Virus record (IMG/VR): IMGVR_UViG_3300041406_000131
Coordinates: 1-60,857 of that record
Strand: one strand, 5' to 3'
DNA: 60,857 nucleotides
From: a virus
Of the stretch, positions 1 to 60,857 are shown piece by piece. Below the pieces are notes generated by a model. The model searched no databases, was not told the DNA's origin, and saw only the letters and a list, made by a program, of their open reading frames with translations. A program made the translations under genes and the position numbers. Within the stretch, counting starts at the first letter, position 1, and each line of letters begins with the position of its first letter.

Positions 1-233
1 GGCCAAGGCGAACATCCAGCTCGATGTCGTCGATGACTGGCTGTCCACTCTGGTGCCGTCCCGTGTCGGCGGTGGTGACCTCGGCGCACCGGGCGGACTT
101 CCCGCTGGCCGCCGGGCGATCCTGGGCAACACCAAGAGCATCACCCGCATGCGGGCGCTCGCGCGGTGGGCTGGGACCTACACGCAGACCAAGGACGACC
201 TCGGTCGCCAGATCGAGTCCTACGGGCCGTGGA
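1..233. repeat. Left copy of the terminal overlap (same as 60625-60857)
   Basis: Bases 1-233 are the same as 60625-60857 except position 106 (T here, C at 60730). The overlap lies inside the major capsid gene and keeps its reading frame, so joining the ends gives a circular molecule of about 60,624 bp. It fits an assembly of a circular or circularly permuted genome better than a biological repeat. Confidence 0.95.
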
Positions 234-538
234 CCCTGGTGGACCTCGGCGACAAGGCGGTCTCCGCGTCCCCGATCATCCCGATCGAGACGCGCGACCC
301 CGACGGCGGCGGCGCGGGCGGCAACATCACCAACCTCACCGACCTGTACGCCGTCAGCTTCGGCCTGGACTCGTTCCACGGCGCGGCGATGGCGGGCAAG
401 CCGCTCGTCGAGACGTTCATGCCGGACTGGACTCAGCCCGGCGCGGTGAAGTCCGGCGAGATCGAGATCGGTCCGGGCGCGATGGTCCTGCGCAACACCA
501 AGTCCTGCGGCGTGCTCCGCAACGTCAAGGTCGCCTGA
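1..538 (+). CDS. Major capsid protein, C-terminal part (gene split by the window ends)
   Basis: The frame begins at base 2 and continues the gene that starts at 60104. Joined across the overlap, it encodes about 352 residues, a normal size for an HK97-fold major capsid protein. The visible part ends with GVLRNVKVA and TGA at 536-538. It forms the icosahedral shell and lies just downstream of scaffold (59263) and just upstream of a small head gene (554). The function rests on its position after the scaffold, its length and the overall phage gene order; I see no short catalytic motif, as expected for a capsid protein. Confidence 0.85.
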   Translation, partial: AKANIQLDVVDDWLSTLVPSRVGGGDLGAPGGLPAGRRAILGNTKSITRMRALARWAGTYTQTKDDLGRQIESYGPWTLVDLGDKAVSASPIIPIETRDPDGGGAGGNITNLTDLYAVSFGLDSFHGAAMAGKPLVETFMPDWTQPGAVKSGEIEIGPGAMVLRNTKSCGVLRNVKVA

Positions 539-553
539 GAGGAGTTGGCCACG

Positions 554-1075
554 ATGACCCAGTACAAGATCACCGCACCTGTGGCGGGCTTCAACGGCAC
601 CGTCGCGAACGTCGTGTTCTCCCAGGGACAGGCGCTGCTCACCGTCGACGAGGACGCCGAACGCGCCGACGGGGCCACGTCCCTGCCGCAGCCCAACCGT
701 GCACTGGCCTACTTCCAGCGCAAGGGCTACACGGTCGAGAAGGTCGAGTCCGCAGAAGACGCGAAGCTCGACAAGGAGACTGCGGCACCGGGGACGCCCG
801 CGTCCCGCGCGGTCGATCCGGGCCAGGTGCCGGGCAGCAGCGTGCAGACGGCTGCACCGGCTCCGACGCCGGTCGGTTCGGAGGAGCTGGCGGCACAGGC
901 TGTCGCCAAGGCCGAGGGTGACGACGGCGCCACGCCGAAGCTGCCCGCGAAGACCGCGCCCAAGGCGGACTGGTTCGAGTTCGCCACCAAGCACGGCGGC
1001 ATGACGGCCGAGGAGGCCGACGCTACGTCCCGCGACAAGCTCGCGGCCAAGTACTACGAGGAGGCCTCGAAGTGA
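554..1075 (+). CDS. Head-associated protein next to the major capsid gene, function unknown
   Basis: 173 residues, starting at ATG 554, nine bases after GAGAGGAG (537-544); a TTG at 545 touches the ribosome site and is less likely. The N-terminal 60 residues look like a small beta domain (TAPVAGFNGTVANVVF). A low-complexity Ala/Pro linker follows, then a charged C-terminal helix (DWFEFATKHGGM...EEASK). The position right after the capsid gene suggests a decoration, head-fibre or connector role. This is inferred only from position and domain shape. Confidence 0.7.
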   Translation: MTQYKITAPVAGFNGTVANVVFSQGQALLTVDEDAERADGATSLPQPNRALAYFQRKGYTVEKVESAEDAKLDKETAAPGTPASRAVDPGQVPGSSVQTAAPAPTPVGSEELAAQAVAKAEGDDGATPKLPAKTAPKADWFEFATKHGGMTAEEADATSRDKLAAKYYEEASK

Positions 1076-1659
1076 CGACCCACGGACGGTACCCGCGAGT
1101 CGTGACGGACTCCCCGGTCTTCGACCAGCCCTACAACGCCCTGCCCGGTGTCGACCAGGACCTGTTCGTCCGGTCCAACATCCCCGCGTGGGCGTGCGTG
1201 TCCGACCTCGCCGCCACCGGCACGGGCGTCGCGATCGGCACCCGCGTGTTCCTGCGCAAGGGCGACGTCATCACGAACCTGTCGTTCGTGTCCGGCAACA
1301 CCGCCGCAGGCACGCCCACCAACTGGTGGCACGCCCTATACGACCCGGACGGCGTACTGCTCGCGCAGACCGCCGACCAGCTCACCGCGGCGTGGGCGGC
1401 GAACACGGCGAAGAAACTGGCGCTGGCAACGCCGGTGACGATCTCGAAGGACGGCTGGTACATCGTCGCGACGGCGATGACGGCGACCACAGTGCAGACG
1501 CTCATCGGCAACGCGCCGATCGTCACGGCCTCGGGCGCGGTCCACACGGGATCGCTGCCCCTCGGGTTCACGTTCGGCTCGGCTGTCGCCGGTGTCGCAC
1601 CAGCCACGACCGGCACGCGCACCGCAGTCGCGAAGTGCCCGCTGGCGATCGTCAGCTGA
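1072..1659 (+). CDS. Putative head decoration or fibre protein
   Basis: 195 residues from a GTG that overlaps the previous stop (GTGA), indicating translational coupling. The protein is rich in Ala, Thr and Val with alternating beta-type patterns (WWHALYDPDGVLLAQTAD) and has no signal peptide or membrane segment. It is the last gene before a strong 17-bp hairpin, so the capsid, the 173-aa protein and this one form an expression unit. A capsid surface or minor structural role is an inference from the locus. Confidence 0.7.
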   Translation: MTTHGRYPRVVTDSPVFDQPYNALPGVDQDLFVRSNIPAWACVSDLAATGTGVAIGTRVFLRKGDVITNLSFVSGNTAAGTPTNWWHALYDPDGVLLAQTADQLTAAWAANTAKKLALATPVTISKDGWYIVATAMTATTVQTLIGNAPIVTASGAVHTGSLPLGFTFGSAVAGVAPATTGTRTAVAKCPLAIVS

Positions 1660-1671
1660 CCCAACCCCACT

Positions 1672-1717
1672 GCGCGAGGTGCCCGGCCGGACTACTCCCT
1701 GGCCGGGCACCTCGCGC
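1672..1717 (+). terminator. Perfect 17-bp hairpin after the capsid cluster
   Basis: The left arm 1672-1688 pairs perfectly with 1701-1717 around a 12-base loop. No U-run follows, as is common for actinobacterial terminators. It sits between the highly expressed capsid genes and the connector genes, so it may act as a partial terminator or an mRNA 3' stabiliser. Confidence 0.75.
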
Positions 1718-1741
1718 GGCGCTACCGAAAGGTGCAGGCAC

Positions 1742-2095
1742 GTGACGACCTACGAGCGCGTGGTCGACGGCGAGGTGGTCGAGCGGGTCACGCCGATCGA
1801 CGGCAGCCACGAGGACACCCGGATCGGCGTGCTGGTGCTGGAGGGCAGCAGCGAGTGGCGGCTCGCTGCCGGCGAGCCGCCCACGGCAGCCGAGGAACAG
1901 CAGACCGACCCCCCGGCGCCTCCAGCGCCAGCAGCGGACGACATCCCGAAGGACCTTTCCGGCGCAGACAGCGCCTCCGACGCCAGCGCTGCTGGCACGA
2001 GCATGAGCGAGGAACCCGATGGCGCGGCAACCACTGACGGCAACGGAGCTGGCGCCGGCGGGGACAAGCCCCGCGGCGGTCGACAGCGCGGCTGA
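1742..2095 (+). CDS. Small acidic phage protein, function unknown
   Basis: 117 residues from GTG 1742, preceded by GAAAGG at about 1729. The first 50 residues form a compact domain (TTYERVVDGEVVERV...ASSEWRL-like). The rest is a disordered, Ala/Pro/Asp/Glu-rich tail. The 3' end overlaps the next gene by 77 bases in another frame. A short structured head followed by a disordered tail is often seen among head-tail joining or accessory head proteins, but I do not recognise the family. Confidence 0.6.
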   Translation: MTTYERVVDGEVVERVTPIDGSHEDTRIGVLVLEGSSEWRLAAGEPPTAAEEQQTDPPAPPAPAADDIPKDLSGADSASDASAAGTSMSEEPDGAATTDGNGAGAGGDKPRGGRQRG

Positions 2096-2366
2096 GATCA
2101 CCGACGGGAACTCGTTCACCTACAAGGCGCACCGGTTCCTGTACGTGCTCAACGGCGACGACGCGTCTCTCACGGTGACGATCCCGACGCCCGGCACGAT
2201 CGGCCGTGGCGCGAACACGATCTCGGACACGGCGGTCGTGATCCCCGCAGGCGAGTATCGGCTCATCCCGGTCGGACTGGAGCACCGCCAGACGGACGGC
2301 ACAGTCCACGTCAACTACGCGGGCACCACGCCGACCGGCGTCATGGTCGCCGCGCTGGACGCCTGA
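2019..2366 (+). CDS. Small beta-rich head/neck structural protein
   Basis: 115 residues from ATG 2019, with a GAGG-type ribosome site just upstream. It begins inside the preceding gene. The sequence alternates short beta strands (FLYVLNGDDASLTVTIPTPG; VVIPAGEYRLIPVG), suggesting a small beta-sandwich like phage decoration or connector proteins. Its stop is followed ten bases later by the next GTG. No enzyme motif is visible. Confidence 0.7.
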   Translation: MARQPLTATELAPAGTSPAAVDSAAEITDGNSFTYKAHRFLYVLNGDDASLTVTIPTPGTIGRGANTISDTAVVIPAGEYRLIPVGLEHRQTDGTVHVNYAGTTPTGVMVAALDA

Positions 2367-2376
2367 GGAGGCTGCG

Positions 2377-2835
2377 GTGGCATCAGGCGTCTTCAACATT
2401 TCCAAGGGCGCCTGGCGCCCCCTGCTGGCCCTCCCGGCGGCGAACGACGCGATCATCGTGTTGCTGCTCAAGGCGTCCGGGCTCGTCGCCGACGACACGC
2501 TCGCCGACTACGCCGACATCGCCGCGCTGCTCGCGGGCGCGTCGGACGAGGCGGATTTCACCAACTACGCGCGCAAGACGATCACGTCCGGGATCGTCGT
2601 GACGCCGGACAACACCAACAACCGGGTGGACGGCGACTTCCCCGATCAGCGCTGGGACAACGCAGGCGCGACACCACAAGCCCTCGGGAAGATCATCACC
2701 GCGTACGAGCCCGACACCACCAGCGGCACGGACAGCTCCCTGATCCCGATGACCTACCACGACTTCGTGGTCACCACAGACGGAACGAACCTCATCGCCG
2801 AGATCAACGTCGCCGGGTTCATCCGAGCCGCGTAG
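2377..2835 (+). CDS. Phage structural protein, head region, function unknown
   Basis: 152 residues from GTG 2377 with GGAGG just upstream. It begins ASGVFNISKGAW and contains a TYHDFVVTTDGTNLIAEINVAGF stretch split by beta turns (quoted in part only). The pattern resembles short beta-rich proteins found between capsid and connector genes in actinophages. I cannot name a family. Confidence 0.7.
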   Translation: MASGVFNISKGAWRPLLALPAANDAIIVLLLKASGLVADDTLADYADIAALLAGASDEADFTNYARKTITSGIVVTPDNTNNRVDGDFPDQRWDNAGATPQALGKIITAYEPDTTSGTDSSLIPMTYHDFVVTTDGTNLIAEINVAGFIRAA

Positions 2836-2847
2836 AGGCAGGTGCTC

Positions 2848-3864
2848 GTGGCCGTCATCCAGAGCAACTTCGGCAACACCGGCGCGGACACGCCCGCGAG
2901 CACGCAGGCAACCCTGCCCTCCGGCACCACCGCAGGCACCCAGCTGCTCATCATCGTCAGTGCGGACGCCACCGTCTCCACCCCTGCCGGGTTTTCCCTC
3001 GACCGCTCACAGGTCAACAACAACGGCCACTACCACTTCCGCAAGACGGCCACCGGGGGCGAGACGGCATGGACGATCACCCCGTCGGTCGCCGCAGCTG
3101 TGGCGTGGATCGTCCTCGAGATGTCCGCGCTCGACTCGTCCCCGCTCGACCAGGTCGCATCGGAAGGCGCCGGGTTCGGTGTGTCATCCCGCGGCACTGG
3201 CACCACCCCGGCGACGACCCAGCCGAACGAGGTCCTCGTCGGGTCGATCGGGCTCTCGATCGGTTCCGGTGGCTCGAACTCGGTCAACGCCTGGTCGGAC
3301 AGCTTCGTGGAACTGCACGACACGTGCACCACCAAGGTGTCCGGCACCAACGTCGCGGTCGCGGTCGCGCTACGCACCGTCTCCGCGACCGGCACGTACA
3401 CGTCCACAGCGACGCTGGCCGGCGTGTCCGCGGCGACCGGCATCATCACGACCTACAAGGCCACCACAGACACGGTGATCGCGGTCGCGCAGGCGATCGA
3501 GGTGGACACCGCGCCGTCTGTGGCGATCGCGCGGGCCGTGCCCGTCGACATCGCGGCCGAGACCGACAGTGCTCCGCCTGTGATGGTCGCGAGGGCGGTG
3601 CCGACCGGCCTCGCCTCCGAGGCTGATACCGCTCAAGGCGTCGCGGTGGCGAAAGGCCTCGTCCTCGCCCAGGCCGTCGAACTCGACACGGCCCAGGACA
3701 TCGCACGTGCCCGCGCGGTGCCAGTCAGCCTCGCGGTCGAGATCGACAGCGCGCTCCCAGTGACCATCGGCGGCGCTCCGCTCATCCCTGGCCAGCACGT
3801 CGCTTCCTCGACCATGACCAACCTGGCCGCCTCCGCCGCGGTCGCCGGATTGGAGGCCTCATGA
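2848..3864 (+). CDS. Structural (fibre-like) protein with five 20-residue C-terminal repeats
   Basis: 338 residues from GTG 2848; GTG 2842 touches the GAGGCAG ribosome site. Residues 1-210 are a beta-rich domain. Residues of about 215-310 hold five copies of a 20-residue unit with core E-x-D-[TS]-A and a conserved Ala-Arg-Ala turn (AIEVDTAPSVAIARAVPVDI is one unit). At DNA level the period is 60 bp. Repeats of this type suggest an extended stalk or carbohydrate-contacting surface. The C-terminus overlaps the next start by 4 bp. A head fibre or minor structural role is inferred. Confidence 0.7.
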   Translation: MAVIQSNFGNTGADTPASTQATLPSGTTAGTQLLIIVSADATVSTPAGFSLDRSQVNNNGHYHFRKTATGGETAWTITPSVAAAVAWIVLEMSALDSSPLDQVASEGAGFGVSSRGTGTTPATTQPNEVLVGSIGLSIGSGGSNSVNAWSDSFVELHDTCTTKVSGTNVAVAVALRTVSATGTYTSTATLAGVSAATGIITTYKATTDTVIAVAQAIEVDTAPSVAIARAVPVDIAAETDSAPPVMVARAVPTGLASEADTAQGVAVAKGLVLAQAVELDTAQDIARARAVPVSLAVEIDSALPVTIGGAPLIPGQHVASSTMTNLAASAAVAGLEAS

Positions 3865-4535
3865 CCACCAACGACGTCGGCGACATCGCCACCCTGACGC
3901 TCACAGTCACACCGTCCGACGTGGACACCTCAGCCACCGTCACCGTCACCTCCCCCCTCGGCGTCGTCACCTCACCCACGACGACACCGAACGGCAACAG
4001 GTCCGTCTGGACGGCACAACTGCCGCTCACCAGTCCTGGTGAATATCTGGTCCGTTGGGTCGTCACCGGAACCGGCGCGGGCACCGAGCAGTCCTCCGTG
4101 ACCGCCAGGCCCACACTGCCGGTCGTCATCGCCGGGCAACGGGTGTACGCCAACACCGCCGAACTCGCGAACTTCCTGCAAGCCGTCCCGCCGGCGAACG
4201 CCCGGAAGCTGCTGGTGCAGGCATCACGCGACATCGAACGCGCGACCAGGACCGCGGTCTACGACACCGACACCAGCGGGTTCCCCACCGATGCCGCTGT
4301 CCTGGCAGCGTTCCGCGACGCGACGTGCGCACAGGTCGAATGGTGGGCCGAGACCGGCGACTCGCTCGGCGTGAACGGGCAGTGGGGCGACGTCAAGATC
4401 GGCAGCGTGACCCTGGGCGGCGGCGCCAGCACCAGCGGCACAGGCGGCCAGCTCACCGCGAACGCGTCCACGATCCTCGAGCTCGCTGGCCTGCTGCCCG
4501 GTCACGTCCTGCACTACGACGGCAGGGCGTACTGA
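3861..4535 (+). CDS. Head-to-tail adaptor protein
   Basis: 224 residues. Residues 1-90 look like an Ig-type or bacterial beta-sandwich domain (IATLTLTVTPSDVDTSATVT). Residues 95-170 are the helical connector domain typical of head-tail adaptors: a short N-terminal strand, then ANTAELANFL and paired helices ending AAFRDATCAQVEWWAETGD. This protein docks under the portal. The ATG overlaps the previous stop by 4 bp, and the next gene starts on its last base. The added Ig-like domain is unusual and may face the capsid exterior. Confidence 0.72.
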   Translation: MTTNDVGDIATLTLTVTPSDVDTSATVTVTSPLGVVTSPTTTPNGNRSVWTAQLPLTSPGEYLVRWVVTGTGAGTEQSSVTARPTLPVVIAGQRVYANTAELANFLQAVPPANARKLLVQASRDIERATRTAVYDTDTSGFPTDAAVLAAFRDATCAQVEWWAETGDSLGVNGQWGDVKIGSVTLGGGASTSGTGGQLTANASTILELAGLLPGHVLHYDGRAY

Positions 4536-4867
4536 TGGGCACCATCCCCGCATTCCTGTTGCGGCACACCATCGTCATCGAGCCCTACCTCGGCCACAGC
4601 GCCACCGGTCCGCTCTACGGGCCTCCGGTCACAGTGCGGTGCTTCAACGAGGACAAGCGGCGGTTCATCCGTTCCACCAAGGCCACTGGTTCCACCGGGT
4701 CCAACGAGGTGGTCGCCGCGACGACGAGCTACTGCCCGCCCGGCACGGTCGCGCCTGCGCAGTCCCGCGTCACTGTCAACGGCCGCGTCACGACAGTCCT
4801 GCAATTCCTCGACCACGACGGCGGCGGTCTACCGACCCCCGACCACGTCGAGCTCCTACTCGAGTAG
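4535..4867 (+). CDS. Head-to-tail stopper protein
   Basis: 110 residues; the ATG shares one base with the stop of the adaptor gene. It is a small beta-rich protein (FLLRHTIVIEPYLG... TVRCFNEDKRR ... PDHVELLLE) in the classical stopper position between adaptor and tail-completion genes. Length and fold pattern match the family that closes the portal channel and docks the tail. The assignment is from gene order plus pattern. Confidence 0.7.
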   Translation: MGTIPAFLLRHTIVIEPYLGHSATGPLYGPPVTVRCFNEDKRRFIRSTKATGSTGSNEVVAATTSYCPPGTVAPAQSRVTVNGRVTTVLQFLDHDGGGLPTPDHVELLLE

Positions 4868-4883
4868 ACGATCGGGGGCGGCG

Positions 4884-5231
4884 GTGAAGCGTGTCCGGAG
4901 CAGCTTGAACCTCAAGGCGGTCAACCAGAAAACCCACGCAGCGGCCGCGCGCGGGCTCGCTCTGGCGATGGAGCACCTGCTCACCGAGTCCCGCAAACAG
5001 GTCCCGATCGAAGAAGCCACGCTCGAACGCTCCGGCGTCGCCGTCGTCGACGAACAGAACCTGATCGGCGCCGTCTCCTACGACACCGAGTACGCCGTGC
5101 GCCAGCACGAAGAACTCGACTGGCAGCACGACGCCGGCCGCAAAGCCAAGTACCTCGAAGACCCGCACCGCGACGAGGCCAGCACGATGACCGCCCTCGT
5201 CGCAGCGCAGATCCGGCGGGCGCTGCGATGA
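4884..5231 (+). CDS. HK97 gp10-like head-tail joining / tail completion protein
   Basis: 115 residues. The N-terminal helix (AAARGLALAMEHLLTESRKQ) is followed by a segment like VPIEEATLERSG and a late motif AVRQHEELDWQHDAGRKAKY, characteristic of the HK97 gp10 / minor capsid family, where a conserved Tyr-Ala-x-x-Gln-His region is seen. It is located between stopper and tail terminator, and overlaps the next gene by 4 bp. Confidence 0.78.
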   Translation: MKRVRSSLNLKAVNQKTHAAAARGLALAMEHLLTESRKQVPIEEATLERSGVAVVDEQNLIGAVSYDTEYAVRQHEELDWQHDAGRKAKYLEDPHRDEASTMTALVAAQIRRALR

Positions 5232-5653
5232 CCCTCGAAGAAGAACTCGCACTGCTGCTGCAAACCCTCAGCCTCGGCACGTACACGCCGGATGGACCGG
5301 GCGGCACCCTGTACTGGCCGGTCGCACCGTCCGAACCGGACGTGTGCACCACGCTCGCCCTCTACGGCGGCAGCGAATCCAGCTCCCTGGACCCCTACGA
5401 CGAACCGCGGCTACAGGTTCGTTGCCGCGGCGACGCCAACGACCCGCGCGTGCCGAGACTCCAGGCCGACGCCGTGTACACGGCGCTGCACGGCCTCGGT
5501 CACCAGCCGCTCGCGGGCGGCACCGAACTGCAGCTCGCGGTCGGCATCAGCTCCGGCCCGGAGTACATGGGCCGCGACCAGAGCGGCCGGCACGAGTACG
5601 TCGTGAACTTCCGCATCGAGGTCTACCGGCCGACGGTGACGCGCCCCGCCTAA
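5228..5653 (+). CDS. Tail terminator protein
   Basis: 141 residues with the alpha/beta pattern of tail terminators: N-terminal helix (EEELALLLQTLSLG), middle strand LQVRCRGDANDPRVPRLQAD followed by a helix, and a last strand VVNFRIEVYRP. It caps the tail tube and joins it to the head. It lies immediately before the major tail protein, as in most siphophages. The ATG overlaps the preceding stop (ATGA). Confidence 0.75.
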   Translation: MTLEEELALLLQTLSLGTYTPDGPGGTLYWPVAPSEPDVCTTLALYGGSESSSLDPYDEPRLQVRCRGDANDPRVPRLQADAVYTALHGLGHQPLAGGTELQLAVGISSGPEYMGRDQSGRHEYVVNFRIEVYRPTVTRPA

Positions 5654-5724
5654 CCCCCTGTTTTCCCTTGCTCCGCCCGGTGTTGTCCGCGGCGGCCCAT
5701 CGAGCATGTCCGGAGGACAACGCC

Positions 5725-6177
5725 ATGGTCATGGTCAAGGTCAACGCCCGCGACCAAATCGTCCAGGTCGCCGAGAGCGACGGCACCACGTGGACGGAGA
5801 TCGCCAACCTCAACACCATCGGGTTCGACCCTGCTGCGAACGAAGAGACCGCCGACACCACCACGATGGACAGCGACGGCCACTTCGAGCAGGAAATCAT
5901 GCAGCGCGGCTCGGCGTTCACGCTGGAGGGCATGAAGACCAAGGACCGCACGACCGGCGCGAAGGACCCCGGCCAGGCGCGGTGCGACGTCCTCGCCAAC
6001 GCCAAGGGCTACGACTCGCTCGGAAAGCTCCGGTTCCGGGACGTCATGGACACCGAGTGGACCATCTGGAACGCCACCTTCTCGACCGGTGAGCAGGGTG
6101 GTGGCACCAACGACAAGTCCAGCTGGTCGTGCAACGTCACCCGCTCCGGCCCGCCGACCACTGCGGCGGTGGCCTGA
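5725..6177 (+). CDS. Major tail tube protein
   Basis: 150 residues from ATG 5725 with CGGAGGAC upstream (5711-5718). Strand-rich sequence with a TADTTTMDSDG loop and FTLEGMKTKDR, typical of small tail tube subunits. It lies between the tail terminator and the tail chaperone pair. A 71-base leader separates it from the upstream gene, longer than elsewhere in the operon, in line with a strongly expressed gene. Confidence 0.8.
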   Translation: MVMVKVNARDQIVQVAESDGTTWTEIANLNTIGFDPAANEETADTTTMDSDGHFEQEIMQRGSAFTLEGMKTKDRTTGAKDPGQARCDVLANAKGYDSLGKLRFRDVMDTEWTIWNATFSTGEQGGGTNDKSSWSCNVTRSGPPTTAAVA

Positions 6178-6653
6178 TGGTCGACGACCTCGCGATCGAC
6201 TTCGACGAGGACTGGGCCGAAGAAGACGCCAGCGCTCCGAAGATCCGGCTCATGGGCAAGATCTACACCCTGCCCGCCACCCTGCCCGCCAAGCTCGTGC
6301 TGTTCGTCCACCGCGTCAAGACCGGCGACGACAACGCCAAGCGCAACGTCGGCATCGACGAGATCAAGAACATGGTCGGCGTCCTCATCGGCGCTGACGC
6401 CGTCGAGGAGATCGTCGAACGAGGCATCGGCATCGACCGGCTCGGCGACGTACTCCAGCGGTGCATGGCCGTCTACCGCAAACGCAACAACAAGAACGAC
6501 GCGGAGGACGAGCCGGGGGAAGCGGAAGCCCCGACGGGGGCGGCCCCGGAAACCACTGGCTCAACCTCGTCATCCGCCACTGGGGACTCCTCGTCGCCGA
6601 CTGGGACCGCGAATACCGAAGCGACCTCCGCGCCGATCTCCGCCGTGGCCTGA
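6177..6653 (+). CDS. Tail assembly chaperone, G form
   Basis: 158 residues; the ATG overlaps the tail-tube stop (TGATG). The folded domain covers residues 1-110 (KIRLMGKIYTLPATLPAKLV ... ERGIGIDRLGDVLQRCMAVY). The frame then continues into a Thr/Ser/Pro/Ala-rich tail after the slippery heptamer at 6515. These proteins coat the tape measure before tube polymerisation and are made in excess over the frameshifted GT form. Confidence 0.85.
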   Translation: MVDDLAIDFDEDWAEEDASAPKIRLMGKIYTLPATLPAKLVLFVHRVKTGDDNAKRNVGIDEIKNMVGVLIGADAVEEIVERGIGIDRLGDVLQRCMAVYRKRNNKNDAEDEPGEAEAPTGAAPETTGSTSSSATGDSSSPTGTANTEATSAPISAVA

Positions 6654-6790
6654 GCTGGACCCAGTTCCGGTTCCGGGTCGTCGGCTTGTCCGACCAGTCA
6701 CGGTGGCGCCAGGTCGCCTCCAAGGAACCGATCGTGCTCTCCGGCGAAGACGGCCGCGACGCGCTGCGCGCGTACGCACGACGCGGATGA
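6177..6790 (+). CDS. Tail assembly chaperone, GT fusion made by -1 frameshift
   Basis: In the zero frame the codons 6516-6521 read GGG GAA, preceded by G, giving the heptamer GGGGGAA. Slipping back one base moves the ribosome into a frame that stays open to 6790 and encodes NHWLNLVIRHWGLLVADWDR and a basic C-terminus, a T-domain-like sequence that has no good start of its own. The fusion has 204 residues plus stop. Position before the tape measure and the known use of GGGGGAA in actinophages support programmed frameshifting. Confidence 0.85.
6515..6521 (+). other. -1 ribosomal frameshift site GGGGGAA
   Basis: G GGG GAA in the zero frame of the G chaperone. It is the only heptamer of this kind in the overlap of the two open frames that joins them directly. 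A second G-run at 6535-6541 (CGGGGGC) does not match a standard slippery pattern. Confidence 0.82.
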
Positions 6791-6801
6791 GGTGAGCTGT
6801 C

Positions 6802-9800
6802 GTGGACGTCGGGACCCTCGTCGGCTACATGGAGATACAGGACAGCGGCTTCAAATTCGGCCTGGGGTCTGCGGAGCGCAGCTTCGACCGGTTCGCCGAC
6901 AGCCTCGACTCCGACCTCGCCGCGCTGGAACGTGACTTCGACGACGCTGGCGACGACATCATGGACCAGCTCGAGCAGAGCTTCCGTGAGCTCGACGACG
7001 TCGTGGAGAAAGCCTTCCGGGACGCCGAGCAGGCCGCCGAGCGTAGTGGGCGCAGGATCGGTGACGCGCTCGAAGACGGCGTCGACAGCGGCGTGGACGG
7101 TGCCCGGCAAGCGGCTGGTCGTGGCGGCGAGCAGGCCGGTGAGGAGTTCAGCGGCGGCCTGGGCGAGTCGGGCCGCAGCGGAGCGTCCGCCGCCGGCATG
7201 GACATGATGGGCTCGCTGAAGGGCCTCGGCTGGGCGGCTGCTGGTGCGGCGATCGGCGCCGTGCTGATCGCGGGATTCACCAAAGCCCTGGACACCGAGG
7301 TCGCGGTCGACAAGCTCGCCGCGCAGATCGGCGCCACGCCGGAGATGTCACGCGACTTCGGCAGGATCGCAGGTGAGCTGTACGCGGACGCGTACGGCGA
7401 GTCGGTTGGTGACGTAGCGGAAGCGCTGCGCGGCGTGTGGCAGTCCGGCCTGGTGCCGGAAGACACCGCGCTGGACGAGATCGAGCGCATCACCGCCAAG
7501 GCAATGAACTTCGCCACGGTGATCGGCGAGGACGTCACCAAGGCCACCCGCGCCGCAGCCAAGATGATCAAAACCGGGCTGGTGGACAACGCCGAGCAGG
7601 CGTTCGACATCCTCACCCGCGGCGTCCAGCAAGGCGCCAACGAGGCCGAGGACCTGCTGGACACCTTCAGCGAGTACTCGACCATGTTCCGGGACATCGG
7701 CCTCTCCGGTGACCAGGCCATGGGACTGATCAGCCAGGGCCTGCGCGCGGGCGCACGCGACTCGGACACCGTCGCGGACGCGTTGAAGGAGTTCGCGATC
7801 CGCGCCCAGGACGCGAGCACCACCAGCGCGGCAGGGTTCGAAGCCATCGGGTTGAACGCCAAGGAGATGACCAGCATCTTCGCCCAGGGCGGACCCGAAG
7901 CCGCCAAGGCGCTCGACACCGTGCTCGATCGACTCCGGAACATGAAAGACCCCGTCGAACGCAACGCTGCAGCAGTGGCCCTGTTCGGCACCAAGGCCGA
8001 GGACCTCGCTGACTCGCTCTTCGCGCTCGATCCCTCCGAGGCCGTAGCGGCACTCGGGCAGGTCGAGGGCGCGGCTGACCGCATGGGCGAGACGCTCGCC
8101 GACAACGCCTCCACCCGCATCGAGAGCTTCAAGCGGACGATGGAGCAGGGGCTCGTCAACTTCATCGGCAACAACGTCCTGCCGTCGCTCTCAGCGCTCA
8201 TGGACGGCCTGAAACTCAGCGGCGTGCCGCAGGCGATCGAGAACATCGTCACCCAAGGCCGCGAACTGATCGATGGCATCGTGCAGGACGTCCGCGACTG
8301 GGCGGCCACGCACGGCGAGCAGATCGACCGCATCGTCGCCGGCGGCAAACGCCTGTACGACGAGGTCACCAAGGCAGCCTCGGAGACGATCTCGTTCATC
8401 AAAGACCTGTGGGAGAGCGCGGACTGGATCGACGTCATCGCGACCAAGATCGAAGCGTCGATCCGGATTATCGAGGGCCTCGTCGAGATGGTCCGTGGCG
8501 TGGTCCAGCTCGTCGCTGGAATCCTGACGGGCGACTGGTCGAAGGCGTGGTCCGGCATACAAGCCATCGTCGAGGGCGCGCTCGACGCCACGGTCGGCAT
8601 CATCGACAACCTCGTCGGCGGGCTCGTTGAACTCCTGGGCGGCAACTGGCAGGAGATCAAGGACAGCGCGAAGCGCGCCTGGGACGGAACCGTTCAGCTC
8701 TTCAAGGACGCTGGACAGTGGATCTCCGACGCGCTGTCGTGGATCACTGCCCTGCCCGGCAAGGTCGGCACCTGGTTCGGCCAGGTCAAGGACGCGGCGG
8801 TCGACAAGCTCGAAGCCCTCGGAACTTGGGTCACCGTCGAACTCCCAGCGCGGATCGGCGCAGGCCTGTCCAGCCTCGGCGAGAAGATGAAGGGCTGGAT
8901 CTCCATCGGCCTCGAAGGCCTGAAGTGGGCACTCACCGAAGGCATCGAGTGGGCGATCGCCTGGGCCATCGCGCTGCCCTTCAAGCTCGTGGAGGCCGGC
9001 GCCGAACTAGGCGCGAAGATCCGTGAATGGATCGGGAACGCCTGGCAGTCCGCGAAGGACCTCGCGGTCACCAAGACCACCGAGCTGCTCGAGTGGGCAC
9101 AGGGCGTGCCAGGGCAGATCATCGAGGCGGTCAGCGAACTCAACGCCAAGATCGGCGAGTGGGCAAGCGCCGCGTGGCAGAACGCCAAGGACACCGCCGC
9201 CCGTAAGGGCCAGGAGCTGCTCGACTGGGCACGTGGCCTGCCGGGCCGGATCCTGGCGTCGATCTCGGACCTGAACGCCAGGGTCGGCGAGTGGGCGCGG
9301 AATGCGTGGCAGAACGCGAAGACCGGCGCCGAGGAGAAGGGCCGCGAGCTCGTCCAGTGGGCGAAGGAACTGCCTGGCCGGATCGTCAGTGAGATCGGCG
9401 AACTCGGTTCGAAGTTGTGGTCGACTGGCCGCGACCTGATCGAAGGGCTGATCCGGGGCATCAAGGAGACCGCAGGGCGCATCGCCGACGCGGTGCTCGG
9501 ACCGATCCGCGACACCATCGCCAAGACGAAGTCACTTCTCGGGATTTCGTCGCCATCCAAGGTGATGGCCGAGATCGGCGTCAACATGGGCGAAGGTCTC
9601 GCGCTGGGCATCGAGAGCACCAAGGGCCTGGTGGCCGACTCGCTGGCAGGCCTCGCGGAACAGGCACAAGGTTTCGGCGCGCAGCTGGCCATGGGTATGA
9701 CGAGTTCAGGTGCTCGCCTTCCTGTGGCGACGCCCGGCGTCGAAGGGTCGTCTGGCGCGGGAACAGCCGGATCCAACAGCGGTCCACCTCGCTCGTTGGT

Positions 9801-9888
9801 GCACATCGAGAACTACCACCCACCGAAGCCCGACGACCCGTGGGCCACAGCCCAGGACCTGGACTGGATCTCGAAAGCGGGTGGCTAA
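6802..9888 (+). CDS. Tape measure protein
   Basis: 1028 residues from GTG 6802, with GAGGTGAG six bases upstream. Residues 1-110 are coiled-coil and acidic. A hydrophobic segment lies near 137-155 (WAAAGAAIGAVLIAGF). The PhageMin_Tail-like helical region spans about 160-370. Residues 721-852 hold three 44-residue tandem repeats starting W-A-x-x-x-P, plus a partial fourth. The end carries the typical LGISSPSKVMAEIGVNMGEG motif. The length predicts a tail of roughly 150 nm. The gene overlaps the next by one base. Confidence 0.95.
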   Translation: MDVGTLVGYMEIQDSGFKFGLGSAERSFDRFADSLDSDLAALERDFDDAGDDIMDQLEQSFRELDDVVEKAFRDAEQAAERSGRRIGDALEDGVDSGVDGARQAAGRGGEQAGEEFSGGLGESGRSGASAAGMDMMGSLKGLGWAAAGAAIGAVLIAGFTKALDTEVAVDKLAAQIGATPEMSRDFGRIAGELYADAYGESVGDVAEALRGVWQSGLVPEDTALDEIERITAKAMNFATVIGEDVTKATRAAAKMIKTGLVDNAEQAFDILTRGVQQGANEAEDLLDTFSEYSTMFRDIGLSGDQAMGLISQGLRAGARDSDTVADALKEFAIRAQDASTTSAAGFEAIGLNAKEMTSIFAQGGPEAAKALDTVLDRLRNMKDPVERNAAAVALFGTKAEDLADSLFALDPSEAVAALGQVEGAADRMGETLADNASTRIESFKRTMEQGLVNFIGNNVLPSLSALMDGLKLSGVPQAIENIVTQGRELIDGIVQDVRDWAATHGEQIDRIVAGGKRLYDEVTKAASETISFIKDLWESADWIDVIATKIEASIRIIEGLVEMVRGVVQLVAGILTGDWSKAWSGIQAIVEGALDATVGIIDNLVGGLVELLGGNWQEIKDSAKRAWDGTVQLFKDAGQWISDALSWITALPGKVGTWFGQVKDAAVDKLEALGTWVTVELPARIGAGLSSLGEKMKGWISIGLEGLKWALTEGIEWAIAWAIALPFKLVEAGAELGAKIREWIGNAWQSAKDLAVTKTTELLEWAQGVPGQIIEAVSELNAKIGEWASAAWQNAKDTAARKGQELLDWARGLPGRILASISDLNARVGEWARNAWQNAKTGAEEKGRELVQWAKELPGRIVSEIGELGSKLWSTGRDLIEGLIRGIKETAGRIADAVLGPIRDTIAKTKSLLGISSPSKVMAEIGVNMGEGLALGIESTKGLVADSLAGLAEQAQGFGAQLAMGMTSSGARLPVATPGVEGSSGAGTAGSNSGPPRSLVHIENYHPPKPDDPWATAQDLDWISKAGG
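8962..9420 (+). repeat. 132-bp coding tandem repeats in the tape measure gene
   Basis: Three 132-bp units (8962-9093, 9094-9225, 9226-9357) and a partial fourth encode 44-residue blocks sharing an initial W-A-x-G-x-P-G-x-I, a central GEW and AWQNAK, and a final ELL. They are diverged at DNA level, so the duplication is old. Change in copy number would alter tail length by about 6-7 nm per unit. Confidence 0.85.
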
Positions 9889-10790
9889 TGGCTGGCGAGC
9901 TGCTCACCGCGGACGCTCAAATCGAGTGGCGCGGAACCCTGCTGGGCAGCGGAACCTACTTCGGCACCAGCTACATCAAAGGCTGGTTCGACCTGCCAGG
10001 GCAGCGGGGCAGCAACGCCCCGCTGCCCAACCGGCACGGCTCGTACCCCGGCCGGAAACTGTCATCTGACCGGTACGTCGAGTGGGGCTTCAAAATCAAG
10101 AACCTGCCCCTCTCCGGCTTCCCAGCGGCGATCGACATGCTCCGCCAGATCACGGCACCAGACGAAGACCCGCAGGAGGAGCCGCTCGTCGTACGCCTCG
10201 CGGGCGAGTCACTGCTGTGCTTCGGCCGCGTGCACCTGCGCAACATCCCCACCGACAAACGATTCGCGATCGGCTACACCGAGGGCATGGTCGTGTGGGA
10301 AGCCACCGACCCGCGCCTCTACAGCGTCTCCGAAGAACTGCTGGAAATCCCGCTCGCTTCCCCGGCCAGCGACGGCCTCGACTTCGGCGGCGGCGGACTC
10401 GACTTCGGCGGCGGCGGCCTGGACTTCGGTGCCGGCACCTCCGGAGGCAAGGACAACGCCACGAACACTGGCCACGTACCAACGTGGCCACGACTGGAGA
10501 TCACCGGCCCCGTCACAGGCCCTGTCGTGATCTTCCCTGGCGACCGGCAACTGCGGTTCAACCCCGCGTTCGAGGTCCTGTCCGGACAGACGCTGGTGAT
10601 CGACACGCGGCCGGCGCTGCGCACGGTCGAACTCCAGGGCACAGGGTCGAGCGTGACTCGCAAGAACGAGCTGTGGACCAAGCAGTGGACGCCGCTCGAT
10701 CCCGGAGTGTCCACAGAGATCCGCTACCAAGCCGCGGCCTACGACGCCACCACCAGGTTGAGAGTCTTCTGGCGGCACGCCAAACACTGA
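9888..10790 (+). CDS. Distal tail protein (Dit-like minor tail protein)
   Basis: 300 residues; the ATG overlaps the tape-measure stop (TAATG). The N-terminal half has the strand pattern of a Dit ring domain. Residues 164-183 carry three copies of a G-L-D-F-G-G-G unit (10378-10437), a linker common in actinophage distal tail proteins. The C-terminal domain is beta-rich and contains LRFNPAFEVLSGQTLVIDTR. It forms the hub between tube and tip. The assignment rests on location and the GLDFGGG linker. Confidence 0.8.
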   Translation: MAGELLTADAQIEWRGTLLGSGTYFGTSYIKGWFDLPGQRGSNAPLPNRHGSYPGRKLSSDRYVEWGFKIKNLPLSGFPAAIDMLRQITAPDEDPQEEPLVVRLAGESLLCFGRVHLRNIPTDKRFAIGYTEGMVVWEATDPRLYSVSEELLEIPLASPASDGLDFGGGGLDFGGGGLDFGAGTSGGKDNATNTGHVPTWPRLEITGPVTGPVVIFPGDRQLRFNPAFEVLSGQTLVIDTRPALRTVELQGTGSSVTRKNELWTKQWTPLDPGVSTEIRYQAAAYDATTRLRVFWRHAKH

Positions 10791-10806
10791 AGGGGAGGTG
10801 TTCGGC

Positions 10807-12012
10807 GTGGCCGAGCGCGATTCGTGGGCTGTCATGGACGGCGCCACCCGGAAGGTCGACGCGGAAGACGCGCGTGTCGCAACCACTGCGCTGCTGACAC
10901 CGGGATCATCGGCGATCCGCGCCCGCCAGGGACTCCGTCCGGGGCCTGGCAACCCTGGGTTGGTGACGGCGAGCGGCACGCCGGACATCAACGTCAAGGT
11001 CGAGAAGTTCCAGGCGGTGCTGACCGCGACGCGTGGCCTCGGTGAATACGTCGCAACGCTGGACGCGGACAAGACGATCAACGTCCTGGGTGACACTCCG
11101 GCGCACGGCACTCTGCAGCGCAACCACCTGATCATCGCGCTGCAGACCGACACCTACTACCTCGACGGTTCCAGCAAGTTCGAGGTGATCGAGGTCATCG
11201 GCGTCGCGGGCTCCGGTGACCCGTCGCTCGCCGCGTACGCCGACTACATCCTGCTCGCGCGCCTGCGCATCACCGCAGGCGCGTCGACGGTCACCAGCGC
11301 GATGATCGACGATCTGCGGCCAGCCTGGTTCGTCGCGCTGGGCGGGCTGCTGCCGGTCAAGGACCAGACCGAGCGGGACGCGCTGACCGGGTGGGACGGC
11401 TTCGAGATCTACCGGCGTGACCGGAACTGGCACGAGATCCACGACGGCACCGCATGGCGGGTTCAGGGCGTCGCGATCTGCACCTCGACCGCGGACCGAG
11501 ACTCGGCAATCACCCACCCGGTCAACGGGCAGATGGCGGTCACCACCGACCTCGGCATCGTGTGGCGGCGACACGCAGGCGCGTGGGGCACGATCACCAA
11601 CAACGCCGGAACCACGCTGGACTCGAAGGAAGACACGAGCGGAACCACCACCTCGGGCACGTTCACCGCGACGCTCACCGGTGGTACGACCTGCTCCGGC
11701 ACGTTCGTGGTGCCCGCGTCCGGCAAAGTGGACATCATCTACGGCGCCCAGGTGGGCAACAGCGACGCTAACGATCTGGCCATCTGCTCGTACGAAGTGC
11801 GAGCGGGCGCCGTGGTTGGCTCCGGCACGGTGGTCCAGGCGGCGGAAATCCCCCGCGGTGTGTACTCGGGGACGACAAAACGGGCAATGGTCACGGATTC
11901 CGTGAGCGGCCTGACTGCGGGCGGGACGTACAACGTCAGGATGATGTACGTCGTCACGGGCGACACCGGCACGTTCGCGAACAAGCAGCTCAAGGTGCGT
12001 CCGGTCGCGTAG
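10807..12012 (+). CDS. Minor tail protein (baseplate / receptor-contact region)
   Basis: 401 residues from GTG 10807, about nine bases after AGGGGAGG; GTG 10798 overlaps the ribosome site. Residues 1-200 match a conserved type in actinophage tails with a tail-spike attachment look (FQAVLTATRGLGEYVATLDA; long alternating strands). Residues 260-400 form a separate beta-sandwich with Thr/Gly-rich strands (TSGTFTATLTGGTTCSG), like fibre head domains. Likely part of the tail tip that contacts the host. Confidence 0.75.
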   Translation: MAERDSWAVMDGATRKVDAEDARVATTALLTPGSSAIRARQGLRPGPGNPGLVTASGTPDINVKVEKFQAVLTATRGLGEYVATLDADKTINVLGDTPAHGTLQRNHLIIALQTDTYYLDGSSKFEVIEVIGVAGSGDPSLAAYADYILLARLRITAGASTVTSAMIDDLRPAWFVALGGLLPVKDQTERDALTGWDGFEIYRRDRNWHEIHDGTAWRVQGVAICTSTADRDSAITHPVNGQMAVTTDLGIVWRRHAGAWGTITNNAGTTLDSKEDTSGTTTSGTFTATLTGGTTCSGTFVVPASGKVDIIYGAQVGNSDANDLAICSYEVRAGAVVGSGTVVQAAEIPRGVYSGTTKRAMVTDSVSGLTAGGTYNVRMMYVVTGDTGTFANKQLKVRPVA

Positions 12013-12049
12013 TCCGCCGGCGAGAAACCCACGGAGGTCAGGAGTGAAG

Positions 12050-12226
12050 ATGGCCGAATCAGTCGACTGGAAGGCCCAGGCCCTCGCATACGCGGCAACG
12101 GGTCCCGAGCAGGCCAAGGCAGTTGAACAGGCCAAGCAGCAGGCTCTCGCGCAGTTGACCGACAACACCCACGGCTACTGGGAGTCCGTCTACACGCTGG
12201 CGCACCAGGACAGCAAACCCGAGTGA
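12050..12226 (+). CDS. Small tail-region protein, function unknown
   Basis: 58 residues from ATG 12050 after CAGGAG; GTG 12044 with GGAGGT upstream would add two residues. It is Ala/Gln-rich and mostly helical (QAKAVEQAKQQALAQLTD), with no signal peptide. It lies between two minor tail genes and may be a small tail or chaperone-type component. Confidence 0.6.
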   Translation: MAESVDWKAQALAYAATGPEQAKAVEQAKQQALAQLTDNTHGYWESVYTLAHQDSKPE

Positions 12227-12287
12227 CGCCCCCGGATGTCCGACCCCCACCACCGGCGGCTAGCGCCTCGACGCTCTGGGGGTGCTC

Positions 12288-13478
12288 GTGCAGCCGATCT
12301 ACACCTACGAAGTCGCAGACCTGCGCACGGGCGTAAGGTTCGGCGACCTGCCGCTCACCGGCGTGCGGTACGGCAAGCGCCTCAACGACTCCGGCACGTT
12401 GACCGGCCAGTTCCAGATCGAGTCCCGCAACGCCGAGAAACGGCAAGTCGAGGACGCCTACGACTGGACCACCCCCGCGAAACGCTCCCTCACCGTCTAC
12501 CGCGACGAGCGGCCAGTGTGGGGCGGAATCATCTGGACATCCAACTACAACAGCGCGCAAGGCACCGTGACCGTCGGCGCCGGCGACTACTGGAGCTACT
12601 TCGACCACCGCTACGTTCTGCCCGTGCTGGCGTTGACGCCACGGCCAGGCGCGAACGACAAGGCACCGTCGATCGACTACGTGGCAACCAGGCTCACCAC
12701 CTACACCGGCGTGGACCAAAACCTGATCGCCCGCAACCTGGTAACGCTCGCCCAGTCGCACACAGGCGGATCCCTCGGCATCGTCATGGACAGCTCCCTG
12801 TCCGCGGTCACACGTGACCGCGTCTACGAAGGACACCAGCTGATCGCCGTAGGCGAAGCGCTCCGAGAGCTCACCGCGGTACTCGGCGGACCCGACCTGC
12901 TGTTCGATGTCGTCGGCGTCGACGCACAGGGCCGGCCGATCCGCACGCTGCTACAGGGCGACCCGTACCTCGGCACTCAGAGCTCGACGCATACGTTCGA
13001 GTACGGGGCGAACCTGGTCCACTACACCTGGCCGCGCGACGGCACGAGCATGGCCACCCGCCAGTTCGCGAACGGTGACGGAACCGCTGAAGGCGCCCTG
13101 ATCGCGGCCTCGGAGAACACCACCGCCTACACCTCTGATGGCGGCGGATGGCCGCTGCTGGAAGGCGAACAGCAGTACTCCGGTGTTCTGCTCGAGCAAA
13201 CACTGCAGGACCACGCTGACGGCCAGCAGGGCGCGCGACGACGCCCGGTGGTGCTGCCGAAGTTCACGGTCCGCGGCGACATGTCACCAACGGTCGGCGA
13301 GTGGCAGCTCGGCGACGACGCGCGGGCGACGATCGAAGACGACTGGTTCCGGCTCGGCGTCGAGGCCCCTGTGCGGATCGTCGGCGCCGACATCTCGCCC
13401 GGCGGCACGGAGGACGGTACGGAGCTCGTCGAGCTGACCGTGTCACCGCTGCTGGATGACCTGCTGATGGGGGTGTGA
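12288..13478 (+). CDS. Minor tail protein (tail-associated hub, Tal-like)
   Basis: 396 residues from GTG 12288 (GTG 12282 is possible but touches the G-rich ribosome site). The N-terminal 110 residues have the baseplate-hub pattern: YTYEVADLRTGVRFGDLPLT, then a LTVYRDERPVWGGIIW strand pair. A central helical insert follows, and the C-terminus repeats a beta domain ending DDLLMGV. This resembles the ReqiPepy6 gp37-type tail proteins of actinophages. The next gene overlaps the stop. Confidence 0.75.
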   Translation: MQPIYTYEVADLRTGVRFGDLPLTGVRYGKRLNDSGTLTGQFQIESRNAEKRQVEDAYDWTTPAKRSLTVYRDERPVWGGIIWTSNYNSAQGTVTVGAGDYWSYFDHRYVLPVLALTPRPGANDKAPSIDYVATRLTTYTGVDQNLIARNLVTLAQSHTGGSLGIVMDSSLSAVTRDRVYEGHQLIAVGEALRELTAVLGGPDLLFDVVGVDAQGRPIRTLLQGDPYLGTQSSTHTFEYGANLVHYTWPRDGTSMATRQFANGDGTAEGALIAASENTTAYTSDGGGWPLLEGEQQYSGVLLEQTLQDHADGQQGARRRPVVLPKFTVRGDMSPTVGEWQLGDDARATIEDDWFRLGVEAPVRIVGADISPGGTEDGTELVELTVSPLLDDLLMGV

Positions 13479-13480
13479 CC

Positions 13481-14212
13481 GTGGGCCTAGAACTGCAGCC
13501 GGGCAACACTCTCGAACGGCTCAAGAACCTTGAGCAGCGCGTCACCGAGATGTTCAAGAAGATCGGACTCGCGTCGGCCACCATCCGCAGCGGCGGGCTC
13601 ACGCTGCTCGACGACGCGTACTTCCGCGTCGTCGACGACAACGACGTGGAGATCGTCTACTTCGGTCCCGACGACCAGGGACGTCAGATCATCCGCATCC
13701 GCCGCGAGGGCGGCGGCGACGTCATGTGGACCGGTTTCACCCTGGCGGGCAACCAATTCTGGAGGCTGACCGACAGGTTCAACGGCGAGCTGTTCAGCGA
13801 CGACACGGAGAACGGCGGGATCGCACGACCCTGGCTGGCGACGCCGCTCTACCCGAAGTTCACCGTCGCCGCCTCATCGGTCTACAGCTACATGAACCTG
13901 CCCGTCGCCTCGGTCGCCTCCGAGACGACGTTGTGGGAGGGCCGGATCTCGATGGTCACCCACCCGTTCATGGTGGTGACGGGGGTCTTCGGGCAGGCGT
14001 CTGGCTCGAACTCCAGCACCTACCGGCTGAAGCTCAACGGCGTGACGGTCGGCACATGGAACGAGACCACGATCGTCAACGCGAACCGCGGCCCCTACAA
14101 CGTCGCAGCGTCCCTCGGCTTGGCGAACGTGCCCGTCGAGGTGACCGCGGTGGCCAGCGGCACCGGCAACATCGGCTGCCAGATCTACAGCTTGTACCAA
14201 CGGCAGACCTGA
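13481..14212 (+). CDS. Minor tail / receptor-binding protein
   Basis: 243 residues from GTG 13481; an in-frame GTG at 13475 lies in the ribosome site. It has a short N-terminal coiled coil (NTLERLKNLEQRVTEMFKK), a central IRSGGLTLLDDAYFRVVDD motif seen in phage tip proteins where it trimerises, and a C-terminal beta-sandwich (residues 120-240). This is the last + strand tail gene before an antisense gene, the usual place for the receptor-binding protein. Confidence 0.72.
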   Translation: MGLELQPGNTLERLKNLEQRVTEMFKKIGLASATIRSGGLTLLDDAYFRVVDDNDVEIVYFGPDDQGRQIIRIRREGGGDVMWTGFTLAGNQFWRLTDRFNGELFSDDTENGGIARPWLATPLYPKFTVAASSVYSYMNLPVASVASETTLWEGRISMVTHPFMVVTGVFGQASGSNSSTYRLKLNGVTVGTWNETTIVNANRGPYNVAASLGLANVPVEVTAVASGTGNIGCQIYSLYQRQT

Positions 14213-14213
14213 C

Positions 14214-14645
14214 CTACGGGCAGATGTCCCGACCGTTCTCGTCCACATAACACGGCGCGGGCGGCGGCGGCGCGGGTGCCGTGTCGCCAGGTCCGGTCGG
14301 CTCGTACGGCGGGTGCGTGAACGTCGGCTCGGCCGGCGCTTCGGCCGCCGGGCCGTTGTCGACATCGGGCTGCTGCACAGGGGCCTGGACCGTCTGTGGC
14401 GCGGGCGGTTGTGCGGGTGCGTTCACGGCGGTGTCCTTCTGAATCGGCTCCGAGGCGACCTCGTGCTGCTCGGTCGAGATCGTCGGCGCGCTTGACGTCG
14501 GCACCTCCACGAGCTGTCCAACCGGGACAGTATCCGTCGCCGGTGCCTCGGCGGCACTGCTGGACAGCAGGGTCGCACCGAGCGCGGCCATCGTGGCGAC
14601 GACGACGCCCGCGGTTGCCAACGCGCTGATCTGCTTCTTGTCCAC
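14214..14645 (-). CDS. Membrane-anchored, Pro/Ala-rich exported protein (moron candidate)
   Basis: 143 residues from GTG 14645 on the minus strand, with AGGGGAG five bases upstream. Residues 1-4 are charged, 6-30 hydrophobic (ISALATAGVVVATMAALGAT) followed by AEAPAT, as in a signal peptide or anchor. The rest is disordered and Pro-rich, ending with two Cys. It is antisense to the tail and lysis genes, so it is expressed separately, probably in the lysogen. A role in changing the host surface or excluding other phages is plausible but not shown. Confidence 0.75.
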   Translation of the reverse strand: MDKKQISALATAGVVVATMAALGATLLSSSAAEAPATDTVPVGQLVEVPTSSAPTISTEQHEVASEPIQKDTAVNAPAQPPAPQTVQAPVQQPDVDNGPAAEAPAEPTFTHPPYEPTGPGDTAPAPPPPAPCYVDENGRDICP

Positions 14646-14802
14646 CTGAACTCCCCTGAAAACCGTGCCGCAGATGCGGGCACTCATCTGGCTCTATCGG
14701 ACACAAGGACGCTCGGCGCTACGAATTGGTTGAAGTTGACCCGATCGGCGTACGCCCCGCCTGCATGGCACACCATCTGACCCCTGCTGCTGGAGGTGCC
14801 GC

Positions 14803-15051
14803 GTGCAGCTGCCCAGACCGCTGTGGATCGCCCTGACAGTGATCATCTCCCTGGCTTGGCTGGCGAACCTCGTCGTCGGCTGGCTCAAGATCGGGCCGAC
14901 CGAGCCGGCCGTGAATTTCATCTTCGGCGCGGTGATCGGAAGTTTGTACGTGATCCGCCCCAGGGCCGCCGAGGCCGCGAAGAACATCGTCGACGCCATC
15001 AGCAGCAAGAACCCCGCCGACGAGAAGCCGCCTCGAGGTGACAGCCCATGA
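14803..15051 (+). CDS. Small two-helix membrane protein of the lysis cassette (holin candidate)
   Basis: 82 residues from GTG 14803 with GGAGGT at 14792. Two hydrophobic helices (residues about 6-26 and 35-50: VNFIFGAVIGSLYVI) and a polar, charged C-terminus (DAISSKNPADEKPP), as in class II holins. It overlaps the next membrane protein by 4 bp and is followed by the endolysin. Which of the three membrane proteins is the true holin cannot be decided from sequence. Confidence 0.7.
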   Translation: MQLPRPLWIALTVIISLAWLANLVVGWLKIGPTEPAVNFIFGAVIGSLYVIRPRAAEAAKNIVDAISSKNPADEKPPRGDSP

Positions 15052-15584
15052 CCCCGCTGACCTACGTGCTGTACGCCGTCGTCTGGTTCGCACTCGGCGT
15101 GGTCGCGGGCGCGCAGTGGACACGGATGCGCCGTGATCTGCGGCGCATCGCCAACGCTCAGGCCGGGGAGGAAACCGTGGCACCGCAAGAGGTCCTCGAC
15201 GACAAGCCCGCGCAGAAGCGCCGCTGGCCGCGGCGTGTCCTGGACACGTTCGTCGTGGCGCTGTTCGTCGCGTCTGCTGTGCAGGGCTTCGTCACGTATG
15301 AGCAGATCCAGGGCATCGTCAACTGCCAGAAGGCCTACCAGGCCGGGTTCGCGGACGCTATCGATGCTCGCTCGAAGGCTGCGATCCCCGAGAAGGCCGC
15401 GCTCACCCAATGGATGAAGACGCTGTACGAGCTGGTCACCAAGGCCGGTGTACCTGGCAGTGACCCAGCTGCGGCCCGGCAGAAGTTCGCCAACGCGACC
15501 AGTGAGTACCTGCAGAAGCAGGACGAGCTCGCGCGCAAGCAGCAAGAGAACCCGTACCCGTCGCCGCGCGACGTGTGCGGCTGA
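15048..15584 (+). CDS. Membrane protein of the lysis cassette
   Basis: 178 residues. The first helix, residues 5-22 (TYVLYAVVWFALGVVAGA), and the second, near 64-80 (TFVVALFVASAVQGFV), are separated by a basic loop. The C-terminal 95 residues are helical, charged and Gln-rich, with one Cys pair. It may be a lysis regulator or a spanin-like envelope protein; I do not recognise a family. Confidence 0.68.
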   Translation: MTPLTYVLYAVVWFALGVVAGAQWTRMRRDLRRIANAQAGEETVAPQEVLDDKPAQKRRWPRRVLDTFVVALFVASAVQGFVTYEQIQGIVNCQKAYQAGFADAIDARSKAAIPEKAALTQWMKTLYELVTKAGVPGSDPAAARQKFANATSEYLQKQDELARKQQENPYPSPRDVCG

Positions 15585-15621
15585 GCACGCTCCGTCCTTA
15601 CTGCCTCTGGGAGGTGCCGCC

Positions 15622-16398
15622 ATGGTTTGGCGTGTTGCCCGATCGCTCGACCAGCTGCTGGCGCAACTCAACGCGCTGGCACCCAACCGCAGCAAAGCAT
15701 CCGACGGCTCGATCGGCGACGCCGCGCACCAAGCGCAGGGCAGCGCCTCGGACCACAACGCGTGGTTCGTGCTCAGTGGCCAGGAGCTCGTGACCGCGCG
15801 CGACTTCACGCACGACCCAGATGGCGGCCTCGACTGCAACAAACTCGCCGCCGCGCTGACTGCGAGCCGCGATCCGCGCATCAAATACATCATCTGGCAG
15901 GGCCGCATCTGCGACTCCCGGGCCCAGTTCAACCCGTGGACGTGGCAGCCCAGCAGCGGGCACTACCAGCACCTGCACCTGTCGGTCATGGCCAACGCCA
16001 GCGCCGACGACCCCCGGCCGTGGTCCCTGCCCGGCCTCACCGGAGAGGAAGACGACATGCCGAGTGCCGAAGAAGTGGCCAATGCCGTGTGGGGCCGCCT
16101 GGTCAACGTGGCTCACGGAGACGGCGGCAGTCACCAGGTTCCTGCCGTCATCGTGCTCGAATACTCCGAACTTCAACACCAGATCAACCGTGACAAGCTC
16201 ACGCGCCTGGAAGCCAAGGTGGAAGTGGCGCTCACCGCGCTCGCTGCTCTCGGCGACGACGAGGCGAAGATCAGCGAGATGATCCGCAACATTCCGGCGA
16301 GCAACGGCGGTGGCCCGTCACCGGAACAGATGGAAGCCACTTTGCGTCGCGTGTTCGCCGACGCGGGAGACGACAGCGACAACCCCGAGGGAGCCTGA
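15622..16398 (+). CDS. Endolysin, M15-type zinc peptidase
   Basis: 258 residues from ATG 15622, with GGGAGGTG five bases upstream. Metal-site motifs are visible: S-x-S-D-H (41-45), D-F-T-H-D (61-65) and H-Y-Q-H-L-H-L (114-120). They match the H-x6-D ... H-x-H layout of VanY/M15 carboxypeptidases and L-Ala-D-Glu endopeptidases. Residues 150-258 are a helical, Glu/Ala-rich tail without a clear cell-wall binding module. It cuts the peptidoglycan stem peptide; it has no signal peptide, so it depends on the holin. Confidence 0.88.
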   Translation: MVWRVARSLDQLLAQLNALAPNRSKASDGSIGDAAHQAQGSASDHNAWFVLSGQELVTARDFTHDPDGGLDCNKLAAALTASRDPRIKYIIWQGRICDSRAQFNPWTWQPSSGHYQHLHLSVMANASADDPRPWSLPGLTGEEDDMPSAEEVANAVWGRLVNVAHGDGGSHQVPAVIVLEYSELQHQINRDKLTRLEAKVEVALTALAALGDDEAKISEMIRNIPASNGGGPSPEQMEATLRRVFADAGDDSDNPEGA

Positions 16399-16400
16399 GC

Positions 16401-16742
16401 ATGCGCACCATCTTCGGGCGCGAGCCCGCCGCAGTTGTCGAGATGGCCGTGGCCATCGCACTGGGCGTCGTGGTGATCCTGCACCCGAGCGAGCCGGTCA
16501 CGGCCGCAGCCAACGCCGCGGTCGTCGCGATCGGCGGCTTCGTCACCGCCGCTCTCGTCAAGTCGGACGGAGCCCTTGCCGCGCTGATCGGTGCGATCAA
16601 GGCCGTGTTCGCTCTCGTCGTGGTGCTGGGCATGAGCCTGGACCCGACTCTGGAAACCGGCATCGTGATGATCGTGTCCGCAGTCGGCGCGGCGTTCGTA
16701 CGGCAGAACGTCGTGGCCCCGGTACCCCAGCACGCCAGTTAG
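16401..16742 (+). CDS. Holin-like membrane protein with three to four helices
   Basis: 113 residues starting three bases after the endolysin stop. Hydrophobic stretches lie near 10-27 (AVVEMAVAIALGVVVIL), 33-52, 58-78 (LAALIGAIKAVFALVVVLG) and 85-100. The C-terminus is short (RQNVVAPVPQHAS). The position directly after the lysin and the size favour a holin or its partner. It is the last gene before the bidirectional terminator. Confidence 0.75.
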   Translation: MRTIFGREPAAVVEMAVAIALGVVVILHPSEPVTAAANAAVVAIGGFVTAALVKSDGALAALIGAIKAVFALVVVLGMSLDPTLETGIVMIVSAVGAAFVRQNVVAPVPQHAS

Positions 16743-16804
16743 CGTGCCGCCCTCCCTCATCGCAGTAGCCGTCCCCTATGCCGCACCCTCCTGCGCGGCA
16801 CGAC

Positions 16805-16863
16805 AACGCCCCTCCCGCGTGCTCCCCAGCTTCCGCCTGGGCCGAGCACCGGGAGGGGCGTTT
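16805..16863. terminator. Bidirectional terminator between lysis genes and integrase
   Basis: Arms 16805-16824 and 16844-16862 pair over 19 bp with one bulged C. The loop contains its own small stem (CCAG/CTGG). On the + strand TTTCGTCGTT follows. It separates converging transcription of the lysis cassette and the integrase. Confidence 0.85.
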
Positions 16864-16881
16864 CGTCGTTCCACGACCCGT

Positions 16882-18120
16882 TCAGGACGCCTTGTGCAGC
16901 CGGTCCAGCGCCGCAGCAGCGGCCGGGCTCGGTGTGCGCGTGTCCATGTAGTTGTCCTGCGCCATGGACGGCTTCGCCTGGCGCAGCATCACAGCGATCA
17001 CGCGACCACTCTCGCCAGCCTTGTCGAGCGCGGTGGCAACCGCACGCCGGCCATCGTGCGTCGTGAGCTTCGGGTAGCCGATCCGCAGCCGCAACCGCCG
17101 CACCGAGCGCTGCATGTTCGACGGCGACCGCCAGCCCATCGTGCGGGACGGGAAGACCGGGTCGTCCAAGCCCGCGCCAACCGGCTTGCGGATCAACAGC
17201 AGCAGGTACAGAAACTCGGGCATCAGGACGACCCCGTTACTCGAGAACGTCTTGCCCTCGTGCCGCACCACGCCCCGGCCTTTCACGTGCACCAGGTTGC
17301 CGTTGAACCAGATCCCGCGCGGCGGAACGACGACCTCGTTGCCATCGTCATCCTCCGAGACGATCGGCTCGTCAGTCAGGTTGACGTCGCGCCAGCGCAA
17401 CGCCAACGCCTCGCCGTAGCGGCAACCCACGCCAAACAGGACGCGGAGGAAGTCCGGCAGATCCTGCCGTGCCGCTCGCTTGTCGCCGTCGACGAGGGCG
17501 AAGAACGTGACGAGCGCGGGCCCGTCGAGCGCGACCTTCGTCCGGCGACGGCGGCCCTTGATGCGCTCCATCGACCGCGCGGGGTTGGTCTCGATCGCGC
17601 CCTGGTTGATGGCCTCCTGCAGAATCCCGCTCAGCACGACCCTGATGGCGCGGCGATTGCCCGCGGACTGGCCGGCGCTCTCCATTTCCCGGAACACCTC
17701 GTTGAGCCGCTTCGGCGTGCACTCACGAATCAGCAGTCCGCCGAGGGCGGACTTGAGGTGGTTCTCGTATCGACCTTTGTACCTGTCGTAGGTCGTGCCG
17801 GCCTGGCGCCGCTGGACGAGTTTCAGCCACTCCTCCGCGCATTCGTGAAACCGGGATGAGGCCGTGATCCTGCCTGCCTTGCTCGTGCCGAGGCGCTCGG
17901 CGAGGGCCTTCTTCAGATTCGAGACTGCCTTGTTCTCGCTCGGCCCGGTGCGCTCCATGGGGCGCGTGTAGCCGTCGGACGCCCGGTAGCGGGCGGATGC
18001 CTTGTACTGGTCGGGCGTGACGCCCTCTGGGACGCGGTGCAGCGGCATCCATGTGCCGTCGACGCGTGCCGACCTGTAGATCTCTCCGTAGGTGCCGATT
18101 TCCAGTGGAGGCCTAGCCAC
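16882..18120 (-). CDS. int: Tyrosine-type integrase
   Basis: 412 residues from GTG 18120 after GGGGGTGG. There is an arm-binding N-terminal domain (1-85), a core-binding SAM-like domain (about 90-185; TYDRYKGRYENHLKSALGGL) and a catalytic domain. Catalytic residues: Arg234 in CRYGEALAL, Lys near 280-290, His355 and Arg358 in TTHDGRR, Tyr391 in AQDNYMD. The position that is usually His/Trp is Gln381 (MLRQAKPS). It catalyses attP x attB recombination. It is transcribed away from attP, which lies just upstream. Confidence 0.93.
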   Translation of the reverse strand: MARPPLEIGTYGEIYRSARVDGTWMPLHRVPEGVTPDQYKASARYRASDGYTRPMERTGPSENKAVSNLKKALAERLGTSKAGRITASSRFHECAEEWLKLVQRRQAGTTYDRYKGRYENHLKSALGGLLIRECTPKRLNEVFREMESAGQSAGNRRAIRVVLSGILQEAINQGAIETNPARSMERIKGRRRRTKVALDGPALVTFFALVDGDKRAARQDLPDFLRVLFGVGCRYGEALALRWRDVNLTDEPIVSEDDDGNEVVVPPRGIWFNGNLVHVKGRGVVRHEGKTFSSNGVVLMPEFLYLLLLIRKPVGAGLDDPVFPSRTMGWRSPSNMQRSVRRLRLRIGYPKLTTHDGRRAVATALDKAGESGRVIAVMLRQAKPSMAQDNYMDTRTPSPAAAAALDRLHKAS

Positions 18121-18170
18121 GGTCCACCCCCGACGTCGCGAAAGCGTTGGGTTTTCGTTGGGTGACCGCA

Positions 18171-18190
18171 CTGTAGGCGCACTGTAGGCG
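18171..18190 (+). repeat. Two CTGTAGGCG repeats, 11-bp period, between attP core and int
   Basis: CTGTAGGCG at 18171-18179 and 18182-18190, 11 bp apart, in GCA-CTGTAGGCG-CA order. The same nonamer with the same spacing occurs three times at 19538-19568 and at 27712-27742. Here they could be arm-type integrase sites or operators repressing int. Confidence 0.7.
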
Positions 18191-18218
18191 CGTGCGCAAC
18201 TCGTCTACCTGCATTTTC

Positions 18219-18260
18219 TGGTGCCCCCGGTGCGACTCGAACGCACACTGGACGGGTGTG
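18219..18260 (-). other. attP core: 3' end of a tRNA gene
   Basis: On the minus strand 18246-18219 reads a T-arm (GTGCG TTCGAGT CGCAC), the acceptor 3' strand CGGGGGC, A and CCA. No matching 5' half (GCCCCCG and D-arm) precedes it, so it is not a gene but a copy of a tRNA 3' end, which restores the host tRNA on integration. The exact core probably extends to about 18260. I cannot fix the tRNA identity. Confidence 0.82.
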
Positions 18261-18650
18261 CATTCCGCTTTCTGCATGCATCCCTACATGTCTTGACTGT
18301 GTTCGTGGCCGTATCGCTGACCTGTGGTTCAGCATGCTATCCGTCTTGCTGACCGCACGCGCTGGCGTGTGGGGTTGTTACGGAGTGTCGCTGGTAGGCG
18401 TTGGGTAAACGTTTGGAATGATCTTGGTTCGACGTCCGGATCCCACAAACGATTGCGGGCACAACGAGATACGCCGACCGTCATGAACAAGCCAGTCAGC
18501 CCACCGCCAAATGCGGCGCGCTGCTCCATTCGGGCGGTAGTGATCGTTCACAAGCGTGCGTCGTTTCGCCTCTACGCAGTCCCCCTGCTTAGGTGGAATG
18601 CCTCAGCCACTCAAACAGCCCAATGGACCCAAACCACCAGGGGAACAGCG

Positions 18651-18914
18651 GTGACGGAAAGCACGGAACGTAGCGACGCACACCTCGCCCTCGCCGAACT
18701 CGTGAACGCGGCGCTGAGACGTGCGGGCAAGCTCGGGCCGACCACCGTCATCACCCACTGCGTGACCGTTGTGCAGACCCTCACCGAGACCGACACCGGC
18801 CCTCGCTTCGACATCCACCGCATCCACCCCATGGGCACACTCGACCCCAGCACGGAACGCGGCGTCCTCGCCGACGCCATCGAGGACTCGCGCAGGAACC
18901 GCTACGCCAGCTAG
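18651..18914 (+). CDS. Small protein next to the immunity repressor, function unknown
   Basis: 87 residues from GTG 18651, with AGGGGAA upstream. Ala/Leu-rich helix pair (HLALAELVNAALRRAGKLG), then VITHCVTVVQTL and a DIHRIHP turn; no membrane segment. It converges on the repressor, and their stops overlap by four bases. It is the only rightward gene between attP and the repressor and could be a lysogeny accessory protein. Confidence 0.6.
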   Translation: MTESTERSDAHLALAELVNAALRRAGKLGPTTVITHCVTVVQTLTETDTGPRFDIHRIHPMGTLDPSTERGVLADAIEDSRRNRYAS

Positions 18915-19444
18915 TCCTCCCGCGGCGGGTTGTACGCGGCCCGCCTGACGCGCTGCTCGCCCCCGCCTGCCGGTTCACCATGCGAGTAGACGCCCGCCTG
19001 CGCGGCCTCCCCGATAGACCGCACGACCGAGTCCGCGTGACGCTGCGGCGTCTCGGGGTCGATGTAGCCGCGTTCTCTCAACAGACTGTCCACGATGATC
19101 TCGATGGCCCGTATCTGCTCCGGCGCCAACTGCGCAACCTTGGAAGCCAGCTGCGTCTCCATGCCCTCGTCCACCACGGCAAGGTGGTCTTCCGGTTTGT
19201 AGCCAGCCAGCGTGAGCGCTTCCGAGACCGGGATCTGCAACGCCCGCGCCGCCTTGGCAATGATCTCGGCCTTGGGCGCCGAAAACGGGTAGTCGTCGCG
19301 CCGTCTCCCGTTCTCGATCTGCCAGAGCGTCTCCGCTCCGATGCCAGCACGTCGAGCGACCACCTTCAGCGGCTCCGTGCCGCGCGCCTCACGCACGCGT
19401 TCCCCCAGAGGCCACTTGTGCACCGCGTCGCTCATAGGGCGCAT
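18911..19444 (-). CDS. HTH (XRE-type) immunity repressor candidate
   Basis: 177 residues from ATG 19444 (ATG 19435 is also possible). Residues 12-75 hold an XRE helix-turn-helix: LGERVREARG ... VVARRAGIGAETLWQIENGR. A linker and a C-terminal helical region follow (EQIRAIEIIVDSLLRERG) that may dimerise. No protease-like LexA residues are seen. It is divergent from the Cro-like gene 126 bp away, the classical cI/cro arrangement. Confidence 0.8.
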   Translation of the reverse strand: MRPMSDAVHKWPLGERVREARGTEPLKVVARRAGIGAETLWQIENGRRRDDYPFSAPKAEIIAKAARALQIPVSEALTLAGYKPEDHLAVVDEGMETQLASKVAQLAPEQIRAIEIIVDSLLRERGYIDPETPQRHADSVVRSIGEAAQAGVYSHGEPAGGGEQRVRRAAYNPPRED

Positions 19445-19534
19445 CGTCCCGCAAAGCACCTCACGCCGCTACGCCCTGGTAGGCCGTGTCACGTCCGGTT
19501 AGAGCAGGTGGAGCAACAAGATCAGCCACTGACC

Positions 19535-19571
19535 TTGCTGTAGGCGCTCTGTAGGCTTACTGTAGGCGCTA
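19535..19571 (+). promoter_or_regulatory. Cro-side promoter with three 11-bp operator-like repeats and a leaderless start
   Basis: A -35-like TTGCTG (19535-19540) and -10-like TACTGT (19558-19563), 17 bp apart, put the transcript start at about 19570-19571, the A of the ATG. CTGTAGGCG-type repeats at 19538, 19549 (last base T) and 19560 overlap the spacer, the -10 and the start. An alternative pair is CTGACC (19529) and TAGGCT (19552). Either way the repeats cover the promoter. Confidence 0.7.
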
Positions 19572-19906
19572 TGAGTCCACCGACCCCGTGGCACAGCCTC
19601 CGTCACTACCGCCTCAAGGCAGGCCTCACCCACGCCAAGCTCGCACAAGCCGCAGACATGTCCGAGTCCGGCGTGCAGCACCTCGAGGCCGGCCGCCGCA
19701 GCCCTCGCCCGCAGACCGTCACCCGTCTCGCCAACGCGCTCAAGATTCCCGCCGACAAACTGCGGGCTGACCTGGCAAACAACCCCGCCGCCGAGGAACA
19801 GCTCGCTGAGCTGACCCAGCAGGTCGAGGTACTCGCCGAGCGCATCAAGCAGGTGACCGCGACCCTGCCCGACCAGCGCGCCAAGACCGAACAAGGGGCG
19901 GCATGA
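19571..19906 (+). CDS. Cro-like XRE transcription regulator
   Basis: 111 residues from ATG 19571, with no ribosome site: the repeat CTGTAGGCGCT directly precedes the ATG, so translation is likely leaderless. Residues 8-65 form an XRE domain (LTHAKLAQAADMSESGVQHL ... RLANALKIPADKL). The C-terminus is a short coiled coil (EEQLAELTQQVEVLAERIKQ). First gene of the long early operon; its stop overlaps the next start by 4 bp. Likely the lytic-side regulator. Confidence 0.82.
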   Translation: MSPPTPWHSLRHYRLKAGLTHAKLAQAADMSESGVQHLEAGRRSPRPQTVTRLANALKIPADKLRADLANNPAAEEQLAELTQQVEVLAERIKQVTATLPDQRAKTEQGAA

Positions 19907-20361
19907 GCACCCCGAGCGCTCCCGCGGTCCTGCGCAGCCTGCTGTTCCGCAACGCCGACGCGGGCCTGCCGGCGGTCGCCTACAACGCCGACGACACGAT
20001 CAAAGCCTTCGGCGTGTCCGCGTCCACCGTGTGGCGGTTGATCCGCAGCGGAGACCTGCCGACCCGCAACACAGGCAAGCAGTACCTCGTCTCCGGAGCG
20101 GTCATCATCGACGTCCTCGGTCGGGAGCCGGACGGCATCAACGACCCGCGCCGGGTGATCGACCCCGAGCGGCAGTACTTCATGAAGCAGTTCGCCGCGC
20201 TGCTCGGCGTGCCCTACCAGATCGCCCACCGGCTCACCCAGGGCACGGACGCCAAGATCACGCCCGAACGTGAGGGCACCCGCCTGTTCCTGCCAGGTCA
20301 GGCGATCCTCGCCTACCTCGCCGGGCACGACGAGCCGATCCGCTACCGCGCTTCCGCGTAG
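19903..20361 (+). CDS. Two-domain HTH DNA-binding protein (excisionase / MerR-like)
   Basis: 152 residues. The first helix-turn-helix at about 33-60 (AFGVSASTVWRLIRSGDLPT) has the winged pattern of excisionase-type domains. A second at about 95-140 (FAALLGVPYQIAHRLTQGTD ... RLFLPGQAILAYL) repeats it. It lies directly after Cro and could be the excisionase or an early regulator. Confidence 0.72.
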   Translation: MSTPSAPAVLRSLLFRNADAGLPAVAYNADDTIKAFGVSASTVWRLIRSGDLPTRNTGKQYLVSGAVIIDVLGREPDGINDPRRVIDPERQYFMKQFAALLGVPYQIAHRLTQGTDAKITPEREGTRLFLPGQAILAYLAGHDEPIRYRASA

Positions 20362-20424
20362 CTGCTCACCAGCACCTCACTACCTCTTCCGCACGCACCC
20401 CTGGCACCGGAAGGCCTGATCATC

Positions 20425-21201
20425 TTGACCTCCACTGAAACGACTAAGACCACGAGCCCGTGGCATCAGGGCTACCTCGTGTGCTTCGACCTCGAAACCA
20501 CCGGCCCCGACCCGACGACCGCGCGCATCGTCACCGCCGACGTCATCTGGTTGAACCCGGTCGATGGCGCCATCGCCGCGACCAAGAGCTACCTCGCCGA
20601 CCCCGGCATCGAAATCCCCGCCGAGGCCGCCGAGATCCACGGCATCACCACCGAGTACGCCCGCGTCCACGGCCAGCCCGCCGCCGACGTCGCGCTGCTC
20701 GTGCTCGACGACCTGGAGGCGGCGTGGAGTCGCGGACTGCCAGTCGTCGCGTTCAACGCCTGCTACGACCTCACCGTCACCGACCGCGAACTGCGCCGCC
20801 ACCACGACCGCCAACTCGCCATCACCGGCCCGGTGCTGGACCCGCTCGTCATCGACCGCGGCGTCGACAAGTGGCGGAAGGGCAGCCGCAAGCTCCCCGA
20901 CATGTGTCAGTTCTACGGCGTCACGCTGACGAACGCGCACAACAGCGCCGCCGACGCCGAGGCCGCCGGGCGGGTGATCGTCGCGCAGGCTCGACGACAC
21001 GCCGTGAAGGTCGGGAGGCGCGACCTGCGCTCGCTCTGGGGCGCCCAGCGTGCCTGGCACCGGGCGTGGGCCGACAACTACGAGTCCTACGTGCGTCGCA
21101 CCAAGGCCGAAGCGGGCGAGCCCGAAGCTGAGATCGCTGCCGTGCACATCAACCGCGAGTGGCCGCTGATCCCGTACGCCGAGAGCGAGGCCGCAGCATG
21201 A
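20425..21201 (+). CDS. DnaQ-like 3'-5' exonuclease
   Basis: 258 residues from TTG 20425 (GGAAGG ten bases upstream; no ATG/GTG fits). DEDDh nuclease motifs: DLETTG (22-27), a second Asp in FNACYD, and HNSAADA near 170 with the catalytic His and Asp. The AEIHGIT segment is also typical. It resembles the proofreading subunit or a stand-alone RNase T/DnaQ enzyme. It overlaps the next gene by 4 bp and belongs to the recombination-replication unit. Confidence 0.85.
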   Translation: MTSTETTKTTSPWHQGYLVCFDLETTGPDPTTARIVTADVIWLNPVDGAIAATKSYLADPGIEIPAEAAEIHGITTEYARVHGQPAADVALLVLDDLEAAWSRGLPVVAFNACYDLTVTDRELRRHHDRQLAITGPVLDPLVIDRGVDKWRKGSRKLPDMCQFYGVTLTNAHNSAADAEAAGRVIVAQARRHAVKVGRRDLRSLWGAQRAWHRAWADNYESYVRRTKAEAGEPEAEIAAVHINREWPLIPYAESEAAA

Positions 21202-22109
21202 CGATCATCGACGACCGCGCCATCGTCATCACCGAACCCGGCGTCTACGACATCCCCGCCGACGTCTACCACGCCGACCCCACCCCCAGCGGATCGCTCT
21301 CCTGCTCCGGTGCACGACTTCTGCTGCCGCCGAACTGCCCGGCCCTGTTCAAGCACCGCCTCGACAACCCCGCCCCGCCGAAACGCACCTTCGACCTCGG
21401 TCACGCCGCCCACAAACTCGTCCTCGGCACCGGCCCCGAGCTCGTCGTGGTCGACGCCAACGACTGGCGCACCAACGCCGCCAAGGCACAGCGTGACCAG
21501 GCGTACGAGGACGGCGCCGTACCGCTGCTCGTCCACGAGCACGACCAGGTCGAGGCGATGGCCGCCGCGCTCCGGCGACACCCCATCGCGGGCGCCATGT
21601 TCAACCCGGACGCCGGTCGCGCCGAGCAGTCGCTGTTCTGGTTCGACAAGCAGGCTGGTGTGTGGCGGCGAGCCCGCCTCGACTGGCTGCCGGACAACAC
21701 CGCCGCCAGCGGACGCCTGATCATCCCGGACTACAAGACGACCGCACGCGGCGACCTGGAGTCGATCCGCCGCTCGATCAACAACTATGGCTACCACCAG
21801 CAGTCCGCTTGGTACCAGGACGCGGCCGTCGCGCTCGACCTCGCGCCGCAAGCCGCTTTCGCGTTCGTCTTCCAGGAGAAGACCGCGCCGTACCTCGTGA
21901 CCGTTGTCGAGGTCGACGCGAATGCCCTCTACATCGGCCGCGAGCTCAACCGCAAAGCGCTCGACACCTACCGCCGCTGCTCCATCACAGGCCGCTGGCC
22001 GGGCTACGCCGACGACGACATCGCTCTCGTCGCCCTCCCGACTTACGCCGAAATCCAGCACGACCAGGCCGCCGCCCGCGGCGAATTCGACCTCACGGAG
22101 ACCCAGTGA
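21198..22109 (+). CDS. RecE-like / Cas4-type PD-(D/E)XK exonuclease
   Basis: 303 residues from ATG 21198. The start GVYDIPADVYHADPTPSGSL and the FDLGHAAHKLVLG helix are characteristic of RecE C-terminal / DUF3799 nucleases. The catalytic core appears as RLDWLP ... IIPDYKTT (D-x-K) followed by a YHQQSAWYQDA helix. It degrades 5' ends to give single strands for the annealing protein encoded just downstream. Confidence 0.88.
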   Translation: MTIIDDRAIVITEPGVYDIPADVYHADPTPSGSLSCSGARLLLPPNCPALFKHRLDNPAPPKRTFDLGHAAHKLVLGTGPELVVVDANDWRTNAAKAQRDQAYEDGAVPLLVHEHDQVEAMAAALRRHPIAGAMFNPDAGRAEQSLFWFDKQAGVWRRARLDWLPDNTAASGRLIIPDYKTTARGDLESIRRSINNYGYHQQSAWYQDAAVALDLAPQAAFAFVFQEKTAPYLVTVVEVDANALYIGRELNRKALDTYRRCSITGRWPGYADDDIALVALPTYAEIQHDQAAARGEFDLTETQ

Positions 22110-22927
22110 ACAACGCCGTCGAACCCCGCCCGGCCCCCGCCGCCACGCGGATCAGCCAAGGCACCGCGATCGAGCAGTCCCGCGCGGCCGCCGAGGTCCA
22201 CGCCGCCGTGCTGATCGCCCAACAGTGCCCGCGCGACGTGCCGAGCGCCGTGGCCTCGATGAAGCAGTCCTGCACGCAGATGGCGCTGGCCGAGCGCGCG
22301 TTCTACCGGTTCCCCCGCAGCGGCAGCACGGTGTCCGGACCGTCGATCTTCCTCGCCCGCGAGCTGGCCCGCTGCTGGGGCAACATCCAGTACGGCATCG
22401 CCGAACTCTCCCGCGACGACGAGCACGGCCAGTCCGAGATGCAGGCCTACGCGTGGGACGTGCAGACGAACTCCCGCAACGCCCACATCTTCATCGTGCC
22501 GCACAAGCGCGACACCAAGACCGGCGCCAAGGCGCTCGTCGACATGCGCGACATCTACGAGAACAACGCCAACCAAGGCGCCCGCCGCGTCCGTGAAGCG
22601 ATCTTCGCGATCCTGCCGCCGTGGTTCGTCGAGCAGGCCAAGGAACTGTGCACGGCAACGCTGAAGGACGGCGGCGGCAAGCCGCTCGCACAACGGGTCG
22701 CCGAGGCCATCGCGAAGTACGGCGAGCTCGGCATCACCCAGGACCAGATGGAACGCAAGCTCGAACGCCCGGCAGCGAAATGGATCGAGCAGGACGTCGC
22801 CCAGCTGATCACGATCTACCAGTCGTTGCAGCAGGGCACCGTGACCAAGGAGGAGGAGTTCCCGCCAGTCCGGATCACCGCCGCTGAGATCGCGAGCGCG
22901 GACGGAGCCAAGGCGAGCACGACATGA
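22106..22927 (+). CDS. Putative single-strand annealing protein (RecT-type partner)
   Basis: 273 residues; GTG overlaps the stop of the exonuclease gene. Conserved centre: MALAERAFYRFPRSGSTVSG, then LARELARCWGNIQYG and a Gln/Met-rich strand, DMRDIYENNANQGARRVREA, which is a strong helix typical of this phage family. Gene order (RecE-like next to it) strongly suggests a recombinase that anneals single strands; the sequence is not a classical RecT, so the family name stays open. Confidence 0.75.
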   Translation: MNNAVEPRPAPAATRISQGTAIEQSRAAAEVHAAVLIAQQCPRDVPSAVASMKQSCTQMALAERAFYRFPRSGSTVSGPSIFLARELARCWGNIQYGIAELSRDDEHGQSEMQAYAWDVQTNSRNAHIFIVPHKRDTKTGAKALVDMRDIYENNANQGARRVREAIFAILPPWFVEQAKELCTATLKDGGGKPLAQRVAEAIAKYGELGITQDQMERKLERPAAKWIEQDVAQLITIYQSLQQGTVTKEEEFPPVRITAAEIASADGAKASTT

Positions 22928-23286
22928 CCGCGGCCGCGCTGGTGCCGATGGGCGAGGTCACCCACTGCTGCGGCGATCACGCCGCGGGCCGCCACCGGAT
23001 CTGCTGCGACCCCGCCGACTGCACGCCGTGCTGCCCAGAGTGCCCAACCTGCCCCCAGGTCCAGATGGCCGAAGCAGTCATGCCCGGCCTCGGCAAGTTC
23101 CTCGCCAGGGAGAACGCCCGGCAGCTCGCCAGCGCCCGTGACCGCGGTGTCAGCACGGCCGTCGGCGACGCGCTGCTGCAGTTCGAGCTCGGCCGGCCCG
23201 GTCGCATGGTGATCACCCCGCCGATCGGGCTGGTCCTCAACTGGTTCTACGACGTCCACCTCGCCACCGTGAAGGAGCCATTCTGA
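22924..23286 (+). CDS. Cys-rich protein, probable zinc binding, function unknown
   Basis: 120 residues. The first 50 contain a dense Cys/His group (THCCGDHAAGRHRICCDPAD, then CTPCCPECPTC), consistent with one or two zinc sites. The C-terminal 70 residues are helical and contain LNWFYDVHLATVKEPF. It overlaps the annealing-protein stop by 4 bp and the next small gene by one base. It may bind DNA or a recombination partner. Confidence 0.7.
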   Translation: MTAAALVPMGEVTHCCGDHAAGRHRICCDPADCTPCCPECPTCPQVQMAEAVMPGLGKFLARENARQLASARDRGVSTAVGDALLQFELGRPGRMVITPPIGLVLNWFYDVHLATVKEPF

Positions 23287-23444
23287 TGAGCGTGGTCCTC
23301 GGCCTGGTCACCGCGCTGCTCCTCATCGCCGCGGCCTACCACCACGAAATGGCCGTCGCCGGCAACCCCGGCCGCCACCGCGAACAGCGGACACACCCCG
23401 GATGGGAAACCGACTACCGGCAGCTCGTCTCCCTCCGCCGCTAG
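23286..23444 (+). CDS. Small single-pass membrane protein (52 aa)
   Basis: ATG 23286 shares a base with the previous stop. Residues 3-18 form one hydrophobic helix (VLGLVTALLLIAAAYHH), followed by a polar, Arg/His-rich tail (GNPGRHREQRTHPG). Function unknown; such small membrane proteins are frequent in early phage operons. Confidence 0.6.
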   Translation: MSVVLGLVTALLLIAAAYHHEMAVAGNPGRHREQRTHPGWETDYRQLVSLRR

Positions 23445-23522
23445 CCCGCGGCCGGGCCCACTTCGCCACAGCCCGGCCGCACCCCAGCACCGCGCACCGC
23501 GCCCAACCACCCGAGGTGAAAC

Positions 23523-24125
23523 GTGACCCGCACCCACCGCACAACGCGGGACACCCCTGCGCCCGAGGACACCCCACGCGGACCCATCGCCCGCGCCGAC
23601 CCCCTCACCTCCACCGCCAGCCCCGCCATCCTCTCCGCCAGCACCGAATTCGTCGGCTGCCTGCTCAACCTCGACCCCGCCACGATCACCCCACTCCTCG
23701 AGCTCGTCCGCGACGAAGACCTCGACGGCCAAGTCGAACAACACGCCCTCACCCTCATCCGCGACCTCGTCAACCGGGGCGTCACCCCCACCTGCTCCAC
23801 CGTGCTCGCCCACGCCCAAACCAAAGGCATCAACACCCCCAACCTCCAACTGCTCACCGACCGGCTCATCGACGCCCACTTCTACTCGGCCGTCCCGAAC
23901 GCCGCGTGGCTCGCCGGAGTCGTCCTCGAGCAGGCATACCGACGCGCGGGAATCGAGTACGCCATCCGCATCACCCAGGCAGCCGAAGAACGCGGCCTCG
24001 CCGAGTTCGAGCAGGTACTCGCTGACCGCTCCGAACTCGGCGACCTCTGGCGCCGCCACCGCACAGCCACCACCGGCGCCACCACCCCCACCGTCACCGA
24101 CACCTCCCGGTCCGGTGTCGCATGA
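23523..24125 (+). CDS. DnaB N-terminal-like replication protein
   Basis: 200 residues from GTG 23523. After a disordered first 35 residues, residues 40-165 show the pattern of the DnaB N-terminal domain: EFVGCLLNLDPATITPLLEL, AQTKGINTPNLQLLTDRLID and a pair of helices with EYAIRITQAAEERG. There is no helicase core, so it may load or hold the downstream ATPase. It overlaps that gene by 4 bp. Confidence 0.68.
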   Translation: MTRTHRTTRDTPAPEDTPRGPIARADPLTSTASPAILSASTEFVGCLLNLDPATITPLLELVRDEDLDGQVEQHALTLIRDLVNRGVTPTCSTVLAHAQTKGINTPNLQLLTDRLIDAHFYSAVPNAAWLAGVVLEQAYRRAGIEYAIRITQAAEERGLAEFEQVLADRSELGDLWRRHRTATTGATTPTVTDTSRSGVA

Positions 24126-25699
24126 CGCACCTCACGCCGGTGCCCACGCCCAAACCCGACGAGACAGATCGGCCACGCGTCGTGATCAGTGATCGGGACC
24201 TCCACGAACTCGAAGTCGAACTCACCAAGCACATCCGCGAACGAAACGACTGCAACGGCGACCCGTACGTCTACATCCGCAACGGCAAGCTCGTCGAGGT
24301 AGACGTCGGCCGCGATGGCGAAGCACCGTCCATCCGGGACATGACCGCGTCGGCGTTCCGGTCCCGTGTCGTCGCCATGGTCGAGACCGTGAAGCTTGAC
24401 GCGAAGAAGGGCTACGCGGTGATGGCGGCGAAGCCCTCACTCGACGACCTGTCCGGCCTCTACGACCGCGCACACGCCCTCGGCGTCCCCCGCCTCAAGC
24501 AGGTCACCATGTGCCCGACGTTCGACAGCGACGGCGAATACCACGACCGTCCCGGCTACATCCCCCAAACCAGCACCTACTACGCCCCCGAAGCCGGCCT
24601 CTACCTCCCGCCAGTACCCGAGAACCCCACCGACGACGACGTCCAGGCCGCGCTGCAGCTGCTACGCGACGACCTCATCGGCGACTTCCTGTTCACCAAC
24701 CCCGAAGGCGACATCCCCGCCGTCCTCGGATTGATGCTCACCCCCATGGTCACCGAGCTCATCAACGGGCCCCGCCCCCTCTACGCCTTCGACGCCCCCA
24801 GCGCCGGATCCGGCAAAACCAAACTCGCCCGCATGGCCACCGGTCACGCCATCGGCGACGCCACCCTCCCCGCCGCACCCACCAACGCCGACGAATGGGC
24901 CAAATCGTTGGTGTCCCAAGCCCGCAAGGGCCGCGCCGTCATGATCTACGACAACGTCAACGACGTCGTCGACAGCGGCACCTTCGCCGGCGCCGTCACC
25001 GCCTACCCCGCCTGGGAAGCCCGCATCCTCGGCGTCAGCGAAAACGCCGAACTCGAATCCCCCGCCGCCTGGGTCATCACCGGCAACGGCATGGCCATGT
25101 CCGCCGAAATGTCCCGCCGCTCAATGATCATCCGCATCGAACCGCACCCCCGCGACTTCACCGGCTGGCGCCACAAAGACCTCGACCGGTGGGCCACCCA
25201 GAACCGCGGCAACATCCAAGCCGCCCTCGCCACCCTCGTCCAAGCCTGGATCGCCGCCGGCATGCCCGACGGCCAAGCCGTCCTGCCCTCGTTCGAAGCC
25301 TGGTGCCGAGTGATCGACGGCATCCTCCGCAACGCCGGCGTCGAAGGCCTCATGCACGGCCGCGACGAGCAGCTCGACGAGGTCGACGAGGAGAGCGCGC
25401 AGTGGGCGCAGTTCGCGCGGGCGTTCCTGGTACTCGATGACATCGGCAAGATCAAGGCGGAGGGTGCGACCGCGAGCGAGCTGATCAAGGCGCTGCGGGA
25501 GGAGCACGGCTCGAGCATCGCCGAGCTGCCGCTGGGCATCGACCACTTCACGTCGTCGGGCAGCCTCGGCAAGCGGCTAGGCGGTAAGCGTGGCGCAGTG
25601 ATCGGCACGAACGACGAGGACCAGGCACTGAAGTTGATGCGCAAGAAGGACCGGACGGGCATCTGGCGCTACCGCGTCGTGTCCGTAACGGCCAGCTGA
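24122..25699 (+). CDS. P-loop replication ATPase (helicase-type)
   Basis: 525 residues. Walker A is APSAGSGKTKLAR (about 228-240) and Walker B is VMIYDN (about 279-284). An Asn sensor ITGNG and Arg pair SRRSMIIRI follow, as in AAA+/SF3-like phage helicases. The first 190 residues are unique and the last 110 resemble a winged helix. Only this gene in the early operon has a helicase-type motor, so it is the likely replicative helicase; no phage polymerase is seen. Confidence 0.8.
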   Translation: MTHLTPVPTPKPDETDRPRVVISDRDLHELEVELTKHIRERNDCNGDPYVYIRNGKLVEVDVGRDGEAPSIRDMTASAFRSRVVAMVETVKLDAKKGYAVMAAKPSLDDLSGLYDRAHALGVPRLKQVTMCPTFDSDGEYHDRPGYIPQTSTYYAPEAGLYLPPVPENPTDDDVQAALQLLRDDLIGDFLFTNPEGDIPAVLGLMLTPMVTELINGPRPLYAFDAPSAGSGKTKLARMATGHAIGDATLPAAPTNADEWAKSLVSQARKGRAVMIYDNVNDVVDSGTFAGAVTAYPAWEARILGVSENAELESPAAWVITGNGMAMSAEMSRRSMIIRIEPHPRDFTGWRHKDLDRWATQNRGNIQAALATLVQAWIAAGMPDGQAVLPSFEAWCRVIDGILRNAGVEGLMHGRDEQLDEVDEESAQWAQFARAFLVLDDIGKIKAEGATASELIKALREEHGSSIAELPLGIDHFTSSGSLGKRLGGKRGAVIGTNDEDQALKLMRKKDRTGIWRYRVVSVTAS

Positions 25700-25773
25700 T
25701 GTCCGATAGCGGACCTCGTTCTGTCTGACTCGTGCACGATCAGTCCGTTGCGCTCACTCTTTTGGAGGACCAG

Positions 25774-26262
25774 GTGTACCGAAACATTGAGCCGATGAAA
25801 CGGGCGGAGTTGCTTGCGCTGCCTGAGGTCATCGACATCCGTACCGCTGCGCAGGCTCTCGGAATCGGCCAGACCAAGGCCTACGAGATGGCCCGCACCG
25901 AGACTTTCCCGGTCAAGGTACTTCGCGTCGGCAACAGATACCGCATCGTCACCGAGAACCTCCTGAAGCTGCTTGAAGTTGAGTCAGATGAGCCGACGCA
26001 GGAACAGGCCAGCACCGTCTGCTCCTGCGCCTCGCCACACCTGACCGATGACCAACTACGCGCGCTACCGCCCCTCATGTCACTTGAAGACGTAGCGCCA
26101 ATCCTGGACCTCGCTAAATCGACCGCATACGCGCTGGCCAAGACAGGCGATCTTCCGGTAGCCACTGTGCAGGTCGGCGCGCGCATGAAAATCCGCCGCT
26201 GCGACCTCCTGGAATTCCTTGGCATCCCGCAACAATCGCCCCCAAGGGAGGCAAGCAAGTGA
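25774..26262 (+). CDS. Protein with two excisionase-like HTH domains
   Basis: 162 residues from GTG 25774, five bases after GGAGG. Two units of a winged helix-turn-helix: DIRTAAQALGIGQTKAYEMA ... VLRVGNRYRI (about 20-60) and SLEDVAPILDLAKSTAYALA (about 108-150). It overlaps the next gene, which carries one more copy of the same domain. The family binds DNA as excisionases or regulators. The upstream 75-base gap holds no clear promoter. Confidence 0.75.
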   Translation: MYRNIEPMKRAELLALPEVIDIRTAAQALGIGQTKAYEMARTETFPVKVLRVGNRYRIVTENLLKLLEVESDEPTQEQASTVCSCASPHLTDDQLRALPPLMSLEDVAPILDLAKSTAYALAKTGDLPVATVQVGARMKIRRCDLLEFLGIPQQSPPREASK

Positions 26263-26471
26263 GCAGCCCCACGCTTGACGAGATCCGCTCCTGGCCCGCC
26301 GTTGTTGGGCTCGTTCAGGCGGCGGCCGCGCTCAGCATCGGCAGGACGAAGGCGCACGAGATGGCGCGCGCTGGCACGTTCCCGATCTGGCTGCTGCGCC
26401 TCGGCACGCGCTACCGGGTGTCCACGGCGGACATTCTGACCTTCCTGGGAGCCGACGATGATCGGCCCTGA
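26259..26471 (+). CDS. Single-domain excisionase-like HTH protein
   Basis: 70 residues from GTG 26259. It is homologous to the first and second domains of the preceding gene (AAAALSIGRTKAHEMARAGT ... LLRLGTRYRV). The pair looks like a duplication of one domain, then splitting. It could be the integrase's recombination directionality factor; the other candidates are 19903 and 49638. Confidence 0.72.
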   Translation: MSSPTLDEIRSWPAVVGLVQAAAALSIGRTKAHEMARAGTFPIWLLRLGTRYRVSTADILTFLGADDDRP

Positions 26472-26739
26472 CAACCGCGCCGCTGAAATCATCGGCGGCC
26501 CGCTCGACGGCCAAGTGCGCCATCGGGGACGCGCGAAATTTCCAAGCTACCTGGACGACGACGGCGCCACGCTGGCGGTCAGCAAGGGGCACAGGGAAGC
26601 GGCCCGTTCAAGCCGCTCGCGCTACTACTTTCTCGATGTCGCAATGCCTGACGAATCGCACCAGTTCGCTCGGCACGTCTACGTTCACGGCACGGCATGG
26701 GCAACGTGGAGGCCACGGCGACGCTCCGTGGGAACCTGA
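26458..26739 (+). CDS. Small protein, function unknown
   Basis: 93 residues from ATG 26458, overlapping the HTH gene by 14 bases. Starts IGPDNRAAEIIGGPLDGQ, a motif found in several phage proteins of unknown role, and ends with a basic tail (ATWRPRRRSVGT). No membrane or metal motif. Confidence 0.6.
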   Translation: MIGPDNRAAEIIGGPLDGQVRHRGRAKFPSYLDDDGATLAVSKGHREAARSSRSRYYFLDVAMPDESHQFARHVYVHGTAWATWRPRRRSVGT

Positions 26740-26756
26740 CCAGGGAGGCAACGACG

Positions 26757-27122
26757 ATGGACACGAGCGCCCTGCAGCACGTCCTGGATGCGATCACCGC
26801 CGTCACGGCAGACGTGTGCGGCTGGTGCAACACGGTGCTTCCAGCCGACGCACCGTCCCTGGACTACTGCTCCGAGGAACATCAGGGCCGCTGGCTCGCC
26901 CATCAGGCCGACGTCGAACCGGTGCCCATCAGCCAGGTGTTCGACGAGCTCGTCGCTGACCTCCTCGCGCGACTGCCCTCGCCGCCCATGCTGTTCACCA
27001 GCACGACGCCGGACAGTGTCTCCCTCCGCTACAGGTACATGCTCGAACGGCGGCTGTCCTACGGAGTTGGCCTGGGCATCAACAACCAGAGCGCACTCCT
27101 CCGAGACATCAACATCGCCTGA
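26757..27122 (+). CDS. Zinc-ribbon-like protein, function unknown
   Basis: 121 residues from ATG 26757, with AGGGAGGC upstream. A CGWCNTVL ... YCSEEHQGRW motif gives C-x2-C and a later Cys/His set, as in small zinc ribbons. The C-terminal half (SQVFDELVADLLARLPSPP) is helical. It is the last gene before the iteron region. Confidence 0.65.
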   Translation: MDTSALQHVLDAITAVTADVCGWCNTVLPADAPSLDYCSEEHQGRWLAHQADVEPVPISQVFDELVADLLARLPSPPMLFTSTTPDSVSLRYRYMLERRLSYGVGLGINNQSALLRDINIA

Positions 27123-27233
27123 GAACCACCCACCGGGCGCCCGGTCAGCACCAGCTGCCGGGCGCTCCGTCATGCGGGCATGCGCGCAGGTCGCACCTCA
27201 CCGACCGCCTACGAAGCGCCCACAGCCCGCGCC

Positions 27234-27573
27234 GCAGGGACTCCCTGCAGGGAATGCAGGGATTGCCGCCAGCCCCGCCACCAGCACCTGCAGGGCACGC
27301 AGGGAGTCCTGCAGGGATTCACGCAGGGGATAGCCACAACCCCCGCACCACCCCTGACCAGGCAATTGCAGGGGATGCAGGGGATGCAGGGATTCAAACC
27401 GAACCGCTGCGCGCACACGGGCGCGCACATGCGCACACCACGCGTAAGGGTCAAAAACAACCCCTGCAAACCCAGCAACCCCTGCAAACCCCAGGTCAAA
27501 GGCCCAATCCACCCCAACCACAACCCCTGCATTCCACGACCCCAACCCCTGCAACCCCAGCACCAACCCCTGC
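27234..27573. repeat. Bipolar iteron array: ten GCAGGG, then five CCCTGC
   Basis: GCAGGG on the + strand at 27234, 27247, 27256, 27290, 27299, 27311, 27323, 27368, 27377 and 27386; several read TGCAGGGGA. After a GCGC-rich centre (27409-27443) the complement CCCTGC occurs at 27462, 27480, 27525, 27547 and 27568, mostly as AACCCCTGCA. Many gaps are 9 or 12 bp. It resembles initiator-binding iterons at an origin or a partition site. Confidence 0.7.
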
Positions 27574-27707
27574 ACACCCCCAGCAGACCGCAGACCGGTC
27601 GCTGTAGGCGCTCACGCAATATGGGCAGGGCGGGTTGCGTGGCGGGTGGACGGTGTTCGAGCAGGTCACTGGGGCGGCGGACTGCGACACGAAAGGGTCA
27701 CGCCCTC

Positions 27708-27743
27708 TTGTCTGTAGGCGTTTTGTAGGCGTACTGTAGGCGC
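27708..27743 (+). promoter_or_regulatory. Promoter with three 11-bp CTGTAGGCG repeats upstream of 27775
   Basis: -35-like TTGTCT (27708-27713), -10-like TACTGT (27732-27737), 18 bp apart; start expected near 27744. Repeats at 27712, 27723 (first base T) and 27734. It aligns over about 40 bp with the promoter at 19535. Here a short leader with ACGGAG precedes the ATG. Confidence 0.7.
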
Positions 27744-27774
27744 TACACCGCCCGCTGAACCTACGGAGACCTCG

Positions 27775-28341
27775 ATGACCACGACGACCACGAAGCCCCG
27801 CACCACGGTCGTCGACAACCCCGCCTACGCCTGGCGCAACCTGGACGACAAGGCCCAGAAGCGCTTCTACAGCCAGCTGGACGCGGACTTCGTGCACGAC
27901 AACCGCGCGGCACTCGACGCCGCGGCCACCGAGCTCTTCGGCCCGGTCCTGATCGCGGTGTGGATGGAGCACGGCTACCAGGTTGTGTTCGGCCCGGACG
28001 GCCTGCCGATGCAGCGCCGCCCGAGAGGCTTCCCCTGGTACGAGGTGTGGGACGAAGCCGCCGCGCGTCTCGACCCGCACGCCGTGGTCATCAAGGCCCG
28101 CCTGGACGACGAGCTGCTCCGCTACGCCGCCGCCCACCCCCGCACCGAACACCTCGCGCACCACAGCAAGGCGCTGCGCCAGCACACCGACCAGCTGCGC
28201 GCCGAACTGCGCGACCGCGTCGACCAGCTCCCCGCCCGCAGCCCCCAGGCGGAGCAGCAGCGCGAGGGCTGGCGCGCTGCGGTCGACACCGCCTGGACCC
28301 GCGCCCAGCTCGAGCAGCTCGACACCGAGATCCCCGCCTGA
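27775..28341 (+). CDS. First gene of the middle operon, function unknown
   Basis: 188 residues from ATG 27775. N-terminal Thr-rich stretch, then AYAWRNLDDKAQKRFYSQLD and a central LIAVWMEHGYQVVFGPDGLP. The C-terminal 90 residues are a long helix/coiled coil rich in Arg and Gln (RQHTDQLRAELRDRVDQL). It is controlled by the repeat-bearing promoter directly upstream, so it is probably important for early growth. Confidence 0.65.
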   Translation: MTTTTTKPRTTVVDNPAYAWRNLDDKAQKRFYSQLDADFVHDNRAALDAAATELFGPVLIAVWMEHGYQVVFGPDGLPMQRRPRGFPWYEVWDEAAARLDPHAVVIKARLDDELLRYAAAHPRTEHLAHHSKALRQHTDQLRAELRDRVDQLPARSPQAEQQREGWRAAVDTAWTRAQLEQLDTEIPA

Positions 28342-28373
28342 ACATCCCGCCGCACGCGGAGAGGAGCACATCC

Positions 28374-28679
28374 ATGGACTGGCGTCACCGCGCGATTTGC
28401 CGCGACGAGGACCCCGAACTGTTCTTTCCCACCGGCGAAGAGCACTGCACCGGCAGACCGCCGACCGGCCCGGTCGCCGCTCAGAACGACGAGGCAAAGG
28501 CCGTGTGCCTCCGTTGCCCAGTCGTCTCCGACTGTCTCGCCTGGGCCGTTGACGAGGGCCTGCCGTTTGGCGTCGCGGGCGGCATGACCGCCGACGAGCG
28601 CCGCGCCCTCCGCCCCCACCGGCCGCGCGCCAAGCGCACCACTCCGGTTCGTGGCCGTCCCCGCCGCCGCGCCTCCTGA
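28374..28679 (+). CDS. whiB: WhiB-family iron-sulfur regulator
   Basis: 101 residues from ATG 28374 with GGAGAGGAG seven bases upstream. The WhiB layout is complete: first Cys in HRAICRDEDPELFFP, then AVCLRCPVVSDCLAWAVDEG (C-x2-C-x5-C) and GVAGGMTADERR, the hallmark loop. A basic C-terminus (RAKRTTPVRGRPRRRAS) can bind DNA. WhiB proteins hold a 4Fe-4S cluster and act with the host sigma factor. Phage copies can block host WhiB function. Confidence 0.92.
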   Translation: MDWRHRAICRDEDPELFFPTGEEHCTGRPPTGPVAAQNDEAKAVCLRCPVVSDCLAWAVDEGLPFGVAGGMTADERRALRPHRPRAKRTTPVRGRPRRRAS

Positions 28680-28774
28680 GCACGGTGCCGTACTGCCTGT
28701 GCTTCCCCACCGGGCAGTACGGCGCCACCCACTTCGATCAACCGCCCGCCGCACCACCGCAAGGAGCAGCCCCC

Positions 28775-29287
28775 GTGTCGCACATCGAGCCCGCCACCGC
28801 CGACCTCTCCGCCGTCCAGCTCGACGACCTCCTCCTGGACCAGCTCGGCTCCGCCACGCCCATGGTCACCGACGAACTGGGAGCGCTGGCCCTCGCGTGG
28901 CGCCAAGAGATCGATGCCGCGCCGATGCCAGGCCTGTTCGACCTGAGCGCCCTGCGCCTCGTGGACGTGCCCGGCCTGGACAAGGGCCTGATCAACCGAG
29001 CCAACGCGTTGCAGTGGAACCGCGACCTCATCAACACCGCCATCACCCGCGAGATCGAAGCACCCGCCCGACGGATCATCCGCGAGGACAGCTCCGGCTA
29101 CGTGATCGAGTGGGCTTTCGTCGCCCCATCCGCGTGCAAGTGGTGCGACCTCGAGGAACGCGGCCACAGCCGCCGCTTCGCCTGGCTCGTCGGCGACCAC
29201 GAGTACACCGCCCCGTCCAACCGGATGCGCCTGGCCCGCATGCAGGGCCGCCGTGCAGCCCGCCTCGAAGCCGCTGGCGCGTTGTGA
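28775..29287 (+). CDS. Phage protein, function unknown (early operon)
   Basis: 170 residues from GTG 28775, ten bases after AAGGAG. Helical, with LDDLLLDQLGSATPMVTDEL, and later ACKWCDLEERGHSRR, a C-x2-C group. The C-terminus is Arg/Met-rich (RMRLARMQGRRAARLEAAG). No known family. Confidence 0.6.
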   Translation: MSHIEPATADLSAVQLDDLLLDQLGSATPMVTDELGALALAWRQEIDAAPMPGLFDLSALRLVDVPGLDKGLINRANALQWNRDLINTAITREIEAPARRIIREDSSGYVIEWAFVAPSACKWCDLEERGHSRRFAWLVGDHEYTAPSNRMRLARMQGRRAARLEAAGAL

Positions 29288-29523
29288 CCGCCGACGTCCC
29301 GACACAACCCAGCCGCCAGGACAAGGACATCGACACCGTCCGCACCCTCATCCGTGCCGGCGTCCTCGGCCCCTGCCACCGCCGCTGGCGCGAAATGAAG
29401 AAAGCCGCCCGCCGCCTCGGCTGCCGCCCCGAAGACGCCATCTGGCGCGTCCGCCACGGCATCTGGTCCGACCAGCCCGCCCACCTGACCGCCGCAGACT
29501 TCATCCGAGAGGCCACCCGATGA
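29284..29523 (+). CDS. Small basic helical protein, function unknown
   Basis: 79 residues; GTG overlaps the previous stop. A helix-rich sequence (IRAGVLGPCHRRWREMKKAA ... LGCRPEDAIWRVRHG) with many Arg/Lys. It could bind nucleic acid, but this is weak. Overlaps the next gene by 4 bp. Confidence 0.6.
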   Translation: MTADVPTQPSRQDKDIDTVRTLIRAGVLGPCHRRWREMKKAARRLGCRPEDAIWRVRHGIWSDQPAHLTAADFIREATR

Positions 29524-29744
29524 GCTACCCGAACCTGGCCCGCCTCGCCCAGCGGGACACCGCCACGTTGACAGCCCGCGAGTTCCAGGTGGCGCTGATC
29601 TACCGCGACGCGGAGACCACGCCCGTCACCGAGTTGGACAAGGCGCAGCAGACGACCCGCCTCGGCCACAACGTCCCCGCGCTGCTCGCCTACATCGACG
29701 AGCTCCACAGCGAGATCAACGACCTGAAGGCGGGCACCCGATGA
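29520..29744 (+). CDS. Small helical protein, function unknown
   Basis: 74 residues from ATG 29520. It has two helices (REFQVALIYRDAETTPVTEL; NVPALLAYIDELHSEINDLK), the second forming a coiled coil. No known domain. Coupled by 4-bp overlaps on both sides. Confidence 0.6.
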   Translation: MSYPNLARLAQRDTATLTAREFQVALIYRDAETTPVTELDKAQQTTRLGHNVPALLAYIDELHSEINDLKAGTR

Positions 29745-29890
29745 ACGCCGCCCAGGTCTTCCACGCCGACCTCGACACCCCCAGTCAGCTGGTCGTGTTC
29801 TTCGCCGCCGCAGCCGTGACCGCTGTGCTGCTGTCCTTCTGGTCCACGCTGACCCGCGCGATCACCAGGCTCGCCAGGGGGCAGCGATGA
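29741..29890 (+). CDS. Small membrane protein (49 aa), function unknown
   Basis: ATG 29741, overlapping by 4 bp on both sides. Residues 16-35 are a single hydrophobic helix (LVVFFAAAAVTAVLLSFW), followed by a basic end (RAITRLARGQR), so the C-terminus stays in the cytoplasm. Confidence 0.6.
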   Translation: MNAAQVFHADLDTPSQLVVFFAAAAVTAVLLSFWSTLTRAITRLARGQR

Positions 29891-30141
29891 ACGGCCACCC
29901 CGCCCGCCCCGGCGACGTCGTCGAGGTACACCACGGCGTCCGCGTCGACAACGGCCACGACCTCTCCGGCATGCGCCTCACCGTCCAGTCCACCGCCCAA
30001 TCCCGCCGCACCAGCGCGATCGCCATCCAGGTCGACCCCGCGAACGAGGACAAGCTCGCACTCACCGAGTGGACCGGCTGCCCGCCCGTGTGGATCCACG
30101 AGTCCGATGTGGACGTCATCGCCCACGTGGGGGTGGCGTGA
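29887..30141 (+). CDS. Small protein, function unknown
   Basis: 84 residues. Begins HPARPGDVVEVHHGVRVDNG, a strand pattern like an SH3-type barrel, and ends WIHESDVDVIAHVGVA. Overlaps its neighbours by 4 and 1 bases. No motif. Confidence 0.6.
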   Translation: MNGHPARPGDVVEVHHGVRVDNGHDLSGMRLTVQSTAQSRRTSAIAIQVDPANEDKLALTEWTGCPPVWIHESDVDVIAHVGVA

Positions 30142-30395
30142 TGCGCACCCTGACCCGCCTCACCATCGTCACCGCCGCCTTCCTCGCACTCCCGGCCGCT
30201 GTCGTCCTCTTCGGCCCGTCCTTCGAACTGTCCCTGGCCGAGACCGTGATCTTCACGATCCTCACCGTCCCGGCGTCCGGGGTGCTCACAGTCTGCGTCG
30301 CAGCCTCGTTCCACCGCGCCGACCAGACGATCACTGCCGCCCGACGCATCCAAGCCGGTCACACCCCGCCCACTGACACCGGAGAAACCCGATGA
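30141..30395 (+). CDS. Two-helix membrane protein, function unknown
   Basis: 84 residues from ATG 30141. Hydrophobic helices at about 6-24 (RLTIVTAAFLALPAAVVLFG) and 34-56 (TVIFTILTVPASGVLTVCVA). The C-terminus is polar. Its location inside the early operon, away from lysis genes, argues against a holin. Confidence 0.62.
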   Translation: MRTLTRLTIVTAAFLALPAAVVLFGPSFELSLAETVIFTILTVPASGVLTVCVAASFHRADQTITAARRIQAGHTPPTDTGETR

Positions 30396-30832
30396 CCACG
30401 ATCGCCGCCGACCTGCTCGCCGCCACCGAACACCTGAACACGCTCCTCACCCGCCACCCCAACACCCTCGGCACGATCGTCAACGCCAGCACCCAGACCA
30501 CCCGCGGTGGTCGACCGGTCGTGAAGGTCCAGGTCGAATCCTTCTCCACCGCCAACCGCGAAACCGCCGCAGCCCTCCTCGCCTGGTTCTACCTCCTCGA
30601 CAACGCCACCGTGTGCGCCTACGAGTACTCGTCCGGCCAGAACATCGAGGTGAGAGGCGAGCTCGACGGCATCGCATACGCGGCCTACACGGGGATCTTC
30701 GACCGCGGCGTGCGGGCCTACGTCCACAAGTGCATCGAGGACTACGCCGCCGACGACGGCCTGGTGCCGGTGTCTATGCTGCGCCGCCTCCAGGTCGGCG
30801 ACGTGCCCGCGGTCGAGGCGGTTTCGGCGTGA
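30392..30832 (+). CDS. Phage protein, function unknown
   Basis: 146 residues; 4-bp overlaps on both sides. Mixed alpha/beta (PVVKVQVESFSTANRETAAA, AYEYSSGQNIEVRGELDGIA). No metal or nucleotide motif. Not recognised. Confidence 0.62.
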   Translation: MTTIAADLLAATEHLNTLLTRHPNTLGTIVNASTQTTRGGRPVVKVQVESFSTANRETAAALLAWFYLLDNATVCAYEYSSGQNIEVRGELDGIAYAAYTGIFDRGVRAYVHKCIEDYAADDGLVPVSMLRRLQVGDVPAVEAVSA

Positions 30833-31098
30833 CCACCTCGGGCCCGGCGAACGCAGCCTTCCCCCACGCGCCCATCAACGAGGCCCCGCTGGGCTTGGGC
30901 TTCGGCGACGGCGTCCGGATCGCAGCCCTGCACGAGCCGTTGGCCGGCATCGAACTCGGCGCCTACGACGAACGCATCCTCCGCTGGCTCGCCGAGATCG
31001 GCGACACCCCGACCGTGATGACGATCGTGTCGCTGCTGCACCGCGCCCGCGCCGCCCAGCCCGTCCCGTCCGCCGACACCGAGGAGCCGAAGCCATGA
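30829..31098 (+). CDS. Small protein, function unknown
   Basis: 89 residues from GTG 30829. Contains DERILRWLAEIGDTPTVMTI, which could form a winged-helix-like pair. 4-bp overlaps with neighbours on both sides. Confidence 0.6.
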   Translation: MTTSGPANAAFPHAPINEAPLGLGFGDGVRIAALHEPLAGIELGAYDERILRWLAEIGDTPTVMTIVSLLHRARAAQPVPSADTEEPKP

Positions 31099-31361
31099 CC
31101 GCCCCAGGTCTGTTGGTGACCGCCGAGCTCCTGCAGGAATCGATCGACACGTTGGAGCGCGTCGGCTGCCAGTGGCGTTTCTGCGACGGCCCGACGCTCG
31201 CTCCCGTGCCGATGGTCACGTGCTTCGCGTGCGAGACGCTCGCCAAGCTGCGAGTCGCGGCCGGGCGAAAGCCGCGACATGACGACGAGTTGACGTGTAC
31301 AGAGCGGCTCCAGGACGAGCGCGAGCGGTACATGCAGCGATGCGTCGGTGGTGCGCGATGA
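31095..31361 (+). CDS. Small Cys-containing protein, function unknown
   Basis: 88 residues from ATG 31095. Four or five Cys (VGCQWRFCDG, TCFACETL) could hold zinc. The rest is charged and helical. Overlaps neighbours by 4 bp. Confidence 0.6.
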   Translation: MTAPGLLVTAELLQESIDTLERVGCQWRFCDGPTLAPVPMVTCFACETLAKLRVAAGRKPRHDDELTCTERLQDERERYMQRCVGGAR

Positions 31362-31678
31362 CCGCCCCGGACGTGGACCCGTTGGTGTGCATCAACGCCC
31401 GCATGGTCGGCGAGAAGTCGGAGTGTGGATTCCCCGAGTCTTCGCACTGCCCCGGCTGCCGCATGTGCCCCGGCCTCGGCAACTGCACGTGCACCGACAC
31501 GCTCCTGCTCCCCGAAGCCCTCGACGCGTTCGCCCGCCACGCCGGCGCCACCTCCTGGTCCGCGTTCAACGACGTCGTCTCCCACAACACCGCCGACACC
31601 TACCGCGCCGCCATCGCCGCGGCGATCGCCCCGCTGCAGGACGAGATCCGCCGCCTCACCACCGCCAAGGAGAACTGA
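31358..31678 (+). CDS. Small Cys-rich N-terminal protein, function unknown
   Basis: 106 residues from ATG 31358. Residues 10-48 have a Cys/His cluster (SSHCPGCRMCPGLGNCTCTD) that could bind one or two zinc ions. The C-terminal 55 residues are helical. It differs from the preceding gene but shares the start MTAP, as do several genes here. Confidence 0.62.
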   Translation: MTAPDVDPLVCINARMVGEKSECGFPESSHCPGCRMCPGLGNCTCTDTLLLPEALDAFARHAGATSWSAFNDVVSHNTADTYRAAIAAAIAPLQDEIRRLTTAKEN

Positions 31679-31681
31679 CCC

Positions 31682-32734
31682 GTGTCCCACTTCACCGTGA
31701 CCGTCGCGCTTCCGGCCGACACGACCGACATCAGCGAGGCGATTACCCGTCTCCTGAAGCCCTTCGACGAGAACCTCGATGTCGAGGAGCACACCGACGA
31801 GGACGGCGACACCTACTGGCGCAACCCCGACGCCAAGTGGGACTACTGGGTGATCGGCGGACGCTGGCGCGGCTACTTCATCCCCGCTGACGGCGTGGAG
31901 ATCCCCGACCCGCAGTCCGACCAGGACGAGATCGAGGGCCTGCCCGAGGTGCTGCGCACCGAGTACCGCTCACACTTCTCCTTCGGCCTGCTGGGGCGCG
32001 ATGAAGCCGACGACGCGAAGCCTGGACGGGTGGATGGCGGTCGTATCCGCTCACTCGACTTGAAGGCGTTGCGTGAGCGCAAGGCGCGCGAGGCAGAGGA
32101 GGCGTGGAACGAGTACGCCATGGCCATCGACGGCACTCCGCAGCACCAGCCGTGGAAGATCTTCTACGAGCGTGTCCAGCAGTCCGAGGCCGCCGCGCCG
32201 AAGCCGTGGAAGCAGCTGTGCGACGAGGCGTACGAGCGTGCCCGCCAGTCGCACGGCTTCACCTCGGAGGAGCAGTTCGACGAGTGGCTGAAGACCGTCG
32301 ACGACGACTCCGAGAAGCGCGCCCAGTGCGACGCGTACAACGTGACCAGCCGTACCGAGATGGACAAGGCCCGCGCCGAGTGGGAGTCCAGCCAGGCGTA
32401 CCCGATCAGCAAGGCCCGCAACGACTACGCGAACCAGCCGCGCATCAAGGCCCTGCGTGAGCACGAGACCTACCAGCAGTGGTTCGACGGCCCGGAAACC
32501 ACCTTCGACCACCTCACCCGCGACGAGTACGTCGAGCAGCAGCGCCAGCGCGCGGTCCCCGGCTACGCCACCGTCACGCACACCGGCCAGTGGCTCGCAC
32601 CCGGTCGCATGGGCTGGTTCGGCATGTCCGACGACAACGAGGACTCCTACCTCGCCTACGTCCGCGACGCCAACGCCTACATCGACTCCCTGCCGCAGGA
32701 CGCGTACCTCGTCGTCCTCGACTGCCACATCTGA
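31682..32734 (+). CDS. Conserved phage protein with a WDYWVIGGRW motif
   Basis: 350 residues from GTG 31682. The first 65 residues (SHFTVTVALP; NPDAKWDYWVIGGRWRGYF) are a motif shared by many actinophage proteins, also in phages of other Gram-positives. The middle is long, charged and helical (residues 125-270) and the end returns to beta strands (DNEDSYLAYVRDANAYIDSL). No enzymatic motif is known to me. It is the largest unassigned gene in this part of the operon. Confidence 0.7.
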   Translation: MSHFTVTVALPADTTDISEAITRLLKPFDENLDVEEHTDEDGDTYWRNPDAKWDYWVIGGRWRGYFIPADGVEIPDPQSDQDEIEGLPEVLRTEYRSHFSFGLLGRDEADDAKPGRVDGGRIRSLDLKALRERKAREAEEAWNEYAMAIDGTPQHQPWKIFYERVQQSEAAAPKPWKQLCDEAYERARQSHGFTSEEQFDEWLKTVDDDSEKRAQCDAYNVTSRTEMDKARAEWESSQAYPISKARNDYANQPRIKALREHETYQQWFDGPETTFDHLTRDEYVEQQRQRAVPGYATVTHTGQWLAPGRMGWFGMSDDNEDSYLAYVRDANAYIDSLPQDAYLVVLDCHI

Positions 32735-32743
32735 GGGGACACG

Positions 32744-32968
32744 GTGACTGACCGCGAACGCGCCGTCGACTACATCGCCATCTTCATCAACGCGGGCGCC
32801 TGCTGGGAGTTCTACGCCCCGCTCGACGCCGTCAAGACCGCCACGGGCATCCGCCTCGGCAGCGTCGAGATCTGTCCCGATCCGGACCAGCCAGGCGTCT
32901 GGCTGCTCAAGGACGGCGAGAGGACCACCCGCTACCGCAAGGCCGAGCCCGCTGAGGTGACCTCGTGA
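32744..32968 (+). CDS. Small protein, function unknown
   Basis: 74 residues from GTG 32744. Starts AVDYIAIFINAGACWEFYAP; the C-terminal part is a basic beta hairpin. Nothing recognised. Overlaps the next gene by 4 bp. Confidence 0.58.
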   Translation: MTDRERAVDYIAIFINAGACWEFYAPLDAVKTATGIRLGSVEICPDPDQPGVWLLKDGERTTRYRKAEPAEVTS

Positions 32969-33339
32969 GCACGGCTGACGTCAGCATCCCGCGCGAAGCC
33001 GTCGACGCTGGAGCCCGCGCGATCATGCGGTCCGCATACGCAGGCGACGACAGCCAGTGGGACAAGCTGCTGCCGACCCAGCAGCACATCGTCCGCGAAC
33101 GTGCGATGGAAGTGCTCAACGCCGCCGCACCACTGATCGTGGCCGCCGAACTCGACCGGGCGAAGACCGAACTGGAACGCCTCGCCGCCGCGCGAGACGC
33201 CATCGCTGGCGACGACGACGAGCCGGACGAGGACAACGAGTGCACCGACGAGTGCCACACCGCCGGCGCGCTCGCCACCTACGCGCGCGTGATCTCCCGA
33301 CTGTCCAGTCGGTCACGAGAGCTGCGAGCACAGTCGTGA
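32965..33339 (+). CDS. Helical protein next to the methyltransferase, function unknown
   Basis: 124 residues from GTG 32965. Mostly helix (PLIVAAELDRAKTELERLAA) with an acidic loop DDDEPDEDNECTDECH. It overlaps the methyltransferase start by 4 bp, so it may be its partner, but there is no direct evidence. Confidence 0.58.
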   Translation: MSTADVSIPREAVDAGARAIMRSAYAGDDSQWDKLLPTQQHIVRERAMEVLNAAAPLIVAAELDRAKTELERLAAARDAIAGDDDEPDEDNECTDECHTAGALATYARVISRLSSRSRELRAQS

Positions 33340-34148
33340 CCGCGCCCGAGCCGTACTTCGCCGACGAGCACGTCCAGCTCTACTTGGGCGACATGCGCGA
33401 GCTCCTGCCTCAGCTCGCCGTAGAGGCGGACGCGTGCGTCACTGATCCACCCTATGGCGAAACCTCCCTGGCCTGGGACCGCTGGCCAGACGGTTGGCCC
33501 GCGCTCGTTGCCCAGCACACCAACAGCATGTGGTGCTTCGGGTCCATGCGCATGTTCCTCGATCAGCGCGACGAGTTCTCGGGCTGGAAGCTCGCGCAGG
33601 ACTACGTCGGCGAGCACGTGGTCGACACGACGATCTGGGAGAAGAACGCGACTAGCGGCCCCAACAAGGGGGACCGTTTCAGTCGGGTGCACGAGATCGC
33701 CACTCAGTGGTACCGGGGCGCGTGGCGAGACATCTACCACGAGACACCACGAGTTCCGTCAACAGCGGAGCGTGTGAACCCGATCGGATTTGTGGGCAAC
33801 AGGAAGCCGAACAGTGTGGCGCATCGGGGCGCTTACACCGAGCACACCGCGTTCATCAACGACGGCCTGGTCTACGTGAGGTCGGTGTTGAGGGCGAAGA
33901 ATATTCGGCGTCGTGCCTGCTGGACTCATCCGACCGAAAAGCCTGCGGAGATCATCGCTCCGCTCATTGAATCCAGCGTGCCGCCTGGCGGGCTGGTACT
34001 CGACCCGTTCGCCGGGTCCGGCTCAACGCTGCTGACCGCCCGCCAGCTCGGCCGCCGCGCGATCGGCATCGAGGCGTCCGAGGAGTACTGCGAGCGTGCC
34101 GCGAAGCGCCTGTCCGAGGTGGACCTGTTCACCGGGAGTGCGTCGTGA
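33336..34148 (+). CDS. DNA methyltransferase, beta class (N4-cytosine or N6-adenine)
   Basis: 270 residues from GTG 33336. The catalytic motif DPPY (37-40) comes before the AdoMet motif DPFAGSGST (223-231), which defines the beta class. THPTEKP precedes the AdoMet site as usual. Target may be A (N6) or C (N4); DPPY is found in both. No restriction enzyme gene is near, so it probably protects phage DNA against host systems or marks it. Confidence 0.88.
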   Translation: MTAPEPYFADEHVQLYLGDMRELLPQLAVEADACVTDPPYGETSLAWDRWPDGWPALVAQHTNSMWCFGSMRMFLDQRDEFSGWKLAQDYVGEHVVDTTIWEKNATSGPNKGDRFSRVHEIATQWYRGAWRDIYHETPRVPSTAERVNPIGFVGNRKPNSVAHRGAYTEHTAFINDGLVYVRSVLRAKNIRRRACWTHPTEKPAEIIAPLIESSVPPGGLVLDPFAGSGSTLLTARQLGRRAIGIEASEEYCERAAKRLSEVDLFTGSAS

Positions 34149-34312
34149 CCGCGCCCGAGGTGCACGACGAGGACCGCGACCGCCGCGGCGAACCCGTCAC
34201 CGCAGCCGGCCTCCCGCTCACGTTCGTCGAGCAGACCGACCAGTGGGTCGAGCTCACCCCGCCCGACAGCCAGGTCGGGTTCACCGTCCACGAAAGCGAG
34301 ATCCGCCCGTGA
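34145..34312 (+). CDS. Short protein between two methyltransferases (55 aa)
   Basis: GTG 34145 overlaps the stop of the first methyltransferase, and its own stop overlaps the start of the second. Sequence starts TAPEVHDEDRDRRGEPV and ends with a VELTPP beta strand. No known family; coupling suggests it is translated. Confidence 0.6.
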   Translation: MTAPEVHDEDRDRRGEPVTAAGLPLTFVEQTDQWVELTPPDSQVGFTVHESEIRP

Positions 34313-35865
34313 GCGTCACCTTTACGGACATTTTTTGTGGAGCGGGCGGCTCGTCCACCGGTCTCGTCAACGCAGGTTTCGAGCTCAAGCTCGCCGCGAA
34401 CCACTGGCAGCGCGCCATCGAAACCCACTCCGCGAACCACCCCAACGCCGAGCACCTGTGCGCGGACGTCAACAACTACGACTTCCGCAAGCTGCCCCGC
34501 ACCGACGTCCTGTGGGCGTCGCCGATCTGCACCGAGATCAGCCCCGCCGGTGGCCGCCGGCGCACCAAAGGTCAACTGTCGCTCCTCGACGAGGGACCGA
34601 TCGCGAACGAGGCCTGGGAACGCACCAGAGCCACCGCCTACGACGTCATCCGCGCGACCGAGGTGCACCGCTACAAGGCGGTGCTGTGCGAGAACGTCGT
34701 CGAGTTCGTCACCGACTGGGAGCTGTTCAACTGGTGGCGCAGCGGCATGGAGCTGCTGGGATACAACTCGCAGGTCGTGTCCATGTCCACCGCGCACGTC
34801 GGCGGCGACGGCATCGACTACGCGCCGCAGTGGCGGGACCGCATCTACATCGTGTTCACCCGCAAGGACATTCGGGAGCCTGATCTGGCGTTGCGCCCGT
34901 GGGCGTGGTGCCAGGAATGCGGCGACAACGTCCGCGCGGTGCAGTCGTGGCGCAACGGCCGCAAGGTCGGCAAGTACGGCCAGCAGTACGACTACCGCTG
35001 CCCCAACACGTCGTGCCGTCACGCCCTGGTCGAGCCGTACACCCGGCCCGCTGCGGACATCATCGACTGGTCCGACGTCGGCCAGCGCATCGGCGACCGG
35101 AAGAAGCCGCTCGCGGAGGCGACGATCCGCCGGATCGAGGCAGGGCTGCGGAAGTTCCCGGACCTGCGCTCGGTCATCACCGTGAACCAGGGCGTGCACG
35201 ATGGCCGCGCCTACCCCGCGGACGCCCGCCCGCTCGCCACCCGCACCATCAAGATCGGTGACGGGCTGCTCGTGCCCGCCGGCGGCACGTGGAACGACAC
35301 CGCGACCAGCCTCGCCGACCCGATGCGCACCCGCCTGGTCCGCGACAACGAAGCCGTGGTCACCGAGCCGTTCGTCGTGGAGTTCCGTCGCAACGCGGAC
35401 GCCTCCCCGATCCACGACCCGCTCGCCACGGTCACCGCACAGGGCGGCCACCACGGTGTAGTCGTGCCCGAGGGCGCGTTCTACGTGAAGAACTACGGCG
35501 GCTACCTCGACCCCAAGAGGGCGACCAAGCCCATCACCACGCCGCTGAGCACCGTGACGGCCAGCAACTCGCACTCGCTCGTGATTCCATACCGCAACGC
35601 CGCGCCGAAGACCACGCGCGAACCGTTCCTCACCATGGCCACGAAGGACTCCGCGGCACTCGTGCAGCCCGCGGTGTCGGTGGAGGACTGCAACTTCCGC
35701 ATGGTGCAGCCGGCCGAGCAGTTCGGCGCACAGGGCTTCCCCGTCAGCTACATCCGCAAGGGCAACAAGGGCGAGCAGACGATGCAGGCGGGCAACGCGG
35801 TGTCGGTGAACGCCGCCCAGTGGATCGCCATGCGTATCGCCAGCGTGCTCGACACCGCCGCCTGA
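34309..35865 (+). CDS. C5-cytosine methyltransferase with variant motif IV
   Basis: 518 residues from GTG 34309. Motif I is FCGAGGSSTG (9-18), motif IV reads SPICTEIS (71-78; usual form PC) with Cys74 as nucleophile, motif VI ENV (128-130), motif VIII QWRDR (174-178), motif X GNAVSV (495-500). Between VIII and X are about 315 residues, including a zinc-type CxxC pair (CQEC ... CPNTSC near 205-240). This is longer than most bacterial enzymes. It likely modifies phage DNA. Confidence 0.85.
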   Translation: MSVTFTDIFCGAGGSSTGLVNAGFELKLAANHWQRAIETHSANHPNAEHLCADVNNYDFRKLPRTDVLWASPICTEISPAGGRRRTKGQLSLLDEGPIANEAWERTRATAYDVIRATEVHRYKAVLCENVVEFVTDWELFNWWRSGMELLGYNSQVVSMSTAHVGGDGIDYAPQWRDRIYIVFTRKDIREPDLALRPWAWCQECGDNVRAVQSWRNGRKVGKYGQQYDYRCPNTSCRHALVEPYTRPAADIIDWSDVGQRIGDRKKPLAEATIRRIEAGLRKFPDLRSVITVNQGVHDGRAYPADARPLATRTIKIGDGLLVPAGGTWNDTATSLADPMRTRLVRDNEAVVTEPFVVEFRRNADASPIHDPLATVTAQGGHHGVVVPEGAFYVKNYGGYLDPKRATKPITTPLSTVTASNSHSLVIPYRNAAPKTTREPFLTMATKDSAALVQPAVSVEDCNFRMVQPAEQFGAQGFPVSYIRKGNKGEQTMQAGNAVSVNAAQWIAMRIASVLDTAA

Positions 35866-35892
35866 CCCCAACCGTCCACGGAGGACACCGCC

Positions 35893-36789
35893 ATGACCGA
35901 CTTGCCCGAACTCGAAGGAACCGTGCGCAGCGGGGCGATCATCGTGCCAAACGAGGGCCACGAGCGCGTCGAATACGCGGTCGAGTGGACGTTCCCCGCG
36001 GGCCACCGCACCTACACGCTCGGCTCGTTCAGCCGTGCCGCGTGCGAGGAACGCATCGCCAACCAGGATCGGCCTGGGGTGGTGGGCACGCTGGTGCAGT
36101 GCACGGTCTCCAGGTCGCGGTGGGAGCCGGTTCTGCCGGACGGCGTGCTGCGCCTGGACCAGCTCGACGTGTCTGCCACCTACAACGGCATCAAGATCGT
36201 GGAGATGGGTGAGGGCATCTGCGAGGGCTACACGCTCGCGGTCTTCACCGTCAATCCGAAGCTGGCTCAGGCTGCGGCGCGCGCCTACCTGGCGGCCGAG
36301 GAATACAGGCGGGACGTCGAGTTCCGCTGGCCGGACAGCCCGGTGCGGTGGTGGGTGGTGTTCGACAACTGCGGTTGCGGCGCCACCTGCCCGCACACGC
36401 CCGAAGACGAGGACGACGACCCTGAGCATGACTGCGCCCGCTTCGGGTTGCCGCCGTGCTTGGAGCAGTTGGGCTGGCTCGGTCAGACGGTCGACGAGGG
36501 CACACCGGGTGCGTTGCCGGTGGTCGAGTTCGAGGTGACCGGTCTGGCGGTGGCCATGCCTTCGCACTATCGGATCGCTGAGGCCATCTTCGACTCGCTC
36601 GATGCCACCCAGCGGGCGCGAGAGGTCGTGCCCGTCCACACGAAGCTGGATGCAGACGTGGTGGCCGATGCGGTGCTGGCGCTCGTTACCCCGGAGTTGG
36701 AGCGGCTGGGGCGGGAGAACGCTGTTCAGGCGGCACTGATCGAGGCACAGCACCAGGAGCTGCTTGCTGCCAAGCGGGAGGTGTCGTGA
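35893..36789 (+). CDS. Phage protein with a C-terminal domain shared with 37612, function unknown
   Basis: 298 residues from ATG 35893 with GGAGG upstream. Residues 1-150 look like an alpha/beta domain. There is a CGCGATCPHTPEDEDDDPEH stretch (about 157-176). Residues 225-275 (IAEAIFDSLDATQRAREVVP ... VVADAVLALVTPELERL) are clearly homologous to residues 28-75 of the protein at 37612. The shared module may mediate a common partner. Confidence 0.65.
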   Translation: MTDLPELEGTVRSGAIIVPNEGHERVEYAVEWTFPAGHRTYTLGSFSRAACEERIANQDRPGVVGTLVQCTVSRSRWEPVLPDGVLRLDQLDVSATYNGIKIVEMGEGICEGYTLAVFTVNPKLAQAAARAYLAAEEYRRDVEFRWPDSPVRWWVVFDNCGCGATCPHTPEDEDDDPEHDCARFGLPPCLEQLGWLGQTVDEGTPGALPVVEFEVTGLAVAMPSHYRIAEAIFDSLDATQRAREVVPVHTKLDADVVADAVLALVTPELERLGRENAVQAALIEAQHQELLAAKREVS

Positions 36790-37025
36790 GCACCGTGTCG
36801 CGCCGTGAGACGACCATCCGCCGTTTCGAGCAGGTCGTGCCCGCACGTGAGCCGTGGGGCGCGGACTGGACTGAGGTGATGAAGGCGATCAGCGCGGCCG
36901 TGCAGGAGATGAAGGAGAAGGCGATCTTGCCGGGTGACATGGAGCCCGCCGACGACCAACTGCGGATGCGCGTCGAGGACGAGGCGATCGTCGTCTACTA
37001 CGAGAAGGTCGAGGTGACCCAGTGA
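36786..37025 (+). CDS. Small protein, function unknown
   Basis: 79 residues from GTG 36786. A helix (WTEVMKAISAAVQEMKEKAI) and a C-terminal strand pair (DEAIVVYYEKVEVTQ). It overlaps both neighbours by 4 bp. No known family. Confidence 0.6.
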   Translation: MSTVSRRETTIRRFEQVVPAREPWGADWTEVMKAISAAVQEMKEKAILPGDMEPADDQLRMRVEDEAIVVYYEKVEVTQ

Positions 37026-37615
37026 GCCTCGCGGAGAACCTGCTCGCAGCGCGCACCAGCGGCGGGCTTAGCCAGCAGAAGGTCGCCGACGCCATCGGCA
37101 TCACACGTTCCGGCGTGTCCGATGTCGAGCGCGGCCTGCGCGACGTGTCCGCGGCCGAGCTCAAGGCGTTCGCTGATCTGTACGGCCAGTCGATGGACGC
37201 GTTGATGGGCGGCGTTCCAACTGACCCGGCGCCAGATCTGGCAACGCTGCTGCGGGACACGCTGGCCAGGCTGGAGATCACCCAGGCTGAGCTCGCCCGA
37301 CGTTCGGGGTTCTCGGTGAAGCACATCAACCAGTTGGCGCAGGGGCTGGCGCACATCACCGCTGCGAGCGCGCTGCGGTTGGAGCGGGCGACCGATGTGC
37401 CCGCGGCTGAGTGGCATCGCGCCGGGGCGGCGTTGCAGGACAGCCAACTGCGGCGCCGTCCGCACGTCTGGTGGTCGCCCCGGCTCGGTGTGCTGGAGGA
37501 GCTGCTGGGTGGAACCGGGGTGGACGTGCTGCGGGTCGTCACCAACACCGTGCTGGACGAGCTGCCCGACGACGCGGTGGCACTGCTGCCTGCCAACGAA
37601 AAGAGGAAGCGATGA
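37022..37615 (+). CDS. Regulator with two XRE helix-turn-helix domains
   Basis: 197 residues from GTG 37022. Domain one at 5-60 (LSQQKVADAIGITRSGVSDV) and domain two at 80-130 (ITQAELARRSGFSVKHINQL). The second resembles HigA-type antitoxins and repressors. The C-terminal region is helical (GVLEELLGGTGVDVLRVVTN). Overlaps 4 bp with neighbours. It could be a second regulator of late or middle genes; no toxin is adjacent. Confidence 0.75.
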   Translation: MSLAENLLAARTSGGLSQQKVADAIGITRSGVSDVERGLRDVSAAELKAFADLYGQSMDALMGGVPTDPAPDLATLLRDTLARLEITQAELARRSGFSVKHINQLAQGLAHITAASALRLERATDVPAAEWHRAGAALQDSQLRRRPHVWWSPRLGVLEELLGGTGVDVLRVVTNTVLDELPDDAVALLPANEKRKR

Positions 37616-39183
37616 GCGAGCCGACGTTGTGCAACTGCGGGCCGTGCCAGCGGGAAGCAGCCGCGCGCAACGCTCCGATCCCGTACCTGTGTCGCACTGT
37701 CGCTGAGGCGATCTTCGACGCGTTGGACGAGTCGCAACGTGCCCGCGAGGTGCTGCCCATCCACACGAAGGCTGACGTGGACGCCGCCGCTCGGGCCGTG
37801 CTGGCTGTCGTCACACCCGAACTGGAACGACGAGATGCAGAGATCGGGCGGCTGAACGATGTGCGGCTGAACTCGCGCGTCCAGTGGCGTGCGGACCTCG
37901 ACGAGATCGCCGATGCGCTCGGCCTGGAGAAGGACCTGCCGACAGCCCGGATCGTGCACTGGGCGAAGGACACCGCTGCCGAACGGGACTCGCTCCGCGC
38001 CGACATGGGCATCCGTCACGGCGCGCTGAACGGAGTGCTCGGTCGTTCCGGTAACCCGTCGCCATCCGACTACTACGAGGCGATCGACCAAGTCGCTGAC
38101 TTGGTCAACGCAGCCCGAAGGCTCGCGCGACGCGGCTCGGAGTCGGTACCCGCCACCCCGGGGCCGGTCCGCGATCGACTGTCGGTCGTCGCCCACCCCG
38201 GCCTGGACTTCCCTGACTGCCTCACTGATTACGCCCAAGGCCAGGTGTCCGCGTACGAGCGGGCGATCGAGGAGTGCGAGGGCTGGGCACACCATCTGGA
38301 TCGTGCGTACGCGGCGCCGTACCTCGATGTGGCGCGGTGGCTGGAAGGGCGGGTCGGGTGGTTCCGGGAGCGTGCAGCCCAGGCGCAGTCCGGCGTGGAC
38401 CTCGCAGTGGCGGAGGCGGCCCCGCGCGCTGAGTTCGCTCCAGGCGCCGTCGTGAAGTGGACCGGTGACACCGGCTGGTTCGTGGGCCGGATCATCGGCC
38501 CGACGTCTGCCGACACCCTCAGGTCTGCAGGACTGAGCTTCCCTGGCGAGAAGGTGTGGGACGCCGAGGTGACCGACCTCGGCACGTTCTATGCGGGCAA
38601 GGACCACCAACTGGGCGCGACCGTGCACCTGACCGAGGAGCGCATCGAGTTCGCCCAGGACGACGAGCCGCTGTCGGAGGAGTTCCTCACGCTGGCGCGC
38701 AAGGCCCACGCCGAGATCGAAGGCCACCTCGCGGAGAACCCCGTGCCGTCGCCGGCTGCTTCTGCTGATACCACACCGGCCCGCGACGACGAGTGTGGCG
38801 CGCTGGAGGGCATGACCGGTATCGAGTGCGACCGCTACCCCGGCCATCAGGACTGGCACTCGGGCAAGCACACGCCGCGCACGGACGGCACCGAGTCGGT
38901 TGGCTACCCGGTCCACATCCAGTGGCCGCGCATGGACTACGACCGGTGCGCGCCCGCGTCGAGCACGTTCCGCGAGGGCGACCGCGAGCCGCAGCCCGAT
39001 GTCCGATTCGTGCGCGGCTCGCGGTCCGGGCGGACGTACGAGCGGCGCAGCGACGGCTACGGCGGGCACTGGGACTACCAGAACGGAGACGGGATCTCCT
39101 GGCGCGTCTGGGAAGCCCTGCTGCGCGAAGAGCGGTCGGTCCAGGTGCTCCCCAACACCGAACACGAAAGGCCCGTCGACTGA
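37612..39183 (+). CDS. Large multi-domain phage protein, function unknown
   Basis: 523 residues from ATG 37612. A Cys-rich start (CNCGPCQREAAARNAP), the shared AEAIFDALDESQRAREVLPI domain (28-75), a coiled-coil segment (75-130), a middle helical domain (150-260), an SH3-like strand region near 275-340 (VVKWTGDTGWFVGRIIGP) and a Cys/His stretch at 405-425 (CGALEGMTGIECDRYPGHQD). It looks assembled from modules. No catalytic residues recognised. Confidence 0.65.
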   Translation: MSEPTLCNCGPCQREAAARNAPIPYLCRTVAEAIFDALDESQRAREVLPIHTKADVDAAARAVLAVVTPELERRDAEIGRLNDVRLNSRVQWRADLDEIADALGLEKDLPTARIVHWAKDTAAERDSLRADMGIRHGALNGVLGRSGNPSPSDYYEAIDQVADLVNAARRLARRGSESVPATPGPVRDRLSVVAHPGLDFPDCLTDYAQGQVSAYERAIEECEGWAHHLDRAYAAPYLDVARWLEGRVGWFRERAAQAQSGVDLAVAEAAPRAEFAPGAVVKWTGDTGWFVGRIIGPTSADTLRSAGLSFPGEKVWDAEVTDLGTFYAGKDHQLGATVHLTEERIEFAQDDEPLSEEFLTLARKAHAEIEGHLAENPVPSPAASADTTPARDDECGALEGMTGIECDRYPGHQDWHSGKHTPRTDGTESVGYPVHIQWPRMDYDRCAPASSTFREGDREPQPDVRFVRGSRSGRTYERRSDGYGGHWDYQNGDGISWRVWEALLREERSVQVLPNTEHERPVD

Positions 39184-39608
39184 TGATGCAACTCGACGAC
39201 GACGCGATCCTCGCGTGCGCCGATCTCGTCGGCCGCACAGGAGCGACGGACTTCCAGATCGGCTACCTCCACGACGACGTCCCTGCGGACCAGGCGGGCT
39301 GGTACGCCCACGCCCAGTACCGCGGGGCCCGGATCGGTGTTGAGGACAAGCCGGGCCCGGTCGAAGCGGCAGATGCCCTGTGCCGCCGACTTCTCACTGG
39401 GGCCCAGTGCTTCCACTGCAAGAAGCTGGTCGCCATCTCCGACTTCGGCGCTGTGGCTTACAACTCGCATCTGACCGACGGCACGTTCTGGTCGGCGCAG
39501 GCAGCCGCGAAGGCAGGGCAATGCCGTTGGCGCCGCGAAGGTCCGAAGTGGGTGCGCGGCTGTGAGTCGTCCCCGTCTCCCTCGCAGGAAGGCGGAACCG
39601 ATGGCTGA
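39183..39608 (+). CDS. Small protein with a C-terminal zinc site, function unknown
   Basis: 141 residues; ATG 39183 overlaps the previous stop. Contains ACADLVGRTGATDFQIGYLH, then LLTGAQCFHCKKLVAIS (C-x2-C) and QCRWRREGPKWVRGC: a zinc ribbon separated by 40 residues. It ends EGGTDG, the same six residues as the next protein. Confidence 0.62.
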   Translation: MMQLDDDAILACADLVGRTGATDFQIGYLHDDVPADQAGWYAHAQYRGARIGVEDKPGPVEAADALCRRLLTGAQCFHCKKLVAISDFGAVAYNSHLTDGTFWSAQAAAKAGQCRWRREGPKWVRGCESSPSPSQEGGTDG

Positions 39609-39807
39609 GTCTCTCCAGCGCTACTGCCTGTGTGGCGCGACCGCATCAGCCGCGTCCACTCCGCCCGCGTTGGCTGAGGGCGTCATCCGGGAGTGGCAGC
39701 GCCTGCACTCAGGCGAAGGCTGCGGGCCTGCTACCCGCCAGCAGGCCGCAATGGCGCGCAGGCGTGAAGAGCGCGCGCTCGCAAGGGAAGGCGGAACTGA
39801 TGGGTGA
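39601..39807 (+). CDS. Small protein, function unknown
   Basis: 68 residues from ATG 39601, about six bases after GGAAGGCGGA. Starts MAESLQRYCLCGATAS and is helical after residue 25. It also ends with EGGTDG, and its 3' end repeats the junction sequence seen before its own start. Confidence 0.58.
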   Translation: MAESLQRYCLCGATASAASTPPALAEGVIREWQRLHSGEGCGPATRQQAAMARRREERALAREGGTDG

Positions 39808-40240
39808 GCCGAACGTCAACATCAACCGCATCGAGTACGGCGTTCGAACCTCGTTCGGGGGCGGCAGTCACGTCACGGCGTATGGCACGGATCGGGCTGC
39901 TGCGGAACGGGAGGCGAAGCGGCCCGTCTGCGCGGGACAGACCCGCGTGCTGGTGAAGCGTGCGGTCGCGGTGAGCAAGTGGTTGGACAAGCGGCCTACT
40001 GCAGCTGACTGGGCCGAGGACCTGCCGGAGCGGCTCGTGCGCACCGCCGAACTGGCACTGATCGACCATACGCCGGGCGACGAGCACACCAATCCTGCTG
40101 CACGGAAGGTTGTCGCGGCTGTGCTGCGTGCGCTTACCCGCGCTGACTGCCCGAAGACGCTGACCGCGATCGACATCAGGATCTGGGCCAACGATGCCGA
40201 GCGTCTCCCGCCCTCTTCCGCTGTAGACGAAGGGAGGTAG
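39800..40240 (+). CDS. Phage protein, function unknown
   Basis: 146 residues from ATG 39800, overlapping the previous gene by eight bases. N-terminal strands (NVNINRIEYGVRTSFGGGSH) with an AYGTDRAAAEREAKRPVC helix; the second half is helical (ERLVRTAELALIDHTPGDEH). Not recognised. Confidence 0.6.
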   Translation: MGEPNVNINRIEYGVRTSFGGGSHVTAYGTDRAAAEREAKRPVCAGQTRVLVKRAVAVSKWLDKRPTAADWAEDLPERLVRTAELALIDHTPGDEHTNPAARKVVAAVLRALTRADCPKTLTAIDIRIWANDAERLPPSSAVDEGR

Positions 40241-40243
40241 GTC

Positions 40244-40447
40244 ATGCCGTTGTCGAAAGCGTGCCAGCGCAGGTGTTCTGGCGCGGCCCGGTACCACGTG
40301 TACGCGGGCGAGACGCGGACATCGTGCTGCGGCCGGCATCTCACCAGAACGGTCGACATGGTCATCAAGCTGGAGCGGGAGGCGGGACGGCCGGTGCGGT
40401 CGGTTGTTGTCGCCCAGGTTCTCGGAGGAGGTGGGGACGTTGTCTGA
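40244..40447 (+). CDS. Small Cys-containing protein, function unknown
   Basis: 67 residues from ATG 40244. Cys at ACQRRCSG and TSCCGRHL could form a zinc site. C-terminal helix (VDMVIKLEREAGRPVRSVVV). Overlaps the next gene by eight bases. Confidence 0.58.
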   Translation: MPLSKACQRRCSGAARYHVYAGETRTSCCGRHLTRTVDMVIKLEREAGRPVRSVVVAQVLGGGGDVV

Positions 40448-40643
40448 GCCGAAGCCCGACACCGGCGTGTGCCTCATCTGCCAAGAGGACGTGCCGAGCG
40501 AGGAACTCGTGGACCACATCAGGGTGATGCATCCCGACCTGTACGGAGACGGCCCGATGCTCTGGCCGGACGGGAAGCGTGTGGTGATCGACGAGTCCGA
40601 GCTCGACGAGATGCTGGAGGGCGGTGGGAACGGTGGCAGCTGA
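40440..40643 (+). CDS. Small C2H2 zinc-finger-like protein
   Basis: 67 residues from TTG 40440, eight bases after GGAGGAGG. It has CLICQEDVPSEELVDHIRVM followed by H: Cys-x2-Cys-x11-His-x4-His, matching a classical C2H2 finger. A short acidic tail follows. Such fingers in phages are usually of unknown target; it may bind DNA. Confidence 0.68.
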   Translation: MSEPKPDTGVCLICQEDVPSEELVDHIRVMHPDLYGDGPMLWPDGKRVVIDESELDEMLEGGGNGGS

Positions 40644-40950
40644 CACCACACCCCCAGCGGTCCGGTTGCTCGCCGAGCGGTTGTGGAAGGACTACGACAG
40701 CCAGTACAGCGCGAGCCACCTCACGTGGGTCGACTTCGAGGGTGAGGCGCGCGGTCATCTTGACGCCCTCGCGGAGGCCGGCCTGCTCGTCGCCCCGGCG
40801 AAGACCGGGACGCTCGGGCTGAAGGCGATCGCCGAGCACCTCGCCCGGGCTGCTGACGATGCGGGCCGGATCGAACACCACCAGGCACTCCACTCCCTCG
40901 CGGACGAGGTGCTAGCGGTCCACCGAGAGCAGGAGGCCGACAGTGGCTGA
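40624..40950 (+). CDS. Helical protein, function unknown
   Basis: 108 residues from GTG 40624 (GTG 40633 possible). Helix-rich (RLLAERLWKDYDSQYSASHL ... LGLKAIAEHLARAADDAGRI), with no motif. Overlaps the next gene by eight bases. Confidence 0.58.
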   Translation: MGTVAADTTPPAVRLLAERLWKDYDSQYSASHLTWVDFEGEARGHLDALAEAGLLVAPAKTGTLGLKAIAEHLARAADDAGRIEHHQALHSLADEVLAVHREQEADSG

Positions 40951-41251
40951 GGAAGTCTGCGAGCTGACCGAGCTGGTGCCCAGCCAGTGCGGATGCCGAC
41001 GCCACCGCGGCGGCCGAACTCCGCAGGAAGAAGTGGACGACGAGCGGCGGCAGGTGCGCGCTCGCCTGTTGGGTCGCCTCGGCGTACCAGGCTGGTTCGC
41101 GGCGCAGTATGCCGGAACGTGCAGCACATGCGACGAGCGGTTCCAGGTGGGCGCAGCGATCCGGTTGCGTGGCAAGTTCGACCGGCCCGCGGTGAACGAC
41201 TCGGACTGGATCGCCGAATGCTGTGCAGAGGAGACCTCATGGCGACCGTGA
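40943..41251 (+). CDS. Zinc-site protein upstream of the resolvase, function unknown
   Basis: 102 residues from GTG 40943. CGCRRH near 16-21 and AGTCSTCDERFQVGAAIRLR (C-x2-C) near 57-76, with a later CC pair, suggest a PARP-like or zinc-ribbon fold. It overlaps the RuvC-like gene by 13 bases, so the two may be coupled. Confidence 0.62.
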   Translation: MAEEVCELTELVPSQCGCRRHRGGRTPQEEVDDERRQVRARLLGRLGVPGWFAAQYAGTCSTCDERFQVGAAIRLRGKFDRPAVNDSDWIAECCAEETSWRP

Positions 41252-41778
41252 TCGGCCTCGACCTGTCGTTGACCGGCACCGGCATCTGCTACCCCGACGG
41301 CTCGACCCTCACCGTCAAGACCCGGCAGGACGACGGCGACGCCCGCCTCCTGCAGATCGCCGAAGCCGTCGGCATCGTCCTCGGCTCATGGGATGTGGAC
41401 CTGGCGGTGATCGAGGACCTGCCCACCCACGCGTACGCAGCCGGCATCACGGGCATGGTGCACGGTGTCGTGCGCTCCGAGCTCATCCAGGCGGGCGTGC
41501 CGTACGCGCTCGTCGTGCCGTCGACGCTCAAGGCGTACGCGACGGGCAAGGGCAGCGGGGACAAGACGCCGATGGCGTTGGCCGCGTTCAAGCGTGCGGG
41601 TGTCGAGTTCGCGGACGACAACCAGTGCGACGCCTGGTGGTTGCGCGCAGCTGGCCTGGAGTGGCTCGGGGAGCCGCTGTTCGAGCTGCCCGCTGTGCAG
41701 CGTGAGGCGCTGGTGGGCGTGAACAGGAAGGGCAAGCCGAAGGTGAAGTGGCCAGAGATGCCGAAGGCGGTGGCGTGA
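41239..41778 (+). CDS. RuvC-like Holliday junction resolvase
   Basis: 179 residues from ATG 41239. RNase-H-fold motifs: GLDLSLTGTG (6-15, catalytic Asp8), VIEDLP (57-62, Glu59), and DDNQCDAWWL (126-135) with Asp131. The length matches phage RuvC proteins. It cuts four-way junctions before packaging. It sits near the end of the early operon. Confidence 0.85.
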   Translation: MATVIGLDLSLTGTGICYPDGSTLTVKTRQDDGDARLLQIAEAVGIVLGSWDVDLAVIEDLPTHAYAAGITGMVHGVVRSELIQAGVPYALVVPSTLKAYATGKGSGDKTPMALAAFKRAGVEFADDNQCDAWWLRAAGLEWLGEPLFELPAVQREALVGVNRKGKPKVKWPEMPKAVA

Positions 41779-41984
41779 TGGTGCACGACGGAGCACTCCT
41801 CGACGGAACCGGCTCGATCCGACCGGATCGGGTCGACGACGCCGTACGCGACGAACGCAACCGCAAGGCGGCCCGTGTCCTCGCTGGCACGCATGCGCGC
41901 GACGCGGCTGACTGCGCGCTGCTGCTCGACATGCTCGGCCTCACCCCGCAGGACGGACTCACTACGAAGGGCGCTACCTCATGA
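41778..41984 (+). CDS. Small helical protein, function unknown
   Basis: 68 residues; ATG overlaps the resolvase stop. Mostly helix (VRDERNRKAARVLAGTHARD; DCALLLDMLGLTP). No family known. Confidence 0.6.
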   Translation: MVHDGALLDGTGSIRPDRVDDAVRDERNRKAARVLAGTHARDAADCALLLDMLGLTPQDGLTTKGATS

Positions 41985-42391
41985 CCGAGCTGATCAACCT
42001 CACGCCGCACCCCATCCGGATCTACACGCAGGAGGTGCCGAGCAAGCTCACGGACATCGACGAGGGGCTGGTGACGATCATCCCTCCGTCCGGTCAGGTC
42101 GCTCGCCTCGCCGCCGAGGAGCCTCGCGGTATCTCCTACACGGGCGCGGCCGTGCGGTACGAGAACGCCGAGTTCGGCTCGGCCCACATCCAGCTTGACC
42201 GGGTCGTGTTCACCACGGTGTACGGGCTTCCCGCGCCGCGCGAAGACGTGTTCTACATCGTTCCGCTCGTGACGGCGATCGCTGTGCAGGCTGAGGCTCC
42301 CGCGCGTACGGATCTGCTGGTGCCGTACGAGCAGGTGCGGAACGCGGAGGGCACGGTCGTGGGTTGCCGGACGCTCGCGCAACCGTGCTGA
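41981..42391 (+). CDS. Conserved phage protein of the INLTPHPI type
   Basis: 136 residues from ATG 41981. The opening TELINLTPHPIRIYTQE and a C-terminal segment LPAPREDVFYIVPLVTAIAV are found in many phage proteins of unknown role. It has a mixed beta fold and a single late Cys pair. Confidence 0.68.
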   Translation: MTELINLTPHPIRIYTQEVPSKLTDIDEGLVTIIPPSGQVARLAAEEPRGISYTGAAVRYENAEFGSAHIQLDRVVFTTVYGLPAPREDVFYIVPLVTAIAVQAEAPARTDLLVPYEQVRNAEGTVVGCRTLAQPC

Positions 42392-42521
42392 CGACCAGGG
42401 CAAGAGCACGACACCGCCACGTCAGAAACCCGACAGAAATAGGACATCCGCGCGAGCGGCCGTGCGCACCACTCCATGCGTGCGCTACCAAGGACGAAGC
42501 CGACACACAGGAGCACCCCTG

Positions 42522-42695
42522 ATGGACTCAGAAGCACTCGACTGCCTCGCGGACAGTCTGGAGCCAGGGCAGGAGATCGTGAGCGTCGTGGGCGGCGTCC
42601 CGATCATCGAGAACACCGGTTGGCAGCCTGCGCCCCAGGGCTTCGACCCTGGCCTCGAGCCGTCGTACTACGACGAGGACTACATCGACTGGTAG
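42522..42695 (+). CDS. Small acidic protein, last gene of the early operon
   Basis: 57 residues from ATG 42522, eight bases after AGGAG (42509). Acidic and aromatic at the C-terminus (PSYYDEDYIDW). The 130-base gap before it holds no clear promoter. Followed by a strong terminator. Confidence 0.6.
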   Translation: MDSEALDCLADSLEPGQEIVSVVGGVPIIENTGWQPAPQGFDPGLEPSYYDEDYIDW

Positions 42696-42718
42696 GCCAC
42701 TACGGCGCCTGAACGACT

Positions 42719-42752
42719 GCGGCCCCCGAACCAGGCTCGGTTCGGGGGCCGC
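42719..42752. terminator. Terminator between converging operons
   Basis: Perfect 14-bp stem, 42719-42732 with 42739-42752, and a six-base loop. It ends the early + operon and the minus-strand block. Confidence 0.85.
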
Positions 42753-42764
42753 TGCGTGTCTGGG

Positions 42765-42977
42765 CTACGGCTTGATCTCCGCCTCTTGCTGGGCGGACAG
42801 GTCGTACGGGTGCACCCAGGCCATGCCCTGCCGTTCGACGTGGCAGTAGTAGCGGCTCGCGCCGAAGTCCGGTGCCGTCTCGAAGTCCGGGTCGGAGGCG
42901 GCGATCTGGCGCATCCGCTCGTGGTCGGTGCCCCAGGAGACGGCTCGGCCATCGCGGCGGTCGCGGACGATGAGCAT
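42765..42977 (-). CDS. Small protein, function unknown
   Basis: 70 residues from ATG 42977 on the minus strand. It contains RRDGRAVSWGTDHERMRQIA and SRYYCHVERQGMAWVHPYDL, a beta pattern. It is the last gene of the minus block. No family known. Confidence 0.6.
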   Translation of the reverse strand: MLIVRDRRDGRAVSWGTDHERMRQIAASDPDFETAPDFGASRYYCHVERQGMAWVHPYDLSAQQEAEIKP

Positions 42978-43040
42978 GTCGGCCTCCTGTGCGGCGGTGC
43001 TGGGGCAGAGGCATCGTAGGCACAGGTCAGCGGGAATGCA

Positions 43041-43457
43041 TCAGGCGGCGAGCTCGGCCGGCCGGACGATACGCGGCAGGTGGACGTGCAGGTGCCGCAC
43101 CGCGACCACCAGGCCGTCGGCGCGCAGACGTACCGCGAGCTCCTCGCCCATCGCGGCCGCCCGGTGCTTCCCGCCGGCGCACGCGAACGACACCACCACG
43201 AACTTGGTTGCGGCCATCGCGCGTACGAGCGGCACCGCGTGCTCGAGCAGCGGCACTGCGAGCGGGGTGGCGAGCACGAAGTCCCGCACGGCGGGCTGCA
43301 GGCCGGTCATGTCCAGCATGTCCTGCTCGGGCCGGTGTGCGGGGTCGGCGAGCAGGCGGCGCAGGTCGAAGTCGAAGTCGACTGCGGGTAGGCCGGTGGG
43401 GAGTTGGTGGAGGCGGCCGCGGGTGAGGACGAGGACGTCGGGGCGGGTGAACTTCAT
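43041..43457 (-). CDS. Phage protein with a RapZ C-terminal-like domain
   Basis: 138 residues from ATG 43457. It shows the RapZ C-terminal pattern: VDFDFDLRRLLADP, MLDMTGLQPAVRDFVLATPL and FACAGGKHRAAAMGEELAVR (the GCTGGKHRSV-type loop). The N-terminal kinase-like half of RapZ is missing. In RapZ this domain binds RNA and the GlmZ regulator; the phage role is unknown. The C-terminus is basic and His-rich. Confidence 0.82.
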   Translation of the reverse strand: MKFTRPDVLVLTRGRLHQLPTGLPAVDFDFDLRRLLADPAHRPEQDMLDMTGLQPAVRDFVLATPLAVPLLEHAVPLVRAMAATKFVVVSFACAGGKHRAAAMGEELAVRLRADGLVVAVRHLHVHLPRIVRPAELAA

Positions 43458-43492
43458 GGGTCCAGCCTGCTGGGGATCATCCGGTGACGGGA

Positions 43493-43528
43493 GGTGTTGC
43501 CCGTTTCCTCCTCGAAACAGGCAACACC
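43493..43528 (-). terminator. Minus-strand terminator between small duplicated genes and the RapZ-like gene
   Basis: Arms 43493-43507 and 43514-43528 pair over 9 and 5 bp around one mismatch, with a six-base loop. It sits just after the stop of the gene ending at 43535. Confidence 0.7.
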
Positions 43529-43534
43529 CAGCGG

Positions 43535-43855
43535 TCACAGGTAGTCGGTGATCGGGGCCCACTCGCGCGTTGCCCGCTCAACCACGACCACGTTGGTCGT
43601 GTTGTCCGGCCACAGCGCCGGGTCGGTCACGGTCTCGATGTCGCCGTCGTAACCCCAGGTGAGGCCGAGGTACTTCTTGTTCAGCCTGGTGTCGAGCTGT
43701 CCGTTTGAGGTGACGAACGTGGAGATGTGGGTGGCGCGCTCTTCGCCGTCAGAGTGCGGTTCCTCGCAGTCCTCGTCAGTGCACCAGCAGGGGCCTTCGT
43801 CCTCCCGCTTCTGGGCGCCGTCGAGTACCTGCCGGAGAGCCTTCTTGGTGATCAT
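43535..43855 (-). CDS. Small protein, paralog of 43875-44195
   Basis: 106 residues from ATG 43855. Starts ITKKALRQVLDGAQKREDEG; a WCTDEDCEEPHSDG stretch (C-x5-C) and HISTFVTSNGQLDTRLNKKY follow. It has the same length and order as its neighbour at 43875, so they are tandem copies, now diverged. Function unknown; the fold may hold a metal ion. Confidence 0.65.
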   Translation of the reverse strand: MITKKALRQVLDGAQKREDEGPCWCTDEDCEEPHSDGEERATHISTFVTSNGQLDTRLNKKYLGLTWGYDGDIETVTDPALWPDNTTNVVVVERATREWAPITDYL

Positions 43856-43874
43856 GGTGTGGGCTCCTGTCTGG

Positions 43875-44195
43875 CTAGAGGTAGCGGCTGGCTGGCTGGC
43901 AGTCGCCGGTGGTGAGGTCGATGACGATGAGCCGGTCGGCGAACTCGGGGAAGTTCTGCGGGTAGTCGAGGACGTAGTCGAGTTCGCCGCAGATGCCCCA
44001 ACCGGGGCCGAGGGCGTGCTTGTTCGAGGCCGTGTCGAGGGCGCCCTTGTCGGTGACGAAGGTGATGGCGTGGGTGGCCGGTTCGCTGCCGTGGTCGAGC
44101 TCGCACTCGCAGTCGGGATCGGTGCTGAAGCAGTAGTCCCGCTGGTCGCGTTTGGCACCGTTGAGGACCTGCTGGGCGGCCTTGGAGGTGATCAC
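43875..44195 (-). CDS. Small protein, paralog of 43535-43855
   Basis: 106 residues from GTG 44195, which overlaps the preceding gene's stop. Sequence ITSKAAQQVLNGAKRDQRDY, then FSTDPDCECELDHGSEPATH and ITFVTDKGALDTASNKHALG aligns along its length with the gene at 43535. Two equal-length tandem genes point to a duplication inside the accessory block. Confidence 0.65.
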   Translation of the reverse strand: MITSKAAQQVLNGAKRDQRDYCFSTDPDCECELDHGSEPATHAITFVTDKGALDTASNKHALGPGWGICGELDYVLDYPQNFPEFADRLIVIDLTTGDCQPASRYL

Positions 44196-44440
44196 TGGTG
44201 CGCCTCCTCGTAGGGCGACAGCCACTGCTCGGCGTCGGGGTCCCAGCCCCATTCGTCGGCCTCAGCGCACACCGGGCAGATCGGAGCGTCCTTGCGGGCA
44301 CCGCCACGGGAGAACCATCGGCCGCGGGCGAGAACCTGGCCGCAGAACGCGACAAGCTCGTCGATCTCGTGGGCCTCGAACGCGGCCATCACGTTGTCGC
44401 TGGCGTCTGGGATGTGCATGACTTTCGATCGTCCGAACAC
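44192..44440 (-). CDS. Small zinc-ribbon-like protein, function unknown
   Basis: 82 residues from ATG 44440. Residues 50-70 contain APICPVCAEADEWGW (C-x2-C). The first 45 residues are helical (AFEAHEIDELVAFCGQVLAR). It lies just downstream of the inverted repeat at 44468-44556. Confidence 0.6.
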   Translation of the reverse strand: MFGRSKVMHIPDASDNVMAAFEAHEIDELVAFCGQVLARGRWFSRGGARKDAPICPVCAEADEWGWDPDAEQWLSPYEEAHQ

Positions 44441-44467
44441 GGGCTCTCCTTCTGGTTTGTTGGCCGT

Positions 44468-44556
44468 CTCACCTCACCTCTCACCTCACCTGCGGACACA
44501 CGCGTCTACCTGCACACATGAGCGTGTGCGGGTGGTGAGGTGAGAGGTGAGGTGAG
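44468..44556. repeat. 23-bp perfect inverted repeat built of TCACC units
   Basis: Left arm 44468-44490 and right arm 44534-44556 are exact complements, each built of CTCACCTCACCT-type units; the loop is 43 bp and can itself pair (CGCACAC/GTGTGCG). The same GGTGAGGTGAGAGGTGAG occurs at 46642-46659 on the far side of the FtsK gene. It may end transcription of that gene or be a protein-binding site. Confidence 0.8.
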
Positions 44557-44558
44557 AG

Positions 44559-46601
44559 CTATGCGGCGCGGTGGACGCGGCGGCCGTTCGGGTCGTCGAC
44601 GGACTCGATGTGACCTTTGCTGCGTAGCCGCGAGAGGGCGTTCTCGACGCTCGACTTCGACGTCTTCTCGTAGCCGGCGGCGCCGAGTGCGTCGAGGATC
44701 TCGTCAGTGGTCATGCCGTCTGTGCTGTCCGTCAGCATGGAGGCGATGAACTTCTGCATCGGCGGCCGCGAGGGCTCGTCCTCGACCACACGCAGTTGAG
44801 GGCCCTCCAGCTCAGCGCGGAGGCGGGCGATGGTCGCCGCGGTGTCAGCGGCAGCGTCGTACTCGACGATCTCCAACGCGGGCTGCGTGAACGGCGCGGG
44901 GCCGACGGCACGCAGGTAGTTGTGGTACTCGAGCGTCATGGTCTGCGGGCGGTCGCGGTACATCTGCGTGCCCGGTGCGATGCGGCCCCCGGAACGGGCC
45001 ATGACCAGCGAGGATCGAGCGCGCGAGACGTCGGTGAGCGTGGCGCCCTCATGCAGCCTGGTCAGCCGGACGTCGGTCTCCTGGATGTAGCGGGCCTTCG
45101 CCGGGTAGGGGTCGGAGCCGTCTTGGATGTAGAACTCGCCTGGTTGGTAGAGGTGCGGCAAGCTCGCGCCGCCGCGGCCGAACGCCCTGGACCGCTCGTC
45201 GCCTGACCTCGAGCGCATGAGGATCGTGTAGCCGCAGTTCTCTTTGATCGACGCTGCGTCATCGCCGAACATCGGGTTGTCGTACTCCTGCGCGAGGAAC
45301 ACCCAGTGCACGCTCGCGGAGTTGGTGGAACGCGTGGCGTGACCGGCGAAACCGCTGGTGGAGTACTCGGTGCCTTCGAAGGTGATGCGGGCCCGGCGGT
45401 CGCGCAGCACCCGCGGCGCCTCCTCGATGATGATCCACAGCGGGTCGAGGTTGAGGCGGTCGGCGTGTGGCAGGTTCTGCCGCCACCGGGCCTCGCTGAA
45501 GCCCTCGGCCATCATCGCCAGCGTGTCCTTCTGGCCCTCGACGACCCAGTCCAACGGCAGACGGTTGTCCGTGCCCAGGTGTGGGTCGAGCCACTGGCCG
45601 GCGATGTCGTAGACCTTCTCCGCGCCGCACAGCCACACCCGGCCGGGCAGGCGTGTCAGCTCGGCGATCATGACGTTGACCAGCGACGTCTTGCCGGATT
45701 TGGTGGCGCCGCAGATGACGCCGTGCTGGTAGGGGTTGAGCATCGCGGGCTCGCCATGGATCTGCGCGCCCAGCTTCAGGTGGGAGCCGCGGGGCAGCAT
45801 GTCGTTGTTGAGCTCGTACGGGTGGGCCTTGGACAGGATGTCCTCGGTCGCGACTGTGACACGGACCCGGTTCGGGCGCGGCGTGGACTGGATCCGCACC
45901 CACCTGGTCTCCATGGCGACGTTCATGCACTCCTCGACCGCTGTGGCCAGGTCTTCCTCGTCACCAAGCTGCAGCGGTCGGACCTTGGTGACGTCCTCGC
46001 CGGCGAGCTCGGATGCGCTCCGCGGGGTGAGCGCCCGTGCTTCGAACGTGCATCCGTTGTGGTCGTCGGGCAGCGGATCCACCCTGGTGATCAGCACGTG
46101 TGGCCAGCCGCCACGCAGCAGGATCGACTGCATGAGTTCGTCAGCCGTCTGGAAGTGCGGGTTGTCATTGTGGACGAGGGTCGGTTCGTACACCTCGACC
46201 TCGCTGGTCTGGGGCGCGGGCGGCGCCGGAGGGGGCAGTAGCTGGGTGAGCCGGTATTCCCAGCCCTTCGCCACCGCGAATTCCAGCGCCGCGAGCGCCA
46301 TCAGCCGGTAGATGTGGTTCTTCCAGTCGACGGGGTCGGCGAGGGTCCACACGATCCATGCGCACTGGACCAGCACCGCGAAGGTGATAGCCCAGGACAT
46401 CGCGCGCCGCGCGTTCTTCGAGAAGTCGACGTAGGCGATGCCTCGTCCTACCGCGCCGTGCCACCACCAGGCCGCGAAGGCGACGACCCCAACACAACCC
46501 GTCGCGACGGTGGTCGGCGACCAGCCCACCATCGCCAGCACGGTCGCGGCGATGGCGGAGAGGGTGAAGCCGGCGAGGATGTAGAACAGCTTCTGCGACA
46601 C
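44559..46601 (-). CDS. FtsK/SpoIIIE-type DNA translocase (TraB-like)
   Basis: 680 residues from GTG 46601. Four hydrophobic helices at about 7-25, 33-48, 68-88 and 97-112. Walker A GATKSGKT (298-305), Walker B PLWIIIEEAP (388-397). Residues 610-680 are a winged helix (TDEILDALGAAGYEKTSKSS). This layout is that of the TraB/TraSA translocases which move double-stranded DNA between mycelia in Streptomyces plasmids and AICEs. A cell-division FtsK would have a longer linker. A function in phage DNA movement is also possible. Confidence 0.85.
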   Translation of the reverse strand: MSQKLFYILAGFTLSAIAATVLAMVGWSPTTVATGCVGVVAFAAWWWHGAVGRGIAYVDFSKNARRAMSWAITFAVLVQCAWIVWTLADPVDWKNHIYRLMALAALEFAVAKGWEYRLTQLLPPPAPPAPQTSEVEVYEPTLVHNDNPHFQTADELMQSILLRGGWPHVLITRVDPLPDDHNGCTFEARALTPRSASELAGEDVTKVRPLQLGDEEDLATAVEECMNVAMETRWVRIQSTPRPNRVRVTVATEDILSKAHPYELNNDMLPRGSHLKLGAQIHGEPAMLNPYQHGVICGATKSGKTSLVNVMIAELTRLPGRVWLCGAEKVYDIAGQWLDPHLGTDNRLPLDWVVEGQKDTLAMMAEGFSEARWRQNLPHADRLNLDPLWIIIEEAPRVLRDRRARITFEGTEYSTSGFAGHATRSTNSASVHWVFLAQEYDNPMFGDDAASIKENCGYTILMRSRSGDERSRAFGRGGASLPHLYQPGEFYIQDGSDPYPAKARYIQETDVRLTRLHEGATLTDVSRARSSLVMARSGGRIAPGTQMYRDRPQTMTLEYHNYLRAVGPAPFTQPALEIVEYDAAADTAATIARLRAELEGPQLRVVEDEPSRPPMQKFIASMLTDSTDGMTTDEILDALGAAGYEKTSKSSVENALSRLRSKGHIESVDDPNGRRVHRAA

Positions 46602-46641
46602 GGCCGAGCTCCTTTCTCGCAGGTCAAGGTGGTGAGACGGG

Positions 46642-46659
46642 GGTGAGGTGAGAGGTGAG
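46642..46659. repeat. Copy of the GGTGAGG repeat unit
   Basis: 18 bp identical to the first 18 bp of the right arm at 44534. Lies between the FtsK gene and the basic membrane protein gene, so the FtsK gene is flanked by these repeats. Confidence 0.75.
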
Positions 46660-46662
46660 ACG

Positions 46663-48300
46663 TCAGGCTGCGCTGGCGGCTTCCTTGTTCGCCTCGTCCT
46701 GGTAGCCGGCCGCGATGGTGCGGCAGGTGCTGGCGTCCTCCCGGAGGGTGGCTGCCTCCTCGCGGCGCTTGTCGGCGGCGATCGTGTTGCCGGTCCGCTG
46801 GAACTCCTCGGCGGCTGCGATCTTCTTGTCGGCCTTCTCGTCGAACGCGACGGCGTCTCGGCGGGCGTCGTCAGCGGCCTCGCCCCAGCCAGTGGCCCGT
46901 CCTTCGGGCGTGGTGGTGATGTGGTGGGCGTAGTTGGCGGCTGAGATGCGGGGGGCCGCGGCCTGCTGCGTGATCTTCGGTGCCTGCTGGGTCACTGGTT
47001 TTCCTCCGTGCTTCGTGTTTTCGCTGGTGATACGGGGTGCCTCACGGTGAGGCGGGGGTTCGTATTTGCGTGGTGGCGGTGGCCGGCTGCCGGGCGGGTC
47101 GCGGTCCCGTGCGACCTGTAACGACCGATCAACTGGGGCGGGCTCGTCGTCGGGGTCCTCGTTGGGCCACTGCGGGTCGAGTGCGGTCCGGACTGGCGGA
47201 GGCGGGACCGGCTTGACCTCGTCCTGATCGACCTCGGGCCAGGACGGCCCGGTGCCGGGGCGCGTCAGCTCGCGGTTGCTTTTGACCTTGGTGGTGGCAT
47301 AGCCGTCCTTGGTCATACCGGGGGTGGTCTCGCCGACAGCGTCAGCGACGAGACCGAGAAGTTCAGCGACGGCCCGAACCTTGTCTCGTGCCGCCTTGGC
47401 GACGGTTTCGGTGGCGCTCTTGCCGGTGGGGCGTTTGCCTGTGGTCGGCCGGCCGCCGGTCTTTGAGGTCGAGGGGACGCGCGCGCCTGCCCTCCGGGCC
47501 GCCCGGCCCCGGTGGGCGGTGTTGCCCGCCGCACGGCCGCCTGTCGGGGTTGCGCCCGGTGCACGTCTGCGTCGGCCGCCCGTCGGGTTGCCTGCCGTGC
47601 TGCCCGCCGCGGCTGCCCGGCGTCGCCCGCGCGGTGTGATCCGGGCGAACGCTGCCCGCGCCCGCTGCCGTAGCCCGCCCGCAGGAGATCCGCCCGGGCT
47701 GCCCGCGCGGGCAGTACGGCGTTGCCCGCGGGTGCCGCCCGCCCACGACGGCAGCGCTGCCCGCATCCGGGCACCCAGTCCGCGCGGGCGGCCACCCGGA
47801 CCACCCGCCCGCAGCCCGCCCGTACGGCTGCCCGCGGACGGCCGCCCGAGTGCCCGGCCCATCACCCGCCCGAGCGGGGAGCGGGCGAACCGCCCACTGG
47901 GCATCCGCCGCATCGCCCTGCCTGCCCGGGCGACACCGGGCAGCCTGCGGGCAACTGCCCGCGCCCGCCCGGAGCGACGCAGCACCACCACACCCGCGCC
48001 ACCCGCCGCGGCCACGCCGGCGGCGATCCACCACAGCGTGGGCGAGGCGACGTACACGAGGACGAGCACGACGGCCCCCGCCGCGGGCACGCCGAGCAGC
48101 AGCAGTGCGCGCAAGGGGTCGATGCCGTCGTGCTGGAACTGCGGCGGCTGCGGTGCCGCGGGCTTGGCCTGCGGTTTCACCTTCGTCTCACCTGTGACCT
48201 CACCAGGTGAGGCTGGGCGTGAGGGCCGCGGTGCCGGTGCTGGTGGTGGCGTGGGGCGCGGTGCACTGGGCGGCTTGGAGCCTTCGGGGGGCCAGGTCAT
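46663..48300 (-). CDS. Basic membrane protein of the transfer-like module
   Basis: 545 residues from ATG 48300, overlapping the DUF2637 gene's stop. Residues 1-55 are Pro-rich; 64-103 hold two membrane helices (LRALLLLGVPAAGAVVLVLV; LWWIAAGVAAAGGAGVVVLR). Residues 105-300 are Arg/Gly/Ala-rich and strongly basic, likely binding DNA. Residues 440-545 are a helical, Ala/Glu-rich end. It may couple DNA to the membrane with the translocase; similar Spd/Tra proteins are known from actinomycete plasmids, but no family match can be claimed. Confidence 0.72.
   Translation of the reverse strand: MTWPPEGSKPPSAPRPTPPPAPAPRPSRPASPGEVTGETKVKPQAKPAAPQPPQFQHDGIDPLRALLLLGVPAAGAVVLVLVYVASPTLWWIAAGVAAAGGAGVVVLRRSGRARAVARRLPGVARAGRAMRRMPSGRFARSPLGRVMGRALGRPSAGSRTGGLRAGGPGGRPRGLGARMRAALPSWAGGTRGQRRTARAGSPGGSPAGGLRQRARAAFARITPRGRRRAAAAGSTAGNPTGGRRRRAPGATPTGGRAAGNTAHRGRAARRAGARVPSTSKTGGRPTTGKRPTGKSATETVAKAARDKVRAVAELLGLVADAVGETTPGMTKDGYATTKVKSNRELTRPGTGPSWPEVDQDEVKPVPPPPVRTALDPQWPNEDPDDEPAPVDRSLQVARDRDPPGSRPPPPRKYEPPPHREAPRITSENTKHGGKPVTQQAPKITQQAAAPRISAANYAHHITTTPEGRATGWGEAADDARRDAVAFDEKADKKIAAAEEFQRTGNTIAADKRREEAATLREDASTCRTIAAGYQDEANKEAASAA
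48198..48212. repeat. Palindrome CCTCACC-A-GGTGAGG
   Basis: 15-bp odd palindrome inside the basic membrane protein gene, using the same GGTGAGG unit as the repeats at 44468 and 46642. Confidence 0.5.
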
Positions 48301-49172
48301 CCGACAGCCACCTCCTCATCCTTGACGGTGTGCAGGTCCGGGCGGGCGGCTGCCTCGCGCAGGCGGGCGGCGCGGGGCTGCCCGATGCCGAACTCGGCGC
48401 GCATCCACGGCACCTTGGGCAGATCGCCCGTCTGTGGGTCGCGGGCTGCCCGCAGGCGGGCGATCAGGTCGAGGTCCTCGTCGGACAGGCGGGCGGCGGG
48501 CGTGCCTGGTCGGGCTGCCTGGCGGGCGGGCAGCTTCGGGCGGGCAGATGTGGCCGGGCGGAGGACCGGGCGGGCGGTGCGGGCGGGCGGTTCGGGGGCC
48601 GTCTCGCCCGGCGTGCTTTGGGGGGTCGCGGGCGAGACGGCATGCGGCTCGTCGCCTGCCCGCGGGGGGATCGGCGGGCGACGGGCGGAGTCGGTGTGGG
48701 CGGGTAGTGCGGGCGACTCGTCGACAGCTGCCTGGGCGGTGTCGGCAGCGGTGCGGGCGGCCCGCCCGAGGGAGACGAGTGCGAAGCCGGAGATGAGCAT
48801 CAGGCCGTCAACGACGAGCGGGCCGACGATCGCCTGATGCTGGTCGTAGCCCCAGGCGATCAACACCTCGTAGATGTGGCCGTAGGAGATGGTGGCGGAG
48901 CCGAGGGCGACGGCGACGATGCCCGCGGTGCGGACGAGGCGCCATCCCCAGCCGTCCGGCCAGGACACGCGGGAGAGGACCTCGACGCTGACGATGAGGG
49001 TGAGGGGCCAGACGATGGCGGCGGCCTGGGAGGCGACGCTGGGGACGGTGCTGTGCAGCCACGCGGACTGGAGGTTGAAGCCGACCGAGACGGCCGAGCC
49101 GAGGCCGAAGCCTGCGAGTGCCCACCAGAAGCCTGGTGCTCGAGGTGGCTTGATGTGGCTGGCGGTGTTCAC
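48297..49172 (-). CDS. DUF2637-type membrane protein (Spd-like)
   Basis: 291 residues from GTG 49172 with GGGAG upstream. Four helices (about 15-33, 47-67, 80-98, 113-135). The sequence ISYGHIYEVLIAWGYD ... PLVVDGLMLISGF is the signature of DUF2637 proteins, which are found mainly in Streptomyces plasmids and AICEs close to tra/spd genes. The C-terminus (140-291) is disordered, then a winged-helix-like piece near 230-280 (SDEDLDLIARLRAARDPQTG). Confidence 0.85.
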   Translation of the reverse strand: MNTASHIKPPRAPGFWWALAGFGLGSAVSVGFNLQSAWLHSTVPSVASQAAAIVWPLTLIVSVEVLSRVSWPDGWGWRLVRTAGIVAVALGSATISYGHIYEVLIAWGYDQHQAIVGPLVVDGLMLISGFALVSLGRAARTAADTAQAAVDESPALPAHTDSARRPPIPPRAGDEPHAVSPATPQSTPGETAPEPPARTARPVLRPATSARPKLPARQAARPGTPAARLSDEDLDLIARLRAARDPQTGDLPKVPWMRAEFGIGQPRAARLREAAARPDLHTVKDEEVAVG

Positions 49173-49223
49173 GGTCGGGTTCTCCCTTGGTTCAGGCGAG
49201 GCGGGCGAGCTGGTCGGCGCCGA

Positions 49224-49496
49224 TCAAAGAGCGTCGCCGTCGCGGGGCACGACCCGGCCCGGGGCGGTCTTGACGGGCAACGGCGTGCGACCGGCGGTCT
49301 TGGCTGCCTCGGCGTGGATGGTGGCGGCGTGGAGCAGCTGGTCGGCGTTGTTGCTGTTGGTGGCGGCGGCGAGCAGGCGGCGCATTGCGGCGAGGTGGGC
49401 GGCGGCCGTGAACGGCTCCTCGACGAAAACGCGGTCGGCGTCCGGGTTGGTCGGGTGGGACGGGTCGATGGGTTTGCCGGTCAGCAGGTTGATCAT
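49224..49496 (-). CDS. Small protein of the transfer-like operon, function unknown
   Basis: 90 residues from ATG 49496. Starts INLLTGKPIDPSHPTNPDAD; middle helices EPFTAAAHLAAMRRLLAAAT. No membrane segment. Part of the minus-strand operon. Confidence 0.62.
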   Translation of the reverse strand: MINLLTGKPIDPSHPTNPDADRVFVEEPFTAAAHLAAMRRLLAAATNSNNADQLLHAATIHAEAAKTAGRTPLPVKTAPGRVVPRDGDAL

Positions 49497-49542
49497 CGGG
49501 TTCCCCTCGTGTTCTTCAGGTCCAGTGGTGGTGATCCGCTGG

Positions 49543-49641
49543 TCAGGCCGGGATGGTGAGCTGGTCGGTCATGACGAGCACGACCAGGCACAGCAGCGCC
49601 AACACCAGTGCGACCAGTGCGTTGATCAGGTGCGGGCTCAT
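49543..49641 (-). CDS. Very small membrane protein (32 aa)
   Basis: ATG 49641, overlapping the HTH gene's stop. Nearly the whole chain is one hydrophobic helix (LINALVALVLALLCLVVLVM). Such small hydrophobic genes are typical of spd loci in actinomycete plasmids. Confidence 0.55.
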   Translation of the reverse strand: MSPHLINALVALVLALLCLVVLVMTDQLTIPA

Positions 49642-49859
49642 CGCAGGACGTCGTCGTCGCTCGGGAGCGCACCGGTGCGCTTCAAGTAGGCGATCCACGC
49701 AGACCGCGGGATGCGGTGCTGGCGGCCGTCCCGGTAGGCGCCTGGGAAGGCCCCTTCCGCGATGCGGCGGATCACGGTCTGTTGGCTGACGCGCAACTCC
49801 CCCGCTGCCTCGCTGGTCGTGACGAAGGGCTCGATAAGCCCGGTGGTCTGCTCAGACAC
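49638..49859 (-). CDS. Excisionase-like HTH protein
   Basis: 73 residues from ATG 49859. MerR/excisionase helix-turn-helix: FVTTSEAAGELRVSQQTVIR and a wing GAYRDGRQHRIPRSAWIAYL. It is the first gene of the minus block after the GntR operator pair. In AICEs a comparable gene is xis; here it may also regulate. Confidence 0.8.
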   Translation of the reverse strand: MSEQTTGLIEPFVTTSEAAGELRVSQQTVIRRIAEGAFPGAYRDGRQHRIPRSAWIAYLKRTGALPSDDDVLR

Positions 49860-49897
49860 TGAGCCCTCCTGTCTCCCGCATCTGCGTTAGCAGCCAA

Positions 49898-49911
49898 CTT
49901 GGATATACAAG
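49898..49911. promoter_or_regulatory. GntR operator candidate (CTTG-N6-CAAG)
   Basis: CTTGGATATACAAG, a near-perfect palindrome, 39 bases upstream of the HTH gene start. Matches the site by the gntR gene. Confidence 0.68.
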
Positions 49912-49929
49912 CGACCGTAGCGACGACGA

Positions 49930-49943
49930 CATGGATATGCAAG
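49930..49943. promoter_or_regulatory. Second GntR operator candidate
   Basis: CATGGATATGCAAG, 32 bp from the first (about three helical turns), sharing GGATATRCAAGCG. Together they could bind two dimers side by side. Confidence 0.6.
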
Positions 49944-49981
49944 CGAGCCAAACGAGCGCTATGAGCGACACGAGCGCCAAA

Positions 49982-50746
49982 TCAGGGAACGTCGATCACG
50001 TACCGGAACGCGAAACGGTCTGTGGGGACGAGCGAATCGAGGACCTCCAGGACCTCACCGTTCGAGTCGTAGGCCGTGCGGAGGACCCGGACGACGGGCA
50101 CGCCCTCGGGGATGGCCAGCGCTTCGGACTCAGCGGGCGCGGGCAGGCGGACTTCCAGGTCCTCGATAAACCGTGTGACGCGCCGGCGGATCGGCCCGTC
50201 CGGGTCCTCGATCAAGCCGTGCACGCCGCCCCGGATGCGACGGTCCTCCGCGACAGCGGTGCCGCGGAACAGGCTGGCTGGGTAGTAGCCGTCGCAGAAC
50301 TGCATCGGCTCGTCGTCGACGACGAACAGCCGCTTGCGGACGATGACGAGCGTGTGCGCTGGTACGCCGAGACGTTCGGCGATGTCGGCTGGCGCTGCTG
50401 TCTCGGTAACCGCCAGGAGCTGCTGCTTCGCCGTGCGGCCCTGGCTTGCGGCTTCCGCGTTGAAGTTGCTCATTCCGCTGCCGCGGTGGGCACGCCAGTT
50501 CGAGCCGGTGAGCAGCATCTTGAGGTGCGGGCGGGGACGGACGAAGGCTCCGCGGCCTTGCTCTGAGATCACGAGGCCCTCAGCCCTGAGCAGGGCGATG
50601 GCCTTGCGCACGGTGGTGCGTGTGGTCGTGTGCTGCTGGGCGAGCTCGTTTTCCGATGGCAGTCGCTCACCGGGCTCCAGCCTGCCGTCGCGGATCTCGC
50701 GTCGAAGCGTGTCCGCGATGCGTCGGAACGGCGGTGTCGAGTTCAT
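49982..50746 (-). CDS. GntR-family (HutC/UTRA) regulator, KorSA-like
   Basis: 254 residues from ATG 50746. Winged helix at 5-70 (FRRIADTLRREIRDGRLEPG, then LPSENELAQQHTTTRTTVRK ... EGLVISEQGRGAFV). UTRA ligand domain at 100-250 (LVIVRKRLFVVDDEPMQFCD). Regulators of this type (KorSA, KorA) repress transfer genes in Streptomyces plasmids and AICEs. Its own operator lies 15 bases upstream of the start, so it is probably autoregulated. Confidence 0.9.
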   Translation of the reverse strand: MNSTPPFRRIADTLRREIRDGRLEPGERLPSENELAQQHTTTRTTVRKAIALLRAEGLVISEQGRGAFVRPRPHLKMLLTGSNWRAHRGSGMSNFNAEAASQGRTAKQQLLAVTETAAPADIAERLGVPAHTLVIVRKRLFVVDDEPMQFCDGYYPASLFRGTAVAEDRRIRGGVHGLIEDPDGPIRRRVTRFIEDLEVRLPAPAESEALAIPEGVPVVRVLRTAYDSNGEVLEVLDSLVPTDRFAFRYVIDVP

Positions 50747-50760
50747 TCGGCGGGCTCCCT

Positions 50761-50774
50761 CTTGCGTATGCAAG
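50761..50774. promoter_or_regulatory. GntR operator candidate at its own promoter
   Basis: CTTGCGTATGCAAG, palindrome CTTGC-N4-GCAAG, between gntR and the PPOX gene. Consensus with the other two sites is C(T/A)TG(C/G)(G/A)TAT(G/A)CAAG. Confidence 0.72.
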
Positions 50775-50797
50775 CAGGGTAACCACCATCGGGCCAC

Positions 50798-51217
50798 TCA
50801 GGGTGTGAACGTCCAGCCACGCCAGGCCTGTACCTCGACGCAGACCACCGGACCATCTGGAACGTTCTCCCGGTACTGGAGGTACTTGTCGCACAGCCAC
50901 TCGATCGGCTGGCGCCGCTCGTCGGCGTCGTGGAGTACTCGTGCGATGCCGTCGGCGCGGACCCACCAGAGCCGCGACCAGTCGTCGTCGTACTCATCTG
51001 CGAGCAGCGCCACCTGGGGGTTTTCTGCGATGTTGCGTAGCCGCTTCAAGCTTGTCGAGGTCTTCGGCTTGTGATCGACGGCGAACACGACCACGTCGCC
51101 GCGAACCGCGAAGGTGACTGGCACGAGGTGGGGTTTCGCCGTCGCGTCGGCGGTCGCCAGGTGTGCGACTCGTGCGGCGGCGAACCGCTGCCGTGCTTCC
51201 TCCTGTGAGAGTGCCAC
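50798..51217 (-). CDS. PPOX-class, probably F420-dependent oxidoreductase
   Basis: 139 residues from GTG 51217. Pyridoxamine-oxidase split-barrel: ARVAHLATADATAKPHLVPV, then FAVDHKPKTSTSLKRLRNIA, a K-P-K segment typical of the F420 subgroup, and ALLADEYDDDWSRLWWVRAD. The C-terminus ends WRGWTFTP, as in this subfamily. F420 enzymes reduce a range of compounds in actinobacteria. As cargo beside gntR it may serve the lysogen. Confidence 0.85.
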   Translation of the reverse strand: MALSQEEARQRFAAARVAHLATADATAKPHLVPVTFAVRGDVVVFAVDHKPKTSTSLKRLRNIAENPQVALLADEYDDDWSRLWWVRADGIARVLHDADERRQPIEWLCDKYLQYRENVPDGPVVCVEVQAWRGWTFTP

Positions 51218-51400
51218 CCACGCAACCTAACGGACGGGTTGTTGACATGCATCCGAGTCGTGTCCATTCTCGCATTCGTCGTGCTCATTTTGGATTAGGT
51301 AACAACGCGTGCAGACACATGCGGATGGAATAGAACTTACGTGCGAAAGGACCTATATTCCGCAGATCAACTAGCCAACCCCACGCCGCAGGGGAGAACC
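51218..51400. promoter_or_regulatory. Divergent promoter region
   Basis: TTGACA at 51244-51249 and CATTCT at 51267-51272 are 17 bp apart, giving a rightward promoter candidate; TATATT at 51354-51359 is a second -10-like site. The region is A/T-richer than its surroundings and separates the minus block from the packaging genes. Confidence 0.45.
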
Positions 51401-51589
51401 ATGGCTGAGCTGCACGAACCCGACAGAGACCCCTCGATCGACGAACTGCTCCACGATCCGGCGTTCGAAGAAGTCGTCGCCGTGCTCGTCGATCGACGCG
51501 CCGGAGAAATCCGGGCACACCACGCTGACCTGCTCACGGCCGCCGGGCACGTCGAGGCCGCCGAATTCCTCCGAAACCTCGACGAGTGA
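51401..51589 (+). CDS. Small protein, function unknown
   Basis: 62 residues from ATG 51401 after AGGGGAG. Acidic and helical (SIDELLHDPAFEEVVAVLVD; AAGHVEAAEFLRNLDE). First gene of the late + operon. Confidence 0.62.
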   Translation: MAELHEPDRDPSIDELLHDPAFEEVVAVLVDRRAGEIRAHHADLLTAAGHVEAAEFLRNLDE

Positions 51590-51593
51590 CGCC

Positions 51594-52271
51594 ATGGCCA
51601 CGACACCATGCCGCGTCTGCGACCGCGAGTCCACCGCACTGCGCTGGGCCTGCCTAGCCTGCGTCACCGACACCCGACGCAGGCTCGACGAGATCCAAGA
51701 CCACGTCATCATCATCGGCACCGTCGGCCTCATCCCCTCCCGCGGCGCCCTCGACGGCCTCCCCCGCGCCGGCGGCTACGGCCCGCGCGAACCCCTCAAC
51801 CTCGACAAGCTCGTCGCGCTCGACTACCGCAGCCACATCGACGGCACCGGCACAGACGACGACCCGCACGAGGCGACGCTGTCGATCCTGCGCAGCCTGC
51901 ACCAGCTCGCCGCCTACGTGTACCAGCAGCGACTCGACTGTGGTTTCCCGGACACCGCGCCGCGAGGCACGGTTCCGAGCCTGGCGGTCTACCTGCGGGT
52001 TCAGGCCGAGTGGTGTTCACATCAGACGTGGGGCGACAAGTTCGTCGAGGTCGTGCGGCAGTTGCACGGGCAGACCCGCCGGCAGGCGCATGATGCGCCT
52101 CCGACGGCGCTTGGTCCGTGCATCACGCCTGGTTGTGGCGGCATGGTGTGGCCGACCGAGTACGGCGGCCGGTGCAGTCAGCCCTGTCTGGAGGGTCAGC
52201 GCCGCGCCTATTCCGGCCTCGACCTGCAGCGGCTGGCTGAGCAGAAGGCTCGTCATGAGCGCCGCGCCTGA
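51594..52271 (+). CDS. Zinc-ribbon protein, conserved in actinophages, function unknown
   Basis: 225 residues. N-terminal CRVCDRESTALRWACLACVT (two C-x2-C), middle helical domain (LSILRSLHQLAAYVYQQRLD), C-terminal GPCITPGCGGMVWPTEYGGR with a later C-x3-C set: a second ribbon. Located before terminase, so a role in transcription or packaging control is possible. Confidence 0.68.
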   Translation: MATTPCRVCDRESTALRWACLACVTDTRRRLDEIQDHVIIIGTVGLIPSRGALDGLPRAGGYGPREPLNLDKLVALDYRSHIDGTGTDDDPHEATLSILRSLHQLAAYVYQQRLDCGFPDTAPRGTVPSLAVYLRVQAEWCSHQTWGDKFVEVVRQLHGQTRRQAHDAPPTALGPCITPGCGGMVWPTEYGGRCSQPCLEGQRRAYSGLDLQRLAEQKARHERRA

Positions 52272-52623
52272 TCGGCTCCCGACCAGCCTTACAGGCCTTC
52301 AACTGAGGCTGGTCGAGTTCTTGCGGGACATCGCGAACAGCCCCAATAACGCGGTGTTCGTCATCGTCACCGACAACCTTGAACACACGTACCAGGACGT
52401 CGTGGAGCCGATGCGTGAGATCGCTGGCCAAGGGCTGTGCCTCAGCCCTCGGCGCCGCGAGCTGACGGTGTTCGGACGCCGGATGTTTATCGTGATCGAG
52501 GACCACCAGCTCCGCGGCTTCGGCGCCCACGGCATCTGGGTCCACGGGTTTCCTCGCAAGATGCCGCTTGTGGACGGCTACCTGGAAGCTCGCCTCGTTC
52601 CTGGTGGGCGGATGTATGGGTGA
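52255..52623 (+). CDS. Phage protein, function unknown
   Basis: 122 residues from ATG 52255, overlapping the zinc-ribbon gene by 17 bases. Alpha/beta (NNAVFVIVTDNLEHTYQDVV, RRMFIVIEDHQLRGFGAHGI). Not recognised. Confidence 0.6.
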   Translation: MSAAPDRLPTSLTGLQLRLVEFLRDIANSPNNAVFVIVTDNLEHTYQDVVEPMREIAGQGLCLSPRRRELTVFGRRMFIVIEDHQLRGFGAHGIWVHGFPRKMPLVDGYLEARLVPGGRMYG

Positions 52624-52834
52624 CCGTCTGCCTTTGGACTTGGTGATGCTCGCGCTCCAGCAGGAGTTTGAGCGCACTGGGGACGCCAAGTTCGACGTGT
52701 CGCCTGGTGCGGTGCGGAACTGGAAGTACCGGAACCTGATCTCCAAGGGGGTCGGCTACGACCTCGGTGAGATCACCCGCTACCTCGACGCGCGGAGCGA
52801 CCACCCTGGCGACCACTTACGCGAGTCTGCTTGA
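52616..52834 (+). CDS. Small HTH-like protein, function unknown
   Basis: 72 residues from ATG 52616. The middle (SPGAVRNWKYRNLISKGVGY, DLGEITRYLDAR) resembles a MerR-type or phage HTH with a wing. Upstream of terminase; may regulate late genes. Confidence 0.62.
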   Translation: MGDRLPLDLVMLALQQEFERTGDAKFDVSPGAVRNWKYRNLISKGVGYDLGEITRYLDARSDHPGDHLRESA

Positions 52835-53044
52835 CCGCAGGTCACAGGCTGTGTGACGCTTTCGCCAGGCAGAGCTGTGTCCACTCCGGCTCAACACCCG
52901 TGATCGACCTTCTCTGACCGCCACCGAGGCCCAGCGTCATATCGCGGGCGTGGGACTCGCCAAGGAATCTTCATCAAGAAGGGCCCGCGAGGCCCTGTCC
53001 ACAGTGATGAAAGGTGCCCGCCCGCCAGGGCCTGGCACCACCAC

Positions 53045-53079
53045 GAGACCCCAGTCGCAGACCAGGCGGCTGGGGTCTC
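53045..53079 (+). terminator. Hairpin terminator upstream of the terminase genes
   Basis: GAGACCCCAG (53045-53054) pairs perfectly with CTGGGGTCTC (53070-53079); loop 15 bases. Ends transcription of the three small genes upstream. Confidence 0.72.
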
Positions 53080-53087
53080 ATGCATCT

Positions 53088-53204
53088 GGCCCCCGTAGTG
53101 CTCAACCAGGAAGAGCCGGACCGCTACGCAGACCGCTGAGCGAAGAGCCTCGACAGCGCGAGCGCACGTCTGAGTGCAGGTTCAAATCCTGTCGGGGGCC
53201 ACCA
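53088..53204 (+). other. tRNA-like element, probably degenerate
   Basis: 5' GCCCCCG-TA (53089-53097), GCTC...GAGC pair as a D-arm, and at the end GCAGG-TTCAAAT-CCTGT followed by CGGGGGC and ACCA (to 53204). Acceptor and T-arm pair well. But the total of about 116 nt is too long even for a type II tRNA, and I find no regular anticodon arm. It may be a decayed tRNA or a tRNA with an insertion. Confidence 0.4.
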
Positions 53205-53300
53205 GACCCTGCAGGGGTGCGGGAGCAGGTCGCAGCCGCCACACGAGCGGCGGCCAGGGATGGCGGCTGCGACCACCCAATCCACGAGCGGGGGTGCGCC

Positions 53301-53828
53301 GTGGGCAACGAATGGACCGACGACGACACCGTCCGCCTGCACCAGCTGCACGCACAAGGCATGTCCCGCAACGACATCGCCCGCGAGATGAACCGCTCCG
53401 GATCGACCATCAGCAGGCACGCCGCAGACGAAGGCCTCTCCTTCGAACGCGGCCCAGAAGTCGCCGCCGCCACCGAGGCCATGCGCGCCGACGCCAAGAG
53501 CCGCCGCGCGCAGATGATGCTCAAACTGCTGGAGGACGCCGACAAACTCCGGCTCCAACTCTTCGCGCCGACAACGATCCACAGCTTCGGCGGCAAGGAC
53601 CACACCTACAACAGCCACGACGTGCAGCAGCCGCTGTTCAAAGACCAGCGCGACATCATGAACGCCTGCTCCGTGGCGCTCAACGCCTCCATGCGGCTCG
53701 ACCACCACGACACCGACGGCGGCGCCGAGGGTGCCCGCAGCATGGTGTCCCAGCTGTTCGCCGGCCTCAAGGCCGTGGCGGACGAGCTCGACGACGAAGG
53801 CGTCCCCGATGATGCCTCCGACGATTGA
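53301..53828 (+). CDS. terS: Terminase small subunit
   Basis: 175 residues from GTG 53301. Residues 4-50 hold a helix-turn-helix (DTVRLHQLHAQGMSRNDIAR, then NRSGSTISRHAADEGLSF). A long central helix follows (SRRAQMMLKLLEDADKLRLQ), then an acidic tail. It recognises the packaging site. It overlaps the large subunit start by 20 bases. Confidence 0.8.
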   Translation: MGNEWTDDDTVRLHQLHAQGMSRNDIAREMNRSGSTISRHAADEGLSFERGPEVAAATEAMRADAKSRRAQMMLKLLEDADKLRLQLFAPTTIHSFGGKDHTYNSHDVQQPLFKDQRDIMNACSVALNASMRLDHHDTDGGAEGARSMVSQLFAGLKAVADELDDEGVPDDASDD

Positions 53829-55074
53829 CCTCAAGCGCATCACGAAAATCCTGTCACCCAAGCAGATCCGCAGTGTCGTCCGCGCGCAGGAGACGCCGCA
53901 GATCGCGCTCTGGTCCGGCGCGGTGTCGTCCGGGAAGACGATCGCGAGCCTGCTCGCGTTCCTGATCGCGATCACCGTCGCACCGAGCCACGGCCTGATC
54001 GTGATCATGGGCAAGACGAAGGACACGATCGAACGGAACCTGATCGAGCCCCTGCAGTCCCCGCTGCTGTTCGGCCCGTTCGCCGCGTTCGTCCACCACA
54101 CGCGTGGCGCGAACACCGCCACGATCCTCGGCCGCACCGTGCACCTCATCGGCGCCAACGACATCCGCGCCGAAGACCGCATCCGAGGCATGACCATCGC
54201 CCTCGCCTACGTCGACGAGGCCACGCTGGTGCCGGTCGGGTTCTGGATGATGCTGCTGTCCCGGCTCCGCGTGCCCGGCGCAAAACTGTTCGCCACAACG
54301 AACCCCGACGGCCCTGGCCATTGGCTGCGGAAGAACTTCATCCTGAAGGCCGCCGCCGTCGGCATGAGGTTCTGGCACTTCGAGCTCGCCGACAACCCGT
54401 CGCTGGAGCCGGCGTACGTCGAGCGGCTGCACAAGCAGTACGTCGGCTTGTGGTTCCGGCGGTTCATCAAGGGCGAGTGGTGTCTGGCCGAGGGCGCGGT
54501 GTACGACGCCTGGTCCGACAAGATGATCGTGGACATCCTGCCCGCGATGACGCGGTGGATCGCGTTGGGCGTGGACTACGGCACGACGAATCCGTTCGCC
54601 GCTCTGCTGCTCGGCTTGGGCTCGGATAAGCGGCTGTATCTGGCGCACGAGTGGCGGTACGACAGCAAGGACTCTCGTCGGGCGTTGACGGACTCCGAGT
54701 ACAGCCAGCGGATCACGGGCTGGTTGTCCGGGCTCCGTGTGCATCCGGAGTGGACGATCGTCGACCCGTCCGCGAAGTCGTTCGTGACGCAGCTCTACCA
54801 CGACCGGCTGCTCACGCCGACGTTGGCGAACAACGCGGTGGTGGATGGGATCCGCACGGTGTCGTCGTTGATCGCGATGGACCAGTTCCGGGTGCACCGG
54901 TCGTGCAAGGGCTGGACCGATGAGATCGGCGGCTACAGCTGGGATCCGAAGAAGGCGGAGAAGGGCGAGGACGCCCCGATCAAGACCGAGGACCACTCGT
55001 TGGATGCGGGCCGGTACGCGATTCACACGACGGAAGCGATTTGGCGAGGCCAACTCTTGGAGGCAGCAGCATGA
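53809..55074 (+). CDS. terL: Terminase large subunit
   Basis: 421 residues from ATG 53809 (ATG 53812 also possible). Walker A GAVSSGKT (37-44), Walker B LAYVDEA (132-138), coupling motif TTNPDG (163-168). The nuclease domain has Asp256 (VDYGTT), Asp319 (TIVDPSAKS) and EDHSLDA (394-400). It resembles the PBSX/XtmB (Terminase_3/6) group, often headful packaging. It cuts and pumps DNA into the capsid. Confidence 0.95.
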   Translation: MMPPTIDLKRITKILSPKQIRSVVRAQETPQIALWSGAVSSGKTIASLLAFLIAITVAPSHGLIVIMGKTKDTIERNLIEPLQSPLLFGPFAAFVHHTRGANTATILGRTVHLIGANDIRAEDRIRGMTIALAYVDEATLVPVGFWMMLLSRLRVPGAKLFATTNPDGPGHWLRKNFILKAAAVGMRFWHFELADNPSLEPAYVERLHKQYVGLWFRRFIKGEWCLAEGAVYDAWSDKMIVDILPAMTRWIALGVDYGTTNPFAALLLGLGSDKRLYLAHEWRYDSKDSRRALTDSEYSQRITGWLSGLRVHPEWTIVDPSAKSFVTQLYHDRLLTPTLANNAVVDGIRTVSSLIAMDQFRVHRSCKGWTDEIGGYSWDPKKAEKGEDAPIKTEDHSLDAGRYAIHTTEAIWRGQLLEAAA

Positions 55075-55322
55075 TCACCACCCGCGCGAAGTTCACGTGC
55101 ATCAGCGAGACGCGCAGCTCCTACAACGCCGCTGACGGCGTCCGGACCTACGAGTTCCAGGCCGTGTACGACGACGACGTGCCGGAAGACCAGCGGTACG
55201 CCAAGTACACGCCGAGCGGCAGCCTGAAAATCACCGTGGACAACCCGAACGTCCAGTTCGAGCTGGGCCATCAGTACTACCTGGACTTCACGCCTGCAGC
55301 GGTCCCGGAGGCCTCGGCGTGA
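55071..55322 (+). CDS. Small protein between terminase and portal, function unknown
   Basis: 83 residues from ATG 55071, seven bases after TTGGAGG. Beta pattern throughout (TYEFQAVYDDDVPEDQRYAK; SLKITVDNPNVQFELGHQYY). Similar small genes lie at this site in other actinophages. Confidence 0.65.
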   Translation: MITTRAKFTCISETRSSYNAADGVRTYEFQAVYDDDVPEDQRYAKYTPSGSLKITVDNPNVQFELGHQYYLDFTPAAVPEASA

Positions 55323-55630
55323 GCCCCATGCAACTCAGCGAGATGCCACCGCCATACCCGCCCACAGTGGGTGCGACGGTGCACTACGTCAGCCGCGGCT
55401 CGCTCGACGGTAAGTTCCCGCCCACCTGCCGGGCCGCCACTGTCACCGAGGTCGACCCCACCGACCCGAACCGCGTCGGCCTCTGCGTCACCAACCCGAC
55501 TGGCCTGTTCTTCTACCCGCTCGCCGACGGCGGCAGCGTGCGCGAACAGCTCGGCGAACGCACCGTCGAAGGCAAGCCCGCACCGCCCACTGGCGGCACG
55601 TGGCACTGGGTGATCGGAGACTGCCTGTGA
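55319..55630 (+). CDS. Conserved actinophage protein, function unknown
   Basis: 103 residues from GTG 55319. The core VGATVHYVSRGS ... CRAATVTEVDPTDPNRVGLC with a late TWHWVIGDC is common in phages of actinobacteria near the portal gene. No role known to me. Confidence 0.68.
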   Translation: MSPMQLSEMPPPYPPTVGATVHYVSRGSLDGKFPPTCRAATVTEVDPTDPNRVGLCVTNPTGLFFYPLADGGSVREQLGERTVEGKPAPPTGGTWHWVIGDCL

Positions 55631-55788
55631 TCCAACGACGCAGGTTCGCCAATCAGGCCGAACTCGCCGTCCAGCTCAAGCCCTACGCGCCTGACGTGCC
55701 GGACGAGCACATCGAGCAGGTCCTCAACGGACTCGTCGAACTCGGCGTGTCCGTCGATCAACTGGTGCGCATCGAGGTCGACGAATGA
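55627..55788 (+). CDS. Small protein, function unknown (53 aa)
   Basis: GTG 55627 overlaps the previous stop. Charged and helical (DEHIEQVLNGLVELGVSVDQ). Coupled to both neighbours by 4-bp overlaps. Confidence 0.6.
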   Translation: MIQRRRFANQAELAVQLKPYAPDVPDEHIEQVLNGLVELGVSVDQLVRIEVDE

Positions 55789-56198
55789 GCGACAGCATTG
55801 AGGGCGAGATCCCCACGGTTCTGGACTGGGCGGCCGTCACTGCGGCTCTGGAAGCGCTCGGCATTCCGAAGATTAAAAATCTCCGGGCCGTCGAGATTGA
55901 CCCGCACGGCGTCGATCTGCGCTACCTCCTGCGCACCGAGACCAAGGCTGCAGCTGTCGGCGTCGTCGAGTTCGCCGTGCACATCCCCTACCGCTATCCC
56001 GACCAGCAGTCGGAAGGGAGTGAGACGTGCCGCTCCCCGAAGGCGGAAACACCGCCTGGCCACCACGCCAGCTCGACCCCGTCTTCGAACGCATCGACTC
56101 CTGGGACGCCTGGTGGACCGGAGACCCCGACCACCTCGCCGACCTCTACGGCAGCCACTACGCCGGCGGCTTCGACACCACCAGCCGCAAACGACTGA
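55785..56198 (+). CDS. Protein overlapping the portal gene by 172 bases, function unknown
   Basis: 137 residues from ATG 55785. Residues 1-80 look real (PTVLDWAAVTAALEALGIPK, then FAVHIPYRYPD). From about residue 81 the frame runs inside the portal gene and becomes Thr/Pro/Ser-rich, as a shadow frame would. Either the stop was lost and the reading frame extended, or the overlap is used. Confidence 0.6.
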   Translation: MSDSIEGEIPTVLDWAAVTAALEALGIPKIKNLRAVEIDPHGVDLRYLLRTETKAAAVGVVEFAVHIPYRYPDQQSEGSETCRSPKAETPPGHHASSTPSSNASTPGTPGGPETPTTSPTSTAATTPAASTPPAAND

Positions 56199-57619
56199 CC
56201 AACCACCCCAGCCAATATCGCGGCGGCATCGTCGGCCGCGCCGCACGCTGGTTCTGGGGCGCACCGATCCCCCTCGGTGAGCAGCGCGCCAAACTCCACA
56301 TCCCGCTCGCGGCCGACATCGCCGTGAAGTCCGCCAAGTTGTTGTTCTCCGAGCCACCCACCTTCAAGGCGAGCAACACGTCCACCCAGGACCGGCTTGA
56401 CAAACTGCTCGGCCACTCCTTCCGCGCCACCCTCCTGGAATCCGGTGACGTGTGCGCTGGGCTCGGAGGCGTGTACCTGCGGGCACTGTGGGACACCGAC
56501 ATCTCCGACAAGCCGTGGATGCACGCCAACCACGCCGACACCGCCGTTCCAGAGTGGAAAGGCGGCAAGCTGCGGGCATGCACGTTCTGGCGAGTACTAG
56601 AAGACGACGGCAACCGAGTCATCCGGCACCTCGAACGACACGAGCCAGGCGGGATCCTGCACGGCGTATACGAGGGCAGCGCCGACAAGCTCGGCCGACG
56701 CATGGCGCTCAACGACCACGAAGCGACCACCGAGTACGCCGACCTGGTCGACGAGGACTCCCGCATCGACACGAAGATCAAGGACCTGACGGTCCGGTAC
56801 GTGCCGAACATGAGGCCCAACAAGTACTGGCGGAAGATCCCCGCCGCATGCGAACTCGGCCGCGCCGACGTCGCTGGCGCGGAGCCGATGCTCGACGCGC
56901 TGGACGAGACGTGGACGTCGTGGATGCGGGACATCCGGCTAGCCAAGGGCCGCGTGATCGTCCCGGACGTGTACCTGCAGAACAACGGACCCGGTGCCGG
57001 GGCGAGCTGGGACGCGGAGCGGGAGATCTACTCGACGCTGAGCATGCTGCCGAAGCCGGGCGACGCGGCGACGATCACGGTGGCGCAGTTCGCGATCCGG
57101 GTCGAGGAGCACTCCCGCACCGCGCGGGAACTGTCACAGGCGATCGTGCAGGACTCCGGCTACAGCGGCGAAACCTTCGGGTTCCAAACCCAGTCGGGCC
57201 TGAAGACCGCGACCGAGGTGGCGGCCGACCAGGAGGACACCTACCTCACCCGCAGCCACAAGACGCTGTACTGGTCTCCGGCGCTCACTGAGATGGGTTC
57301 GGTGTTGCTGCAGCTGGACAACGCGCACTTCGGCGGCAGCTCCGAGATCGAGGAGCCGGAGATCGAGTGGCCGGACGGGGTCGCCGAAGATCTGGAGACG
57401 ATCGCGCGCACGGTGCAGCTGCTCGACGCGGCTGGCGCGGTGTCGACGCGGACGAAGGTGGAGATGGTGCACTCGGACTGGGACAAGACGCGTGTGGACG
57501 AGGAGGTAAAGGCGATCGAGGGCAGGCCCGTCGAGAACCCAGACACTTTCACCGGCGGGCAGATCGTCGTCAACCGACCACAGACCGAGGACGTGAGCGG
57601 TGGGCAGCCTGAGGCGTGA
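56027..57619 (+). CDS. Portal protein
   Basis: 530 residues from GTG 56027 after GGAAGGGAG. SPP1 gp6-like portal pattern: N-terminal PVFERIDSWDAWWTGDPDHL, a clip and stem region with FWGAPIPLGEQRAKLHIPLA, and the wing/crown helices at 390-440 (ATEVAADQEDTYLTRSHKTL). It forms the 12-mer through which DNA passes. It follows terminase and precedes the MuF-like gene. Confidence 0.9.
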   Translation: MPLPEGGNTAWPPRQLDPVFERIDSWDAWWTGDPDHLADLYGSHYAGGFDTTSRKRLTNHPSQYRGGIVGRAARWFWGAPIPLGEQRAKLHIPLAADIAVKSAKLLFSEPPTFKASNTSTQDRLDKLLGHSFRATLLESGDVCAGLGGVYLRALWDTDISDKPWMHANHADTAVPEWKGGKLRACTFWRVLEDDGNRVIRHLERHEPGGILHGVYEGSADKLGRRMALNDHEATTEYADLVDEDSRIDTKIKDLTVRYVPNMRPNKYWRKIPAACELGRADVAGAEPMLDALDETWTSWMRDIRLAKGRVIVPDVYLQNNGPGAGASWDAEREIYSTLSMLPKPGDAATITVAQFAIRVEEHSRTARELSQAIVQDSGYSGETFGFQTQSGLKTATEVAADQEDTYLTRSHKTLYWSPALTEMGSVLLQLDNAHFGGSSEIEEPEIEWPDGVAEDLETIARTVQLLDAAGAVSTRTKVEMVHSDWDKTRVDEEVKAIEGRPVENPDTFTGGQIVVNRPQTEDVSGGQPEA

Positions 57620-57630
57620 GGTGAGACCCG

Positions 57631-58758
57631 ATGCCGGTCGACCGCACCCTCGCCGAAGACCTCGCCACCACGCTCGTCGAGCTGTACGCGGCCGCTGAGA
57701 CCCGGCTCGCCGGAAAGCTCGGCATCCTGCTCCGCGCGGACATCTCCAAGCCGGACTGGGCCGAGCGCAAGCTCCTCCAGCTCGGCACGCTGCGCCGGTT
57801 CGCCGAACAACTCGTGGCCGCGCTGGCCGCCGACAGCTTCGGCACGATCAACGAGCTGGTCACGGCCGCGTACACACGCGGCGGCGAAGCCGCGCTCGAG
57901 GAACTCGCCCGTCTCGGTGGTGCCCGTGCCGGTGAACTCGCCGCGGTGCGGACCGCGCTGCCTGGTGGCGCGGCTGTGCAGCGGCTGGCGTGGTCGCTCA
58001 CGACTCGCACGCAGGGCACGCACCTGCGGATCGTGCGGGAGACGACCGACATCTACCGGGGCGTGGTCGCCCGCACGGTCGCCACCGGCACGCTGACGGG
58101 CACCGAGACGCGCAGGCAGACGGCACAGCGGGCGATGGATCAGTTGCTGGGCAAGGGAATCAGCGGCTTCACTGACCACTCCGGCCGCAACTGGGAACTC
58201 GCCTCGTACGTCGAGATGGCCACGCGGACGACGACCGCCCAGGCTGCGGTGCAGGGCCACCTCGACCGGCTCGGTGACCTCGACCTAGACCTGGTCATCG
58301 TGTCGAACGCCCCGCAGGAGTGCTCACGGTGTCGGCCATGGGAAGGCAAAGTGCTGGCCCGCAACGGGCCTGGCGGGCGGCGCACAGTCGAGGTGGAGCA
58401 CGCGACGATCGACGACCGCATGGTCCGCGTCGAGGTGGCCGGCTCGGTGGACGAGGCGGTCGGTGACGGGCTGATGCACCCGAACTGCCGGCACTCGCTC
58501 AGCGCTTACCTGGCGGGCGTGACGAAGCCGATCACGCACACGCGTGATGAGCAGGGCGACAAGGACCGGCAGAGGCTGCGCGCGCTCGAACGCGATGTGC
58601 GGGCAGCGCGCCTGCGCGAGGAAGCCGCGATCGACCCAGCCGCGAAGGAGAGGGCGGCCGCTGATGTACGCGCGGGCCAGGAGGCGATCCGGGTGCACGT
58701 TGACTCGACGACAGCCAAGCGGCAACCGCAGCGCGAGCTGATCGGCTCAGCCCGCTAG
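57631..58758 (+). CDS. Minor capsid protein (MuF / Phage_min_cap2-like)
   Basis: 375 residues from ATG 57631. Long helical N-terminus (1-190). The centre has GFTDHSGRNWELASYVEMAT, typical of the phage minor-capsid-2 family. A Cys-pair motif ECSRCRPWEGK and the HPNCRHSL motif follow. The end is charged and helical. It is usually ejected or sits inside the head at the portal. Its stop overlaps the antisense lipoprotein's stop. Confidence 0.88.
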   Translation: MPVDRTLAEDLATTLVELYAAAETRLAGKLGILLRADISKPDWAERKLLQLGTLRRFAEQLVAALAADSFGTINELVTAAYTRGGEAALEELARLGGARAGELAAVRTALPGGAAVQRLAWSLTTRTQGTHLRIVRETTDIYRGVVARTVATGTLTGTETRRQTAQRAMDQLLGKGISGFTDHSGRNWELASYVEMATRTTTAQAAVQGHLDRLGDLDLDLVIVSNAPQECSRCRPWEGKVLARNGPGGRRTVEVEHATIDDRMVRVEVAGSVDEAVGDGLMHPNCRHSLSAYLAGVTKPITHTRDEQGDKDRQRLRALERDVRAARLREEAAIDPAAKERAAADVRAGQEAIRVHVDSTTAKRQPQRELIGSAR

Positions 58759-59183
58759 GGCACGAGCGCCGTAAGTGCGGCTTCGTACCTGGGCCGGTCA
58801 GCCTGTGGCGTCTTGGCTGCCGCGTACGACAGCACGACCAGCTTGTGCCGGAACGCGCCCCCGGCGCCGTTCATGGCGTCGGCGTACTTCGTGGCTGCTG
58901 CCTCGTCAGCGAACGTCACGACGGTGATCGCGTCGGTGGTGACGAGCTGCGAGCACTTGTACGTCGTGCAGTTCTGCTGCGAGTTGTCCCGCGGCTTCGG
59001 CACTGAAAGGCCCTTCGCCGCGAACTCGTCGATGACCTGCTGAGCAGTCACGCCAGGCGCGCTGGCCGTTGTCGACGGCGCGGCTGGCGTCGAACTCATC
59101 AGCCTGTCGACCTTCTCTGACACACCGCTGCATCCGGTGAGGAGCAGCACCAAAGCCGCCACTGCGGGCACGAATCGAGTCAC
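58755..59183 (-). CDS. Lipoprotein, antisense in the late operon (superinfection-exclusion candidate)
   Basis: 142 residues from ATG 59183. Signal peptide with lipobox LLTGC (Cys18). A Thr/Ala/Pro-rich linker and a small domain (VTAQQVIDEFAAKGLSVPKP, NCTTYKCSQ disulfide-like pair, VVTFADEAAATKYADAMNGA) follow. Antisense and between the minor capsid and scaffold genes, it has its own expression, most likely in the lysogen. Short phage lipoproteins such as Llp and Ltp block DNA entry; the same role is inferred here. Confidence 0.85.
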   Translation of the reverse strand: MTRFVPAVAALVLLLTGCSGVSEKVDRLMSSTPAAPSTTASAPGVTAQQVIDEFAAKGLSVPKPRDNSQQNCTTYKCSQLVTTDAITVVTFADEAAATKYADAMNGAGGAFRHKLVVLSYAAAKTPQADRPRYEAALTALVP

Positions 59184-59262
59184 GACAGAACGTCGTCCCG
59201 CAGTGGTTTTGCGTTACCAACCCCTGGCCGGCTGACCCGGCCTTCGTGCCCCTGGAGGGCGA

Positions 59263-60093
59263 ATGCACACCACGTCTGGGACGCCTGGCGCGTCCGGCGA
59301 CCAGCATCTTCCTGTTCACCCGCGTACTGGCCTGCAGGCGATCGGATGGGGCCTTCGTGGCCCGATCTGGCCTGCGCTAGGCGGCGCCCCTGACGAGGGC
59401 GGCGGCACCGGCGGCGGCGATGGGGCGGACACCTCTGGCGGGAGTGACTCCGGCCAGCAGCAGGGCCAGCAGAACGACGGCAGCGCGGGCGGGACGGACT
59501 CCGGCCAGGGCGCCAGCGGGACGCAGAACGACACCGGCAAGTCCGGAGAGGACACGAAGCCGGAGCCCAAGGACGTCAAGGACTTCCCGACGGCAGCGCA
59601 GAAGTTGATTCGCGAGCTCCGCAAGGAGGCAGCGGACAACCGCACGAAGGCGACTGCGGCCGAGGAGTCGACGAAGAAGCAGCTCGACGCGATCGCTGTC
59701 GCCCTGGGCTTCAAGAAGGGCGAGGACGTCGACCCCGCGAAGTTGCAGGAGCAGTTGACCGCGGACGTCACCAAGGCGAACTCCGAACGCGACGAGGCTC
59801 GCCTCGAGCTCGCAGTGTTCAGGGCCGCCGACAAGCACGGCGCAGACCCCGGTGCGCTGCTCGACAGCCGCGAATTCCTCAAGGAAGTCGCCGAGCTCGA
59901 CGCCACCGACAAGGCCTTCGCCGACGACCTCACCGCGCTCATCAAGCAGCGAGTGAAGGACAACCCCACCCGCTACGGCCGCGAAGCCCCGAAGCCGAAG
60001 AAGTCCGGCTCCGAGCACATGAACGGCGGCACCCCCACCGAGCGCACGGGCAGCTTGCACGCCGCCGTCGCCAAAACCATGACCCGCACCTAA
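59263..60093 (+). CDS. Scaffolding protein
   Basis: 276 residues from ATG 59263 after CTGGAGG. Residues 45-105 are Gly/Ser/Asp/Gln-rich and disordered. A long coiled coil (about 110-190; AAQKLIRELRKEAADNRTKA) and a C-terminal helical, basic end (YGREAPKPKKSGSEHM) follow. This is the scaffold layout. The protein lies directly before the major capsid gene. Confidence 0.85.
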   Translation: MHTTSGTPGASGDQHLPVHPRTGLQAIGWGLRGPIWPALGGAPDEGGGTGGGDGADTSGGSDSGQQQGQQNDGSAGGTDSGQGASGTQNDTGKSGEDTKPEPKDVKDFPTAAQKLIRELRKEAADNRTKATAAEESTKKQLDAIAVALGFKKGEDVDPAKLQEQLTADVTKANSERDEARLELAVFRAADKHGADPGALLDSREFLKEVAELDATDKAFADDLTALIKQRVKDNPTRYGREAPKPKKSGSEHMNGGTPTERTGSLHAAVAKTMTRT

Positions 60094-60103
60094 GGAGGGG
60101 CGC

Positions 60104-60857
60104 ATGCCCATCACCCTTGCGCAGGCGGAAATCAACGCCCGCGCCGACATCGACCACGCGGTCATCCGCAACCTGCGCCAGTACTCCTGGCTGTGGGACC
60201 AGATCGTGTGGGACGACACCGCGACGCCTGGCACGGGTGGTGCCTCGCTGATCTACGGCTACACCCTGCTCAAGACCCCGCGCTCCGGCCAGTTCCGGGC
60301 GCTCAACACCGAGTACTCCGTCGACTCCGCGGTCCGCGAGCAGAAGTCTGTCGGGCTCAAGCCGTTCGGTGGCGCGTTCTCCATCGACCGTGTGCTGCGC
60401 TCGCTGGGCCCCGCGCAGACCAACGAGGTCACGTTCCAGATGCAGGAACTGATGACCGGCGCGACGATCCGGCTGCAGGAAGAGATCGTCAACGGTGACG
60501 TCGCTGTCGACGCCAACGGCTTCGACGGCCTCGACAAGCTGCTGACCGGCAGCACGACCGAGTACACCCCGAACTCCGCGTCCACCGCCTACGCGGACTG
60601 GTCGCCCGGTGCGATCGACACGCAGGCCAAGGCGAACATCCAGCTCGATGTCGTCGATGACTGGCTGTCCACTCTGGTGCCGTCCCGTGTCGGCGGTGGT
60701 GACCTCGGCGCACCGGGCGGACTTCCCGCCGGCCGCCGGGCGATCCTGGGCAACACCAAGAGCATCACCCGCATGCGGGCGCTCGCGCGGTGGGCTGGGA
60801 CCTACACGCAGACCAAGGACGACCTCGGTCGCCAGATCGAGTCCTACGGGCCGTGGA
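60104..60857 (+). CDS. Major capsid protein, N-terminal part (runs off the window)
   Basis: ATG 60104 with GGAGGGG upstream. The frame is open to the end and continues at base 2 of the window. N-terminal helix (ITLAQAEINARADIDHAVIR), then a beta domain with GASLIYGYTLLKTPRSGQFR, consistent with the HK97 fold. Full length is about 352 residues. The overlap of the ends with the start of the window closes the circle. Confidence 0.88.
   Translation, partial: MPITLAQAEINARADIDHAVIRNLRQYSWLWDQIVWDDTATPGTGGASLIYGYTLLKTPRSGQFRALNTEYSVDSAVREQKSVGLKPFGGAFSIDRVLRSLGPAQTNEVTFQMQELMTGATIRLQEEIVNGDVAVDANGFDGLDKLLTGSTTEYTPNSASTAYADWSPGAIDTQAKANIQLDVVDDWLSTLVPSRVGGGDLGAPGGLPAGRRAILGNTKSITRMRALARWAGTYTQTKDDLGRQIESYGPW
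60625..60857. repeat. Right copy of the terminal overlap (same as 1-233)
   Basis: 232 of 233 bases equal 1-233; the difference is C at 60730 against T at 106. Silent in the capsid frame (CCC GCC against CCC GCT, both Pro-Ala). Confidence 0.95.

Follow-up and report, generated by a model that had tools for sequence, protein, structure and literature searches.

The question raised by this locus is whether a short word repeated at the attachment site and in front of two operons of one phage is an operator, and which protein would read it. The window (the whole stretch of DNA analysed, 60,857 bases, IMG/VR record IMGVR_UViG_3300041406_000131) is derived from a virus, an actinobacterial-type phage, and was found to encode terminase, portal, capsid and tape-measure genes; it also contains int and an att core resembling a tRNA. 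The nonamer CTGTAGGCG was found in seven exact copies in the window against 0.35-0.70 expected (Markov orders 1-3), all of them outside confident genes. The original prediction was to be abandoned if the nonamer proved common in coding DNA, and within this phage it did not. The coding background consists mostly of one-mismatch matches, which were read as largely GCC-TAC codons (Ala-Tyr) from the other strand. The nine array sites of the original prediction were all found, at 18171, 18182, 19538, 19549, 19560, 27602, 27712, 27723 and 27734, two of them with one mismatch each (19549, CTGTAGGCT; 27723, TTGTAGGCG). The 8-mer TGTAGGCG was present in 12 copies in the window against 1.1-2.6 expected, and same-strand TGTAGGC pairs with a spacing of exactly 11 bp numbered five, where 0.0017 would be expected given how often TGTAGGC occurs.

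The array cores were found to be asymmetric, with no inverted repeat over array 2 or within array 3. A sister phage (IMGVR_UViG_3300037193_002766) was found to contain the pairs, the triples and the single site at every equivalent place. Across the nine aligned sites, which fall in four groups in these two phages, 70 of 72 core positions (8 bp per site) and 15 of 27 spacer positions (3 bp per site) were identical (p = 1.2e-6). A core that is fixed while its spacer varies is predicted for binding sites and not for a minisatellite. Taken from the sequence, there is strong evidence that the arrays are protein-binding sites, and a regulon of tandem, non-palindromic sites one helical turn apart, as had been proposed, is well supported by the 11-bp pair statistics and by conservation in the second phage.

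The attachment region was found to contain the following features.

16882..18120, minus strand: tyrosine integrase (Int), GTG start at 18120 preceded by GGGGGTGG; Pfam Phage_integrase/Phage_int_M, phrog_1; 79% identical in the sister
18145..18163, plus strand: near arm, two CGTTGGGT 11 bp apart, identical in the sister; putative Int arm-type sites by their sequence
18171..18190, plus strand: array 1, two CTGTAGGCG 11 bp apart, between the arm-type sites and the att core; sister 8276/8287
18219..18265, minus strand: att core, similar in sequence to a tRNA gene from its T arm through the acceptor stem to CCA (3' part)
18393..18417, plus strand: far arm, GGTAGGCG (7 of 8) at 18393 overlapping CGTTGGGT, followed by CGTTTGGA 11 bp on

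No complete tRNA was found at the att core by ARAGORN. The far-arm site, which goes beyond the original prediction, is a perfect TGTAGGCG in the sister, and sites of the TGTAGGCG type are present on both arms of the att core, each beside CGTTGGGT repeats (perfect in the sister, 7/8 on the far arm of the window). Array 1 overlaps a possible int -10 assigned by eye, TACAGT (minus strand, 18175-18170; TACATT in the sister), which the near-arm pair may cover; no int promoter was called there by the promoter scanner. A small conserved gene at 18650-18914, ending ...DPSTERGVLADAIEDSRRNRYAS, lies between attP and the 18911 gene, is convergent with it and is kept in the sister.

The early switch region was found to contain two divergent regulatory genes followed by a third, with array 2 between the first two.

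18911..19459, minus strand: putative lysogeny repressor 18911, HTH_31/XRE-type, just below the Pfam cut-off; 64% identical in the sister
19535..19563, plus strand: proposed early promoter TTGCTG-17-TACTGT, filled by array 2, assigned by eye; sister TTGTTT-18-TAATGT
19538..19568, plus strand: array 2, three repeats CTGTAGGCG, CTGTAGGCT, CTGTAGGCG; sister 9625/9636/9647
19571..19906, plus strand: Cro-like HTH_31/HTH_3 protein 19571, first gene of the early operon; 72% identical in the sister
19903..20361, plus strand: HTH_17 (excisionase/MerR-like) protein 19903, second gene; Pfam HTH_17 5e-9, phrog_66; 74% identical in the sister

Array 2 ends 2 bp 5' of the ATG of 19571, which is probably leaderless, and no match was found at the proposed early promoter by the sigma-70 scanner. 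A block of about 60 bp between 18911 and 19571 (19463-19525), nearly invariant between window and sister, contains the palindrome CGTGTCACG, and a related sequence, GACACGAAAG(G/T)GTCACG, is present directly 5' of the middle array (27686-27702). From its sequence, this palindrome block may, together with the related copy, be a candidate operator of an XRE-type repressor.

The middle region was found to contain a single site, a triple array and a leftward pair.

27206..27225, minus strand: array 5, decayed leftward pair CTGTGGGCG CT TCGTAGGCG, one mismatch per unit
27602..27610, plus strand: single CTGTAGGCG after GACCGGTC; sister 18463
27708..27737, plus strand: proposed middle promoter TTGTCT-18-TACTGT, filled by array 3, assigned by eye; sister TTGTTT-18-TAATGT
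27712..27742, plus strand: array 3, three repeats CTGTAGGCG, TTGTAGGCG, CTGTAGGCG; sister 18575/18586/18597

Array 3 lies upstream of the middle operon, which runs from 27775 onward and contains a WhiB-like gene at 28374-28679 (WhiB, 1.2e-23); the sigma-70 scanner gave no match at the proposed middle promoter. Both triple arrays occupy the space from a TTGnnn hexamer to a TAnTGT hexamer; these hexamers were assigned by eye and are conserved in the sister. In the window the single site at 27602 lies 110 bp (ten 11-bp units) from 27712; the sister has 112 bp here, and the helical phase of the single site is therefore probably not meaningful. The leftward pair, also new relative to the original prediction, is intact in the sister (18121/18110), where it stands in front of a leftward gene of 196 amino acids; no relative of this gene was found in the window. 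Decay of the site where its gene is lost is a small natural control. The stretch 27240-27580, flanked by the leftward pair and the middle promoter, has dense CCCCTGCA / TGCAGGG repeats on both strands, their kind conserved in the sister, and is a possible replication origin.

The closest known system is Apl of phage 186, a parallel that the original prediction had not drawn. Apl is an excisionase that also represses, and its direct repeats, found both at attP and at the switch, have a spacing of 10-11 bp; its binding is cooperative, with about three adjacent sites needed for efficiency (PMC7498355). As in 186, direct repeats one helical turn apart were found here as the 11-bp pairs, with array 1 and the far-arm site at attP and array 2 at the lytic/lysogenic switch; the sites overlap likely promoters here and repressed promoters in 186. 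The three sites at both promoters match Apl's three, which is suggestive. The site sequence, however, is unrelated, the switch genes are divergent here, and there are extra arrays, one of them at the middle operon at a distance of 8 kb and another, in the sister, in front of the leftward gene. Cox of P2-like phages is likewise an excisionase that represses early promoters through direct sites repeated every 10-11 bp, and the likeness again extends to both attP and the switch promoters, but Cox is the product of the first early gene whereas the HTH_17 protein here comes second, after the Cro-like gene. The face-to-face lytic and lysogenic promoters with sites between them, as arranged in P2-like phages, were not found; since 18911 and 19571 are divergent, the present system is described as working like Apl/Cox and is not placed among their P2-like members. 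The operators of lambda cI/Cro also lie over a divergent early control region, but they are palindromic whereas the repeats here are direct. Gordonia phage Twister6, which has a similar gene order, contained no such repeats at its switch.

The likeliest binder is 19903, with the Cro-like 19571 and the repressor 18911 as remaining candidates. The HTH_17 domain of 19903 was found above the curated cut-off (36.7 bits against 27), and its phrog_66 match is annotated 'excisionase and transcriptional regulator'. Other, filament-forming HTH_17/MerR-like proteins, namely Pukovnik Xis, RdfS and BldC, bind DNA head to tail with about one unit per turn (PMC11963761), and this supplies a mechanism for the arrays, although the sites of RdfS and BldC show little sequence consensus whereas the arrays contain an invariant 7-bp core. 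The C-terminal half of 19903 may, on weak evidence, form a second winged HTH (internal repeat, p about 0.02-0.05). Its predicted structure was too poor for reading a fold (pLDDT 38.6), and a PDB search gave no close or convincing sequence relative. Only two HTH_17 genes were found in the sister, the relative of 19903 and one 47% identical to window 49638. The HTH_17 proteins 25732 and 26259 have no counterpart there and were excluded as the conserved binder; their two adjacent genes (25732-26471), one with two tandem domains, are a feature of the window. Relatives of 19903 were absent from the genome-contig, phage and plasmid collections, and an IMG/VR search with 18911, 19571, 19903 and a primase-like protein returned the sister as the sole record. 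With only two phages covariation between protein and site cannot be read, and the similar conservation of the three proteins cannot separate them as binder. The proposal of a cooperative regulator with excisionase-like or HTH monomers therefore stands in part: the attP sites and the HTH_17 domain of 19903 fit it, and 18911 and 19571 stay candidates.

The preferred reading, to which a probability of about 0.4 is given, is that the arrays are operators for one phage DNA-binding protein, most likely 19903, working like Apl or Cox. Monomers of this phage-encoded protein would line up head to tail along one face of the helix, each on one TGTAGGCG unit. At attP, beside the Int arm-type sites, the binder would act as a recombination directionality factor, and the int promoter may be covered as well; if three sites are needed as for Apl, the int pair would have to be supported by Int or by weak sites nearby. 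At the early and middle promoters, and at the leftward one in the sister, accumulated binder would occlude RNA polymerase and lower expression; as the early promoter that array 2 covers also drives 19903, this would make the circuit autorepressive. Against this reading, three equal units are not obviously suited to a two-domain 19903, the scanner called no standard promoter at the arrays, and P2-like phages have the excisionase as first early gene with facing switch promoters, whereas here 19571 is first and the genes are divergent.

That the lysogeny repressor 18911 instead binds the arrays, so that a lysogen keeps its early, middle and int promoters silent, is considered somewhat improbable. 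Some actinophage repressors recognise asymmetric sites, and 18911 is of the HTH_31/repressor type, is divergent from the early promoter, and would be expected at lytic promoters, which an immunity repressor must silence and on which the arrays sit. This explanation leaves the far-arm attP site, abutting an Int arm repeat, without a reason, and the repressor's own operator may lie instead in the separate block with CGTGTCACG; the attP sites favour an excisionase-type protein over a lysogeny repressor as the binder. Less probable again is that the Cro-like 19571 is the Apl analogue, which would bind at attP and at two promoters, its own and that of the middle operon: it holds the gene position of Apl and Cox as first in the early operon, with its start codon just 3' of array 2, but its profile matches ordinary XRE proteins such as the 434 repressor, which are normally dimers on palindromes, and excisionase families gave no match.

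Another binder (the arm-binding domain of Int, the second conserved HTH_17 protein 49638 on the minus strand, or a host factor), or activation by the arrays in place of repression, is regarded as quite unlikely. The 11-bp spacing is common to the arm-type CGTTGGGT repeats, and TGTAGG arrays adjoin integrases in Clostridia too; for Int, however, it would be odd to have arrays at promoters lying 1.3 and 9.5 kb away from attP, the homologue of 49638 is far away and only 47% identical, and overlap with the likely -10 is unusual for an activator. Chance or a neutral minisatellite, though perfect 11-bp TGTAGG minisatellites occur in Bacteroidales and others, is contradicted by the variable spacers, the fixed cores and the retention of nine sites in four groups in two phages, and can hardly be right.

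A wider and more tentative form of the Apl/Cox-like proposal is that one small phage regulator uses a single type of operator to coordinate integration and excision, the early switch and the distant middle operon. The Apl/Cox logic would then reach beyond a local switch to a phage regulon spanning the genome, and each chain may carry two winged-helix domains that read neighbouring repeats. If true, in this actinobacterial-type phage one operator word would link the attachment site with the promoters of the early and middle genes, and the level of a single protein would control gene expression as well as the direction in which recombination runs. As their core is invariant and their spacing defined, the arrays would provide a clean model for excisionase-type reading of tandem sites, and the operator word would be usable for finding regulons in unannotated phages.

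The word TGTAGGCGNNNTGTAGGCG was found in 12 stretches in all of IMG/VR, and the sister was the only record carrying it at several separate regulatory places; the only IMG/VR record found with relatives of 19903, 19571 or 18911 is the same one. Single TGTAGGCGNNNTGTAGGCG matches in other contigs (L228-L234) were coding or unrelated. Relaxed TGTAGG arrays in Enterococcus prophages, beside Clostridia integrases and in Bacteroidales minisatellites were judged convergent, since they have a different repeat unit, other spacers and other genes next to them. Around 80 contigs from prophages, probably of Enterococcus (L141-L226, e.g. L148:3399), were found to contain TTTTGTAGGGTTTTTGTAGGGATAGTGTAGGG just 3' of a gene which we take to be ArpU-like and 5' of a TATTAT-type -10; these are possible late-promoter activator sites at 11-bp spacing. 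The Clostridia examples (L036:155, L227:1680, L059:4356, L087:3087) contained 11-bp TGTAGGA arrays beside integrases whose N terminus is zinc-ribbon-like, or next to one recurring host gene, and are possible Int or Xis arm sites. Elsewhere in the window, a leftward cluster at 44559-50797, containing an FtsK/SpoIIIE-like protein (weak match), an HTH_17 protein and a GntR-UTRA regulator, resembles a conjugative-element module within the phage genome.
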